This document shows, one piece after another, positions 1 through 64,000 of a stretch of DNA of 64,000 nt. Where the stretch lies: the NCBI RefSeq assembly GCF_026914265.1, contig NC_069124.1:70976402-71040401 (forward strand), in the 5' to 3' direction. The position numbers and the translations under genes were made by a program. The DNA comes from Mya arenaria. Lineage: Eukaryota; Mollusca; Bivalvia; Myida; Myidae. Each line of letters begins with the position of its first letter. The first letter of the stretch is position 1. The notes beneath the pieces were generated by a model that had not been told where the DNA came from, did not search any database, and saw only the letters and a list, made by a program, of their open reading frames with translations.

Positions 1-2902
1 GCATGCTACATGGCGTGACATGCCGCATTTAAGAGTCTTTAACCCAGAACCGGCCTAAAAATTGAATCTGCTCGTTTAGCTTCAAGTGAATGGAGAAATG
101 ACGATCCTATTCTGTGGACTACCCCTGGACATTACAAAAAGAAACTTTCTATAGTTTTTTTAGGACATGCATGGCAGAATTTGTTCTCAATCAGTTAACG
201 TGAGCTGCGCTGGTGTTGGTATTTAATAATGCATGTGTGTTGACGTTCAACGCTAATTAAAACGTCTTGTTCTGATATCGTATACAAATCACCTTCCCAA
301 TGTTCATCAGGGATCTAAAGACTCTTCAGAAAGTCACTAAATATTTCTGTCTGGGTATGCTGGCTTGTTTGCGCAAGAAACGCATTTCCATTCAAAACGT
401 ATATGAAGTATTTGTTACACATTAAGTTTCATTTAACGGACAAATATTTGATTAACGTTCTAATTGTTAAACTGCTTTCCTATTTAGAATCTACGTCACT
501 GATTTTGTTTGACATTATTTTTGAAGATTTGAACGTTTGAGAAAAATAATTTCTTATTGAAGCAGTCAAAATAGGAAACATGGAGAAGTAATTACCTATT
601 ACAAACACCAACTTCCGTTAGGCTCCAAAACAGGTAAATTCTGGGATTATATTTATATACGATAGGAGAATATAGTATTAACCTCAGACTCAACATGGGG
701 TTCACATGCTAATTGAACGCATATCTTGTGACAGCAGAGCCATATTTGACAATGCAGTTGAAACAGGCCACGGACATAGATGGCAGACGCATCGGACAGA
801 GATGGTGACTTTTTATATAGAAGTATATTCTTATGTATATGATTATATGACCATATTTTCCTTGTCCGATACAGTCATCTCGGGTTATAGGTGGTTACAG
901 GCCAAAGCAAGGCTATTTAAACTAAGGAATATTCAAAAATGAAAGAGAATCTGTTGACTATTACATAAACCTAATATATAAATGTTTCATTTCACTGCCA
1001 TTTCTATTTGCAGAATATCTTCGATCTTACAGTTCTTTTGATATATGACGTCGTTATGAAGGTCTGCGAGGAGTGTACTGGTAGTTTTGACTACCGACCT
1101 TACAGGCTTCATTTATTTCACTGTTGAAAACACTAAAGTAAACACCACGCAGAAAGCTTTAATAATCGAAAATGAAATAATCCCTGTCATCGAAGTCTGA
1201 AACTGTTTGTTCAAGTTTCCAATTTTCAATACAGTTTACAAAGGCATTTTGTAATGTATACGATCCGATTTGCTCAAAGAATTTTCTGCGTCGGATCGTT
1301 ATTTGTTCCCACAGAACCCGTCTAGTGAATGTGTCCAAGACTTATTAACTTTTCACTGACTGGGTTATAAACATTGTGATTACGCCATAAATGAACTTTA
1401 TTTAAAACAAAAAGATAATAATTAACTGTATATACAATTATTTAATCTTAGAACAAAACTGAACAAAACAGAACCGAGTGTTTATTTAATTAAGGCATAA
1501 ATATAGCTCTTCGGTACAAACACAAAACACAAATAGTACGTGCATGAAGGAAAAACACAGAACAAATAAAAAGAAAGGAAAAAAATACTGTACAGTTCCT
1601 TAATTAAGGCAAGTATTAAAAAGTTAAGCAAATCGGGAGGAAGAAAATGTCGATGAAAAACTTCTTAGCTGTGAATAGATTCGGTTTTTCGAAAAAAATC
1701 TTAAATAATTACAAAACTGTGCAACCTAAGAATAACCTTAAGATCAAGCGAAATATCATGGATATACAATATATCTCTTTTTTACCAAAAACTGAAAAAA
1801 CAAACAATAACATTACAGCACAGTCATACATACCAAAAGTCAAAATAATGCAATCCGAGTTTAGCAATAACTATAAATTCCATCAAATAGTAATCGAAAC
1901 ACACGTTACCACAAAAGTCAGATCGAAAAATAAATCTTAATTACTATTTTACAATTTAGACATTAAACTTGAAAATGCGTCTACCACAATGGCTGTTCTA
2001 CGAAGCGTATAGAATGATCTTCTGTAGATATGTAACCGTAGAGAGAGATTAGTTCAATAAAACCCAAGATTTGATATTAACCTTTTCCAATGTTTGAATG
2101 TTTATTACAGTTTGTTAAAGTCCGCACAGGCCTGTAAGAATTTAATTTTCGAGCTTGATCTCAATCTTGAAACAGTGGGCAATCACGCAGTTTTAATCTT
2201 CTTATAAAAGAAACAGTTTCTGAAATAATACGATCAAGCTTTGAAGAGAAAGGGATTTATTTCATTAATCCTTTGACATTGGTTACTTACTAATCAGCTA
2301 AATTTCTTTATACATGTATACATATATCTAGATATATCCAAACTTTTAGACCCTCGTCTATTGATAACCCCATCATATAATTTTGAATGTTACCAAAGTA
2401 CAAAATAGGGAATCATTTAAGACGTTCATAAGAAGAAAAGTTCGTAGAAATATAGTTCTTAGGACACGGGTGAACGCTTTATAGGAAGCGAATACTCGTC
2501 TATTTAACCATTGCCTACACAAGACGTGACTTTGTTACTGGAACAAGTTACCTGAGAATGGAACGCAGATTTGTAGATAATTATGTGGATATCAATAAGA
2601 AATTATATCAACACGCTTTGCCAACTGACCAGAGTTTAACATTCTTTTTACATATGCTTGCGATTAGCGAATTCTGCTATGTAAGAGGTAATCACTTTCT
2701 GTTACATTGTCCAGGTCAATATCCCCCTTCATGTCCTAGAAATGTTTACCTACATTACTGTATACATGTATCCATTGTATGTTTTCATATAAGACCATTA
2801 TTGATTTAGATTGAAAGTTAAAGTGGAAGTGAGATTAAAAAAACTATAAGCCAGTTTCATCGTCAGTGAAATATAAGGGCATTTCTAACAGAACTAAATG
2901 AA

Positions 2903-2968
<66 letters not shown>

Positions 2969-5154
2969 AATGTAAAAATAACAAACTGTTTAAAAATCAT
3001 GACATCAAATGAACTCGATTAACAATGCAATATAAGAAACAACTTAAGTCATAACATCATAAAACAATGCTTACAGTAAATGGACATGTAAATTGATGTC
3101 TTATGCAACATGCATTGATCACCTTAATGCATGCCATTCAACCAATAATCATTACTGAACCAGTATATGAACACATAGAATAAACCGAACATATGCAAAA
3201 GAACATTAATACCAGTTTAACAACGAAAAAGCAATGTTTGAATATTTTCAATATAAATATAACATTTTAGACGCAAATAATCATGTTTCATTGTTGGTTC
3301 TATATAGAAAATTAAAACCATTTTCACAATATAAAGTGCAAACATTTTGTAAAGGTTGTAAAGTCATACATTTTGCAGCTAAAAATCAGAAGTGTTTAAC
3401 AGGTACACTTAAAAGTTGGTTGCCAAGTATTCTATTGACTATATTGTGGTACGAACCAAAAGAGGGCGAACGCAAGTTCATTTCATGTACAGCAGGGCAC
3501 ACTGTCACACTTGTAGAACAATTGTTTTTCGTTCGTACCTCATTAAAAATAATTTCAGGAGATCTTTTTCAATATTTAAAACATTTTTGAGCTGTTCGCC
3601 TCAGAGTTGAGTTCAAATTTTTTTCCAGAACAAACTTTTATACCGGAATTAAATTTGTTGACATACGCATGCGCTAAATTCAACTTCCGCTCATGGATGG
3701 ACATGTAAAGGTTATAAAATAGATTATCCATTGTTTTTCATGTTTTATGTTATTGACAGCTTAATAAACCAACCCGAAATAAGGGTAATGCTTTAACAAA
3801 TCAATTTGCATTGCATCTCATTTCCTAAACAAGATGTAATTTACATATAAATTGAAACATTTGTTGTAGTTGTTGTTTTTTCGGACGGACTGATTCGGAT
3901 ATAGTACTGTTGTTTAGTGTGTGCAACGCTTTTGCTAAGAAAGGTATCTTTTTAATCGTTTAACTTTCAATTATAGACTCTTTAGACACAGTTTAATTAA
4001 TTTTTGAATTATGTATGTGTTTGATTAAACTGAATAACGAAATGTTATGAAACAGTGAAAGACATACATAAAAGTTTATTCTATTTAAATTGAATCACAT
4101 GTAAAAGAAAGATATAGAAAAAATCATTAAGACAATTCTGCTTCTACAGTGTAACTGCCTAGGAGTAATGCATTACAGGTAGGTGACGCCATAGTCCACC
4201 TAAATGTCCCTCAATGCGTCTTTTGACGATTTTTATGACTATGGCAGACTTGAGACAGGATTACATAAAAAAAATCAAAATGATTAAAAAGTATCCATGA
4301 ACGCTAATTACTGTTGCTAGGTGATGCCAACAAAGCGGTAAAACTATAAGCAATCCATTGTCGCATATTTTCTGTGAAAATATTACAAACTTTTGTGCTG
4401 CCTAGGCTGTTTTTGTCTGCAGACAGGCATGTAGGAGCCACATTTTTACTGGAAAGACAAAAACAGTTCTTTATTATTTTTTTTAAATTAGCTTTGTTTA
4501 AACATTCACAACCATTTACAAATGGTGTCAAATAGTCATGTTAGTGTGTCGTAAACAATTCCAGATGGTGGCCATTATCAAATAAATCTTATCTTTATGG
4601 GTGTCCTGTCATCAAGTTCTCACCAGCAATAGTGTCAGAACTTCTGAGAATAATTAAAGACTATATTTTATGTACTAAAGAATGTAGGATGGTGACAAGA
4701 CATTAATATTTAAAATCATTTTACGTGCAAAGAATCAAATTAATGTATGATCAGTGGTCTTAATTAGTCATTTAAATGTTTTCAAGGCTCGCTCAAAATC
4801 TAGATTTTATGTAGCAGGATTGATTTTTTTGATGCCAAGCACAAGTGTAAGGACTTAGACTTCATTAGTATAATTTGATGACTGTATGATTAAATTATGA
4901 TAGTTGGTTTACTCACAAAAAATGGCCAAAATTGCTCTCATTCAACATGAAATTTTATACCAGCTTGAGTCCTTAATCCCTTAAAATGCCTGTGTCACCA
5001 TTACAGGAATAATCTAGCAACAAATATGTATAAATTGTCAGACTGTAAAACACTTTTGTGAGAAAAAGGGAGGAAAAAGTGATTGATTTGTATTATATTA
5101 AACATTTCACAACAAGAGGGGTGACATTCATTTCCCAATTTGGTCCATGGCTTC
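1..5154. other. AT-rich region without a recognisable gene
   Basis: I see no supported coding exon here. The open frames are short, low in complexity and without family resemblance. The first exons of MOCS2A should lie upstream of 6.8 kb on the + strand. I looked for the MoaD N-terminal pattern (V-x-V-L-x-F-A-K) and found only a weak candidate near 3.9 kb, so those exons are either here unrecognised or outside the window. Confidence 0.5.
2905..2965. repeat. (AT)n microsatellite
   Basis: An uninterrupted run of about 30 TA dinucleotides lies in AT-rich intergenic DNA. It is likely to vary in length between individuals. Confidence 0.95.
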
Positions 5155-5165
5155 ATGATTTTTCA

Positions 5166-5517
5166 TACATGCCATATCCCCCGGCGGGGGCAATAATCCC
5201 CCGAAATTTCAACCAATCCCCTGGTCCCCCGCCGGGGGATCCATATCCCCTGGAATAAAAAAAAAAACAAAAAAAAAACTTGCTTAAGGTTGACAGTGGA
5301 AAGCATTAATAATATTATGAGTGTGAAATTCCATGAAGGACTATGGTGGCTAAGTCCAAAAATTATTGTAATTTGAGTGTAATTCTGTATTTATTCTTAA
5401 TTATAAATGCAGATATTGCGCAAATTTTCGTCGTGTAAAAATCCCCTGGTGTAATATCAAAATCCCCTGGAATTCAGACCAAAATCCCCTGGGAAGCCTC
5501 TCAGAAATATGGCATGT
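5166..5517. mobile_element. Short inverted-repeat element (MITE-like) with repeated ATCCCCTGG motif
   Basis: The element starts TACATGCCATAT and ends ATATGGCATGT, giving inverted termini of about 11 bp. It is flanked on both sides by the direct repeat ATGATTTTTCA (5155-5165 and 5518-5528), an 11-bp target-site duplication. Inside are a G/C palindrome (CCCCCGGCGGGGG, then a second inverted cluster near 5228) and several copies of ATCCCCTGG, two of them before and three after an A-rich stretch. It has no coding capacity. The duplication length would fit a Mutator-like source (9-11 bp), but that is inference. Confidence 0.65.
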
Positions 5518-6260
5518 ATGATTTTTCAAATCACAAATGTAGATTCAAGCCAGAAAAAAAAGAATTATGAAAATTTATTTACCCATCCTAAATAACAGTT
5601 CGTCATAAACAACAGCAACCCTTTTATGAATATGTTTTAATTGTTTACACCATAGATGTGGACCTTATAACAAGAACATAGAACTAGCACCTGTCCATGT
5701 TTTTATACCTAAAACCTTCTAAGGGTTTTCCTGAAGAAACATTTAGCCAAAGGCCCAATATATTTTCTGCATATGATACCAAATAAAATTATAATTAGCT
5801 TCTGGATTCATAAAAATCTATCTATTTATAAAAATCTACTGGTGGTGATTATAATCGGTGTGCTGCATTTCATCACTGAGTTTACGCCAGGGTTTGCACA
5901 CCAAATGACATTTTTTATGTTTACTTGAACAATTATACATGTACATAACAAGGTTTTTAATCCATCTACATGTGGGTGTATGCTCAGTCTGCATTTTAAT
6001 GTGTTTAATTAGAATTGTACATTTTAGGTAGAGCTGTTGTTCTTTGCAAAAAGTAGAGAGATTGCAGGAAAGAATCACGCAACACTACAACTGCAACCAA
6101 GAATATCTGTCCGAGATCTACTTAGAAAAATTATATCGGAATACCCTGGGTAAATATTGTATCCTTCTTGATTGATAACATAATGGAGTAAATTTGAGTG
6201 AGAATTGTGCCCAGGGTAGAGCTGTAACCAAAAACACTGGGACTCAAGCATAGAAAAACT

Positions 6261-6300
6261 GGGCCCCGTTTCATTAAAAATCTTAGTCATAACAAACATA
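6261..6300. mobile_element. Transposon-end-like fragment (GGGCCCCGTTTCATTAA)
   Basis: The sequence GGGCCCCGTTTCATTAAAAA, followed by ATCTTAGTC, resembles the terminus at 58.2-58.3 kb, which on the - strand reads GGGCCCCGTTTCAATAAGAT and continues ATCTTAGTCG. It is probably a remnant of the same Harbinger-like DNA transposon family. No second terminus was recognised nearby. Confidence 0.35.
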
Positions 6301-6785
6301 AAAAAGCAACACATTAATTTTCCCTATTTCCTCAACTGTACTCATTGTTAATTCCGGCTTAAGTTGATATCACACAAAATATGTAGCAAAATAAAGAACT
6401 TGTCACATATAGATTATTTCAAATGATGACTAAGATGTACAAAGATCTTCATGGAAACGGAACCAATTTTTACCCATCATGGGGCATGCACAATTTAAAG
6501 CAAATCCAGTCACTCCTGGATTGTCTCCTTACAAGAATAAAGTCATCCTTGGAGGAGAAGTGTGCCTAGTTCGGGGCTCGAACCAATGACAATTGGAACA
6601 CTTGCATAGAGCTCCACTGACTTAGCTCATTCATGTTCAAAATGACAGCCCAACATTTTAAGTATTACTGTATTGAAAATATTTTGTGAAATGCTTCCTG
6701 AATAAAATCACTGGATTATTGTGTGACAATTTAAAATTAAGCAACTCATTTTTGAACGAAGAATCAGGCCAATGATGTGTTTCAG

Positions 6786-6917
6786 ACTGGAGCTGCTGTA
6801 TGGAAGTATTCTGGTGTCTATAAATGAAGAATATGTTGATTTAGAGCGCCAGGAAGAGCTGACATTGAGAGAGGGAGATACTATAGCACTTATTCCTCCG
6901 ATCAGTGGAGGATAGAA
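6786..6917 (+). CDS. MOCS2A: MOCS2A terminal exon (molybdopterin synthase small subunit, MoaD-like), partial
   Basis: This exon follows a TGTTTCAG acceptor and encodes the C-terminal 42 residues of a MoaD-family protein, closing with GDTIALIPPISGG and a TAG at 6913-6915. The terminal Gly-Gly is the family's functional end: it is adenylated and carries the thiocarboxylate sulphur that MOCS2B uses to turn precursor Z (cPMP) into molybdopterin. The beta-grasp strands before it match the human protein in layout (a QEYVEL-like EEYVDL segment, then the xGDxIAxIPPISGG end). The donor GTAAGA begins two bases after the stop, at 6918, so the transcript continues into the MOCS2B exons. The 5' exons are not identified. 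The frame and the splice phase at the acceptor (first base completes a codon) are consistent with a genuine exon. Confidence 0.88.
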
Positions 6918-7084
6918 GTAAGAATTAAGCTCTGCCTTGGTGAGGTTGTCGCTAAATTAAGTGAACATTGTAATTTTTGATAAGTACATCTTAGTATTTC
7001 ATTATGTCCATTGATTCAAGGACTGACAAAGGGTGTGGTGTTTCTATTCTAGAAAGGACACGACTGTTTGATAACTCAAGAGTT

Positions 7085-7690
7085 ATCACAATTTAATTAT
7101 AGAAATTTCTTAAAATTGTTCTGTCCAATCAATAACTTTAGAAGCCTTTGTTCAACCATCATTTAATTGGGTCAGAATGTGTATTGGCATAATATATCTG
7201 AAAAGATTGATTACCAGACATATTGTTTGATTTATTGTGTTTTTATTTCCCCCTGATATACCTTAAACTTATTGGTTTTGTCTGATAAATAATTCAAGAA
7301 TCCTTTGTCCAATCATCACCACATTTGGTCAGAATGTGTGTTTGGCATATTATTCTGGACAAGTTTGAAATCCAGCCATATTGCTTTAATCATTCAATGG
7401 TAAACGCCCTTTAATTATAGAAATTGCCTGAAATTGATCTTGTCGGATCAATTACTTTTGAAACTTTTGTCCTATCATCACTGAATTTGGTCAGAATATG
7501 AATGGGCAGAATATCTCGGTCAGGTTTGATAACCAGCCATATATCTGGAGTTATTCGAGAGTTATGGTCCTTTTATGATAGAGATGGCGAGAAACTGATC
7601 TTGTTCGGTCAATATCTATAGAAGCCTTTTGTCAAATCATCACTTAATATGGTCAGAATTTGTATGGGCAAAATTTCTTGGTCAGGTGTT
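7085..7690. repeat. Degenerate tandem repeat, about 160-bp period, 4 copies
   Basis: The phrase TTTGGTCAGAATxTGxxTGGGC recurs near 7165, 7327, 7490 and 7651, each time preceded by a version of 'ttgtccaatcatcac' and followed by an 'aggtttgataaccagccatat' segment. Copies are strongly diverged, so the array is old. It lies in the intron between the MOCS2A and MOCS2B exons. Confidence 0.7.
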
Positions 7691-8157
7691 ATGACCCTTG
7701 AATTTGCACAACCTGTACTGTCTAAATTTTGCTTCACTTACAGCCACTTGTCACAGAACTTGGTGTCCTTTAATTATGGTAGGATGGGCGTGTTTTGTGA
7801 CACAAGGCCCTATTGTTTATTTTTAGGCAAAGTTGGAATTTCTAATGTCTGCAAACATCCCCCCCCCCCCCAACTATTTCCTATCAATAACTGACGAATG
7901 CTGGGGCTAATGGACCTCAAACTTGTTAGGCCAGTTGGTCATGATGAATTAGTTATGATAATTGTGATTCCTCCCAGTATTGAGTTTCACTGATATCAAA
8001 CTTTAGTGGAAAAAATGCGTAATTTATAGTGAAGTCTAGTCTGGTAATAAGTTTAGTTTAACATCTAGATAACAGGCCGTTTGGAGTGTGTTTAATTTTT
8101 GCATATGGTCTCATGTACATACAATGTATTAGCATACACACATTTTTGTTTCCACAG

Positions 8158-8268
8158 AAACTTGTGTTGTTATGGATGTGGTGGATATCACGGTTGACGC
8201 AATCTCGGTAGAGCAGCTGACCCAGCGTGTCTCCTCCCCCTCTTGTGGTGCTATCTCATCATTTCTAG
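8158..8268 (+). CDS. MOCS2B: MOCS2B first coding exon (14 nt leader, then ATG at 8172)
   Basis: The acceptor is TTTCCACAG, ending at 8157, and the donor is GTATGG at 8269. Bases 8158-8171 are the untranslated spacer between the two cistrons after splicing to 6917. Coding begins [16 protein letters not shown] and ends in SFL plus the first base of the glycine codon. Confidence 0.85.
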
Positions 8269-11200
8269 GTATGGTAAAACGATCGCCAAAAAGTACTCTC
8301 CGACATAGGTGATTATTTTGCCCCCCTTTGAAGATGTTGGTCGGTCAGTCGGTAGATTGGTTGGTCGGTACCTCCGTAGACCAAAGCTTGTTCAAGTGAT
8401 AACTAAATAATTCCTGGACGTATGGTCACAAAACTTGACATGAAGGTTGGGTATGACCAGTAGAAGACCCCTATTGATTATAGGGGTCATTGGATCAAAG
8501 GTCAAGGTCACAGTGACCTTTAATGGTAATAGGATTTTAAAGCTTGTCAGAGTGATAACTCAACAATGCCTAGACCAATGGTCATCAAACTTGACATAGA
8601 GGCTGGGCCTGACCAGTAGATGACCCCTATTGATTTGAGGGGTCATCAGGTCAAAGGTCAAGGTCATAGTGACCTTGAATGATAAAGGGTTGTCTGAGTG
8701 ATTACTCATCAATGCCTTCACCAATGGCCCTCAAACTTGACTTGGAGGCTGGGCCTGACCAGTAGATGACCCCTATTGATTTTGGGGGTCATCGGGCTAA
8801 AGGTAATGGTCATAGTGAACTTGTGTGATAAAATGTTGTCTTAGTGATAACTTGACAATTCCTGCACCCATGACTCTCAAACTTGACTTGGAGTCTGGGC
8901 CTGACCAGAAGATGACCCCTGATTTTGGGTGTCATCGGGTCAAAGGTCAAGGTCACAGTGACATTGAAGGCAAACTTAACAATTCATTGACCTACATGGT
9001 ATGGTCAGCAGACTTGCCATGAAGGTTGGCCCTGACTAGTAGATGACCACTTTCGATTTTGGTGGTGATCGGGCCAAAGTTCAGGGTGACCTTTAACGCG
9101 AAAAAGTTAACAAAGCTACTCCAAGTGATACCTCAACAATGTCTACCCCTATGATCATCATACTTGACATGGAAGCTGGGCCTGACCAGAAAATGACCCC
9201 TATTGATTTTAGGAGTCCTCACAGTGACCTTGAATGCAAAACTGTTCTTCGAGTGATAACTCGACAATGCCTGCACCCATGGCCCTCAAACTTGATTTGA
9301 GGCTTGGGTCTGACCTGTAGATGACCCCTTTTGATTTAGGGGTCATTGGGTCAAAGGTCACAGTGACCTTGAATGCAAAAAGCTCGTCTGTGTGATAACT
9401 TGACAATGCCTGCACCCATGACCCTCAAACTTGACATTTAGGTTTTGGGTGACCAGTTGATGACTCCTATGGATTATAAGGTCATAGAGTCAAAGGTCAT
9501 GGTCATAACTCATATTTATCATTAAAAATTTCATCATATTTACTTATTCCCTGCTTCAAAGAGGATACATTTTTATTTGCAAATATCAGTCATGTACCTA
9601 ATATCCTCACACTTTAAATGGTCATAATCTTAAAACTGCCTCAAAGGCATCCAATGTCAATGACAAATCAGCTGTCATTTCGGTCAATGCATATTTCATT
9701 CAATTGTCCAAATAATCCTGACAACATGGCGCTCAGGGGAGCGCTTATGTTTGACAAACATATACACTCTGACCTATTGTGGAGGAAATGATTAACCATA
9801 TTTTATTGTACATATTATAGAGCTACAAGTACATATAGCACATGTATGATGAAATATACAGCCATCACTTTTTGCTAGTATATAATTGGGTTCAGAGTAG
9901 CTTTTAAGAGGCCTAATTCAGTCATTAATTAGTTTTATTATCCCCAAATATGAACAAATAGTCTTGTCAGTGCTGACTATGCCTCTTAGATGATAAGTGC
10001 AGAACTGCGAACACCTCCTAGCATCAACCATTTCCAAGCATCATTAAGACATAATTGATGATTGCAAAAAAAACAGAATATAAAGATGAAGCACTGTCAT
10101 ACATAATCGTTAATTTTTCTATAAGCAATTAAAGATGCATATACATAGTAGCAGGTTTATTATGTTTTTATATGCAGGAACCACACGAGATAACTTCAAA
10201 GGTAAAAAGGTCACCCAGCTGGAGTATGAAGCTTATGAGCCAATGGCACGCAAAGAGATGTTGAAAATCTGTGCTCAGGTCCGCGAGAGGTGGCGTGTGG
10301 AAAATATTGCAATTGTACACAGGATTGGGTACGTCTAAAATGGACTGGCGTCCAAGTGTTAATGGTAGTATTTTAGATCGCTTTAATTTTCGTTAATTTT
10401 CGTTGTCCTTTTTAATAATTTTTTTCATTTTGGCCAATTTGATTGACACCATTATTTGTCATCATAAAACAACAGTTGAATATTTTGCTAGGATTTTAAT
10501 TTGCAACATAATCGTTTCTCAAGAAAATGTGATATTAAAACAATCTACAGTGGCTTTAGGATGATAACTTTTGTTTCAGTTAACATTCAAATTTATTCAG
10601 TACATATTATTTTATTTGGTATAGGGTAAATCACTCTTGTTATGCTATACCATGACTGGCAATGGTTAATCATCTTAAAAAAACTGTACATTTCTCATTG
10701 ATTCCAACATTTAAAATTACAAATATCTTTTCGCCTGTATATTGTAACATTTCTACTGTTTTCTTTAAAGCATATCTGCTTTTTGAAGACAAACTAAGGG
10801 ATGGTAGTAATATAAAGCCATGGTGTTGTGTAGTTTGTACGCAAAAGCTATAATGATAGTCATAATTCAGAAACCTTAAAAAATATTAAGCAGGACTTTT
10901 GCTACAAATCTTAACAATAGTATGCATATATATGTGTAGCAAGTTCATCACTCTGGCTATACGGTAATTTATTTTGAGTTTAATATGCTCTTAAATAAAT
11001 TGTTAGAACACTGACAACATTTGCATTGTTTCTGTTTGTCTGTTCCTCCATCCACAATTTTATCTTTTTCAAGACTAAATTTGGGCGTTCAAGACTAAAT
11101 TGTTGTTGTTGACATTGCAATGATCTTCTAAATAACTTTTAAATCATCGATAATATTAACCTCAAATTTCATTCGGGCCCCAATTTCTCAAAAGTTCTTA

Positions 11201-14200
11201 AGCTTAACAGGCTTAAGTAGCTTATTTCAATTAGCCAAAATACATAATTAAATTATATTTTGAATAATGAAAAATGGTTGAATGTAATTGACAGATTTAC
11301 AGATAATTGCTATCTAAAGTATAAACACTATTAAAGAAGTAAATATTATGCAAATTTTTGAAAAACAAAAACTTTAATCCTGTTATAAGAGACTTAAGAA
11401 TTCTCGAGAAATTTGGGCCAGTTGATCACAGTAATAATACAATCTTTTATTAAAAGTAAAATAACTGATTTCATAAATGTTATTAGATTTTTCAGTTTAA
11501 TACCGGTAGTTATATTCAATAAATAAATTCATTTTTAACATTTATGAATTAGGAATTGAATAAGGTTTCAAGTATCAATATATCACATTGCAATTTTGTG
11601 TGTAATACAAAAATTATAACCCTCTGACTAACTATTACCAAATAGCCTCCCTTTTTCATCAATATATAATGAAAGTTAAAGATTGCATTATGTTGAACGC
11701 CAATTTCTTGAAACGCTATCTTTCAAGGCTCTTATCACATAGGTGATGGCTCTAGTTTTCTCTGTATGAACCTGATTACATAATCTCTGATATATTTTCC
11801 CAGTGTGGTGCCAGTGATGGAGGCAAGTGTGGCTATAGTTGTGTCCTCTCCTCACCGGCGGGAATCCCTCGAGGCCGTGCAGTATGCCATTGATACTCTC
11901 AAGGCTTCTGTGCCCATATGGAAAAAGGTATTAGTCAGGCTGATAATAGTAATGCTTCGTCATAGTAATGGACTGCAGACTTTTATAATGTCCATCCAGT
12001 GGGAACTAAGCCCTGATGACCACAGGCACCAGGTGGACTCGACAGAGTCAATTTAAAAACTAGCTTAAAAGTAAGAAAGTTTTAAGTGTTGTTTGAATGT
12101 CAATGTTAACATGTATGTGGAAAATTATCTCAGATACATCATTTTCAACACAATGACTACTAGGATGATAAATAATAGATAAGTTAAACTTTGCAAAAGT
12201 GTTCATTATTTTCTTTTATGTTCATATATTTTTCATTTCCTGTGTTTTTAAAATTTTAAAATTGAAAGGTGCACTAACAAATACATTTGTTGGCACTCGT
12301 GTAAAAGCATGACTGTAAAATGATTCATGTAAGAAAAATGTCAGTACATTTTTAATGTCAGCAACACCTTAATTGATGACATTCAACACAGAGGAGTGGT
12401 ATGAAGATGGTTCATGCTCTCTTGATGATTTCTTTCATGAATGGTATGAAGATGGTTCATGCTCTCCTGATGATTTCTTTCAGGGGTGGTATAAAGATGG
12501 TACATGCTCTCCTGTTGTTGTTTTTCAGGAGCTGTATAAAAATGGTACATGCTCTCCTGATGAGTATGTCTCCCCCCATTCATATGGAGGCATATTGTTT
12601 TTGCCCTGTCCGTCAGTCAGTCAGTCAGTCTGTACGTCACACTTTGTTTTCACTCAATAACTATAGAATGCTTAGACCTAGCAACTTCATACTTGGTATG
12701 CTGATTGGTCATGACTAGTAGATGACCCCCATTGATTTTTTGATCAGTAGGTCGAAGGTCAAGGTCGCGGTAAACTTTAGATGAACAAATGGTTTCCGTT
12801 CAATAACTAAAGATCCTTTGGGTCCAGGAACATCATTCTTGATATGCTAGTTGTTCATGACTAGTATATGACCCCTATTGATTTTGAGATCCAAAGGTCA
12901 AGGTGGTGGTTACCTTTAGGTAAAAAACGATATGTTAGCGGTGACTTTAAGCTTAAAAATGGTTTCTGCTCAATAATTAAAGAACACTTGTACCCAGGAA
13001 CTTCATACTTGGTATGCTAATTGGTCATGACTAGTAGATGACTCCAATTGATTTTGAGATCAGTAGGTCAAAGGTCAAGTTCACCGTGACCTTGAGGTGA
13101 AGAAACGGTTTCCGCTCAATAACTAAAGAATGTATGCGCCCAGGAACTTCATTCTTGGTATGTTTGTTGGTCATGACTAGTAGATGAACCCTATTGATTT
13201 TGAGATCAGTAGGTCAAAGGTCAAGGTCGCCGTTACCTTGAGGTGAAGAAATGGTTACCCCTCAATAACTAATGAACGCTTGCACCCAGGAACTTCATAC
13301 TTGGTATGCAAGTTGGTCATGATAAGTAGATGACCCCTAAAGATTTTGTGATCAGTCCTTCAGTCAGTCAGTCAGTCTGTATGTCACACTTTGTTTCCAC
13401 ATAATAAATAAAGAACACTTGCACCCAGGAACTTCATACTTGTTATGCTAGTTGGTCATGACTAGTAGATGAACTCTATTGATTTTGAGATCAGCAGGTC
13501 AAAGGTCAAGGTTGCCGTTACCTTGAGGTGAAGAAACGGTTACCCCTCAATAACTAATAACTAAAGAACGCTTGTACCCAGGAACTTCATACTTGGTATG
13601 CAAGTTGGTCATAGTCCTTCAGTCAGTCAGTCAGTCAGTCTGTATGTCACACTTCATTTCTGCTCAATAAATAAAGAACGCTTCCACCCAGGAACTTCAT
13701 ACTTGTTTTACTGGTTGGTTGGTAGTAGATAACCCCTATTGATTTTGAGATCAGTAGGTTGGTTCATCTCCAATCCAAAATTACAAATTTCATGTCCATC
13801 ATTTATTTTTTCTCAGCTACGACCACACAATAGGGAAGACTAGTGCTTTTTCAAAAAAGCAATCTCTAGTTTCTTTCAGGAGCTGTATCAAGATGGCACA
13901 TGCTATACTGTTTGTGTTTTTCAGGAGCTGTATAAAAGAGTTCATGCTCTCCTGATGATTTCTTTCAGGAGTTGTATGAAGATGGTACATGCTATACTGT
14001 TGGCGTTTTTTAGGAGCTGTATAAAGATGGTACATGCTCTCTTGTTGTTGTTTTCCAGGAGTGGTATGAAGATGATACAATCTCTCTTGTTGTTGTTTTC
14101 CAGGAGCGGTATGAAGATGGTACAATCTCTCTTGTTGTTGTTTTCCAGGAGCGGTATGAAGATGGTACAATCTCTCTTGTTGTTGTTTTCCAGGAGCGGT

Positions 14201-15930
14201 ATGAAGATGGTACAATCTCTCTTGTTGTTGTTTTTCAGGAGCGGTATGAAGATGGTACAATCTCTCTTGTTGTTTTCCAGGAGCGGTATGAAGATGGTAC
14301 AATCTCTCTTGTTGTTGTTTTCCAGGAGCGGTATGAAGATGGTACAATCTCTCTTGTTGTTGTTTTCCAGGAGCGGTATGAAGATGGTACAATCTCTCTT
14401 GTTGTTGTTTTCCAGGAGCGGTATGAAGATGGTACAATCTCTCTTGTTGTTGTTTTTCAGGAGCGGTATGAAGATGGTACAATCTCTCTTGTTGTTGTTT
14501 TCCAGGAGCGGTATGAAGATGGTACAATCTCTCTTGTTGTTGTTTTCCAGGAGTGGCATGAAGATGATACAATCTCTCTTGTTGTTGTTTTCCAGGAGCG
14601 GTATGAAGGTGGTACAATCTCTCTTGTTGTTGTTTTCCAGGAGCGGTATGAAGGTGGTACAATCTCTCTTGTTGTTGTTTTCCAGGAGCGGTATGAAGAT
14701 GGTACAATCTCTCTTGTTGTTGTTTTCCAGGAGCGGTATGAAGGTGATACAATCTCTCTTGTTGTTGTTTTCCAGGAGCGGTATGAAGGTGGTACAATCT
14801 CTCTTGTTGTTGTTTTCCAGGAGCGGTATGAAGATGGTACAATCTCTCTTGTTGTTGTTTTCCAGGAGCGGTATGAAGATGATACAATCTCTCTTGTTGT
14901 TGTTTTCCAGGAGCGGTATGAAGATGATACAATCTCTCTTGTTGTTGTTTTCCAGGAGTGGAATGAAGATGGTACAATCTCTCTTGTTGTTGTTTTCCAG
15001 GAGCGGTATGAAGATGATACAATCTCTCTTGTTGTTGTTTTCCAGGAGCGGTATGAAGGTGGTTCATGCTCTCTTGTTGTTGTTTTCCAGGAGTGGAATG
15101 AAGATGTTACATGTTTTCCTGTTGTTGTTTTCCAGGAGTGGTATGAAGGTGGTTCATGCTCTCTTGTTGTTGTTTTCCAGGTGTGGAATGAAGATGTTAC
15201 ATGTTTTCTTGTTGTTGTTTTCCAGGAGTGGTATGAAGATGGTACAATCTCTCTTGTTGTTGTTTTCCAGGAGCGGTATGAAGGTGGTTCATGCTCTCTT
15301 GTTGTTGTTTTCCAGGAGTGGAATGAAGATGTTACATGTTTTCCTGTTGTTATTTTCCAGGAGTGGTATGAAGGTGGTTCATGCTCTCTTGTTGTTGTTT
15401 TCCAGGCGTGGAATGAAGATGTTACATGTTTTCTTGTTGTTGTTTTTCAGGAGAGGTATGAAGGTGGTCCATGCTCTCTTGTTGTTGTTTTTCAGAAGTG
15501 GAATGACGATGATTCATGCTCTCTTGTTATTGTTTTCCAGGAGTGGTATGAAGATGTTACATGTTTTCCTGTTGTGGTTTTCCAGGAGTGGTATGAAGAT
15601 GGTATATGCTCTCTTGTTGTTGTTTTCCAGGAGTGGAATGAAGATGGTACATGCTCTCTTCTTGTGGTTTTCCAGGAGTGGAATGAAGATGGTTCATGCT
15701 CTCTTGTTGTTGTTTTCCAGGAGTGGAATGAAGATGGTTCATGCTCTCTTGTTGTTTTCCAGGAGTGGAATGAAGATGGTACATGCTCTCTTGTTGTTGT
15801 TTTCCAGGAGTGGAATGAAGATGGTTCATGCTCTCTTGTTGTTGTTTTTCAGGAGTGGTATGAAGATGGTACCTGTTCGTGGAAGGAGAACAGTGAGTGT
15901 TGTGGACCCAAGAAGTCAAACCCTGCTTGA
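8172..15930 (+). CDS. MOCS2B: MOCS2B, molybdopterin synthase catalytic subunit (MoaE-like), 4 coding exons, 149 aa
   Basis: Joined exons 8172-8268, 10178-10328, 11804-11927 and 15853-15930 give 450 nt with matching phases (1, 2 and 0) and GT/AG borders throughout. The protein carries the MoaE core: [28 protein letters not shown], an HR-x-G turn, and the C-terminal [14 protein letters not shown], which holds the lysines implicated in catalysis in bacterial MoaE. MoaE binds cPMP and receives two sulphurs from thiocarboxylated MoaD. The start at 8172 is the first ATG in this frame after an in-frame TAG at 6884-6886. The N-terminus is shorter than the human 188-aa protein. The ATG lies 16 spliced nucleotides after the MOCS2A stop. 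The last intron (11928-15852) contains the acceptor-bearing 45-bp array, so the exon 4 start given here is the minimal (3'-most) choice. Confidence 0.88.
8385..9510. repeat. Tandem repeat, about 145-bp period, ~8 copies, with nuclear-receptor-type half-sites
   Basis: Units contain a 'gaccagtagatgacccctattgatt' core (near 8458, 8610, 8757, 8902, 9032, 9183, 9313 and 9452) followed by GGGTCAAAGGTCAAGGTCA and often CAGTGACCTT. The array lies in intron 1 of MOCS2B. Three units hold the perfect palindrome AGGTCAnnnTGACCT (8505-8519, 8661-8675, 9355-9369). The same repeat superfamily forms the block at 12.6-13.8 kb. It is non-coding. Confidence 0.85.
10178..10328 (+). CDS. MOCS2B: MOCS2B second coding exon
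   Basis: The acceptor is TATGCAG, ending at 10177, and the donor is GTACGT at 10329. The exon encodes the conserved MoaE stretch from [20 protein letters not shown] to the HRIG turn and carries the cPMP/MoaD-interaction region of the family. Confidence 0.9.
11175..11419. mobile_element. MITE with GGGCCC-type inverted termini
   Basis: The left end GGGCCCCAATTTCTCAAAAG, followed by TTCTTAAG, is mirrored at the right end by CTTAAGAATTCTCGAGAAAT, followed by TTGGGCC. This makes imperfect terminal inverted repeats of about 28 bp around an AT-rich, non-coding middle of about 190 bp. A clear target-site duplication was not seen. It lies in MOCS2B intron 2. Confidence 0.7.
11804..11927 (+). CDS. MOCS2B: MOCS2B third coding exon
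   Basis: The acceptor is TTTTCCCAG, ending at 11803, and the donor is GTATTAG at 11928. The exon encodes [20 protein letters not shown] through SVPIWKK. The terminal lysine pair belongs to the catalytic lysine region of MoaE. The exon ends in phase 0, so the next exon must begin on a whole codon. In this family that codon is Glu (KKE), which matches the GAG start of the real last exon and of nearly every repeat unit. Confidence 0.9.
12389..12566 (+). repeat. Upstream fragment of the 45-bp splice-acceptor minisatellite (4 units)
   Basis: There are four diverged 45-bp units of the pattern GAGTGGTATGAAGATGGTTC, then a 'tgctctcctg' segment, a pyrimidine-rich stretch and TTTCAG. In the MOCS2B frame they read as EWYEDGSCS-type peptides. 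They are cut off from the main array by the unrelated repeat block at 12,567-13,875, which was probably inserted into an older, continuous array. Confidence 0.8.
12567..13875. repeat. Tandem repeat block (about 130-bp units with CAGT runs) interrupting the 45-bp array
   Basis: Units contain 'aacttcatacttggtatgct', 'catgactagtagatgacccc' and 'gatcagtaggtcaaaggtca' segments, with CAGTCAGTCAGT runs near 12,610, 13,360 and 13,620. It is related to the 8.4-9.5 kb block. It separates four upstream 45-bp units from the main array, which suggests insertion or expansion inside it. Confidence 0.8.
13876..15852 (+). repeat. 45-bp minisatellite built from the MOCS2B intron end plus exon start (~44 units)
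   Basis: From 14,059 to 15,852 there are 40 units (38 of 45 bp and two 3 bp shorter), preceded by about four diverged units from 13,876. Each unit reads GAG-x-GG-TATGAAGATGGTAC, then TCTCTCTTGTTGTTG and TTTTCCAG: the first 27 bases or so of the last MOCS2B exon followed by a pyrimidine tract and an AG. Because 45 is a multiple of three and no stop occurs in the MOCS2B frame from about 14,014 to 15,930, every unit offers an in-frame alternative acceptor. Units before about 15,060 read [15 protein letters not shown]. Later ones include 90-bp pairs alternating GGSCSL and NEDVTCF types, showing recent higher-order amplification. Confidence 0.93.
15853..15930 (+). CDS. MOCS2B: MOCS2B last coding exon (minimal form)
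   Basis: It starts GAG after a TTTTTCAG acceptor and encodes [20 protein letters not shown], then KSNPA and TGA. The STWKGNKECFW-like end of human MOCS2B aligns with [10 protein letters not shown], which identifies this as the genuine terminal exon. Its first half is nearly identical to the repeat units upstream, so it is the apparent progenitor of the array. Confidence 0.87.
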   Translation, partial: EWYEDGTCSWKENSECCGPKKSNPA

Positions 15931-18900
15931 TAAATAGCCAACCTGTGATATAATTAAATTCGTTCTGGTGACAGGCTTCAGATCTTATCCATCCTACTCA
16001 TATATTTGAAAGTTTGCCATCTCTGATCTTTTAATGGTTGCCATAGTCAACTTTTTATTGAGGGATTCCTTCATTTAATTTAAGATTCCTCAAATTCTGT
16101 GTACTGTTAGCAATCTGTTATTCAACCCTCATCACACATGCACTTGTTTTCATAAGGCGCTGAAAGAGTTTTTAATTTCCCTTATCCTCTAGGACACCGG
16201 TTAACAGCTACGAAATATTATGGTGAAAAAAACAATATGCATATGTCCTTATTAAATTCATAGTTCATGTTCTATTTACGAGCAAAAACTTAACAACAAG
16301 CATTAACTCAACTAAAGTAATAGTTCAGAACAAAAATAAAAACACTTGACAAACAAGTAGACAACACTGCCAGTTTTTCTGTCCAAGGGAGGTAACTCAA
16401 TTTAAATTGATCATTTAATTAATAAGTTGTTGCTCCTGATATTATCTAATGTTATTAAAATGAGAATTTCAAAACTTAAGTGTATTTCTAGGGGGTTCAA
16501 ATAGCATGTTTGTAAGGGAGAAAATTAGGTGTAATTTTTAATGTTATTTTGCACAAACTGTTGAAACTATTATGATCGCTTTCGAAAAGATAACACCATC
16601 GTTTTTGAGGAGTTGACCTGTCTTTCTGTGAAGTTTTATTTTAATATATTTCTTATCTCCAAAGTGATATCAGAAAAATCTAAATGGAGACCTAACAAGT
16701 ATGCATTCATCCCAAGATACATGTCAATGGTACTAATCAAATACTGATTTTCATGTTAACACAAATTTACAAACTCTTTAACTGTTAAGTTTTATTTAGT
16801 TTAATTCATGTTAACTTTTTGTTAACAAGTTCGGTTTTCAAAGTTTGTTCAGGTATTACACTAGAGATATGATGTTTAAGTTTACCAGCGATGTTCTGTT
16901 TAGATTTTTGGCTTCTTATGTATTTCAAAAAGCTGTTTCAATATTTCAATATTTGAAGTTATTTTGACTGTTCTTAATTTTGTCCTGATTTCCCCATTCA
17001 TTTAGTATTTCTTCTATTGTACTGCATAATATGTAGGTGGAAATAGATAGATTTTATACATGTAAAATGTAGTCAAATTATGTATTTTATTCAATCTTTG
17101 TTTGTTTTATAATCAGAGTGGCATTCTAGTATTTTTTTTATTTTATACATGGATATGAAAACAATGAATATTAAAATATTTATATTCATGTAAAAATATT
17201 ATTGAAAATCATTGCATTGTTATGTAGCATATATACATATATTTACCGTGTATTTGTACACAACCTCTGTTAATTCATCTTAATCTTATTGGCTAATTGT
17301 CTTATCAGATCTCCAATCTGAGTATCCTGCTGTGCAATTTTTGATGTCTTATTATAAAAATGGACCCTAAATGGCCCTGAGCCAACAAAGGAATACACAG
17401 GAAATTGGCCCCTACTGTGACACCAGTGCAATTAACAGGAGATGCACAGCAGGGGATTATCATGCCAGACATTCCTTAAGCTAGGCCTTTAAAACTGCTG
17501 AGATGAATTTTTTTGTTTCGCCAACACCTTTTATGCTCCGCTGTAGCAGTAATACATTGCCTTAACGGATAGCAAGAACAATGCATCTTACTCATTTTTG
17601 CAAATCTTTTAATAGATTATATCAAAATTCATCATCATCAGGAATTGGGTATGCTTTTGAAACAAACTATTTAAAACCATGTGTATTGATAAATGTACTT
17701 ACATGAAATAAATTTACTTGATAAATGTAATATGCAATATATATATATGTTATTGGTAAATAGTTTTAATACATGTATATTTAATATTTGTTTTTGTCAT
17801 CTGCTTATAAAAAAGGTCTTTACCCTATCTGACATTATATCCCGGGTTCCCTTTTGCTGTCGGATTCCCATTTATTGTGCCTAAATCTCTTAATCTAAAG
17901 ATCAAAGGTCAAGGTCACAGGTTTAATGTGATGCTGTCTATATGCACTTGTTGAAGGCTTTTGGAATACTTTGACCATTTTTGGATGGATTTAAGTGTAT
18001 TAATATAACAAAGCAACTTACACTCGTGAAACCTCATAGAAAGATGTTGATCAGTGGGAAATAGTGTACTCGCAATTTTTGTGACAAGTGTTTTTTCTCC
18101 TGAGATAGATACCAGGGTATCATTTGTCTAAAAAATATTGTGTTGCATTTTGCTTCATAAGTATTGCACCTACACGCACATGCATTAGAATGTTGGTAAG
18201 CACAAGTCGATGTGCGTCTGCCATTGCTACCAAATTTTACTCCGTATAACAAGAGTTATGGTAAAAAAGGTAAAAAAAAATGGGCCGAAAAATCTTATGT
18301 AGAATCAAAGCATCAAAGTTACTTCATCTACACCCGTGAATCTTCATAGGTGGGCAACAGCACACGTGCACCTGCCATTTCACTCCTTAATTCCACGAGG
18401 CGACATGCCCAGGCAGACTTAGTGTATTAATGAAGACTGATAACTCTTGTCAAAAATTGATTGTTTAATTATTAGATCTTATTACTATCGTAATTCTGTT
18501 CGATATCAAACATGGGTCAACTTTATTACTCATGCATCAGCCTGATGTGCTGAATTACATAAAACGGTTTTGGCATCGGCACCACACATTTGCCACTAAC
18601 GTGGCGAAAATACTCCAATATATGGAAACTCTAAAATCAAGGTTTTGTTAAGAACACAAAAATCGTAAAAGTCACCCATATACATGTATGTATCCGACGA
18701 CATGGTTATCTTTATTTTTCTCTATTTATGGTGATTTTTTTTCAACGCACAATTTCAGATCAAAAGTGTTATGAAGCTGAAAGTACATATGAATCAATGT
18801 CATTTGTAAAACACGGATACATATATAGCTTACATGTATAATAAAATCAAGAAGAGTGCAATATAAAGCCTTTTGGGACACACTCAACATCATGATAGAC

Positions 18901-19600
18901 ATAGGCAGCTGTAATATATGTGTAGCATGGTTGGCCACTGCGGCAAATTCAGTCATCAATAGTGTTAAGATTAGTAAATCCTCTCAACATCTCAAAAAGT
19001 TGATAGTTCTGACGTTAAAACAAACAATGTTGTATTATTTTGCAAAGAGTTTGAACAAAACCCAAATGTTGGGTAAGAATTAGCCGATTGTTCAGAATTT
19101 TGTTAAAAGTATCAACGTTGTAAACATCATCATTGTTAACTTTCAAATCTTAACTATATCGAAACTATAATGGATACACTGCAGTATTTCTTACAAGATT
19201 TGACTCTTTTGCTTTACTTGTTTGTTATTAAAATCTTTGAGCATATCACCAAAACTTCCAATTTAAAAGTTAACAGTGTTATCATTAATCACTATGTTAA
19301 CTTTAAAGTGACAGCCTTTTCTTTTTTTTGTCTTGGAATGAGCCAATTTTTGTGTAGATGTCTGGAAACCAGTGAAATAAGATTGCTGGCAAAAGATTAA
19401 ATCGCAGTTTTCATATTTACGTTAAAAAAATGATGGTTTATGACGGATAACTTATTTTTCTTAAAGCGTTAGTAACGTCATACATGTAGTCTTCGAATTG
19501 TCAACATAATGATAAAAACATTCCTTATCTTCGATCAAAAGACGACCTTTTTTGCGTAATACTGCGGAAGTCGATATGCAAGATGAAAAAAATATAGGCA
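15931..19600. other. AT-rich intergenic DNA
   Basis: I recognise no exon here. A single GGTCAAGGTCA-type repeat fragment lies near 17,900. The MOCS2B 3' UTR should begin at 15,931; an ATTAAA lies at about 15,953 and an AATAAA near 16,335, either of which could serve polyadenylation. Confidence 0.45.
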
Positions 19601-19619
19601 AGAAACGGACGGCTTTTCT

Positions 19620-20004
19620 CCATGAGCACGGATCAACCGATAAAGATTAGGCTTTCATTGTTACCTTGACCTTGAGGTATGGATGCGGGTCGATTGCGAC
19701 ACATCGACTAAGTATCGAACTCATACGCCAAATAATTTTAAAATCCCTCAATGCATGACAAAGAACTTTACGCATTCGATAATAAACTGGAACTTCGAAG
19801 TTGGGTCGTGGGTCTTTCATGCGACACATTGCCTTTATGTATACCGAACACAAAGTTACAGCCCGAACACGATCAACTTTACTATATCTGTTCATATATG
19901 AAGTGCGACATTGATCCATCGGGTAGGGTCCTGAGTATTGCACACGACACGTCGCTTTTATGAACTGAACACATGTCCCGGTCAAGTCATTTAAAATCCA
20001 CCTG
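19620..20004. repeat. Diverged dispersed repeat with GCGACACAT-type motif
   Basis: Segments such as 'aggctttcattgttaccttg', 'gtcgattgcgacacatcg' and 'aaaatccctcaatgcatgac' recur in altered form at 29.1-30.1 kb. It flanks the 3' side of glutaredoxin copy 1 as the 29-30 kb version flanks copy 2, so it belongs to the duplicated segment. The GCATGACACATCGCC phrase is the apparent seed of the neighbouring 28-bp array. Confidence 0.6.
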
Positions 20005-20583
20005 TGCATGACACATCGCCCTTATTCCCCTATGCATGACACATAGCCTTTATCCCCCTGTGCATGACACATCGCCCTTATTCCCCTGTGCATTACACAT
20101 CGCCTTTATCCCCCTGTGCATGACACATCGCCTTTATCACCCTGTGCATGACACATCGCCCTTATCCCCCTGTGTATGACACATCGCCCTTATCCCCCTG
20201 TACATGACACATCTCCCTTATCCCCCTGTGCATGACACATCGCCTTTATCCCCCTGTGCATGACACATCGCCTTTATCCCCCTGTGCAAGACACATCGCC
20301 CTTATCCCCCTGTGCATGACACATCGCCTTTATCCCCCTGTGCATGACACATCGCCGTTATCCCCCTGTGCATGACACATCGCCGTTATCCCCCTGTGCA
20401 TGACACATCGCCTTTATCCCCTGTGCATGACACATCGCCTTTATCCCCCTGTGCATGACACATCGCCCCTATTCCCCTGTGCATGACACATCGCCTTTAT
20501 CCCCCTGTGCATGACACATAGCCTTTATCCCCCTGTGCATGACACATCGCCTTTATCCCCCTGTGCATGACACATCGCCTTTA
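20005..20583. repeat. 28-bp minisatellite, about 20 copies
   Basis: The consensus unit is CCCCCTGTGCATGACACATC plus GCCTTTAT. Copies are very similar, with CTTTAT/CCTTAT/CGTTAT variation. It ends at GCCTTTATGTATAGG, which matches a phrase of the surrounding dispersed repeat. It lies just 3' of glutaredoxin copy 1. Confidence 0.95.
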
Positions 20584-20854
20584 TGTATAGGATCACAATT
20601 TTTATTAACAAAGTACAGTCGACCTTATGCAATGTTTATTAAGATGAAATGGACAATTTATTATAAAATAGAATTTCAGCATGTACATGTGAAGGTTATG
20701 AAACTGGTAGACATTATGAAAATGTGTTTGATTTGAACAAATGTCAATTAAAAAAGGCAACAAAACAACTTGATTTAGGTTACAAAGTCTAATTTACGAC
20801 GAACACGTAATGAGTAAGAGCAGCATGACACAGATATTATCACAGACGTGGAGA

Positions 20855-20953
20855 TCAACCCTCGAGCATCGTCTTCAGTTTGCCATTCCTGTCGGCTGCG
20901 GCAGTCTCGTCGCCCCCGCCGATAAACTTCCCGTTGATGAACACTCGCGGGAC
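20855..20953 (-). CDS. Glutaredoxin copy 1, exon 2
   Basis: Encodes VPRVFINGKFIGGGDETAAA, then DRNGKLKTMLEG and TGA. It differs from copy 2 exon 2 by two synonymous changes in 99 nt. Confidence 0.92.
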   Translation of the reverse strand, partial: VPRVFINGKFIGGGDETAAADRNGKLKTMLEG

Positions 20954-23165
20954 CTGACGTGAAAAGTAAATTATTGTTTATTTCATGAAAAATTGAAATT
21001 TCAGGATAAACACGTGTCAAACCTGTAAATGACCCCTCCACCGCCCTCTTTAGTATGCGACGCATAAGTGAAAGGTAGTGCTGTTGTAGGGTAACTCAAT
21101 AATAATAAGTTTTCGGTACGCAAACTCACATGCTTTTTACACTATTACATAGGATGCGGAAAAACAATGGTACAGTTCTGATACATATATGAACACGTAT
21201 TATTTCTTGCCAATGATCAAGTATCACAATGAATTATTTCAATGTATGTAATTATGTTGAATGAACTGAAATAAATCTCTTTTCTGTTCTGTTCTTTTAC
21301 GCATGTGGGGGGGGGGGGGGGTTATACCATATTATAAGCATATGTTTTTTTTCAGCTGCGTTACTGCTAAAAGCAACTTGTGTTTATGTGAAAGGGAGAA
21401 TAAAAGCTGCATACAAATTAATGTCAAAGAGTTGGGACTTGTTTTATAATTTCCATGCAATATAAATGATTATACATGTGCATGTATGTTGTTATTTTAA
21501 TGCAGTCGACCGTGACACTACTACATATAATTATATACTCGACAAAAAGGTATTTTTGTGTCTTGCCCCTAGTTATATCTTTCTGGGGCTATAATGATAG
21601 TATTATACTTCTTTTATCCATACATATTTTGGTGAGGAATACGAATGATTTAATTTATATTTATAAGTGTTAATTAAAACGAAATCAGAATCATTGAAAC
21701 ATTACTATTTATGAATATTGTAATACAAACGTTTGATTTAAAAAAACACACCAGTTAAATAGCTAGCCTCAATTATGGTTACAAGAAATTACTACTTATA
21801 AATGTACGCTATAGCTCTGTCTGCCATGACAAACGTCATTTTCATCAAAAATAACAATCAGCTATACAAAGTAAGTAAGTTTACCGTGCCATTTTAAAAT
21901 TTAGAGTGCACTCCCTGTGACCTTTCATTTTTGCGTTTCGAAACAAAGGTCAAAGCAACTGACCGTAGCTATTAATATTTGTGTCGTGTCTGCAAAAGCT
22001 GCAAAGAATATGTTCATAACGCATACATAAGAGGAAAAAAATAACCCCTCAATTAATAGGCTATATCGCTATTCAAAATGAAAACTATTTGTTCATAACG
22101 TAATTACTGATTAATTACTGAAATAAGACCATGGTGATAATCTAGGTTTACTTTTTAAGTTAATATAGGAGTAAAATATGCCCAAAATGAACCATTTCGG
22201 ACTCGAAATTGTTAAAAAATGAGGAGTACCGCCAACACTTTAATTAAAAAAAAAATCGGTTCTAAGTGAAAGGTGCAAGTCAAAAGGTTACGCCCCCTCT
22301 AACGACAACTCATGGAGTCGCCCATGCGTAGCTAAGGTTTGTTTACTATTTAAACGCGTTGTCGCATATAATTTGTTTTTGCCGAGAACACTTAAACTTG
22401 ATAGATAGGCATTCGCGGTGTATAAGAACGGGTTTGCATTGTGAAATGTGTGCGCAGGTGAACAATACATGACAATAGCTGGGTTAAAACTTAAAAAAAA
22501 AACATAGTAAGGGAATCGATAGCCTACACCGAATGATTTAAATAATAATAAAACAATATATCGGCCTAATAGAATACTTGCGTATTTGTATGTGTAATGT
22601 CTGGAGATGTTTCGCCCATGGTACTTTCGTTATAAGAGTATTACATAAGGACCAAATAATTTACATGTACAGAAACACGTGTATGTGCAACAGAGTATGT
22701 GTGTAACAGTGTGTGTATTTATTATTCTGTTTAATGATTTGTATTATACATGCGTCATTTGTGTACACATACTATATATGTACATATGACTATGTTTATC
22801 TTGTTTGCAGTTCATGTTTGTATTGTATCTTTGCTTGTCTTTATCTATGGAGGATAACAAGAACAAAGTTCAGAGTTCATAATATAAGAATCATCCGTTA
22901 CTTGACTTAACTCTAGAAGAATGAACAATAAACATGTCAAAGTATGACTTACCGACGATCCCCCCGTTATTTTACCGAGTTCCTTCTGTATGGCCTCACA
23001 GTCAGGTTCATTCTCGATCTCCCAAACCTCGTAGTCGTCCGGTGACAGGTTGTATTTTCCCAGTGCCTTCTTCGCCTTGGTGCAGTACGGACAGTAAGAC
23101 TTGGAAAACACCATCACCTTCTTTCCGTTAATTTTCGCCTGAATCTTTTCACTAACAGCTGCCAT
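20855..23165 (-). CDS. Glutaredoxin (dithiol, CPYC), copy 1, two exons, 103 aa
   Basis: Exon 1 is 23165-22953 (71 codons) and exon 2 is 20953-20855 (32 codons plus stop), joined in phase 0 with a GTAAGT donor and an ACGTCAG acceptor. The protein has the dithiol active site SYCPYC at residues 24-29, the cis-proline TVP-type glutathione-binding motif (here SSVPRVF across the splice) and the GGGDET helix cap near the C-terminus: all the landmarks of a class I glutaredoxin at normal length. Such proteins reduce glutathione mixed disulphides using GSH. There is no evident signal peptide, so it is probably cytosolic. An AATAAA on the - strand at 20635-20640 is a likely polyadenylation signal, and an equivalent lies at the same place in the other two copies. 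Confidence 0.93.
21255..21296 (+). mobile_element. Possible LINE 3' tail remnant in glutaredoxin intron
   Basis: The AAATAAATCTC segment followed by TTTTCTGTTCTGTTC resembles the (TTCTG)n end of the LINE on the - strand at 38.36 kb. It is a short fragment with no coding part. Confidence 0.3.
22953..23165 (-). CDS. Glutaredoxin copy 1, exon 1
   Basis: Encodes residues 1-71, starting [20 protein letters not shown] and ending KITGGSS before GTAAGT. It holds the CPYC redox centre. It uses the first ATG of the conserved block, as copy 3 does. Confidence 0.93.
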
Positions 23166-24865
23166 GGTAGATTTTTACGTATAAATTCACACACAATTTA
23201 TGATGATCAATCTTGACCCAATGTGCGTCGTCCACTGATAGAATAAGGTCTCTATATAGGAAACTATACACACAGCGAAATCAAGCCAATACCCTATGAT
23301 TAATCCCTCTTTACAACAAGGTATCGGTCAAAAATCCGGACGGTTTTGAATATAAATACAATGGACAGAAATGACTGGTTAACCCGGATATAGGAACTTC
23401 AATATGATCTGTACTAGATATTGTTCTACATTTATGGTCTCAGAGTTAACTTTTGTACTATAGATGTGATTTTATTTAAACTTGAAAACATTGTAGAAGT
23501 ATGTTGCGCAAACACAACGACCTCTTATCTCAATGTCAATGTCAAACAGATCAAATCATACAAATATCACATGACTCATGAATAACATAATGCAGCGTTT
23601 ATTATTAAGCTGAAATGTTACAACATGCTTTATAGGCCAACACATACAATCTTCAATCTGCGTGAAGGTTTAACAGGGATAGTGACATGACAGTGAAATA
23701 GCAAATCTACAGCTAATAAGAATGTTAATCTTATGAAATGAATGTGTCCTTATTCGGCATCTGAGCAAGTGTAAAGATAACTAAAGTAGTATAAATAAAA
23801 CATCACATATATTGATGTCAGTTAAATTTCATGGTTGTGTCAATAAAGCTAAAAGCGTTAAACACATAACTTCTTAGTTAAACTATTTTAAAGGAAGACT
23901 AAAGATTTATAAACGTTTGTCGTGTAGGCCAAATACATTAATATGGTTTAAGGTAAGCGATGCAAAAGTCGATTGAGGGACCGAAATTTTAAATGTTTTA
24001 AAACATCCACTTCTAATTAGTTTTGATGTTCAATATTTATCAAAACTGATTTAATATCCTGAAATAACATGAAACACTGTAATTTAGAGTTGAACATTTT
24101 TACGAAATAATATTTTATCAGATTTCCAATCAAAAAGCATTTACATTTTCCAGGAAATGTCTTAATACAAAAATAATATGTCTGTGAGTCAATTTTATTA
24201 ACTACCCAATTAATATATATGCATATTGTAACCCGGAAATGAATTTCATCCACGAAATTTCATTATTTTTCTGAATAACTTTCTTATTTGACAAGATATC
24301 ATCAATAGCTCTCAAGACATTGTTGAATAGGTAGACTGGGGAATTTTGACATGAAAGCGAAGTACTAATGTCGACAGACCTTTTCGTAATAATGTGAATT
24401 CTTTTTGATAAACAAAATCTGTTAAAATCTTCTTCTTTTTGTAAAATTTGTTTAACTCCTAACTAACCCAAAACATGTCACCAAGAAACAATGTTTCACT
24501 CTCCAAAAAGATCGTTCCTCAAAGCTAAATAAAACATGTACAAATGTATGTTTTAAACATTTTATTTTTTTAGCTTCCCCACCAATTTTTGCATCACTGC
24601 CGGCCCTTAAGGTTTTGTTGTCATATTTCACTAAAACATAGACAAACAAGGAGAACCTATATCAGTTTTCGCTCATTTGACAGTGTGTACATATTCTGAC
24701 CGTTTGTGGGATATTAAAATGTTTATCCTTCCCAATAATGAGATTTTGTGGTGACAAGCGAAACAATTTTAATGCTTTTTTCATTTAATTGATTTTATAA
24801 TGTATTAAGGTAATTTTCAGTCGTAAGCCGGCCACTACAACTCACACCCTTTTCCTTTACCCATC

Positions 24866-27800
24866 ACTAGGATATATAGTTTGGTATACAACCCCTAGAG
24901 TTTATCATGTATACGTCCCGCTACGACAAACAGTGTTCAAACCTCTAGAGTTAACATGTATACCTCCCGCTATGCTAAACAGTGTTTAAACCCCTAGAGT
25001 TAACATGTATACCTCCCGCTATGCCAAACAGTGTTTAAACCCCTATAGTTTCACATGTATACCTGCTGCTAGGACAAAACATTGTTTAAACCTCTAGAGT
25101 TAAACATGTTAACCTGCCGCTAGGACAAACAGTGTTTAGATCTGTAGAGTTAAACATGTATACCTGATGCTAGGACAAACATTGTGAAAACCCCTAGAGT
25201 TTAATATGTATACCTGCCGCTAGGACAAACAGTATTTAGATCTGTAGAGTTAAACATGTATACCTGCCGCTAGGACAAACAGTGTTTAGACCTCTAGAGT
25301 TAAACATGTTAACCTGCCGCTAGGACAATCAGTGTTTAAACCTTTAGAGTTAAACATGTTAACCTGCCGCTAGGACAATCAGTGTTTAAACCTTTAGAGT
25401 TAAACATGTTAACCTGCCGCTTGGACAATCAGTGTTTAAACCTTTAGAGTTAAACATGTTAACCTGCCGCTAGGATAATCAGTGTTTAAACCTTTAGAGT
25501 TAAACATGTTAACCTGCCGCTTGGACAATCAGTGTTTAAACCTTTAGAGTTAAACATGTTAACCTGCCGCTAGGACAATCAGTGTTTAAACCTTTAGAGT
25601 TAAACATGTTAACCTGCCGCTAGGACAATCAGTGTTTAAACCTTTAGCGGGTGAGAGTGGTCTAGTGGTATAGGTGTCCGCCTCTCACCCAAGAGGTTGT
25701 GGGTTCGATCCCCACCAGGGGTACTTTCTCATAGCTTCTCAAAAAAAGGACACAGTACTGGTTTCTGCCCAGGAAACGGACTCGAGAGTGATTCTATAAG
25801 CTATCAGCTTTCGTCACAATCGAGCTAAAAAAAATTAGTATAAACCAAACCTTTAGAGTTAAACATGTTAACCTGATGCTGGGACAAACAGTGTTTAAAC
25901 CTCTAGACTTAAACATGTATACCTGCCGCTAGGACAAACATTGCGTAAACCTCTAGTGTTTATCATGTATACCTGCCGCTAGGACAAACGTTGTTTAGAC
26001 CTGTAGAGTTTAACATGTATACCTGATGCTAGGACAAACAGTGTTTAGACCTCTAGAGTTAAACATGTTAACCTGCCGCTAGGACAAAAAGTGTTTAGAC
26101 CTCTAGAGTTAAACATGTTAACCTGCCGCTAGGACAAACAGTGTTTAGACCTCTAGAGTTAAACATGTTAACCTGCCGCTAGGACAAACAGTGTTTAAAC
26201 CTTTAGAGTTAAACTTGTTAACCTGCCGCTTGGACAAACAGTGTTTAAACCTTTAGAGTTTAACATGTATAACTGCCGCTAGGACAAACAGTGTTTAGAT
26301 CTGTAGAGTTAAACATGTTAACCTGCCGCTAAGACAAACAGTGTTTAAACTTTTAGAGTTTAACATGTATACCTGATGCTGGGACAAACAGTGTTTAGAC
26401 CTCTAGAGTTAAACATGTTAACCTGCCGCTAGGACAAACAGTGTTTAGACCTGTAGAGATTAACATGTTAACCTGCCGCTAGGACAAACAGTGTTTGGAC
26501 CTGTATAGATTAACATGTTAACCTGCCGCTAGGACAAACAGTGTTTGAACCTCTAGACTTAAACATGTATACCCGCCGCTAGGACAAACATTGTGTAAAC
26601 CTCTAGTGTTTATCATGTATACCTGCCGCTAGGACAAACATTGTTTAGACCTGTAGAGTTTAACATGTATACCTGATGCTAGGACAAACATTGTGTAAAC
26701 CCCTAGAGTTTAACATGTATACCTGCCGCTAGGACAAACAGTGTTTAGATCTGTAGAGTTTAACATATATACCTCCCGCTACGACAAACAGTGTTTCGGC
26801 CTCTAGAGTTTAACATGTATACCTCCCGCTACGACACACATTGTGAAAACCCCTAGAGTTTAATATGTATACCTGTTGCTAGGACAAACAGTGTTTAGAC
26901 CTATAGAGTTTAACATGTATACCTGCCGCTAGGACAAACAGTGTTTAAACCCCTAGACTTAAACATGTATACCTGCCGCTAGGACAAACAGTGTTTAAAC
27001 CCCTAGACTTAAACATGTATACCTACCGCTAGGACAAACAGTGTTTAAACCTTTAGACTTTAACATGTATACCTGCCGCTAGGACAAACAGTGTTTAAAC
27101 CCCTAGACTTAAACATGTATACCTGCCGCTAGGACAAACAGTGTTTAAACCTCTAGACTTAAACATGTATACCTGCCGCTAGGACAAACAGTGTTTAAAC
27201 CTCTAGACTTTAACATGTATACTTGCCGCTAGGACAAACAGTGTTTAAACCCCTAGACTTAAACATGTATACCTGCCGCTAGGACAAACATTGTTTAAAC
27301 CTCTAGACTTAAACATGTATACCTGCCGCTAGGACAAACAGTGTTTAAACCCCTAGACTTAAACATGTATACCTGCCGCTAGGACAAACAGTGTTTAAAC
27401 CTCTAGACTTAAACATGTATACCTGCCGCTAGGACAAACAGTGTTTAAACCCCTAGACTTAAACATGTATACCTGCCGCTAGGACAAACAGTGTTTAAAC
27501 CTCTAGACTTAAACATGTATACCTGCTGCTAGGACAAACAGTGTTTAAACCCCTAGACTTTAACATGTATACCTGCCGCTAGGACAAACAGTGTTTAAAC
27601 CTCTAGACTTAAACATGTATACCTGCTGCTAGGACAAACAGTGTTTAAACCTCTAGACTTAAACATGTATACATGCCGCTAGGACAAACAGTGTTTAAAC
27701 CCCTAGACTTAAACACGTATACCTGCCGCTAGGACAAACAGTGTTTAAACCTCTAGACTTAAACATGTATACCTGCCGCTAGGACAACAGTGTTTAAACC

Positions 27801-28348
27801 CCTAGAGTTTCACATGTATACCTCCCGCTACGACAGACAGTGTTTAAACCCCTAGACTTAAACATGTATACCTGCTGCTAGGACAAACAGTGTTTAAACC
27901 CCTAGAGTTTATCATGTATACATGCCGCTATGACAAACAGTGTTTAAACCCCTAGAGGTTATCATGTATACCTGCCGCTAGGACAAACATTGTGAAAACC
28001 CCTAGAGTTTATCATATATACCTGCCGCTAGGACAAACAGTTTTTAAACCTCTAGAGTTTAACATGTAAACCTGCCGCTAGGACAAACAGTGTTTAGACC
28101 TGTAGAGATTAACATGTAAACCTGCCGCTAGGACAAACAGTGTTTAAACCTCTAGAGTGTAACATGTATACATGCCGCTAGGTCAAACAGTGTTTAAACC
28201 TCTAGAGTTTAACATGTAAACCTGCCGCTAGGACAAACAGTGTTTAAACCTCTAGAGTGCAACATGTATACCTGCCGCTGGGTCAAACAGTGTTTAAACC
28301 CCTAGAGTTTATCATGTATACCTCCCGCTAGGTCAAGCATTGTTTAAA
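24866..28348. repeat. 50-bp minisatellite, about 65 copies, interrupted by a SINE
   Basis: The unit reads ACCTGCCGCTAGGACAAACA, GTGTTTAAACCTCTAGACTT, AAACATGTAT. Copies run from diverged edges (24.87-25.2 kb and 27.8-28.35 kb) to near-identical internal copies. Between about 27.0 and 27.75 kb, CCCTAGACTT and CTCTAGACTT versions mostly alternate, giving a 100-bp higher-order pattern. The units before the SINE (25.3-25.64 kb) form another homogeneous subfamily with AACCTGCCGC and CTTTAGAGTT. No coding sense is apparent. Confidence 0.96.
25648..25846 (+). mobile_element. tRNA-Glu-derived SINE inserted in the 50-bp array
   Basis: The head resembles tRNA-Glu(CTC): an A-box-like TGGTCTAGTGGTATAGG, a CTCTCACCC anticodon-loop region and the B box GGGTTCGATCCCCACC. 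The body contains GTACTGGTTTCTGCCCAGGA and the tail is short and A-rich. Direct repeats AAACCTTTAG at 25638-25647 and 25847-25856 are the target-site duplication. The body may be one of the conserved central domains known from mollusc SINEs, but I could not verify which. Confidence 0.88.
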
Positions 28349-29352
28349 ACCTAAAAGAAACATCCAAATGTGTTGCCTTAAATGTATGTTTTATGTTGTT
28401 TTACTAGCAACAGCCAGCACATTAAGACCAAATAAAACTGCAGGTGTATTATTTATTTATACTAGTTTGATCATGTGATTAGATAAGACGAGTCTAACGT
28501 TTGTTCATTATCTGTAGGGAAATCACCATCATATTTAATGTTTTAAAATATCGACCAAGACTAAGTAAATTCTTATTTATTGTAAAATTTATAATTTTAC
28601 GATTAAAACGGCCAATGCGCTCATGTACATGCGCTAAATTTATAACATACCGTTTTAATGTATTAAAACTGAAATGCTTTCAAAAGCAGCGGCCTTTCCT
28701 CATTAGTGCAGAACTCGACTTACTTGTATGCATGCATAATCTAATCCCAGTATGCTCGGCCAAATTGCTTCAGTATGATGGACATGGACTGTTGTGCCAG
28801 ATCCCATGATGGTTGACTTCAATGGTGGGGAGTTTAAGAAAGAGGTAGGGACTGGGATATGCATGCGACACAAGTTTTGTGTATTATCTTCGTGATTGGT
28901 CCTGCCCATGCTACACGTCTTCTTTATGTACAGAGAATATGTGCAAAGTAAATGCAAAAATCTCTTCGTGTGGTAACGGTGAGTAAACAAAAAAAAAAGC
29001 GGACGGTCAGACCCACGGACGGACGACATGAATTTAGAATGCACATCTTCAGGGACTTAAGGGGTAATATATAGCCCAGAAACATACGCATTTTCCCTAT
29101 GAGCATATGCATTGACCCATAATGAGTAGGCTTTCAATGTGACCTTGATCTTTGAGTTAGGAATGCGGCCGATTGCGACACATTGCGTGTGTACAGAACA
29201 CATGTTATCTTAGAAAAAGAAATCTTAAATCCCTCCGTGCATGACTGGTACAGCCCGTATAGCTATATTACATGTGCATATATGCAGCATTCCACAATGA
29301 TCAAGTGTGACATTGGCCCATTTCTCGAAAAATCTTATGTACTTGAAGTAAT

Positions 29353-29453
29353 AGTTAGATGAGATGAAGTGAATTATTAATTATTAAGAACGGGCGGAGT
29401 GAGCGTAACGAGTCCTTCTTAATTATTAAGACTTCACTTCATCTCATCTAACT
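29353..29453. repeat. Long inverted repeat (38-bp arms, 25-nt loop)
   Basis: The left arm at 29353-29390 starts AGTTAGATGAGATGAAGTGA. The right arm at 29416-29453 is its reverse complement with three mismatches. The loop is GGCGGAGTGAGCGTAACGAG plus flanking bases. It could form a strong hairpin and may be the remnant of a foldback element. Confidence 0.85.
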
Positions 29454-30513
29454 GACTTGGAATACAACCTCATTGGCTGATACATTGTCAGCGCAAAATC
29501 TGACGCAGGGATTGTGTATCGGATGAGTGGCAGTAGGCAAACTTTTTAACCCGCGCGAAAGTTGAAATTCTTAATGATTAAGTCTACTACTTAATGGTTG
29601 CCTTTCGGCAATTTCATTGGCATAAAATGTAGGTTGTAGGTAAATGTACTGAGTGCGCAACCAACGCCCCTTTATGTACCGAACACATGTGCCATTTGTT
29701 TTAAAAATGACAGCCCGAACACGACCTACTATACTCCTCTATTTGCATTGTATATGCAGGTGTTCATAATGGCAAATCTGTCTATATAATAAAGTGTGAC
29801 CTTAATCTTTCAGCTAGGAACGTGGGTCTTGCACATTACATGTCGTTTTTTGTATTGAACACAATTGTGGCAAGTAATCGAAAATCCCTCCATGCACGGC
29901 AAAGTTAAAGTCCGGAAACGACCAACAATACTAATGTTTTTTATGCATCATTTTTATGAGTATTAAACTCTAAATGTGACCTTAATCTTGGGGAAGTGTC
30001 ATGGATCTTGCACGCAACTAATCGCCTTTATGTACCAAAAACATGCGCGCTAATTCATTTTAAAATTCATCCATACGTGTAAATATTACAGCCCGGACAT
30101 GGAAATCCGGTAGGAGGGACGTTACGATTTTAATTGACTCACCTTTCGGGGTCATAACACGTAATGAAACATAGAAGGCAACCATATAGCAATGTATTCG
30201 ACTACGTCGTGTTATATACACAAACACTATTTGACATTATGAACGTTTTATTCAAAATTAATACAAAAGCGCATCGAGATAAAATTTCAGCATGTATATT
30301 TGTAGTGACTGTAATATAAAACATACACTAAGGGAGTTCTATAATTGCAAGAAAGTATGAAAATGCGTTTGTTGAAAAAGTCTTTGTTCTAATTAAATGA
30401 CAATGACAAAACGCAATAACAAATAAATAAATAAAGTTACACTAGTAAAGTGAAACGATGAACACGTAATGAGTAAGAGCAGCATGACACAGATATTACC
30501 ACAGATGTGGAGG

Positions 30514-30612
30514 TCAACCCTCGAGCATCGTCTTCAGTTTGCCATTCCTGTCGGCTGCCGCAGTCTCGTCACCCCCGCCGATAAACTTCCCGTTGATGAA
30601 CACTCGCGGGAC
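30514..30612 (-). pseudogene. Glutaredoxin copy 2, exon 2 only
   Basis: It encodes the same 32 residues as copy 1 exon 2 (VPRVFINGKF... KLKTMLEG) with an intact ACGTCAG acceptor and TGA. The flanks on both sides match copies 1 and 3: the 3' UTR with AATAAA (- strand, 30247-30252), and an upstream 'cggaatagactggtcaccgg' near 31,040 that matches 51,160. Exon 1, expected at about 30.9-31.0 kb, is absent, so a deletion probably removed it. It could still serve as an alternative 3' exon for copy 3, 20 kb upstream, which is untested. Confidence 0.8.
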
Positions 30613-31099
30613 CTGACGTGAACAAATAATATACTGGTGCATTACTGGTGAATTATTGAAAGTCAGAATTAACACTGTCAAACCTGAAACTGACCCCTCC
30701 ACCACCCTTTTTAGTAAGCGGCCCAAAGGATTTTTTGATTAGTCAGAAGTGAAAGGTGGTGATGTTGTAGGGGGAGCTCAATAATGAATAGTATTCAGTA
30801 CGCAGACTCATGAACATGCTTTTAACAATGTAACAAAAAACAATGGTAGAGTTCTGAGTTCTGGTACTCAATTATGAGGGGGTTACAAAATCGTGTAATT
30901 GTGTGTGTGTGTGCGAGAAAGAAATCACATGCATATATAAAATAAATTTGTCTTTACTGGTATTACTTTAGAATAGCATAACACATAACTTAAGCGATTT
31001 TGCATATGCACGGATTCGATTAAATTATTAGTAAATACTTTCGACGGAATAGACTGGTCACCGGGATAAGACATTCTATTATCAGAACATTCTTGTGTA

Positions 31100-34078
31100 C
31101 ATATGAATGATACATTTGTGGTTAAGCCAAGATGACGGTTTTATGTATGGACATGTAAAAGCCCTCATCAGAAGCTATTGGTTGTTTCAAGCAGTCGGTT
31201 GAGAGGGACAAGGACCTTGGCGTGGTCGTTCTGGTCAGTACAAGTGGTCGACTGAGGTGTGGTCGTCTCGAATGGTCGATTGAAGGGACGTTGTTTTCGA
31301 GTGCGATAGTTCCTGGATACAATTAGGGTCAATAAGGAGCTCGAGTAGTGATCTTCGGGGACTCATGGACTAGGATGATTTTTTAGGTGTTTTTGGTGAT
31401 ATTTTGTTGGATAAACTCTCAGTATTCAATATTTTTTGTGTGTATTTTTCTGTTAATTTTAAACCATTTTCACTGTTATCTATTTTTTTTGAACAATTTG
31501 TGTTTACGTGAATAAGTCCACAACAAATTGATCAGTTGTTCGTCGGATTTACCGCACCTCTTTTTCCGAAATGTCCATTCAAATTTCTGATCAAAATTAT
31601 TAATGCCTGTTTGTGAACATCATATAATTTATTTGGGTTCAAGCAGTAAATCTTTAAATAAACCGGCAAATTACCATCCTCGGCGGAAAGGGAAGTGAGA
31701 ATATCAACAACAACGAATCGGAAATAAAAAACACATTTCCTTGAATAAAACGTATTGGTCAAACTGCCTGAATTGTGTGTTCAACACATGCAGATGGTAG
31801 TTTTTTTTCCTCAGTTTGAAACCAGGTTTATTAAGACCATATGGTACAACAGATAATGTCGTGGTAAATTACTGTCATTCGGACATGTTAAGTTTTCAGA
31901 TATCATTTGCGGTTCGACTTATTATGACTAACAGGCGATTATATTTCATTTTATTTCATGAGGCAAACCTAGAAAAGAATTCTTAACGCCCTGAAAGCGT
32001 GATTGTGCTTAGCATTTTCATAATATATTCTGCTTTCTGGTACATCAACAAGTCAAGAAATTAGATGGGCAAAATTTACCAATCATAGCAGTAAACAGAT
32101 TTTACTTGAGAACTCGAAGAGAAGATAGTACAAGAGGATTTGACCATGATTCCAACTCTGGAAACAATCAAAAGACTGGCTGTCCAGAAAATCTGCCCAG
32201 TTGACCTTGGACTACTACCGACTCCTGAGGTAAAATGCTGTGTAATCAACATCAGCTTTTGATGTCTCAATTTACAAGTGGCATGTCGGTCACACATGTA
32301 GTAGATTAGTCGGTCTTTTAACAATGTTCAGATTATATGTCCTCGTGTCATGGGTCTTCCGCATAGACTGCTGTTTATCCCTTATGCTAACTTCTCAGTG
32401 TGAAACAATGTAAACTTCAATACAAGGTGTTGTGACATTCTGTATACAACAAAACAGTACAACTAGTGAAGTGTTCTTTCAATTTCAAACGCACTGTTCA
32501 TGTAAAACTACTGCTATAGTGATTTGATTTTATTCTGTACCTGTATAAATGAAGATTATTTGGTAACAAAACCTGCATACACATGTACATCAGAGTTAAT
32601 GTGTTTTGCATCAAATATATGAAGGCGGATAATATTTGCAACTTTTCGCTAGCCTTCACAATGTTTGTTTTTTATTTCATCAAATCGCCCTTCGCCGATT
32701 CGTAATATCTTAGAAATGGAAAAAAAGTATTTTTTTTCGCTCGCTCGCCTCAGTTCTTTTCTGGAAATCCGTAGAAATTCTTTGTGGTAGTAGTAAAATT
32801 TATCAAATTTGAATGATAATTGATGTATTTTTTTATGTTGTTACACTGTCGTTATCAGGTAAATCTAGGTCAATTCTAATTTCGTTTTGATATTTACACT
32901 GGATGTTGATCTGAGCATAGTGGTAGATGTTTTTAGTGTGTGTTTTCTAAGTATTTTGCTTTTCAAGTCCAGATTACTATTAATTGTTTGTTGAAACAAA
33001 CGTTTGTGATTTTTTTTTTGACAAATTGAGTTTATTATACATGCTTGAACATTTACTGTTTATGTTTGTGTTACATGAATGATATACTCCATACCTAATA
33101 TACACATACAATTATGCTGTGGCAGTGAATATTTTGAATAATAGTAAAAAAAAAAAATTCAAAATTTCTGGTGTTCACTGTACATGTTCACTGTACATGT
33201 TCGTATTAACAAATTAATTCTGAGGTGTGTGAATGAAGTAATTATTCTTTGATTGTCTTATGTATGTTTTTCATTGTGAGGAAATTTCAGTCACAACATC
33301 ATTGGGTTCTACATGCTGTGACTGTTTTTGGTCACTAGTAAGGCATTTAGGGCATTATATTGGAACAGGCCAATATTGAGTTAAGTCTGTTGTAGTCTGT
33401 TTATCCATTTATTATTGAGCTCAAAATATTCTTAACTATTATTTTTGTAATAATATGGCAAAAGGGGGCGGTTATAATTTTGATGTTTTGAAGTCCACAC
33501 CCTTGAGAAGTTTCGTAGGTGAAAAGGGTCAGTTTCCCAACGGACGGGGTGGAATTTTGAAGATGATGTCTGAAACTAGACCAGGAAATTCCACACAGCT
33601 AGGTAGTCAGTATGTCAACTGTTGTACCTAAACTCTCTTTCTTTTTAGGTGACGAACCAGTAGAAGCAGAATATACGTTTGCGGAAGGGCGCTATGAAGT
33701 TAAAGTGACATTCTTATTTAAAATCAATACGTACACAAGAATAAAAAAATAATTTATGAGTGATAAACCTTTAACTACTATCTAAACACTGCATTTATGG
33801 AAAATATCAATTACTGATAACAAGGTTGTAACCGTGTAGTGTATAGCCGTTAACGCGAAAATATTAAATGATTGGTGAATGCTAAAAGATTTACTGTGAA
33901 CTACCATCGTCTTACAAGGTAGAAATTCTGTGTTTTCTGTACCTTCCTTTCAAATTAAACTCGGTATCCTTCATAAGAACCATTGTTTTCAACATTTATT
34001 CAATTTTTTTGGTAAAATAAAACAATTGCATTAATTGTGGAAAATCTTATTTGGGAGTAAGAGAGCATCTTTAAGTGT
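31100..34078. other. AT-rich intergenic DNA, one exon-like stretch
   Basis: No gene is recognised. At 32,142-32,229 an ATG opens a frame reading MIPTLETIKRLAVQKICPVD, then LGLLPTPE, and stops at a GTAAAA donor-like site. It looks exon-like but I can assign no family. The rest is AT-rich. Confidence 0.35.
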
Positions 34079-35474
34079 TTGATTAATGAACAATATTTGT
34101 TATATGCTATCAGATGGTCAGTACGAGGCACTGCAAGGAGATTGATAATGCCTCTTGGTGAGAATGCGACAGTGACAGATATTTTAGATAAGTTGGATGC
34201 CATGTTTGGGGATGTGCCCACTCATGGAATAACAATGCAGGAATTTTCAATGCCATACAAATGGCTGATGAAAATGTCACATCAGTTGCATGCAGGTATG
34301 AAACATTGTTACAAACTGCAATTGAAAATGGACATATGTCTTTACAATCACAAAATGATCTGTTACGACACAAATGTTGGACTTCTTTGAATAGTGAGAA
34401 GTTGAATTTAATCTCAATTTTTATGTTTGGTTTAGGGAAATTCACACCGCTGAGAAAGATATTTCACTGTCTATAGCAGAATCGAAAAAAACACAAGTCC
34501 ATGCACATGACCATGTTTTAGCATCTGAGAATAGTTTAGACGGTAGGTTTAATCAGATAGCAAAAAACGTTGAAAGATGAAATTTCTTTAGTCGAAACTG
34601 GGATGGAGATTAAATACAAGTCGAGAGGATTAGGACCCAAAACACAAGAACAACAGACATGCAACCTATCCTCTAATCAATCTTTCTCTAACAATCTTCA
34701 AAACAACAGAAGGGATGGATATGGGCAATTTCGGGGTAGATGCAGAGGCTTTGGGCAGAATCAGTGAAAAGAGTCACCGCTTCTGTTGTGGACCATACAG
34801 TGGCTGGTGAAAGTAATGATTCTGATTCTTTTTCCCATCTGGTAGGCGAATCGAATCACACTATGGTTATGATTAATGGGGCCCATATTTCTTTAATTTC
34901 ACAGAATTCACTGATGAAATACCAACCAAACCAGTCATCAGACCATTGGAGAGTCTTGGTTTGAGAATTCGGCAGCAAATGGTACAAAAAATGATTATTT
35001 AGGTTACATTTAATGTACTTTATCTGTTGATTTTCAGAGTGCTCCTTTGTATGTACCATTGTTTGTAATCCCCGATAACAAGTTCAGTACTTATTATCCA
35101 GTTATTCTTGGTACTAACGTGATTCGTTTGTTCCGTGATAGCTCATCTGATGGATTACCCGTGGCAGTTGGCAGTTGGCAGTAGACAGTTTGAGTTACTT
35201 TTGATCTCATGTTAAGTAGTTTGGTAAAAGGTCTATGAGGTAAGCACCCTATCAAACCTCAACTCAGACATTTTTGGCAAGAAATATTGATCACAAGATT
35301 ACAAAAGTAATTACAGAAAATTTCAACCATGGTAATCCAGGACCATGAAGGACTTATTTATGGGTTTGTGAAGCTGAGTAACAGTTCTTCAATCATTTGT
35401 GGGTGGGTACTGACTATAAACCGAAGTATACTTAACAAAAAAGGAAGCGTTCATCAAACATTGAACAGCTGATA

Positions 35475-36571
35475 ATGAATAAAAAAAGCCAATCAAACGG
35501 GTGTACAAATGGAGATGTAGCAAATGCAACGGAGAGCGACCCTCGAAAACGAACACGAGAGGAATTATGCATCATAAATGAACATGAGTTAAATGTACCA
35601 AACCAAAATGAAACAACAAAACAAAATAAACCAAAGAAAAAGAAAAGCAATAAATCAAAAGAACAGTCAGAAACTTATGAAAAACCATTTGAGCTAGCTG
35701 ACAACATAAATGAAATCAAATCAGTCATGAAACAACTAAACTCTTTTAACAAAAAACTATCCAACGTGATCACGAACGATGACAGATACATCAATGATAT
35801 AGTAGAAAGAGTCGTTGAAAAAATATGTGCAGAAAATAACTGCAAAAGATGAGGATGCCATCCAGGAAATTCTTGACAAACTAGTCAAGAAAAAGATAAA
35901 TGAAATAAAGACAAGTTTAGGAAAGCGCGTTAAGTTGCCAGTACTTGAATGCAGCTTTTTGAAAAATCTGAAGAAAATGACAAACTAAAAAAACAACAAA
36001 TAGACAACTTAAACAAGACAATAAATGAAAAACAAGAAAAAATATTTGATACAGACTGAATTTTAAAGCATGAAACAACGCAGACAAAGAAAGGAATGAA
36101 ATATCTGGAACAAACCACAATTAACAACATCCGTGTGTACGGTCAACCAGACTTCGACGCGCACGAAACTCCATCTAACACCATAACAACAATCTTAAAA
36201 GAAATCAAGAACTTGCAGCTCGACATTAATAAAACAGATATAGATACTGGGCATCGCGCTGGGAAATATCGAATTAACAAGCCCAGGCCTAATTTCACCA
36301 GGTTTGTGTCGAGATTAACTAAAGATAGTGTGGTGCGACACAAAAAGACACTTGGACAAAGGAAAATATTAGTCAATGATGATCTCACTCCCTTAACCAG
36401 CAAGTTTTAACTTCGATACGACTTAAAATGCAAGACGAGATTAAGTCAGTATGGACCAGGAATGGCCGCATATCACTCAGACGCCACGACGAAACTAGTA
36501 CGCACGTTGAATTGGACGACTATGAGCAATGGCTAGAACTATCTTTGTCTCAGCAGTATTGCCAACACTAA
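35475..36571 (+). mobile_element. LINE ORF1-like region
   Basis: The first frame (35475-35852) is a basic, Lys/Asn-rich N-terminus followed by a helical, coiled-coil-like part. After a frame change around 35.85-36.1 kb, the stretch 36096-36571 contains INNIRVYGQPD, DIDTGHRAGKY and RKILVNDDLTP, in the order of the RRM-like and C-terminal domains of L1-type ORF1 RNA-binding proteins. It continues past 36410 in another frame to a stop at 36571. It is therefore decayed. It lies inside the Gypsy fossil, and no ORF2 follows it on the same strand. Confidence 0.6.
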
Positions 36572-37237
36572 TTAACATACGAGCTTTTGTGAACCAGTAT
36601 AGCTGCATCGATGACACTAGTATAAACACACAAATCATCACACCGAAAAGGTCATTATTGTCACTATTTACTGTATGATTAACTGGTTATGGTAAAGGGG
36701 CTTTTATCAAGTATTAATACATATGTTGAATTCCATATCATTCAGGCATGAAATGTCATTCGCCAAAACGTGTACACCAAATCATGCATTTAAAGCTTTA
36801 TCCTTAATTTAAATCGCACAACATTAGTTGCTCGTTTTTCTACTGTATTTGCTCACTCTTTTGTTACATTTGTCCGACTTTGTTGATCAATTGATCGAAG
36901 TTTTATATCATGATTTGCACCATTTAAAGCATATAGTGGCAATGAAACAAGTTTGCTTTAAGGCTTTTTTCATGTTTTGTAGCACAATTGTACCAGTGTT
37001 GACATGTTATTTTAGGCATTAAATGTCATAGTTCAATAGAAATAATTTGTAACTTTTTTCCATATCTTGTAGCTAAATTGAACGATGCTTTTAGCACGCG
37101 GTATAGGCTTCGCGCATGCATATGTATTAGATTGTACACCAAAGTACATATAGTTTAATATGAATGCAGAAAATGTTCAAAAAAATATTTTGGAATTAAA
37201 ATTAACTTATGTTTGTATAACATATTTATTAGGCATA

Positions 37238-37414
37238 TAATGTCATATCTCAATAGTTCGTACAGCATTGAATGCACATATGATCATATCTCAATAGTTC
37301 GTACAGCATTGAATGCACATATGATCATATCTCAATAGTTCGTACAGCATTGAATGCACATATAATGTCATATCTCAATAGTTCGTACAGCATTGAATGC
37401 ACATATGATCATAT
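37238..37414. repeat. 41-bp tandem repeat, about 4.3 copies
   Basis: The unit is CATATCTCAATAGTTCGTAC, then AGCATTGAATGCACATATGAT, with near-identical copies. It lies in AT-rich DNA between the two LINE segments. Confidence 0.92.
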
Positions 37415-38351
37415 CTTTAGCTGATGAAACACGTCTAGTTTTTAGTTTTTTATTTAAGGTAGCAATGAAACAACCTTGTTACAAAATTTAATGTTTTTTT
37501 CTTTCTTTTTGATAGCTGAATAATTTGCATTCAATATTTTAGATATTTTTTATGGATATTAAAATGGTAACTATAAGCCTGAATATCGAATATTTAGCAT
37601 AATAAAAGATAAAAATATACAGTACAAAATACACTTATACCTAATGCTGCCTTTATCCGTCCAACGTTATTGGTTTTCATTTCGTTTTCTTTTCGGAAAA
37701 CCTTAATAGTAGTTGGGTTGTTTGTAAATTGTTTATTTTTTATTCCTTTATATATAAAACCTGTCAAAATGCAAGTTTTTATGCTTTCTTGATATACTTT
37801 AAATATTCAATGCATACAAAGGGAACAAAAGGTAATAGTTTAAAAATAAAACAGTTAACCGTTTTAATCACAAACGTTATGAATGCGAATGTATTTTCTA
37901 ATGCAAAATAATCTGAATAATACTGATTACTTATGCGAAATATATCACTTGTTAGATAATGAAAGATAACACATAATTTAAACCAAGAACAATAGTAGAA
38001 AAGTATAAGGGCAATACTTTCACATTTGGTATATTTTCATGAACATGAAGAAAAATACTTTTGCCTGGAAATATGTATATAAGAGCATGATAAAAAATCT
38101 TACGTTGACCAATATGTTTTTGACATTGAAATAATATATGCAAATCTGTTAAATGATCGCTCCATACACGTCGTTTATGATATTACAGTTTTTCTACATA
38201 ATAGAATGAAGTTAGCATGTTCGGTATGTTTTCTTTAATTGAATCCGTATTAATAGATTATTATATGAAATTCTTGTTTACGCAATTTGTGTTCCAGTTT
38301 TTAGGAAACAATAAACCACATGTTCTGGGAGTGATATATCATACAAGACCT

Positions 38352-41300
38352 GTGGAATAACAGAACAGAACAGAACATAAATTGTATTCGACTTAAGCAT
38401 AAAAAGCTCATCGTCACAACACTATGTATAGAAATAATGCATGGCATGTGACAATTATAACATAAGTTCTATTAATAAATCAAGTTTGATATAAGTATTG
38501 TGAGAGTGTGTATAACAATAACAAGACTGTTATCGATATAAAGGTATAATATGAAAAGGTAATGATTTCGGTGATATATAGATCTATATTTATATCTCTC
38601 TCTATATAAATACTGCTCCTCGTTGATTAATACAGCCGCAAGTTCATGCTGCGTGGTACATACAACTTTGTGGCTAACTGTGTAAGGATATTAATATTAC
38701 AAAACAAACAACAACAACAAAAACACACACACGCACACACACACAAAAGGAACAAGAATATTTGCACATCTCGTATGTCCTAAGGATCTACAGATTTAAG
38801 TTCGAACACTACAGTTTATGATACAATCAACAAAACAAAGGCAAAAACATAGCAAATATTTATACTATATTAAGGAATCACGTAATTTGAAGGACTTATC
38901 ACAGTAAAGCACTAACTTCCTTAGGATGGTTTGGTTATAACTTTGCATTAAAACAATATATTTCATCAAACTGGTATGAGTGTAGTAATACTTCAGAATA
39001 CATTGACGTCTAAGGTCCGCATATACTTGACATTTGAGGACGAAATGAAACTCGTTCTCAATATCATTTAAATTACAGAGTGTACATTTTCTATTATTCC
39101 TAGGAACCTTATTGTGTCGACCTATTTCTATATTTAGTTTATGGGATGATAAGCGTAATTTAGATAAAATACTTCTGTACTTTGTATTTTCAACAGGACT
39201 GAGATATGAGGATTGTTCAAAATTTGTCTTAATATCTTTGACTACACCTAGTGACGAAGACAAGTCTAACCCAGACCTCCAATTGCTGATATAAATATCT
39301 CTGAGTCTACATTTTAGTACGGGAACAAATACGTCCATTTTTACCGACTCATGGTATAACCATAATTCATAAAGACCAGATGATTGGAGAATGTCCTCAA
39401 GCTTTGATGCCCAGTTGTAGAAGAATGATTTTCAACACTATAATTTTGATCATGTAATATAACATTTAAAATGCAATTATCTTCCTTGACTATATGAAGT
39501 TTACAAAACTTTTTGTGGACTCTTTCTACCACGTCCGAATTTATATACCCCCAGACTTCAGAGGACTGATACGTATGCACCAAAAAGATTAAACATTATA
39601 TCTATTGGCACTTTAATATTACGGACTAGTGCCAGCAAAGAGTGAAATGATCTCAACCCCTTTCCAGCTTAAGTTTTTGTTGCATGCATAAATGCACCGC
39701 CACTACTAAATACAATTCCTAAATAATTAAACGAGCTAATAATTTCCACTTCCTTATTGTCATAAAACCATTTATCATTAATACCTAGTCTTTCACCCTT
39801 TCTGCACACCATTACCTTAGTCTTATCTATATTAACGGTGAGGTTCCATTTGCGACAGTATGAATGTAAACTATTTAGAGAATTCTGCAATCCTGCCTTA
39901 GTCTCTGATACAATAGCCGCATCGTCGGCAAAAAGCAGCAAATCAATTCAAATATGGTCAATGTTAATTCCGACGTCAAGGTTTTCTTGTAAATGCATTT
40001 CAATATCATTAAGAGAAAAAAATATCGGCGAGGATATCTCTCCTTGAAACAGGCCAATGTCACTATTAAAAAAATCTGATAATGTTCCCAAGTGTTTTAC
40101 ACATAGATTCACTTCATTATACATTGATCTTACTAGGGACAAAACTTTACCATCGATTCCCAACTAAATAAATTTATACCAGAGTCTGTTTCTATCAATG
40201 CAATCGTAAGCTTTTTTATAATCAATAAAACAACAGTAAAGCTTTTTTTCATTCAAACTGCTTTTGAATCAATGAATGCAAAATAAAAACCGGATCCACA
40301 GTACTGTACTTATTTTTAAACACGAATTGCGCATCTGTTAATAGACTATTTTCCTCCGCCCACGCTTTTAGTCTTTCATTCAATATAACAGTGAATAATT
40401 TTGAAAAACAGCTAGTAAGAGTTATCCCCCTATAATTATTTGGATCTGATTGATCACCCTTTTTATGGATTGGGATAATAACACCAGATGCCCAAGAACT
40501 TGGAAATGACTCAATGTCCAATATATGATTAAAAAAAGAATTCAATGGCCCAATGATTAGTGGAACTGATACCTTAAAATACTCGTAAAATACATTGTCG
40601 ATAGAGGCTGCCTTATTTGAGCCTAGTATCCAATTGCTCTTTTAATTTCATCATTTATGATAGGTGCATCCAATGAATCAAACGTAACATTATGTTCTAC
40701 CTCTGCATCAAACTGGCCAACAAAATCATCATTGTCATCATTATCACGAGAGTCAACACCTGCCATGAGGTTACTAAAAAAAGTCCGAAATTCCTCGTTA
40801 GTGATATTATCGGCACCTTTTACCATTTTCGATGTTTAAATATTTTCCAAAATTCTCTTGGGGTCTTTTGTCTTAGACCATTCATTTTACGACAACGTGC
40901 ATAGTTAAATATATTTTTAGACTTTCGACACTGATACTTGTAGTCTTTCTTCGCGCTATACAAAGATGCTCTATCAATATCAGAATGGTTATGATTAAAT
41001 TGACGCACTGCATTTTTATATATTTCATATTTATGTTTACGCAAATCGTCAAACCAATCCTGTTTCCTATTTCAATCATGTTTCCGACATTTCTGTTTTT
41101 AGATGTTTTACGAAAATACTAATTTCCGTTATCACATTTTTTTTTGGGTAAAAATCGATGTCAATCTATCAACATTCCCTTCCCCGCTAATCTCAGTATT
41201 TATATCATGTATCAGACTATCAATATTTGGTGTTATATCCCTAACAAAAGAATCCGTGAATTTTGTATCAAATTTATAAAATGTGAATTCATTATTTCCA

Positions 41301-41928
41301 TCGCTTGGATACCGATGCACTGTTTTATTTTAAATGAGAAGGACAGAGGATGGTTAAAAAACGTATTAAAATCCCCGACTGTGAAATCTGCAATCAGATC
41401 AAAATTATCATGGTGTGTCAACAAATAATCAACTACACTGGCCCCGTTATAGGTCATACAGGTAAAATTCCCACGGTCTCCTGGCCATCGACCGTTAACT
41501 ATACGCTGATTGGTTGCCTTGCACAGGTCAAATAAGTATTCACCAAAGCGATTGGAAGTGAAATCTCGCGAGACGCGAGGCGTAGGTGTATCTATGGCAA
41601 TTACGTCATTTACATTTATACTACGATCGCATTGAATGAAATCCGCTTTACTACTAGTCCTACTATTTAAATCGCCCGACAAAAATATTTTCCCACGTTG
41701 GCTAAACAATAAAATATCTTGTTCTAAATGGGTAAAAATGTCAACATTATACATGTTATGAACCGGATATAACTCCGGAGCAATGCATGTAAAGCAAATA
41801 TATAGATCATCATCAATATGGAAGAAGTTTTTATCTAGTCTTATCCATATAATACTATCAATTGTGTTTTTTATTAAATGCACACCATTTCGAATGTCAT
41901 CTTTATTAACTTGAAAAGCTTTCTCCAC
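38352..41928 (-). mobile_element. LINE (non-LTR retrotransposon), ORF2, 5'-truncated and decayed
   Basis: Reading down the - strand: apurinic endonuclease C-terminal half (41928-41233, with GKIFLSGDLNSRTS), a linker (41320-40820), reverse transcriptase (40545-39669, with VIIPIHKKGDQSDPNNYRGI, LFQGEISSPIFF and the catalytic LLFADDAAIV), and a C-terminal domain with the C-x2-C...H zinc-knuckle-like end (CTLCNLNDIENEFHF, 39338-38865). The frame changes several times, so it is not functional. The 3' end is a (TTCTG)n tail, seen on + as CAGAACAGAACAGAAC at 38361-38376. The N-terminal half of the endonuclease is missing. The layout fits the Jockey/CR1-type group; clade not settled. Confidence 0.85.
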
Positions 41929-42440
41929 TCAAAATATATTAGAAATCAATTATGAATTGAACTATATTAAAAAAATAAATTTTATTAGGAATAAACGTTG
42001 AAATAAATTATAGCTGCATTAACTTCATGGTAATACTTCTAAAATAGTAAAAATACTGCAATTTTGTTTAAAAAAAAACAGAGAAATAATTCCTACATTC
42101 CGAAAGTTTTGAAAAATACTTATACATTTGAATCAACATTGAACGTTTAATAGCTATAATGAAAGAAAAATAAAATGTCCATTTGCAAAACTGGGATTTA
42201 CTTTCATAATTATCAGATATATTATGCATTTTTATAAAGCAAGTTTGTCTCTCAAAAAATCTTCTTCTATTTTTTATGGGCTTTTCCTTTCTTTTTTTAT
42301 TATTAGTTTCGCCTCATTCCTTAATTTCTATATAAAAAAGTAGCAAAACAATTGGTTTTTATATGAAAAATAATATTTTTATAATTTTCAAATGTTCTCC
42401 AAGTGTAGTTGTATGAAATGCTTTTTATACAAGTTTGAAT
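41929..42440. other. AT-rich gap between LINE and Gypsy resumption
   Basis: I see no coding or structural feature. It probably contains the junction where the nested material ends and the older fossil resumes. Confidence 0.4.
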
Positions 42441-45400
42441 AAAAAAAGAAAAGAAAAAGGATGAAACAGTCTGGGTCATTGGCTAGAATTGCTGTCAATG
42501 TATGTAATATGCCTGCAAAGCCTACACATAAAACTTAAAGTTACACCTTGCCAGATAACGGTGGATGTTGTTGACAATTTGGCCTCTGAATTACCTAGTT
42601 CCCCGACTCATGAAGAGATAGGAACAGATCTTGGTGTTAAAATTAACTCTGATAATTTGACCCAAAAGCAACTCTTTCGGGTCCACCAGGTCTTGGGTAA
42701 CAGGAAAGGTCTTTTCCACCGGACCAACAGACATTGCTTGCGCTATGCTACTAAAGCATAAGATTGTGCATGAAGACGCTAACCCATTCAAGCAACCGTA
42801 CATAAAGATACACCTGGAATGTATGAAGGGGTACGTCAGCATGTTAAGGAGATGTTGGAGGCAGGTGTCATAAAGGAATCTGATAGCCCTTATTTAAGCA
42901 ATGTGGTCTTAGTTAGAAAGAAAGATGGTAGTCTCAGATTGTGCATAGATTGGCGCTATTTGAACTAAAAAACTAGGAAAGATGCTTATATGTTGCCTAG
43001 ACTTGATGATATAGTTGATACATTAGTAGGTTCTTCCATGTTTTCTAAACTTGATTTAAGATCTGAGTACTGGAATGTTGAAATGCAAGAAAATAGCAAG
43101 CAGTACACAGTAGGAAATCTTGGATTTTACGAGTGGAATAGGGTGGGTTTTGGATTGTCCAACGCATATGCAACATTCCAGCGTCTTTGCGATAAAACTA
43201 TGGGAGAACTACACCTAAGAGAATGTTTAGTTTTCATTGATGATATTCTTTTTTCCCAAACAACTTTGAAGAGCATGTGAAGCGTTTGGAGTCAGTATTA
43301 TCAAGTTATCAGACAATGGATTAAAGTTGAAACCCTCCAAATGTGAGCTATTCATGTCTATTTTCTATTTAGGACACACCCTTTTTGCCGAAGGAGTTCA
43401 TACTAATCTAGAGAAGACTGCAGCTGTTGAGAGGTGGCCGATTCCAAGGAATTAAAAGAGATAGGCATTTTCTAGGGTTTTGCAGGGTATTTTCGAAGGT
43501 TTGTTCCGAACTACGCTTCGAGTGTTAAACCTTTAGATGCATTGCTTAAAGGCGCAGAAATAGCCCTGTAGTTTGGCATTGGGGAAAGGAACAACCGTTA
43601 GCTTTGCCAATAAGTTGATAACTGCTCCTGTACCGGCCTTTGCAGATTATTCCGAGCCATTTATCCTGCATACCGCCAATTCAGAATCTGGTTTAGGTGC
43701 TTATACCAGAAACAGGATGATGGTACAGAGCGTTTCATAGCCTACGTTAGTCGAAGTTTGAGGCCAAGTGAGTTGCAATATCCTGCACACAAACTTGAAT
43801 TTCTCGCTTTGAAATGGGCTGTATCAGAAAATTTCAATAATTATTTGCAGGCAATACTTTTGAAGAAGTGTCTGATAATAATCCCTGGACATATGTTTTC
43901 ACTACAGCAAAGATGGATGCAGTCAGTCACTGTTGGGTTGCAGCTTTAGCAAATTTCAAATTTTCATTGCGTTACAGGCAAGGCATGTTAAATGCTGACA
44001 CTGATGGAATTTCAAGAATTCAAGTTTTTTGATGTTGTTCAAGCTGTCTGTGGAGCTGCTATAACAGATGTACCACTTGTTCTTGTGTTTCTACTGCTTC
44101 TGAATCTCCATCGGACAGTTTCGAAGATGACCATATTTACAGCATGCAGCAAATCAACAGAAATGTAAAACAGACAATAGATCCAATAATTTCTAGGGCA
44201 GTTGGTCTGTTGCGCAGTGGTTCTCGCCCAAGGAAGGAGGTGTACGAGAAGCAGTCAATGCAAGTGCAGCGTTTCATTATGGAGTAGAGCCGACTCATTT
44301 TAAAAATGGAGTTTTGTGTAGAACCATTAAACAGGACAGTCAGTTATGTAAACAAAAAGTTCATCCAATTTATTACATGAACAGAGCTCTCCAAGGTATA
44401 CGTGATGATGTTGGGCATCCCAGTAAAAAAGAAAACCTTGTTGTTAGCCAGGCAACGATTTTACTGGCCAGGGTTTGAAATGGATGTAAATGTTTTGGAA
44501 GCAAATTGTTGACGCTGTATACACAGGAAGTCGCCAATCCCTACAGCTGAATAAGTAAACATTACAATCAGTAGGCCTTTGGAACTTGTTTGTATAGATT
44601 TTTTACTTAAGACATAACAAAGGGAGGCTATGAGCATGTCTTAGTAATAACATATCATTTTACCAGGTATACGCAAGCTGGGCTATATCGCACCCAGACA
44701 GCACAGACAACAGTTAACGCTCGTTATGACATTTTGTTTTTCAGAATTTATTCATTTTCAGAGAAGCTTCATAGTGACCAGGGCCGCAATTTTAAGAGTA
44801 ATGTGATAAAAAATAAACTCGTTGGTTCAAAAAAGACTCGCATGACACCCTATCATGCCCATACAAACTCTTCAGAACGGTTAAATCAGATTTTTATTAA
44901 AAAGTTATGTATCTTAGAAGCAGAAAAGAAAGTTGATTTGGAGACATACTTGGCGCCTATTGTTCAAGCATACAATGCTACAATATTTGATTCAACTGTC
45001 TTTTCTCCTCAATTCCTAATATTTGGGTGGCACCCAAGATTAACAATTGATGTTTATTTTGGAATTGGGTCCAAAGAAGGATCTGCAGATCGTCGGACTT
45101 ATGTAGCAAAATTTCGCAGAGACTGGAGTTTGCATACAAACTAGCTTCAAATGAGGCCGTCAAACAGGGCGCAATGGGTAAACGCTATTATGATAGGAAA
45201 GTTAAGGCTTAAAGTTGGTAGTTGGTGACCCGATTCTTGTTTTGTCAGTAGTTCATCAAGGAAGACACAAGTTAGCTGAACGATGTGAGGAACATCCTTA
45301 CACTCCTTACGCGGATATCTTAGTGTATGCACGTACTCTGCATCGTAATATGTTATTGAAATTTGGTTGAGTCTGGTGTCCAATGTCCCCAGAGAGCTAA

Positions 45401-46384
45401 AAGAACAACTAAGGCTAAGTATGTGGCATTTAACAGCCTGAGTCTGAGTCTGATGCAAGTTCGGAGTCCTCTGAGCGTTATGTCATACCCCAGAGAAGGC
45501 CGATCCGGTAAAAAATAGTAGTGAAATCTTCTGTTAGTACAAACTCCATTTATGATTTTCAGGCCGAAGACACTACTCGACTCGATGGAACTCCATCTCG
45601 TGATTACGCTTAACAACAGTCGCAGCATACTGACATAGAGGCATATGATTCCACACCAGCAATAATAGGAAGTACTAGCTTTCCATTTGTTAAAGAACAA
45701 CTAGAGGAGGTACTTCCCAACATTTCAGTTAAGGTACCCCCGAACAGTCCAGCTGACGTACTCCCCAAGAGGCCAACCAGAGTCCGTTAGCCACCATAGA
45801 GATATGGCAAGTGGGTGTACCAGATGGAAGCTGAGTTTCCTACAGTTGTTTATGTCTAAGATTTAGAAATGCTCCTTGTTAAACAGTAGTGTTGTCGTTA
45901 ATGTATGTATTCTTGTTTTTTTTGATAATTCTGTTTTATTGTCAGACAAAAAATATTTAAATAAAAACTCGGTTCATGATTTTCTTTTTTCTATATTATT
46001 CTGTATGTTTAGTTTTTCTTTATTAATATTTACTAAAATATAATTTCAGTTTGAGAATGTCAGGAGTGGGGTGGGTGCGGGGTCTTTTGTTTATTTATAT
46101 TTTGTTTTATAATCGGTTTTTTATTGACCTTTGATGTAATGACCTAAGTGTGTATAATATCATGTTTTAAATTAGATATTTTGAGCTCAGGTTTCAATGT
46201 ACTATGGAACTAGTATATTTATTTTTTATTTATTAATATTAACTTGAATATAATTTCAGGTTAAAGACCGTCAGGTATGTCTTTTGTTTATTTATATTTC
46301 GTTTTATAATCAGCTCAGGTTTCAATGTACTATGGATAAGTACATTTGCACATTGCTTTTTAGTCACTGTGATGTAATAATATA

Positions 46385-47582
46385 TAGAGGATATTTGTTT
46401 TATTTCAGAGTAAGATCGTATTTTATTTCACGAGTGTCATAGAAAACCATATTTTCACGAGTGGCGAAGCCACGAGTGAAAATGAAGTTTTTTTATGATC
46501 ACGAGTGAAATTAAATACGATCTTACACTGAAATAAAACAAATTTTCTGTTTGTTTTATGCTTATTTTCGGAGTTTTATTTGTTTTTTATTTATTTCTGA
46601 ATTACCTCCTATTTTGAAAAGGGTGGGTTTTACGCCGCTACCCGTGGGGCGCCCCTCATGCATAATTATAGCTGTCAACTTTTCTATTTTCGGTTTGCTG
46701 AGAAATAGTTCTCTGCTATTTATTCTTATAGCTTAATATTCGCTCGTTTTTTATTGCAAAGCTTTATGAACAGTAAACAATGAAGTTTTATAAGTGCACA
46801 TATGTTCCAAAAAATAATGAAAACACTTTTATTTTAAGATGGGCATGAATACATAACCAAATTACTACGCCGCTATTTAAAGAATGAAAATTTGGAAGGT
46901 CAAATGTGTTAGCAAAACAAATGTGGATACTCATTGGATTTCAAACATTCTTCTTAGTTAAAGACTGCATGTGTTTCGTAGTAAATTAATATTCAGTCAT
47001 CTTACTGTCAGAGACCAGTCTGTTTCGCTTTAAAACAGGTTTGTTTTCCAGATAAAGAGTGAATGCCACGCTAGTTTGTTGACACATTTTGAGGTGTGGG
47101 TGGGGTAAAAAATATTGGATCTATCTGTAAATTGTTGTGTGAATTTTCCAGGAAGCTCATTTTACGTACTACAACAGCAAACAGTTCAAAATACATTTGA
47201 ACGATGATATAAAATTTTATTTATGTTCGAAAAGTTGTTTTTGTCTGTAATTTGTTTGGTATGAAAGCAAATGTTCGAACATTCAGCTTCAAAGATCAGG
47301 AAAATGTTTGAAAAACGGGATAACCGGTAATAAACGGTAAGTTGTTAATTTCCAATTATATATTTATTTAAATTTATAAAACATTTCTTTAATTCTTAAA
47401 CATTTTTGACATAATTTACTGAAGTCCAGTGGTCTGTTTTGATCAAGGCAAGTACATGTAACAACAAAGGAATTTAAAAGTAGTTCTGAAAGTTGATATT
47501 TTCACTCCTTATTTTGCAGTGAAAATATCAAATTTATATTTTCACTGTTGTTATTTCACTGTTAAAACCCCATATTTCATCA
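46385..47582. mobile_element. Non-autonomous copy of the Crypton-associated repeat
   Basis: It starts TAGAGGATATTTG, then an imperfect palindrome (46390-46545, arms of about 75 bp containing ATTTCACGAGTG and CACTCGTG), then about 1.05 kb that matches 55,870-56,938 nearly throughout (CGCCGCTACCCGTGGGG, TGTCAGAGACCAGTCTGTTT and AAAACCCCATATTTCATC are shared). It lacks the recombinase-coding insert that the second copy carries between the palindrome arms. Confidence 0.75.
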
Positions 47583-48714
47583 CTTTTACTGCAGGTAGTG
47601 GTGGCGCTGTCGAGTATGTTTTGCGCCCGACGTAACATTATGGTCTGAGGCGGATCCAGGAATCGACGTTAGAGGGGGCGGGGAGCTCCCCCATATCCGC
47701 TAGAGAAGGCTTTGACGTGTAATCCGTATATTTTGTGAGAAAAGAAATCAATTTTATTGAAGCTGTTTGTTTTAGTAAAAGCCATGCACCGATAAATGCC
47801 CGTAGCATTTGTGGCATGCCTCCATGTTTGTTTACTCTGGAACACGCTTTCGGGAAAGTGTGTGGAATTATGACCTGGAGGTAATCATACGGTTTGGCGC
47901 ATGATCTTTGTATTAGGGACCGGCAATGGTGCTCAAGTCCTCGATTTATTTTTGTTTCGATCTATCGTTAGTATATTTTAGATAAAAAAGAAGGAATAAT
48001 GGTCGGGACTATGCCCGTAACTCGATCGATCGCCAGTTTTTAAACGATCACATGTTCGAACGATCGCAGTTTCACATACATGTACCTCATGATGAAGTAA
48101 GAAATACATTTATATTTGTAAAAGGGAAAGAATAAGACCCTTACTAAAATGAAGCTTATAATTAGGTTGGAATATTGATTAAAACACATGTATTAAAGAA
48201 AGCGAAAATATTACTGGTCATTTGTGAGAATGTGGACTCGGAAAACATGAAGTAAAATAGATACATCGTTTTTTATAATTTATATATTATAAGAATTAAA
48301 TTCCGTATACAGCTCTTAACGGTAAACAAAAACACATTATAAGAATGTTTTTTGTTGTCGTATTTTTCGTCTTTTCGCTTCATAAAAAAATGTAAAAATC
48401 CCCACACATAACTTAGTGTATGGATGATAATGTTTTTTGTTCGTCTAAAATGTTAAATATTTCTCGGTTCATTTACCAAATTAAGTTAACCAGCCTTTCT
48501 TCTTATTATTCACAAACAAATGTGATGGCATTTAATTAGATGTTACAGATATTTACAAATAGTTTTCGATAGCTAGTTATATTACGTTATTATCGCCATT
48601 AGATAATATCTTATAAGACTGACTGTAATGTATGTTCCTGTGGTGTTCCCCGAACCATTCATACCGCATGTACGGGTATATTATTAAAAGTGTACTTGCA
48701 AAAAGGCTACTGCA
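47583..48714. other. Intergenic DNA without recognised feature
   Basis: Short CGATCGATCG-rich phrases occur near 48,010-48,060. Nothing coding is recognised. Confidence 0.4.
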
Positions 48715-49632
48715 CCCTATTCAGAGCTACCGCGCTCTAGCTACCGCACTCCATTCGAAGCTACCGCACTCCATTCAGAGCTACCGCACTCCATTCAGAG
48801 CTACCGCACTCCATTCATTCAGAGCTACCGCACTCCATTCAGAGCTACCGCAATCCATTCAGATATACCGTACTCCATTCAGAGCTAACGCACTCTAGCT
48901 ACCACATTACTTTTAAAGCTACCGCACTTCATTCAGAGCTACCGCACTCTATTCAGAGCTACCGTACTCCATTCAGAGCTATCGCACTCTAGCTACCGCA
49001 CTCCTTTTAGAGCTACCGCACTCCATTTCGAGCTACCGCCCCTCATTCAGAGCTACCGCACCCCATTCAGAGCTACCGTACTCCATTCAGAGCTACCGCA
49101 TCCCATTCAGAGCTACCGCCCTTCATTGAGAGCTACCGCCCTCCATTCAGAGCTACCGCAACTTATTCAGAGCTACCGCCCTTCATTTAGAGCTACCGCA
49201 CTCCATTCAGAGCTACCACACTCCATTCAGAGCTACCGCCCTTCATTAAGAGCTAACGCACTCCATTCAGAGCTACCGCACTCCATTCAGAGCTACCGCC
49301 CTCCGTTCAGAGCTACCGCCCTCCATTCAGAGCTACCACACTCCATTCAGAGCTACCGCACTCCATTCAGAGCTACCGCCCTCCGTTCAGAGCTACCGCA
49401 CTCCATTCTGAGCTACCACACTCCATTCAGAGCGACCACACTCCATTCAGAGCTACCGCACTCCATACAGAGCTACCATACTCCATTCAGAGCTACCACA
49501 ATCCATTCAGAGCTACCGCCCTCCGTTCAGAGCTACCGCACTCCATTCGGAGCTTCCACACTCCATTCAGAGCTACCGTACCCCATTCAGAGCTACCGTA
49601 TTCCATTCAGAGCTACCGCACCCAATTCAGGA
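48715..49632. repeat. 20-bp minisatellite, about 45 copies
   Basis: The unit is AGAGCTACCGCACTCCATTC with point variation (CCGCA/CCACA/CCGCC, TCCAT/CCCAT/TCCGT). Every third unit returns to the same reading frame, so long open frames appear by chance. It lies 3' of glutaredoxin copy 3. Confidence 0.96.
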
Positions 49633-50014
49633 TATAGATAAAAAAGAAGGAAACACACTCACGCTTTTCAAACCGCCATTAACTCGGTATAAGTGCACCC
49701 ATCCGATTTGTACCCGACGACGGTGCGTTATATTAACAGGGAACATTCGACGATATGCAACGTTTATTAAAATACAAAGATGAATTGAAAGGAACAAGTT
49801 ATAAAATATAAATTCAGTGTGTATATAGATGTGTGCACATTATGTAGTGACTGTAATATACAACATAAGCCGCCAGAGACCTCATGAAAGTGGTAGAACT
49901 TATGAAAATGCCTTTGTTCGTCAATCACAAAACGCAATAAATCAATGCTTTAGAGAATTAAAGTTACACTAGGTAACGATAGAAACTAATCACTACAATG
50001 ACTGAAGATTATTT

Positions 50015-50122
50015 TCACGGACGTGGAGCATCGATCATCTTCTGCAGTGAGCCATTCTTGTGGGCTTTTGTCGTATCGTCACCACCGCCGATACACTTCC
50101 CGTTGACGAACACTTGCGGGAC
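50015..50122 (-). CDS. Glutaredoxin copy 3, exon 2
   Basis: Encodes [20 protein letters not shown], then [15 protein letters not shown] and TGA. It is nine bases longer than the copy 1 and copy 2 versions. Confidence 0.9.
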
Positions 50123-50987
50123 CTGACGTGAAAAAGTTATAATATAATTATAATTATACTGTTATTAATAAATAAGAGGTGGTGCTGTGGTGGTACGCGG
50201 AAGCTTAATAATGGGCAGTTTTCGGTACACAGATGCAAATGATTAAGCATTTTAAGCATTTTAAGTCATTTCCTAACTTGAGTGGTTTTCCTTAAATTTT
50301 CATGGTCAAAATAAAAGAAATATGTTTATAAGTGTTTAAACATTAAAGCATCTTTAAAAAAAAAGATAAATTCTGAAATTATGAAGTTTGAATATCATAT
50401 AACCAAATTGATATACTAAAATTAGGAAAGAGACTTTATTTAGGAAATGACTATGGACATTTAGGATGTTTTATGAATAAAAGCCATAGAATGAAAAAGG
50501 GTTAAATCCTCATGTATATTTTGATTATGTTATACTGATATTTTAATGTGATTCGTTAACATCACTGAACACTGTGTTGGTTATACCCAACTTGTTTTTA
50601 TTACTTACAATGGATTGTCTGTGAAATACAAAACAAGTATATAGTACCTTCATTATGTATATACCGCCTAAAGATAACATTCGCCGAATTAGTGTGGTGT
50701 TAATGATGATGATGGTGGTGGTGGTGGTGGTGATGATGATGATGATGATGATGATGATAATGATGATGACTTACTGTCGAGATCCTGGTTATTTTCTTAA
50801 GTTCCGCCTGTATGGCGGCACCGTCAGGGTCGTTATTGATCTCTAAAACCTCGTAGTCGTCCTTTGACAGGTTGTATGTCTTTAGTACGTCCTTCGCCAT
50901 TTTGCAGTACGGACAGGTCGACTTGGAAAAAATCACCACTTTCTTTCCGTTAATTTTCGCCGTAATCTTATCCTTAACAGCTGGCAT
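50015..50987 (-). CDS. Glutaredoxin (dithiol, CPYC), copy 3, two exons, 106 aa
   Basis: Exon 1 is 50987-50775 (71 codons) and exon 2 is 50122-50015 (35 codons plus stop), with the same phase-0 junction, GTAAGT donor and ACGTCAG acceptor as copy 1. It has STCPYC at residues 24-29, the STVPQVF cis-proline motif across the splice and GGGDDT. It differs widely from copy 1 (for example KCIGGG instead of KFIGGG, and a longer, different C-terminus ending IDAPRP), so it is an older paralogue. The extra cysteine next to the GGG motif might affect glutathione binding or add a non-active-site thiol; this is inference. A polyadenylation signal lies at 49763-49768. Confidence 0.92.
50704..50768. repeat. 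(GAT/GGT)n trinucleotide repeat at the intron start of glutaredoxin copy 3
   Basis: There are about 20 triplets of GAT and GGT on +. On the - strand they read CAT/CAC immediately after the GTAAGT donor, so intron read-through would add a run of about 20 histidines before the TAA at 50702-50700. Confidence 0.93.
50775..50987 (-). CDS. Glutaredoxin copy 3, exon 1
   Basis: Encodes residues 1-71, [20 protein letters not shown] to KKITRIST, before GTAAGT. The active site is CPYC. Confidence 0.92.
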
Positions 50988-50999
50988 TGTAAATAGTTT

Positions 51000-53206
51000 A
51001 CTTACAAATCTAACACAATTTATGAATTAATCTTTCTTTACCTTCAGTGCGTAGTCTATTGACAAATGATATCACTATATCAGAGAGAAATATAGACAAC
51101 TCAATGAATAAATTGTCCAATAGTTCAACATTCCGTACGGTTTAGAATTGTAAATATACTTTCTACGGAATAGACTGGTCACCGGAAGATTGCAAAAACT
51201 TCAATATAATTCGTAACTGTACAAGCTATTATTCTACATGTAGGGGCTCAGCAATAACTATGTTAGTAGCACTGTGATTTCAATTAAACTACACAAAAAA
51301 ATGACCATGTGAAGGTGCGCAAAAACATAGAATTCTTATCTCAAGGTCAATGTCATAAAAACGGGATTTATCAGCAATTATTCGCGTGTCTCAGTCATAA
51401 CACTTATGCCCCCAAAGGACTCGTATGTAATAGTCGCACTGACAGCCCGTCAATATGTCCGTCCGTCCGTAAATATCATGTTTCAGCGAATTTGAGCCAG
51501 GCGCGAAGCTAGGGCCAATTTCAACGTGAGAGGGGGTATTTTAAATTCGGGGCTTTTGGAATAACAAAAACTTCGACCTGTCAAAATTTCATTACGCAAC
51601 TGCGAACAGTAAGCTACGCGCCTGGTTTCGATCAAATTCACAGAATTGTAAAACAATATGGGTAGGTGTTACGTGCAAAACATCCGTGCTCTGGCTTTAA
51701 ATATTCAATTCCATAGTTATAATTCGTGTCTGAGCTGCACATTTCGAGAAAAAGTATTGGCCAAAAGTTCATTATTCCGTATACCTTTTAGATTTTTTTC
51801 CGTAATATACTGGTCACTGAATATAGCATTTAACGATAAGCTTGCTATTCAATAAAGTGGATGTTCCGCATTTAATAAACTTCTTGAAGATTCCTTTGCA
51901 AATATTTCTGTTTTTAATCTATAACGTCTGAAATCTAAAGTGTTTTGTTTTCGTTTTGTTATTTTGATAATAAGGATATTAAGAAGAAGCTAAGAAGTGA
52001 TCTAGCAAACTATTATTCAAACGTTGCTTCTAATTATAAGCGATCCATTATTTTATTTAATGGAACATAGGTTTCGACCATTACTGTAATATTGGTTTTC
52101 CTTACGTCTATCATTCCACTCATAGTCTTTTGTGCTATGATTGAACCTGAAATTTAATACTCGTACCGTACTGACAATTAAACCCTGCAAAAAACTTGGT
52201 CAATAACTTTATGTTATGAGGTTGGGATAAGGTTACCGGCTTACTATACAAACCTATATTTCACAATGCTTCACAAATATTCATTAAATCATGAATAGAC
52301 GTATACATTTAAGGTAGGTGTCCTATATATAATTAATTAATTATGTAAATTTTGGATGCCTGCCACAAGATACTTAAGTCAAATCTCTCTTAGACTCAAC
52401 CCTTTTTACCACACAACATCAACATTATTGAAAATCGTGTATGTTTTACACCTTTTAAAAGCGCATTCCATAGAGAATGTATTGATTAAAATCTTTGGTT
52501 AGGATGCCATTGAAAAAATATTATACAACATAAAATGTAATTGAGTACAACTCAATACTTTTTATGTATTACTCAAGTATAATTTTTGCTCTACGATAAC
52601 TTTTTTCGAAATATTGACATCTTCTATGAGATAATATGTTTTAACAATAGTAAAAACATACCAGATTTTTTAAACATGCTATACTTCAACGTGATAAAAT
52701 GAGTTGAGACTGAGATTGAATTTCGACTCGAGTATTTTTTGTGATACAGGGGCCTGGTGACAAGTATTATGTCGTAACCAATTGAAAAATAGTTTATGTG
52801 TAGAGAATGTTTTATCACACTTGTACTAAAACAAGTACCGAAACTAATATAACAGCCAAGCTTTTTTGATGTTGAAAGATTACACAATTGACAAGCTTAC
52901 GTCTGATTTCAGTGGAGTTAAAGAACAATAATACGTACCGAAATAACTTCATCTATAAAAAAAAATTCGGTCTTTTATTTCACATATTAGCACTCAGCAA
53001 GCAATACTCTTTGATATGTGACTAAAATAATGGGGGTGGGGTGGGGGTTCGATGCCTTGCGACCCGTTCTTAGGTTGGTATTTGAAAGAGATCGCTTGCT
53101 AATTACTAGTATTTAATGTATCACAAATGACCGAAACTAGATTACCGGTACATTTAGTGCAGTTTCTTGCTGTAAAAGAGATTTGTTCGTTAAATACCAG
53201 TGTGTA
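51000..53206. other. Glutaredoxin 5' flank, then AT-rich intergenic DNA
   Basis: 51,120-51,360 matches the 5' flank of copy 1 (23,300-23,540) and part of that of copy 2 (about 31,020-31,060), so the duplication included the promoter region. A segment at about 52,680-52,760 resembles 58,575-58,655. No other gene is seen. Confidence 0.5.
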
Positions 53207-53607
53207 TATACCACGTGATAAATAGCGTCATAAATGCTTAGTTGAAAGGCAATATTTTGCTTCATATTCAGACTTTAAACAAAGCTAACTTTACTTTTTA
53301 TTAATCATATTAAATGAAACATGGCGCAGTCTATGCCGTGTACATAGCCCTGCCTGCGGTCTTTTATATTATTAGAGTTTCATTGAGAATTTAGTTTCTT
53401 AAAACACTTCGACAAACCTTTTCACAAAACATCATCATCTAATCATCAAATCAAAAGCCAGTAATAAAACGAAGGCGGGTCTCTTTAAGCGACATAGACT
53501 GCTCTATATGTTTCATTTAAAATGGTGAAGAAAAAAGAAAAGTATCATTCGAAGCAAAATATTGCCTTCCGACGTAGTATTTGTGACGTAATTTTTCACG
53601 TGGTATA
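53207..53607. mobile_element. MITE, about 393 bp, 55-bp inverted termini, TATA/TA target duplication
   Basis: The left end CCACGTGATAAATAGCGTCA and the right end TGACGTAATTTTTCACGTGG are inverted copies, continuing through AAGGCAATATTTTGCTTC on both arms. TATA flanks both ends (53207-53210 and 53604-53607). There is no coding content. A TA-type target points to the Tc1/mariner group, as inference. Confidence 0.85.
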
Positions 53608-53697
53608 CTCTCACTGAATATATTCAGTATAGATTTCTCATATTCTTTCTAAACACATCAAACCTCTACAAACGATACCATAGAAGAATATAAGTAC

Positions 53698-53935
53698 ATG
53701 TATCTATCATGTGTTTCTGATACTGATAGAAAAATCCGAACCGAGGGCACGCGCGTAAGCCGGTAACGAGGCTTGATATTTTTTCTTGCATCTATCTAAA
53801 ATTATCAATTTGTGGAAAAATTGACGTAGAAAACGCACTTTTGTACATTTCACCAAAAAGCGCGTGCGACGTTGTTTACTGGCGTCATAAACCGCAGCAG
53901 TAATTTTAAATCACTTTTGACATCAAATAGTTCTT
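53698..53935. repeat. Foldback-type repeat, family A, copy 1
   Basis: Contains ATCATGTGTTTC, 'gagggcacgcgcgtaagccg' and 'aaaaagcgcgtgcgacgttg', shared with 57.40-57.69 kb and 58.83-59.13 kb. Here the right half of the hairpin is missing. Confidence 0.7.
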
Positions 53936-53997
53936 CTAAAAATCGCGGTTTTACTATTATTTATTGTCAATTTTAATCAAAAGTATTGCATACTAAA

Positions 53998-56938
53998 TAG
54001 AGGATATTTGTTTATTTTAGTGTAAGATTGTATTTTATTTCACGAGTGTCATAGTAAAACATATTTTCACGAGTGACGAAGCCAGGAGTGAAAATATAGT
54101 TTTTCTATGATAACGAGTGAAATTAATAGAGGATATTTGTTGAATTCAGTGTAAGATCGTATTTTATTTCACGAGTGGTCACAGAAAAAATATTTTCACG
54201 AGTGGCGTATTTTTCTGTGACCACGAATCAAAAAGTCCGAGATAAAAGTTCCTTCTTTTTTTAATAGTAAATATCATTCAAAAATGTTTGTTTTATTAAA
54301 ATTAAAAAATAAGGGCACCCTAAAAATAATGCACAACTTGATAATGACAATAAATACCTGCACGGCGTGATGCGTTGGTCCTCTATGCCGGCATCTGCCT
54401 TCATATTGTTCATTATGCTGTAGATAGAGTTGATTCCCATGGCACAGTTCCGGAACCAGCCTTTCTGCTGGCCCGTACAAATACTCAAAAGAAATAGGCT
54501 TTCAGGATCAAGAGATTCATCTGGGCGCCGGTCCCTATACACTTTGAATAAATGAACAGGATCTCGGCTGGGCTCACCCTCAGTGGCGTACGCACGAGGC
54601 TGATTTTGTCTGAAATAATTTGACATAAGTATTTGAAAAAAATAATCTGATATATATTCTCTTATTTAAAACTAAATTCACTTTTAAATGAATCAGTGTG
54701 TTTCTGAATTGCAACAATAATAACAATTATAATGCATCTCTATTTATTTCAATAATAAGACATTAGAACTGCATTTCAATATCATTTTTAACAATAAGAT
54801 ACTCGTCTTACCTAACATTTCGAGCATTTTCACCCGTCCTTGTTTTGGTTTGGCGCTCAGTTTTTAGTTCAATGAACTCGCGCCCAGTTCCAGGGTCTAA
54901 AGCCAGGTGAACGTCACCCCATCTCATGTTTCTTATTTCTGCCCCAGTCCTCATACCAAAAAATGTAGTACAAGTGTACCACATTGAATGGATTAGGGCA
55001 CGTGCACTTGCATTGCCAAGAGTGTGGGCCTGGTACATCTGCTCCAGATGGGTGTCGGTGAATGCCTCGGCTGCTCTTGGTTTGTTTCCTTTGCACATCA
55101 TTTTGAGATTGTTTTTGTTCGATTTTCAAGACAGGTCGAGCTTTAGCAAACTCAACATCATGAATGATAGATATCTTTCAGTTTTCACATCGCAGATGTC
55201 TCTCGACAGAGCTCACAAAGCTTCTAAGGCTTGTTGGCTCATACTCCTCGCATTTTGTTTTCTTACAGATAAGAGGAACTGACATAAGTGTTCATTGAGC
55301 TCATTTGGTGGAATGAATTGAATATTTCTTGAATCTCCTTTTGACAATAAAAACTCGTTAACTACTTTTATGTCGCTGTTTGTTCTTTTTAATGTGTTTT
55401 TATTAATGTTCTCGGAAAGAAATTGGTCAACATCTACGGTTTTAAACCTTACTTGCTCTAGCTCATTTTTTTCTCTGTTGTTGGTTATTTTCACTTTGTT
55501 GTTTTTGTCTGGTTTTTTTTCAGTGTTGTTGTTATCATCAATATTTTCATCATTTTGCATAATTATTTCTTCAAATTTTGTGTTTAGAAAAAGTTCTGCA
55601 TAAAAAAAAAATCAGCAAAATCCCCACCAAACGCTGATTCGGCCATTGTGCCAATGTTGATGAACAACAGACGACAACAAACATGTATATTCTACCTGTT
55701 ATATACATGTACTTTTTCAAGCCAAGGGAGGCAAATCTTACAACAGAAGGAAAAAAGTAGTCCCGAATTGTCTGCAGTGAAATGAGCAAGGGTTATCATT
55801 TCACTCGAGCCAGAGTGAAATCATCAAGTTATCAATCGCTAATATTTTTCACTCTTTCACCGGTATGCATGAAATAAAATACGATCTTACATTGAAATAA
55901 ACAAATTTCCCGTTTCTTTTATGCTTGTTTTTGGAGTTTTATTAGTTGTTTTAATTTATTTCTTAATTACCCCTTTTTTGAAAAGGGTGTTATTTACGCC
56001 GCTACCCGTGGGGAGCCCCTCACGCAAAATTATAGCTGTCAACTTTTCTATTTCCGGTTAATTGAGGGAAAGTTCTCTGCTATTCATTCTTATAGTATAT
56101 TATTCGCTCATTTTTTAGAGCAAAGCTCTAATGAACAGTAATCAATGAAGTTTTATAAGTGCGCATATGTTCAAAAAAATAACGAAAACACTTTTATTTT
56201 AAGCGAGGCAAGAATACATAACCAAATTACTACGCCGCAATTCAATGAATGAAAATTTGAAAGGTCAAATGTGTTAGCAAAACAAATGCGGATAATCGTT
56301 GGATTTAAACATTTTTCTTAGTTTTAGACTGTGTTTCATGATACATGAATATTCAGTCATCTAACTGTCAGAGACCAGTCTGTTTCGCTTGAAAATCGGT
56401 TTGTTGTTCCAGGTAAAGAGCGAATGCCACGCTAGTTTGTTGACAAATTGTGAGGCGTGGGTGGGGTAATAAATAACAGATTATCTGTAAATTGTTGTGT
56501 GAATTGTGTGAATTTTCTGGGAACTCGTTTTACGTATTATAACGTCAGACAGTTCAAAATACATTTGAACGATGATATAACATTCTTTTTATGTTCAAAC
56601 AGTTGTTTTTGTCTGTAATTTGTTTGGTATGAAAGCAAATGTTCGAACATTCAGCTTCAAAATCAAGAAAACGTTTGGAAAACAGGATAATCGGTAATAA
56701 ACGGTGAGTTGTTAATTTCCAAATGCATATTTATTTAAATGAATAAAACATTTCTTTAAATTTTAAACATTTTTTGCCAACATTTTCTGGTTCAAAGAGA
56801 AGTGTTCTGTTTTTATCAAGGGGAAGTAACTACAAAGGATTTTAAAAGTAGTTCCGAAAGTTGTTATTTTCACTCCTTATTTTATCAATTTAATATTTTC
56901 ACTGTTGTTATTTCACTGATAAAACCCCATATTTCATC
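53998..56938 (-). mobile_element. Crypton-like element with tyrosine recombinase
   Basis: A partial copy of the family palindrome (53998-54126) precedes a second start TAGAGGATATTTG at 54127. The recombinase gene lies on - between about 55,560 and 54,358, and the shared 1.05-kb tail runs to 56,938. Recognisable parts are an N-terminal region with VDQFLSENINKNTLKRTNSD (55.4 kb), GNKPRAAEAFTD, the catalytic-arginine block FGMRTGAEIRNMRWGD, then ERQTKTRTGENARNV. A spliced exon 54609-54358 follows (acceptor ATTTCAG, donor GTATTT) with DPVHLFKVYRDRRP and GWFRNCAMGINSIYSIMNNM. This is the layout of the Crypton/ZMYM-type DUF3504 recombinases. The reading frame shifts at least twice between 55.25 and 55.10 kb, so this copy is probably dead. 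Confidence 0.75.
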
Positions 56939-56944
56939 GAAAAG

Positions 56945-57130
56945 CATGAAATAATATATTTGATTGCGCTTTATCGAAATGGCGTTATTTACTTTTCATA
57001 AACCATTCAATCAAAGAAATCAGAAGTGGCGTGTTATTGCGCGTGACTCATCTTACATGGGGGTGTAAGACGGGGTTTTCCAGCACTGGTCATAGACCGG
57101 AAACACACGTCCGGTATGCAAGAAAGGTGT
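56945..57130. repeat. Foldback-type repeat, family B, copy 1
   Basis: Contains 'attgcgctttatcgaaatgg', 'tcttacatgggggtgtaaga' and 'ccggaaacacacgtccggta'. Other copies are at 58.31 and 59.16 kb. Confidence 0.7.
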
Positions 57131-57398
57131 CGCCAGGCCCCAATCTCACGGATCAATTCAAGTAAAATTATATATCCAATCTCAACTCATTTTACCTAAC
57201 AAAAGAACAATAAGATTGAAAAACTCTATTTTATCTACTTCTTTAAAAAAAAAAAAAAACGCCTTTCTTTTTCATAGAATGTGTTGATAAAAACATCATG
57301 TCAGTATATTAAAAAAAATAATTTTAGAGCAAAATATGTACTTGAGAAATTGCTAAAAAATGAGTTGTACTCAATTTATTTCTTTTGCTGTATTATAA

Positions 57399-57690
57399 GT
57401 GTCTATCATGTGTTTCCGGTACGGATAGAAAAATCCGACCCGAGGGCACGCGCGTAAGCCGGTGACGAGGCTTGCCGAGTTACCGGCAATGCAGAATGCC
57501 CGAGGGTCGGATTTTTTTATCCGGACCGGAAAAAACATGATTGATATTTTTTCTTGCATATCTAAAATTAACAATTTGTGGAAAAATGACGTCGCAAACG
57601 AACTTTTGTACATTTCACCAAAAAGCGCGTGCGACGTTGTTTACTGGCGTCATAAACCGCAGTAATTTTAAATAACTAAAAATCGCAAAT
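57399..57690. repeat. Foldback-type repeat, family A, copy 2, with complete hairpin
   Basis: ATCATGTGTTTCCGGTACGG (57408 onward) is mirrored by CCGGACCGGAAAAAACATGA, ending near 57,542. Between them, AAATCCGACCCGAGGGCA pairs with TGCCCGAGGGTCGGATTT. The arms are about 60 bp. A unique-looking tail with GCGCGTGCGACGTTGTTTAC follows. Confidence 0.8.
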
Positions 57691-57924
57691 ATTAATTGAA
57701 TAATTGAGTAGATCTAGTGTGATTAAATATTAGGTGGCAAGATGCATTTCTAAACAGATCAATATCCGAAATAAAACAGTGACATAACTAGGGAATGAAA
57801 TGTTCATTTCGAATCGATACAGCTTATGTTTAAGTTAACTGGAATCATAACCTTAGGTTTAAAATTAATCCTTCCACGTACTTTTTAAAAAGAAACTGAA
57901 AGTAAAACTGAAAGTAGCAAATCC

Positions 57925-58300
57925 TTACTCTTCACGCAATTCTTCCCATTTTGTATGGCGCCCTTGCTTTGTAACGGTAGGGCCAAGTCCCCCATACAAA
58001 AACGAGTAATTATTTACGCAGAAGTCGACTAAAGTCGACTCCTCGTCCATGCTCCAATTCGTTTGACGATCTCTTTTCATTGCCATTTGTATATCTGGTT
58101 CAATGTTGACATACGACAATATTGATAACGGAAGTGACGTTTCACTACTTTCACTTTTCGCCGAAAAGAAAACGCGGAGCACTTACGATAATTGTTACGA
58201 CAGCTTTATTGAAACGCCCGTAAAAAATATCGTAACTAAATATTTACGCCAGCGTAACTTTACGACTAAGATATCTTATTGAAACGGGGCCCTGGCATAG
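57925..58300 (-). mobile_element. Harbinger-like transposon end with Myb/SANT-like exon
   Basis: The frame 58182-57925 encodes a start followed by RDRQTNWSMDEESTLVDFCV, then a LYGGLGPTVT region and KWEEL, the pattern of the Myb/SANT-like DNA-binding proteins that accompany Harbinger transposases (also seen in NAIF1-type host proteins). It ends at a GAAGA|GTAAGG possible donor or an in-frame TAA. Just upstream on -, the terminus GGGCCCCGTTTCAATAAGAT (58292-58273) fits a transposon end. The transposase itself is not found here, so it is a remnant. Confidence 0.6.
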
Positions 58301-58301
58301 A

Positions 58302-58477
58302 TATATATTTTATTGCGCTTTATTGAAATAGCATAATGTTATTTTCATAAACCATGAAACAAGAAAAATAGGAAGTGGCGCGGTGTTGCGCGTGACTAAT
58401 CTTACATGGGGGTGTAAAATGGGGTTTTCCAGCACTGGTCACATGACCGGAAACACACGTCCGGTATGCAAGAAAAT
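58302..58477. repeat. Foldback-type repeat, family B, copy 2
   Basis: Same unit as at 56.95 kb, including 'ggggttttccagcactggtc' and 'ccggaaacacacgtccggta'. Confidence 0.7.
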
Positions 58478-58826
58478 ATTTTTCTTCCGAATCTTGAGTA
58501 ACGTTTTGAAATCAACATATCCTATGAGAAAATGTGACTTTAAGAAGTGTAAAGGCATACGATTTTTATAACATTTGATGCTATGGTGTAAAACGAGGTG
58601 AGATTGAGATTGGAGTTTGACTCAAGTATTTTTGTGATATTGGTGCCAGGCATTCCAAATTCACTTAAGTTGGCGGATGCATAAGCGTAAATGCTAAGAG
58701 TCCATACAAAACAGGTCCTTTCTATTTTATTGAAACAATTATTTGTTCACTTTCAAGAAAGAATATACTTTATCATGTCATTCAGCATTTAACACACGGT
58801 CTTTATCCTTTAACGTATATACATTA

Positions 58827-59130
58827 TTATAAGTATCTATCATGTGTTTGCGGTACGGATAAAAAATCCGACCCGAGGGCACGCGCGTAACGAGGCTTGC
58901 CGAGTTACCGGCCACGCAGCGTGCCCGAGGGTCGGATTTTTTATCCGGACCGGAAAAACATGATTGATATTTTTTCTTGCATATCTAAAATCATCAATTT
59001 GTGGAAAAATTGACGTAGAAAACGCACTTTTGTACATTTCACCAAAAGCGCGTGCGACGTTGTTTACTGGCGTCATAAAGCGCAGTAATTTTAAATCACT
59101 AAAAATCGCGTTTTTTACGATTATTTATTT
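58827..59130. repeat. Foldback-type repeat, family A, copy 3
   Basis: ATCATGTGTTTGCGGTACGG pairs with CCGGACCGGAAAAACATGAT, enclosing ATCCGACCCGAGGGCACG and GTGCCCGAGGGTCGGAT. The same tail as copy 2 follows (GCGCGTGCGACGTTG). Confidence 0.8.
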
Positions 59131-59159
59131 TCAATTTTAATTAAAAGTCTTGCATACAT

Positions 59160-59335
59160 ATATATTATTGATAGTGCTTTATTGAAATGGCATAATATAC
59201 TTTTCATAAACTATACAATAAAATAAATAAGAAGTGGCGCGTTGTTACGCGTGAGTCATCTTACATGGGGGTATAAGATGGGTTTTTCCAGCACTGGTCA
59301 CATGACCGGAAACACATGTCCGGTATGCAAGAAAA
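59160..59335. repeat. Foldback-type repeat, family B, copy 3
   Basis: Matches the other B copies ('tgctttattgaaatggcata', 'ccagcactggtcacatgacc'). Confidence 0.7.
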
Positions 59336-59339
59336 CAAC

Positions 59340-60940
59340 ATATTTTATGATAGTAAGGACACTGGAACGGCGGAAATGCAACGAATACTGTACTTTGAAA
59401 CTTAATTGTCCAATTAGTCTTATCAATTTATAAAATGAATTCAATTGAATCTGCTTTACCATATAAACACAGACGTCCCTTTACAGTTCCTGCTATTTAT
59501 TTAAACATAATAAACTACCAAACATGTGCAAACATTAATATAAATTTATTTATATTATATTGACATACAAATTAGATTTATAAGGAAGAACATCTGTTTG
59601 TATGAGTGCAATTGACTTTGAAACCCAAAGTTAATACGTTTGTTATACATATGATTTTTTTTAACTATGGACACTGCTGTGCTATTCGTCCGCGATATAT
59701 TCTCCTAATCTACAACGATATCTTCAAATGAATCGCTAAACATCTCATCAACAACTTTCAAACCTACTGGTTGTTTGTTCTGCTTCGTTTCTAACGATTT
59801 CTGAAGCGCTGTGACCTTAAAGGACAACGTACGTTAATGGGCATATACGGCCTCTATATTTCAAAAATATTAAGTTATTAACTGCTGTTACTGACAGTTT
59901 TTAATAAATAGAGTAACATGTAAACTGCATTTTATTACGAATAGTTTTCCGCTATGCCAACAGATGACGTCAGAAACGGCACGCAAAGCACGTGGTTTCG
60001 CGCCAAAAGCGTTGATTCTGCCGATTTTTGCGTTTTTAATGTAAAAATAAACACAGAGCGCATGCAAGTGTCACTGAGATCTTTTCACATAGGATTCAGT
60101 ATTATCTTATTTACTTCTATGCACAGTTTGGTCGTGACACTTATCTGCGCTCTACCCTTAAACACCAAAAAAAGCTTCTTAATTTGTACGTAATTTAAAA
60201 GTAATACTTTTGTTTTTTTCCTAGTAATGTTAATTTAGACCTTAAATGTGACCAAAAAGTGTCTAGTCTGTCATATGTGTTCGTGTGTTTTGGTTTAATA
60301 CATCGTCTGAAACTTGAGATCACTCATAAATATTTTTACTAAAAATAATCGATTCAATATTTCCAAAAATCGGTTGAGTACCGCCATGATTTAATCAAAT
60401 ATCCGTTTCTAAGCAGACGCTCCGAGACTTGATTGTTCGTGTCGAGTATATTTCAACGTTTGAAATAGTATTGAAAGGTGTAAGTGATTTTTTTAATCAA
60501 AGCTTCAAGATCCGGATCAACCCAACAGCCAACCGCAGTTTATAAGGTGATGTATTTTTATCTTCATTTGATATCTGACTCTGAGTGAAACGAAGTGAAC
60601 TAGAAATGAAAAGAACAATAACAAGAATAAAGCTGATATGTTATACTACCAGACTTGCTAAATGATGTCTTTAATATTCTGCTCGAGAAAAAGTCGTCTG
60701 TGAAATGGCGCCAAATTACAACTAAGGGCACTAATTCCCTTCATGTGAGAAAAACAAGGGGAGGTAATAAAATTAATACAAAAGTATTTATTTTTAAATT
60801 GAATTTGAGAAATTGATTTGTTTTTTGTGCAAAAAACATTTTCAATAACATTTTTAGTTATATTTAATTATTTAAAGTTATTTGTTTTTCTATAAGAACA
60901 CGTATTTTAATAGTTGTTTGAGAAGGAAGGTTAAACACAA
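59340..60940. other. AT-rich spacer upstream of the transposase gene
   Basis: Apart from the possible exon at 59,705-59,815, no gene is recognised. The segment 'ggacaacgtacgttaatggg' near 59,822 could be a transposon terminus; I did not find a matching partner at the end of the window. Confidence 0.35.
59705..59815 (-). CDS. Possible terminal coding exon, unknown protein
   Basis: After an acceptor-like TCCTTTAAG, the - strand encodes VTALQKSLETKQNKQPVGLK, then VVDEMFSDSFEDIVVD and TAG (37 codons). The composition looks protein-like, with a short helix and then an acidic tail, but I assign no family. No upstream exon was found between here and the transposase gene that starts near 61 kb on the other strand. 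It may be the end of a transposon-encoded accessory protein or chance. Confidence 0.3.
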   Translation of the reverse strand, partial: VTALQKSLETKQNKQPVGLKVVDEMFSDSFEDIVVD

Positions 60941-61070
60941 CTAATAGTTCATAGCCCGTGTTGAAACATATTTTGGTGAAAACGAACAACAAAGAACCAT
61001 ATATCTGTATGAAACATGGAAACATTATACACTGGTTAAACATGTTGTATGTAACGGCTCGGCTAAGAAA

Positions 61071-61523
61071 ATGGTTGTAGTTTCGGCCATGGCAATTAGT
61101 GACATGTTCCTACGAAGTGGTGTGCTCTTACAAAGCAAGGCACGGTCGTGTGCAGAACACATAAAGAACGGCTTCTTTTTACCGTCCATCTGCAATGAAG
61201 AACATTTTAAGTCCAATCTTACCCAACCAACAACAATGAGTGGATCAGAAGTGACCCGTCTTCTCATGAGGTTTTTAGAATCTAAAACCAGCACAAAACT
61301 TAAGTTTGACCCGCCAGGTAACATCAGCCCTGAAGATTACTTAAACTTGACAGGTCTCACCAAGGATCAGTTCGATGACCTCACATCCTTCGCAACAGCT
61401 GAAGATTTACGTCATTCTAGGGTACGGTCACTCAGAAGTTGTATCGCAGTTTTACTGGTTAAACTTCGGACTGGCCTTGGTAATGCCATTCTTGGAACAC
61501 TCTTCGGCATGAACCGTTTTCAG
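61071..61523 (+). CDS. Transposase exon 1
   Basis: 151 codons from the chosen ATG. Ends NRFQ before GTATTA. The helix-rich segment with [15 protein letters not shown] and [20 protein letters not shown] resembles the helix-turn-helix region that precedes DDE_Tnp_4 domains. Confidence 0.8.
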
Positions 61524-63896
61524 GTATTAAGGCTAAAACAATACTTTAGTTATACTTTGTTTCAGATTTCCCGTTTTTGTCATCAAGTTTTTTTATTGCC
61601 TGTTTTTATTGTTATTTTTTACGTTAATTGTAAACTCTTAAACTACTGTTACATTAAATATCGATTATTCAAGTAGACATCAATAATATATACGTTATAA
61701 TAGTATGCAAACGATTATCAACAACAATTAAATATCAATTTTGTTTGAGATGTGTTATCGTGCACATTAAACTTAAATGCACGTTTAAGCAACTGTTCTA
61801 TTATAAACTGATAGGTACGAAGAACGTTAACATCCGCCAGAAATGCTCTATTGAAAAACTTCGTTCCGCTGCATGTCGGTTTTGGCCATATTACACGAGA
61901 TGAAGTAATTCATAGACACACACGGACGCTTGCCAAGGAACTGTTTGCACATGGGTTGGACGTGGCCATTCTTGTGCTAGATGGCACCTACTTATATGTG
62001 CAGGAGAGTGGCAATTACACATTCCTGCGAAGGTCTTTCTGGTATGAAATGCTTACTGCTTTATTCTAACAATACTTAAAAAAAGATAAATAAATATAGA
62101 TAATTGTTTCACGATAAATACCAGCTTGAGATGAAACTAGTTAAACACATTTATTTTTTCTTTCAGTGTCCACAAACACCGCCATCTGATAAAACCGATG
62201 ATGGTGGTTACCACGACTGGATACATTGTCAGTGTACTGGGGCCGTACGTGGGTAAAAACAACGACGCCAGTATACTCAACCACATCGTTAATGAGAATG
62301 TCGAAGAATTTCGACATTGGATACAAGAAGACGATATTGCTGTTGTAGACAGGGGATTTAGGGACGCAGTTCAACTTTTGAAGGTAACACGAAATGAAAT
62401 CCTTGTTCCATTACAGCTTCGTCTTTATTGTTATGTTTTCAAATCACAGAACTCCTTCCTTTTTATTTTAGGACCTCGGTGTCAAGACAGAAATGCCCTC
62501 GTTCCTTGGACCCAAAGAAAAACAATTCAAGACAAACAGCGCTAATCACAGTCGATTGGTCACAAAGGTTATACTCTTCAAAATATACTGCGCAACTAGT
62601 GTCGTATTACATTATACATTTCAGCTATTAATACTGGACACGTTGTCTAATCTGACACAAATCAGGAACATTATAGTTGCTATAAATTGTTTCGCTTGAA
62701 AAAATATACTGCTCTTTTGAAAGATTAAATACTAGCTCAGCCGGTCCCCTGCATAAAATAGAATCTCAGGGTTGTTCTCATTTGTTTTTACTTATTATAA
62801 AACTTAACATTTACAATATTAGCACCGCAGACATTGGTAAAACACCTTTTTTACCTTTAAATAATTAAAAAATGAAGTAATTGATAAGGGAAAACCAAAC
62901 AAAAATTAAGTTCGGAGGCAAAATAGTAAAGCGACCAGAAACATCTTATAATAAGCCTAACCTAGCAAATATACATCCAAATAGTATTAAGGTATTTACA
63001 ATCAGAAACATTATACATGTTTAGGCTCGTATGTTTTATCAATCTTCAATACCGTATTTATTGCCATGCAATCATGTGAATCTTTCTCCAGATTAGATGG
63101 GTAGTAGAATCGGCAAACGGACGGTTGAAAAACTGGAAATATCTTGAAATATCTCGCGTGATACCCAATTCTCAGATCCCGTATGCCGGAGATTACACAC
63201 GCATAGTTGCGGCGATCTGCAACAAGTACAGATCCCCACTGATAGCAGGTGTGTTTTAATAACGAACGCAATATGTTAATGATTGCTTTATTATTTGTAA
63301 TTTAAAGTTATTACCATTATATATCATTGTACATGTGTAGTATCAAACTAATTTATTTTCTAGGTAATGATGAAGATGACCTATTGACAGCCGCGCGTCT
63401 GATATCAATGAGCCGCCGTGAGAACCTCTTGCAAGCAAGGGTCGAAGAAGAAGGACTTGACCATCTGACTAAGTCCTCCGGTTGGGCACTATTGTCTGAA
63501 CCTGGTGTGGTGCCGGACTTTTCAAAGCTGGACGAGTCCGACCTTAGGACTTTGACTGTTGGTGTTTACCAACTTAAGCTTGCGCCATCCTACGTACAAG
63601 AGCACCTTGATGAACATGGCAACTTCGATATCTTTGTCCGCGAGCAATCGCCTGGCCTTCTTTGTATTAAAATACAGAGCAGGCATATGTCAGCTATCAG
63701 ATACAAATGCTGGGTTGGGTATAACGAGGGCGCCATTAATGGGTGGTACTGTAAATGTAAGTCGGGGGCCAGGGTTGTTGGCATGTGCGCCCACATAACA
63801 GCGGTTGTATGGCACTTGTCATACCAGCGTCACGATGTCATGGCACGCGGTGTCAGGAACTGGACCGATGCTCTAATTGACACAGCTGAGCCTTAA
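61071..63896 (+). CDS. DDE transposase-like gene (DDE_Tnp_4 type) with C-terminal SWIM zinc finger, 6 exons, 560 aa
   Basis: Exons 61071-61523, 61815-62041, 62167-62383, 62472-62567, 63092-63248 and 63364-63896 join in consistent phase to 561 codons without a stop, all with GT/AG borders. A helical N-terminal region precedes the catalytic core: D207 in [25 protein letters not shown]288 in VVDRGF and E337 in [14 protein letters not shown], a complete DDE triad. Residues 513-527, [15 protein letters not shown], are a CxC...CxH SWIM finger. Related proteins occur in cnidarian and mollusc genomes and resemble transposases of the ISL2EU/Harbinger superfamily. The frame stays open upstream of the chosen ATG back to 60,948, just after an AATAG acceptor-like site, so a 5' exon is possible. 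Terminal repeats were not found, so active element versus domesticated gene is undecided. Confidence 0.85.
63364..63896 (+). CDS. Transposase exon 6, SWIM finger exon
   Basis: The acceptor is TTTTCTAG. Encodes the acidic NDEDDLL start, a globular stretch and the SWIM zinc finger ([15 protein letters not shown]), closing TAEP and TAA. Confidence 0.85.
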
Positions 63897-64000
63897 ATTG
63901 ATTGAAGGATTGATCTTTCATATCATAGGACTTCGCCATAGATACAGTGATGATTTTTTTAGTCTACTGTTTTATGTATGCATGTGGTCCTCACGCTTTC

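Follow-up and report, generated by a model that had tools for sequence, protein, structure and literature searches.

The window analysed here is a stretch of 64,000 nt in which a MOCS2B gene, with the end of a MoaD-like coding stretch ahead of it, carries before its last exon a tandem array composed of the end of its own last intron and the start of its own last exon. The features of this locus are listed below with their positions in the window.

6778–6915, plus strand: 3′ part of the coding sequence for a MoaD-like protein (MOCS2A), with IPPISGG as the C-terminus before the stop (Pfam ThiS, E = 3.5e-9; GG-stop)
8158–8268, plus strand: first coding exon of MOCS2B with the ATG; AG/GT borders, spliced product matching MoaE and 5mpo
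10,178–10,328, plus strand: second exon of MOCS2B; AG/GT borders, MoaE and 5mpo match
11,804–11,927, plus strand: third exon of MOCS2B, ending with VPIWKK in phase 0; donor GTATTA at 11,928
12,394–12,563, plus strand: old 5′ block of three full units and a cut one, the first without AG (ending in CAT); from Tandem Repeats Finder and 27-mer matches
12,564–13,869, no strand assigned: 1.3-kb insertion of other repetitive DNA with a period of 146 bp, inside one unit; the joined flanks give an intact unit end
13,870–14,013, plus strand: old units in which the frame is disrupted (one unit measures 44 bp, and TAG stands at 14,011); from the in-register parse
14,014–15,852, plus strand: contiguous in-frame array of 41 units; in each, 27 nt resembling the start of the exon precede 18 nt of intron end (15 in two units) that include CAG
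15,853–15,930, plus strand: coding part of the native last exon of MOCS2B; AG border, within the 5mpo match, TGA at 15,928–15,930

The four exons of MOCS2B, found with AG/GT borders, encode 149 aa, and a poly(A)-like ATTAAA at 15,953 follows the last coding exon. In the spliced product, residues 7–117 match the Pfam family MoaE (PF02391; E = 1.7e-42), and the best PDB match is human MOCS2B (5mpo; E = 7.2e-52, residues 2–137). Both the family domain and homology to a solved MOCS2B are thus present, confirming the gene identity given in the original prediction. The exon 3 donor had been put at 11,928; the GT does occupy 11,928–11,929, and the exon itself ends at 11,927. The last intron is in phase 0, and its junction corresponds to residues 124/125 of the protein. 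The Pfam match stops earlier, at residue 117, and the match to human MOCS2B runs on directly beyond the native junction to residue 137.

Cut in register with the splice site, the contiguous array consists of 39 units of 45 bp and two of 42 bp, and CAG is present in every one. The predicted composition of a unit (an intron end with CAG plus about 27 nt of exon start) was borne out, as were the diverged units expected upstream, which lie at 12,394–12,563 and 13,870–14,013; the tandem array also stands, but its predicted count of 40 units, all of 45 bp, does not. Unit types in the array start with GAGCGG, GAGTGGAAT or GAGTGGTAT. The KKE junction, expected in all copies, is retained by 38 of the 41 units, the other three starting with GTG, GCG or AAG. 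The predicted module EWYEDGTxSLVVVFQ differs from that of the array core, but EWYEDGT and EWNEDG forms were found towards the array ends. K and R are scarce in the modules. Tandem Repeats Finder reported a main block at 13,877–15,872 (score 2802; 44.5 copies with a period of 45) and, apart from it, 3.8 copies at 12,392–12,563. An exon-type 27-mer, with up to three mismatches allowed, matched 33 times in the window, always within 12,394–15,879 and with the native exon included, and not once in 100 shuffles; chance is excluded as the origin of the exon-type copies. That the intron end and exon start of MOCS2B stand here in tandem is confirmed as a real observation and, judged from the letters, the array originates from the MOCS2B intron/exon junction.

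The frame of the older units is broken in part by a unit of 44 bp (13,925–13,968). Because joining the flanks of 12,564–13,869 by script restored an intact unit end, the 1.3-kb stretch was inserted into an older array. A 23-mer of its 146-bp repeat had no match in prokaryotic and viral contig collections, and a 23-mer of the array had none in the viral contig collection, results that carry little weight for this DNA. The array (14,014–15,852) is asymmetric between the strands, with a GC skew of 0.32 and an AT skew of −0.35, a bias that might promote R-loops and destabilise the repeat.

Repetitive and mobile DNA was also detected elsewhere in the window. Three more long minisatellites lie at 19,996–20,584 (28 bp × 21), 24,890–28,348 (50 bp × 69), and 48,739–49,630 (20 bp × 45). 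Remains of mobile elements at 40,252–45,141, 54,811–55,125, and 60,948–62,542 include reverse transcriptase, integrase core, DUF3504, and DDE_Tnp_4 with its HTH, four of the six Pfam matches being below the Pfam cut-off. Two glutaredoxin-like exons on the minus strand (22,848–23,174 and 50,703–51,026; Pfam E = 1.3e-10 and 2.4e-13) are about 28 kb apart and perhaps represent a duplicated gene. In the glutaredoxin exon at 50,703–50,774 (minus strand) the donor GTAAGT is immediately followed by a (CAT)n run, so that a microsatellite begins within the first bases of the intron; near 22,950, the related exon also has the donor GTAAGT, but no (CAT)n run follows it.

Among the 41 units, 26 distinct variants were found. 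The core of the array (14,059–15,045) is nearly uniform and the ends are diverged; within 15,046–15,450 there is a higher-order repeat, in which units five apart have 0.75 mismatches on average versus 7.38 for neighbours. Two differences from the native exon are common to all 41 units and to the six old units checked, and the real exon is not homogenised with the array. These features are ordinary minisatellite hallmarks and argue against simple duplication during assembly.

Tandem repeats over an intron/exon border, many units of which carry splice signals, have been published from lancelets as mirages. In the parts of PMC3087553 and PMC3902484 used here, they are described for the globins BflGb6 and BflGb9, Adh3, troponin C, and PGBD5; boundary units escape homogenisation, and RT-PCR suggested regular, undisturbed splicing. 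BflGb6 has 3 or 6 units of 150–160 bp each, depending on the haplotype, and the units of Adh3 measure 10–72 bp (same parts, PMC3087553 / PMC3902484). Like the mirages so described, the MOCS2B array has border-spanning units in register, each joining exon-like sequence to an intron end with its splice signal, and its uniform core, diverged ends, and unhomogenised exon correspond to concerted evolution with the boundary excluded. It is unlike them in its 41 units of 45 or 42 bp, which, in the single haplotype covered, are in frame without a stop and stand before the last exon. As border-spanning repeats of lancelets are published, the array was filed as mirage-type.

Two human systems are related in part. 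The minisatellite of IFI6 (6-16, G1P3) supplies multiple splice donor sites and length variants (PMC4526556, citing Turri 1995, in the part used here). Its units thus also carry a splice site, but on the donor side and with reported use of alternative sites, whereas the MOCS2B units derive from an acceptor and are known here from DNA alone; a donor-like GTATGA does occur in the core unit of the array and also in the native exon. In genes of human segmental duplications, border repeats are described as a possible source of new introns, with alternative transcripts in many cases (PMC2812944, in the part used here). There as well, minisatellite expansion alters the exon/intron structure, but the internal repeats average 30-bp units × 4 and are read as intron gain (PMC2812944, same part). 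To the original prediction, no case in a molybdenum cofactor gene was known. By titles and abstract starts, none was found among the papers listed: 10 of 11 on MOCS2 and molluscs contained no such array, and a search with 'bivalve' and 'minisatellite' gave nothing. However, the same kind of array has been published in other genes, and the MOCS2B array is not a wholly new kind; it is new in its copy number, its in-frame unit, and its gene.

As had been predicted, phase 0 has no stop between 14,014 and the native TGA; the nearest upstream in-frame stop is the TAG at 14,011. In-frame acceptors leading to the native C-terminus were likewise found, but in other numbers than the predicted 41 or so with 0 to 40 modules: 42 acceptor AGs (14,013 to 15,852) are in frame, and the predicted product of each choice is a MoaE that stays in frame and has 0 to 41 modules. 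Frame-breaking changes were found upstream of 14,014 only, a possible sign that the frame is of importance. As evidence of coding, the open frame was rejected: in 14,014–15,852, plus frames 0 and 1 are equally without stops, plus frame 2 has 48, and the minus frames have 8, 5, and 7, a 429-aa minus-strand ORF overlapping the array. A random 15-codon stretch of the window's composition is stop-free in about 33% of cases; 3.3–6.1% of changes make a stop, and 25 changes leave no stop in 21–43% of cases. With the +1 frame likewise open and stop-free outcomes this frequent, the open phase is weak evidence.

For the analysis of selection, 25 allelic changes were classified by hand from 26 extra alleles, two adjacent sites being counted as one change. 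Synonymous changes make up 4 of these 25 and 2 of the 19 in the exon part, neither a significant deficit nor a significant excess, and at the level of sequence there is no sign of purifying selection on the protein within the array. Variable sites are not significantly different in number between the exon-like and the intron-like part (15/27 versus 6/18, p = 0.22). Within the exon part, variable sites are rarer at third codon positions (2/9) than at first and second positions (13/18; p = 0.037), the reverse of purifying selection, which could be a hint of diversification. The ancestral-type unit encodes EWYEDGTCS as the native exon does, with 3 differences, all of them synonymous; this share exceeds that of the changes within the array (Fisher p = 0.011, a post hoc comparison with a reference unit of the analyst's choice), and 3/3 against 4/25 suggests protein constraint on the native exon and not on the array.

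Acceptors were scored with a simple matrix of splice-site frequencies. The 40 array acceptors scored range from 5.5 to 9.5 (mean 7.46), all above the other three acceptors of MOCS2B (2.7–3.7), and among AGs outside the array on the plus strand only 15 of 3,110 reach the score of the lowest array acceptor. The terminal acceptor at 15,852 scores 7.50, with 1 of the 40 array acceptors higher, and is not singled out by strength. Acceptor 14,058 and each later one are preceded by 15–17 pyrimidines in 20 positions. Seven positions of the acceptor core are invariant in all 41 units, compared with 24 of 45 unit sites overall (p ~ 0.008, the positions having been picked post hoc), and this invariance could reflect selection for acceptors. 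Folding of three stretches (z = 0.70, −2.18, and −0.50) gave no consistent signal of RNA structure hiding acceptors.

The motif yTNAy is branch-point-like and is present 24 nt upstream of the terminal acceptor. It was found at none of 22 core acceptors versus 8 of 18 in the 3′ block, the last one included (p = 0.0006, a contrast that is not independent because the core units share recent ancestry); acceptors 14,013 and 14,058 were in neither group. The array core is poor in yTNAy. Elsewhere in the window, a fraction of 0.67 of the AGs with comparable scores have the motif too, so that carrying it does not set the terminal site apart. The older acceptors at 12,483 and 13,968 have it as well, and their predicted tails are altered or truncated (truncated for 13,968); if the gene works, these acceptors would therefore be mostly skipped or tolerated.

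The interpretation given in the original prediction is supported in part: the gene, the phase-0 intron, and the composition of the unit stand, and use of the many acceptors, a splicing buffer, and a selected variable tail are hypothetical. Probably, the array is a mirage-type minisatellite, a passive expansion tolerated before the last exon of a gene that uses its terminal acceptor most. A 45-bp segment, with 18 intronic and 27 exonic nt around the final 3′ splice site of MOCS2B, would have been duplicated, and the duplicate would then have been enlarged by ordinary tandem-repeat turnover. Its position ahead of the last exon, together with a unit length divisible by 3 and the lack of stops in phase 0, may explain why the array is tolerated; with the MoaE-domain match complete upstream, use of other acceptors would lengthen or change the C-terminal tail only. 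Most transcripts would be spliced via 15,852, and some would leak to other copies.

The main rival to such a passive mirage is a ladder of isoforms, in which many acceptors are used and MoaE receives C-terminal extensions in 15-residue steps. The 42 in-frame acceptors, the pyrimidines ahead of them from 14,058 onwards, and matrix scores above those of the gene's other three acceptors speak for such use, and human IFI6 takes downstream repeat units as splice donors (PMC4526556, in the part used here). However, the closest precedents, the lancelet mirages, are reported to splice regularly (PMC3087553 and PMC3902484, in the parts used here), no core acceptor has yTNAy, and the modules are without purifying selection, which leaves the ladder a rather unlikely alternative to the passive mirage. 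Less likely again is a length-variable bank of modules, in which the spliceosome would choose among the 42 acceptors, adding 0 to 41 beta-strand-like 15-residue modules to a tail that varies between individuals.

A selected repeat tail would mean that an early in-frame acceptor is used and that the modules form a useful, variable, beta-rich extension. Three frames of the repeat were scanned against Pfam, and three matches exceeded the cut-off. Phase 0 matched ATP-grasp_3 (36.3 bits, cut-off 23.2), FHBP_C (29.3, cut-off 28.1), and Tk-SP_N-pro (22.7, below 26.5). In a single minus frame, BRCA2DBD_OB2 exceeded its cut-off (41.1 against 27) and three further matches fell below theirs, as did the one match of the +1 frame. 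These matches were judged spurious, being short stretches of unrelated families summed over repetitive sequence. For 15,046–15,927 in phase 0, AlphaFold2 with a single sequence predicted beta-strand (pLDDT 81.4, pTM 0.73), and for almost identical DNA read in the +1 frame helices (pLDDT 66.7, pTM 0.21). The beta-strand model is a hint only. The five phase-0 models spread in pLDDT from 81.4 to 33.9; a PDB fold search with it gave 433 matches at E ≤ 10 and none at E ≤ 0.001. The intact frame of all 41 contiguous units and the low variation of third codon positions agree with a selected tail, but the scarcity of synonymous changes is not significant and the conserved native tail would be displaced hundreds of residues from the enzyme, so that we consider a selected repeat tail improbable.

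Just as doubtful is a role as splicing regulator or buffer, with redundant or decoy acceptors setting the speed or level of last-intron removal. Its arguments are the acceptor core, invariant throughout the 41 units, and six older units that also end in AG (12,483 to 14,013). However, one old unit lacks the AG, redundancy lifts selection from any single copy, and the invariance is accounted for equally well by a core that was homogenised recently. An array inflated or misordered by assembly error is most improbable, given the ordered sub-structure of its 26 variants, a window without any N, and the other long minisatellites in it, even though one lancelet mirage was aberrantly assembled in a draft genome (PMC3087553 / PMC3902484, in the parts used here).

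If the host is a bivalve, as the original prediction took it to be and as such repeats and base composition would suggest, minisatellites spanning an intron/exon border extend beyond lancelets; were it a lancelet, the array would just be one more of the mirages. In number of units, the MOCS2B array greatly exceeds the globin mirages (3 or 6) described in the parts of the lancelet reports used here. Its dozens of near-identical in-frame acceptors are a natural test of 3′ splice site choice, by the first AG, by proximity to the branch point or by terminal-exon definition, and the array is also a natural test of how intron sequence turns into coding sequence.
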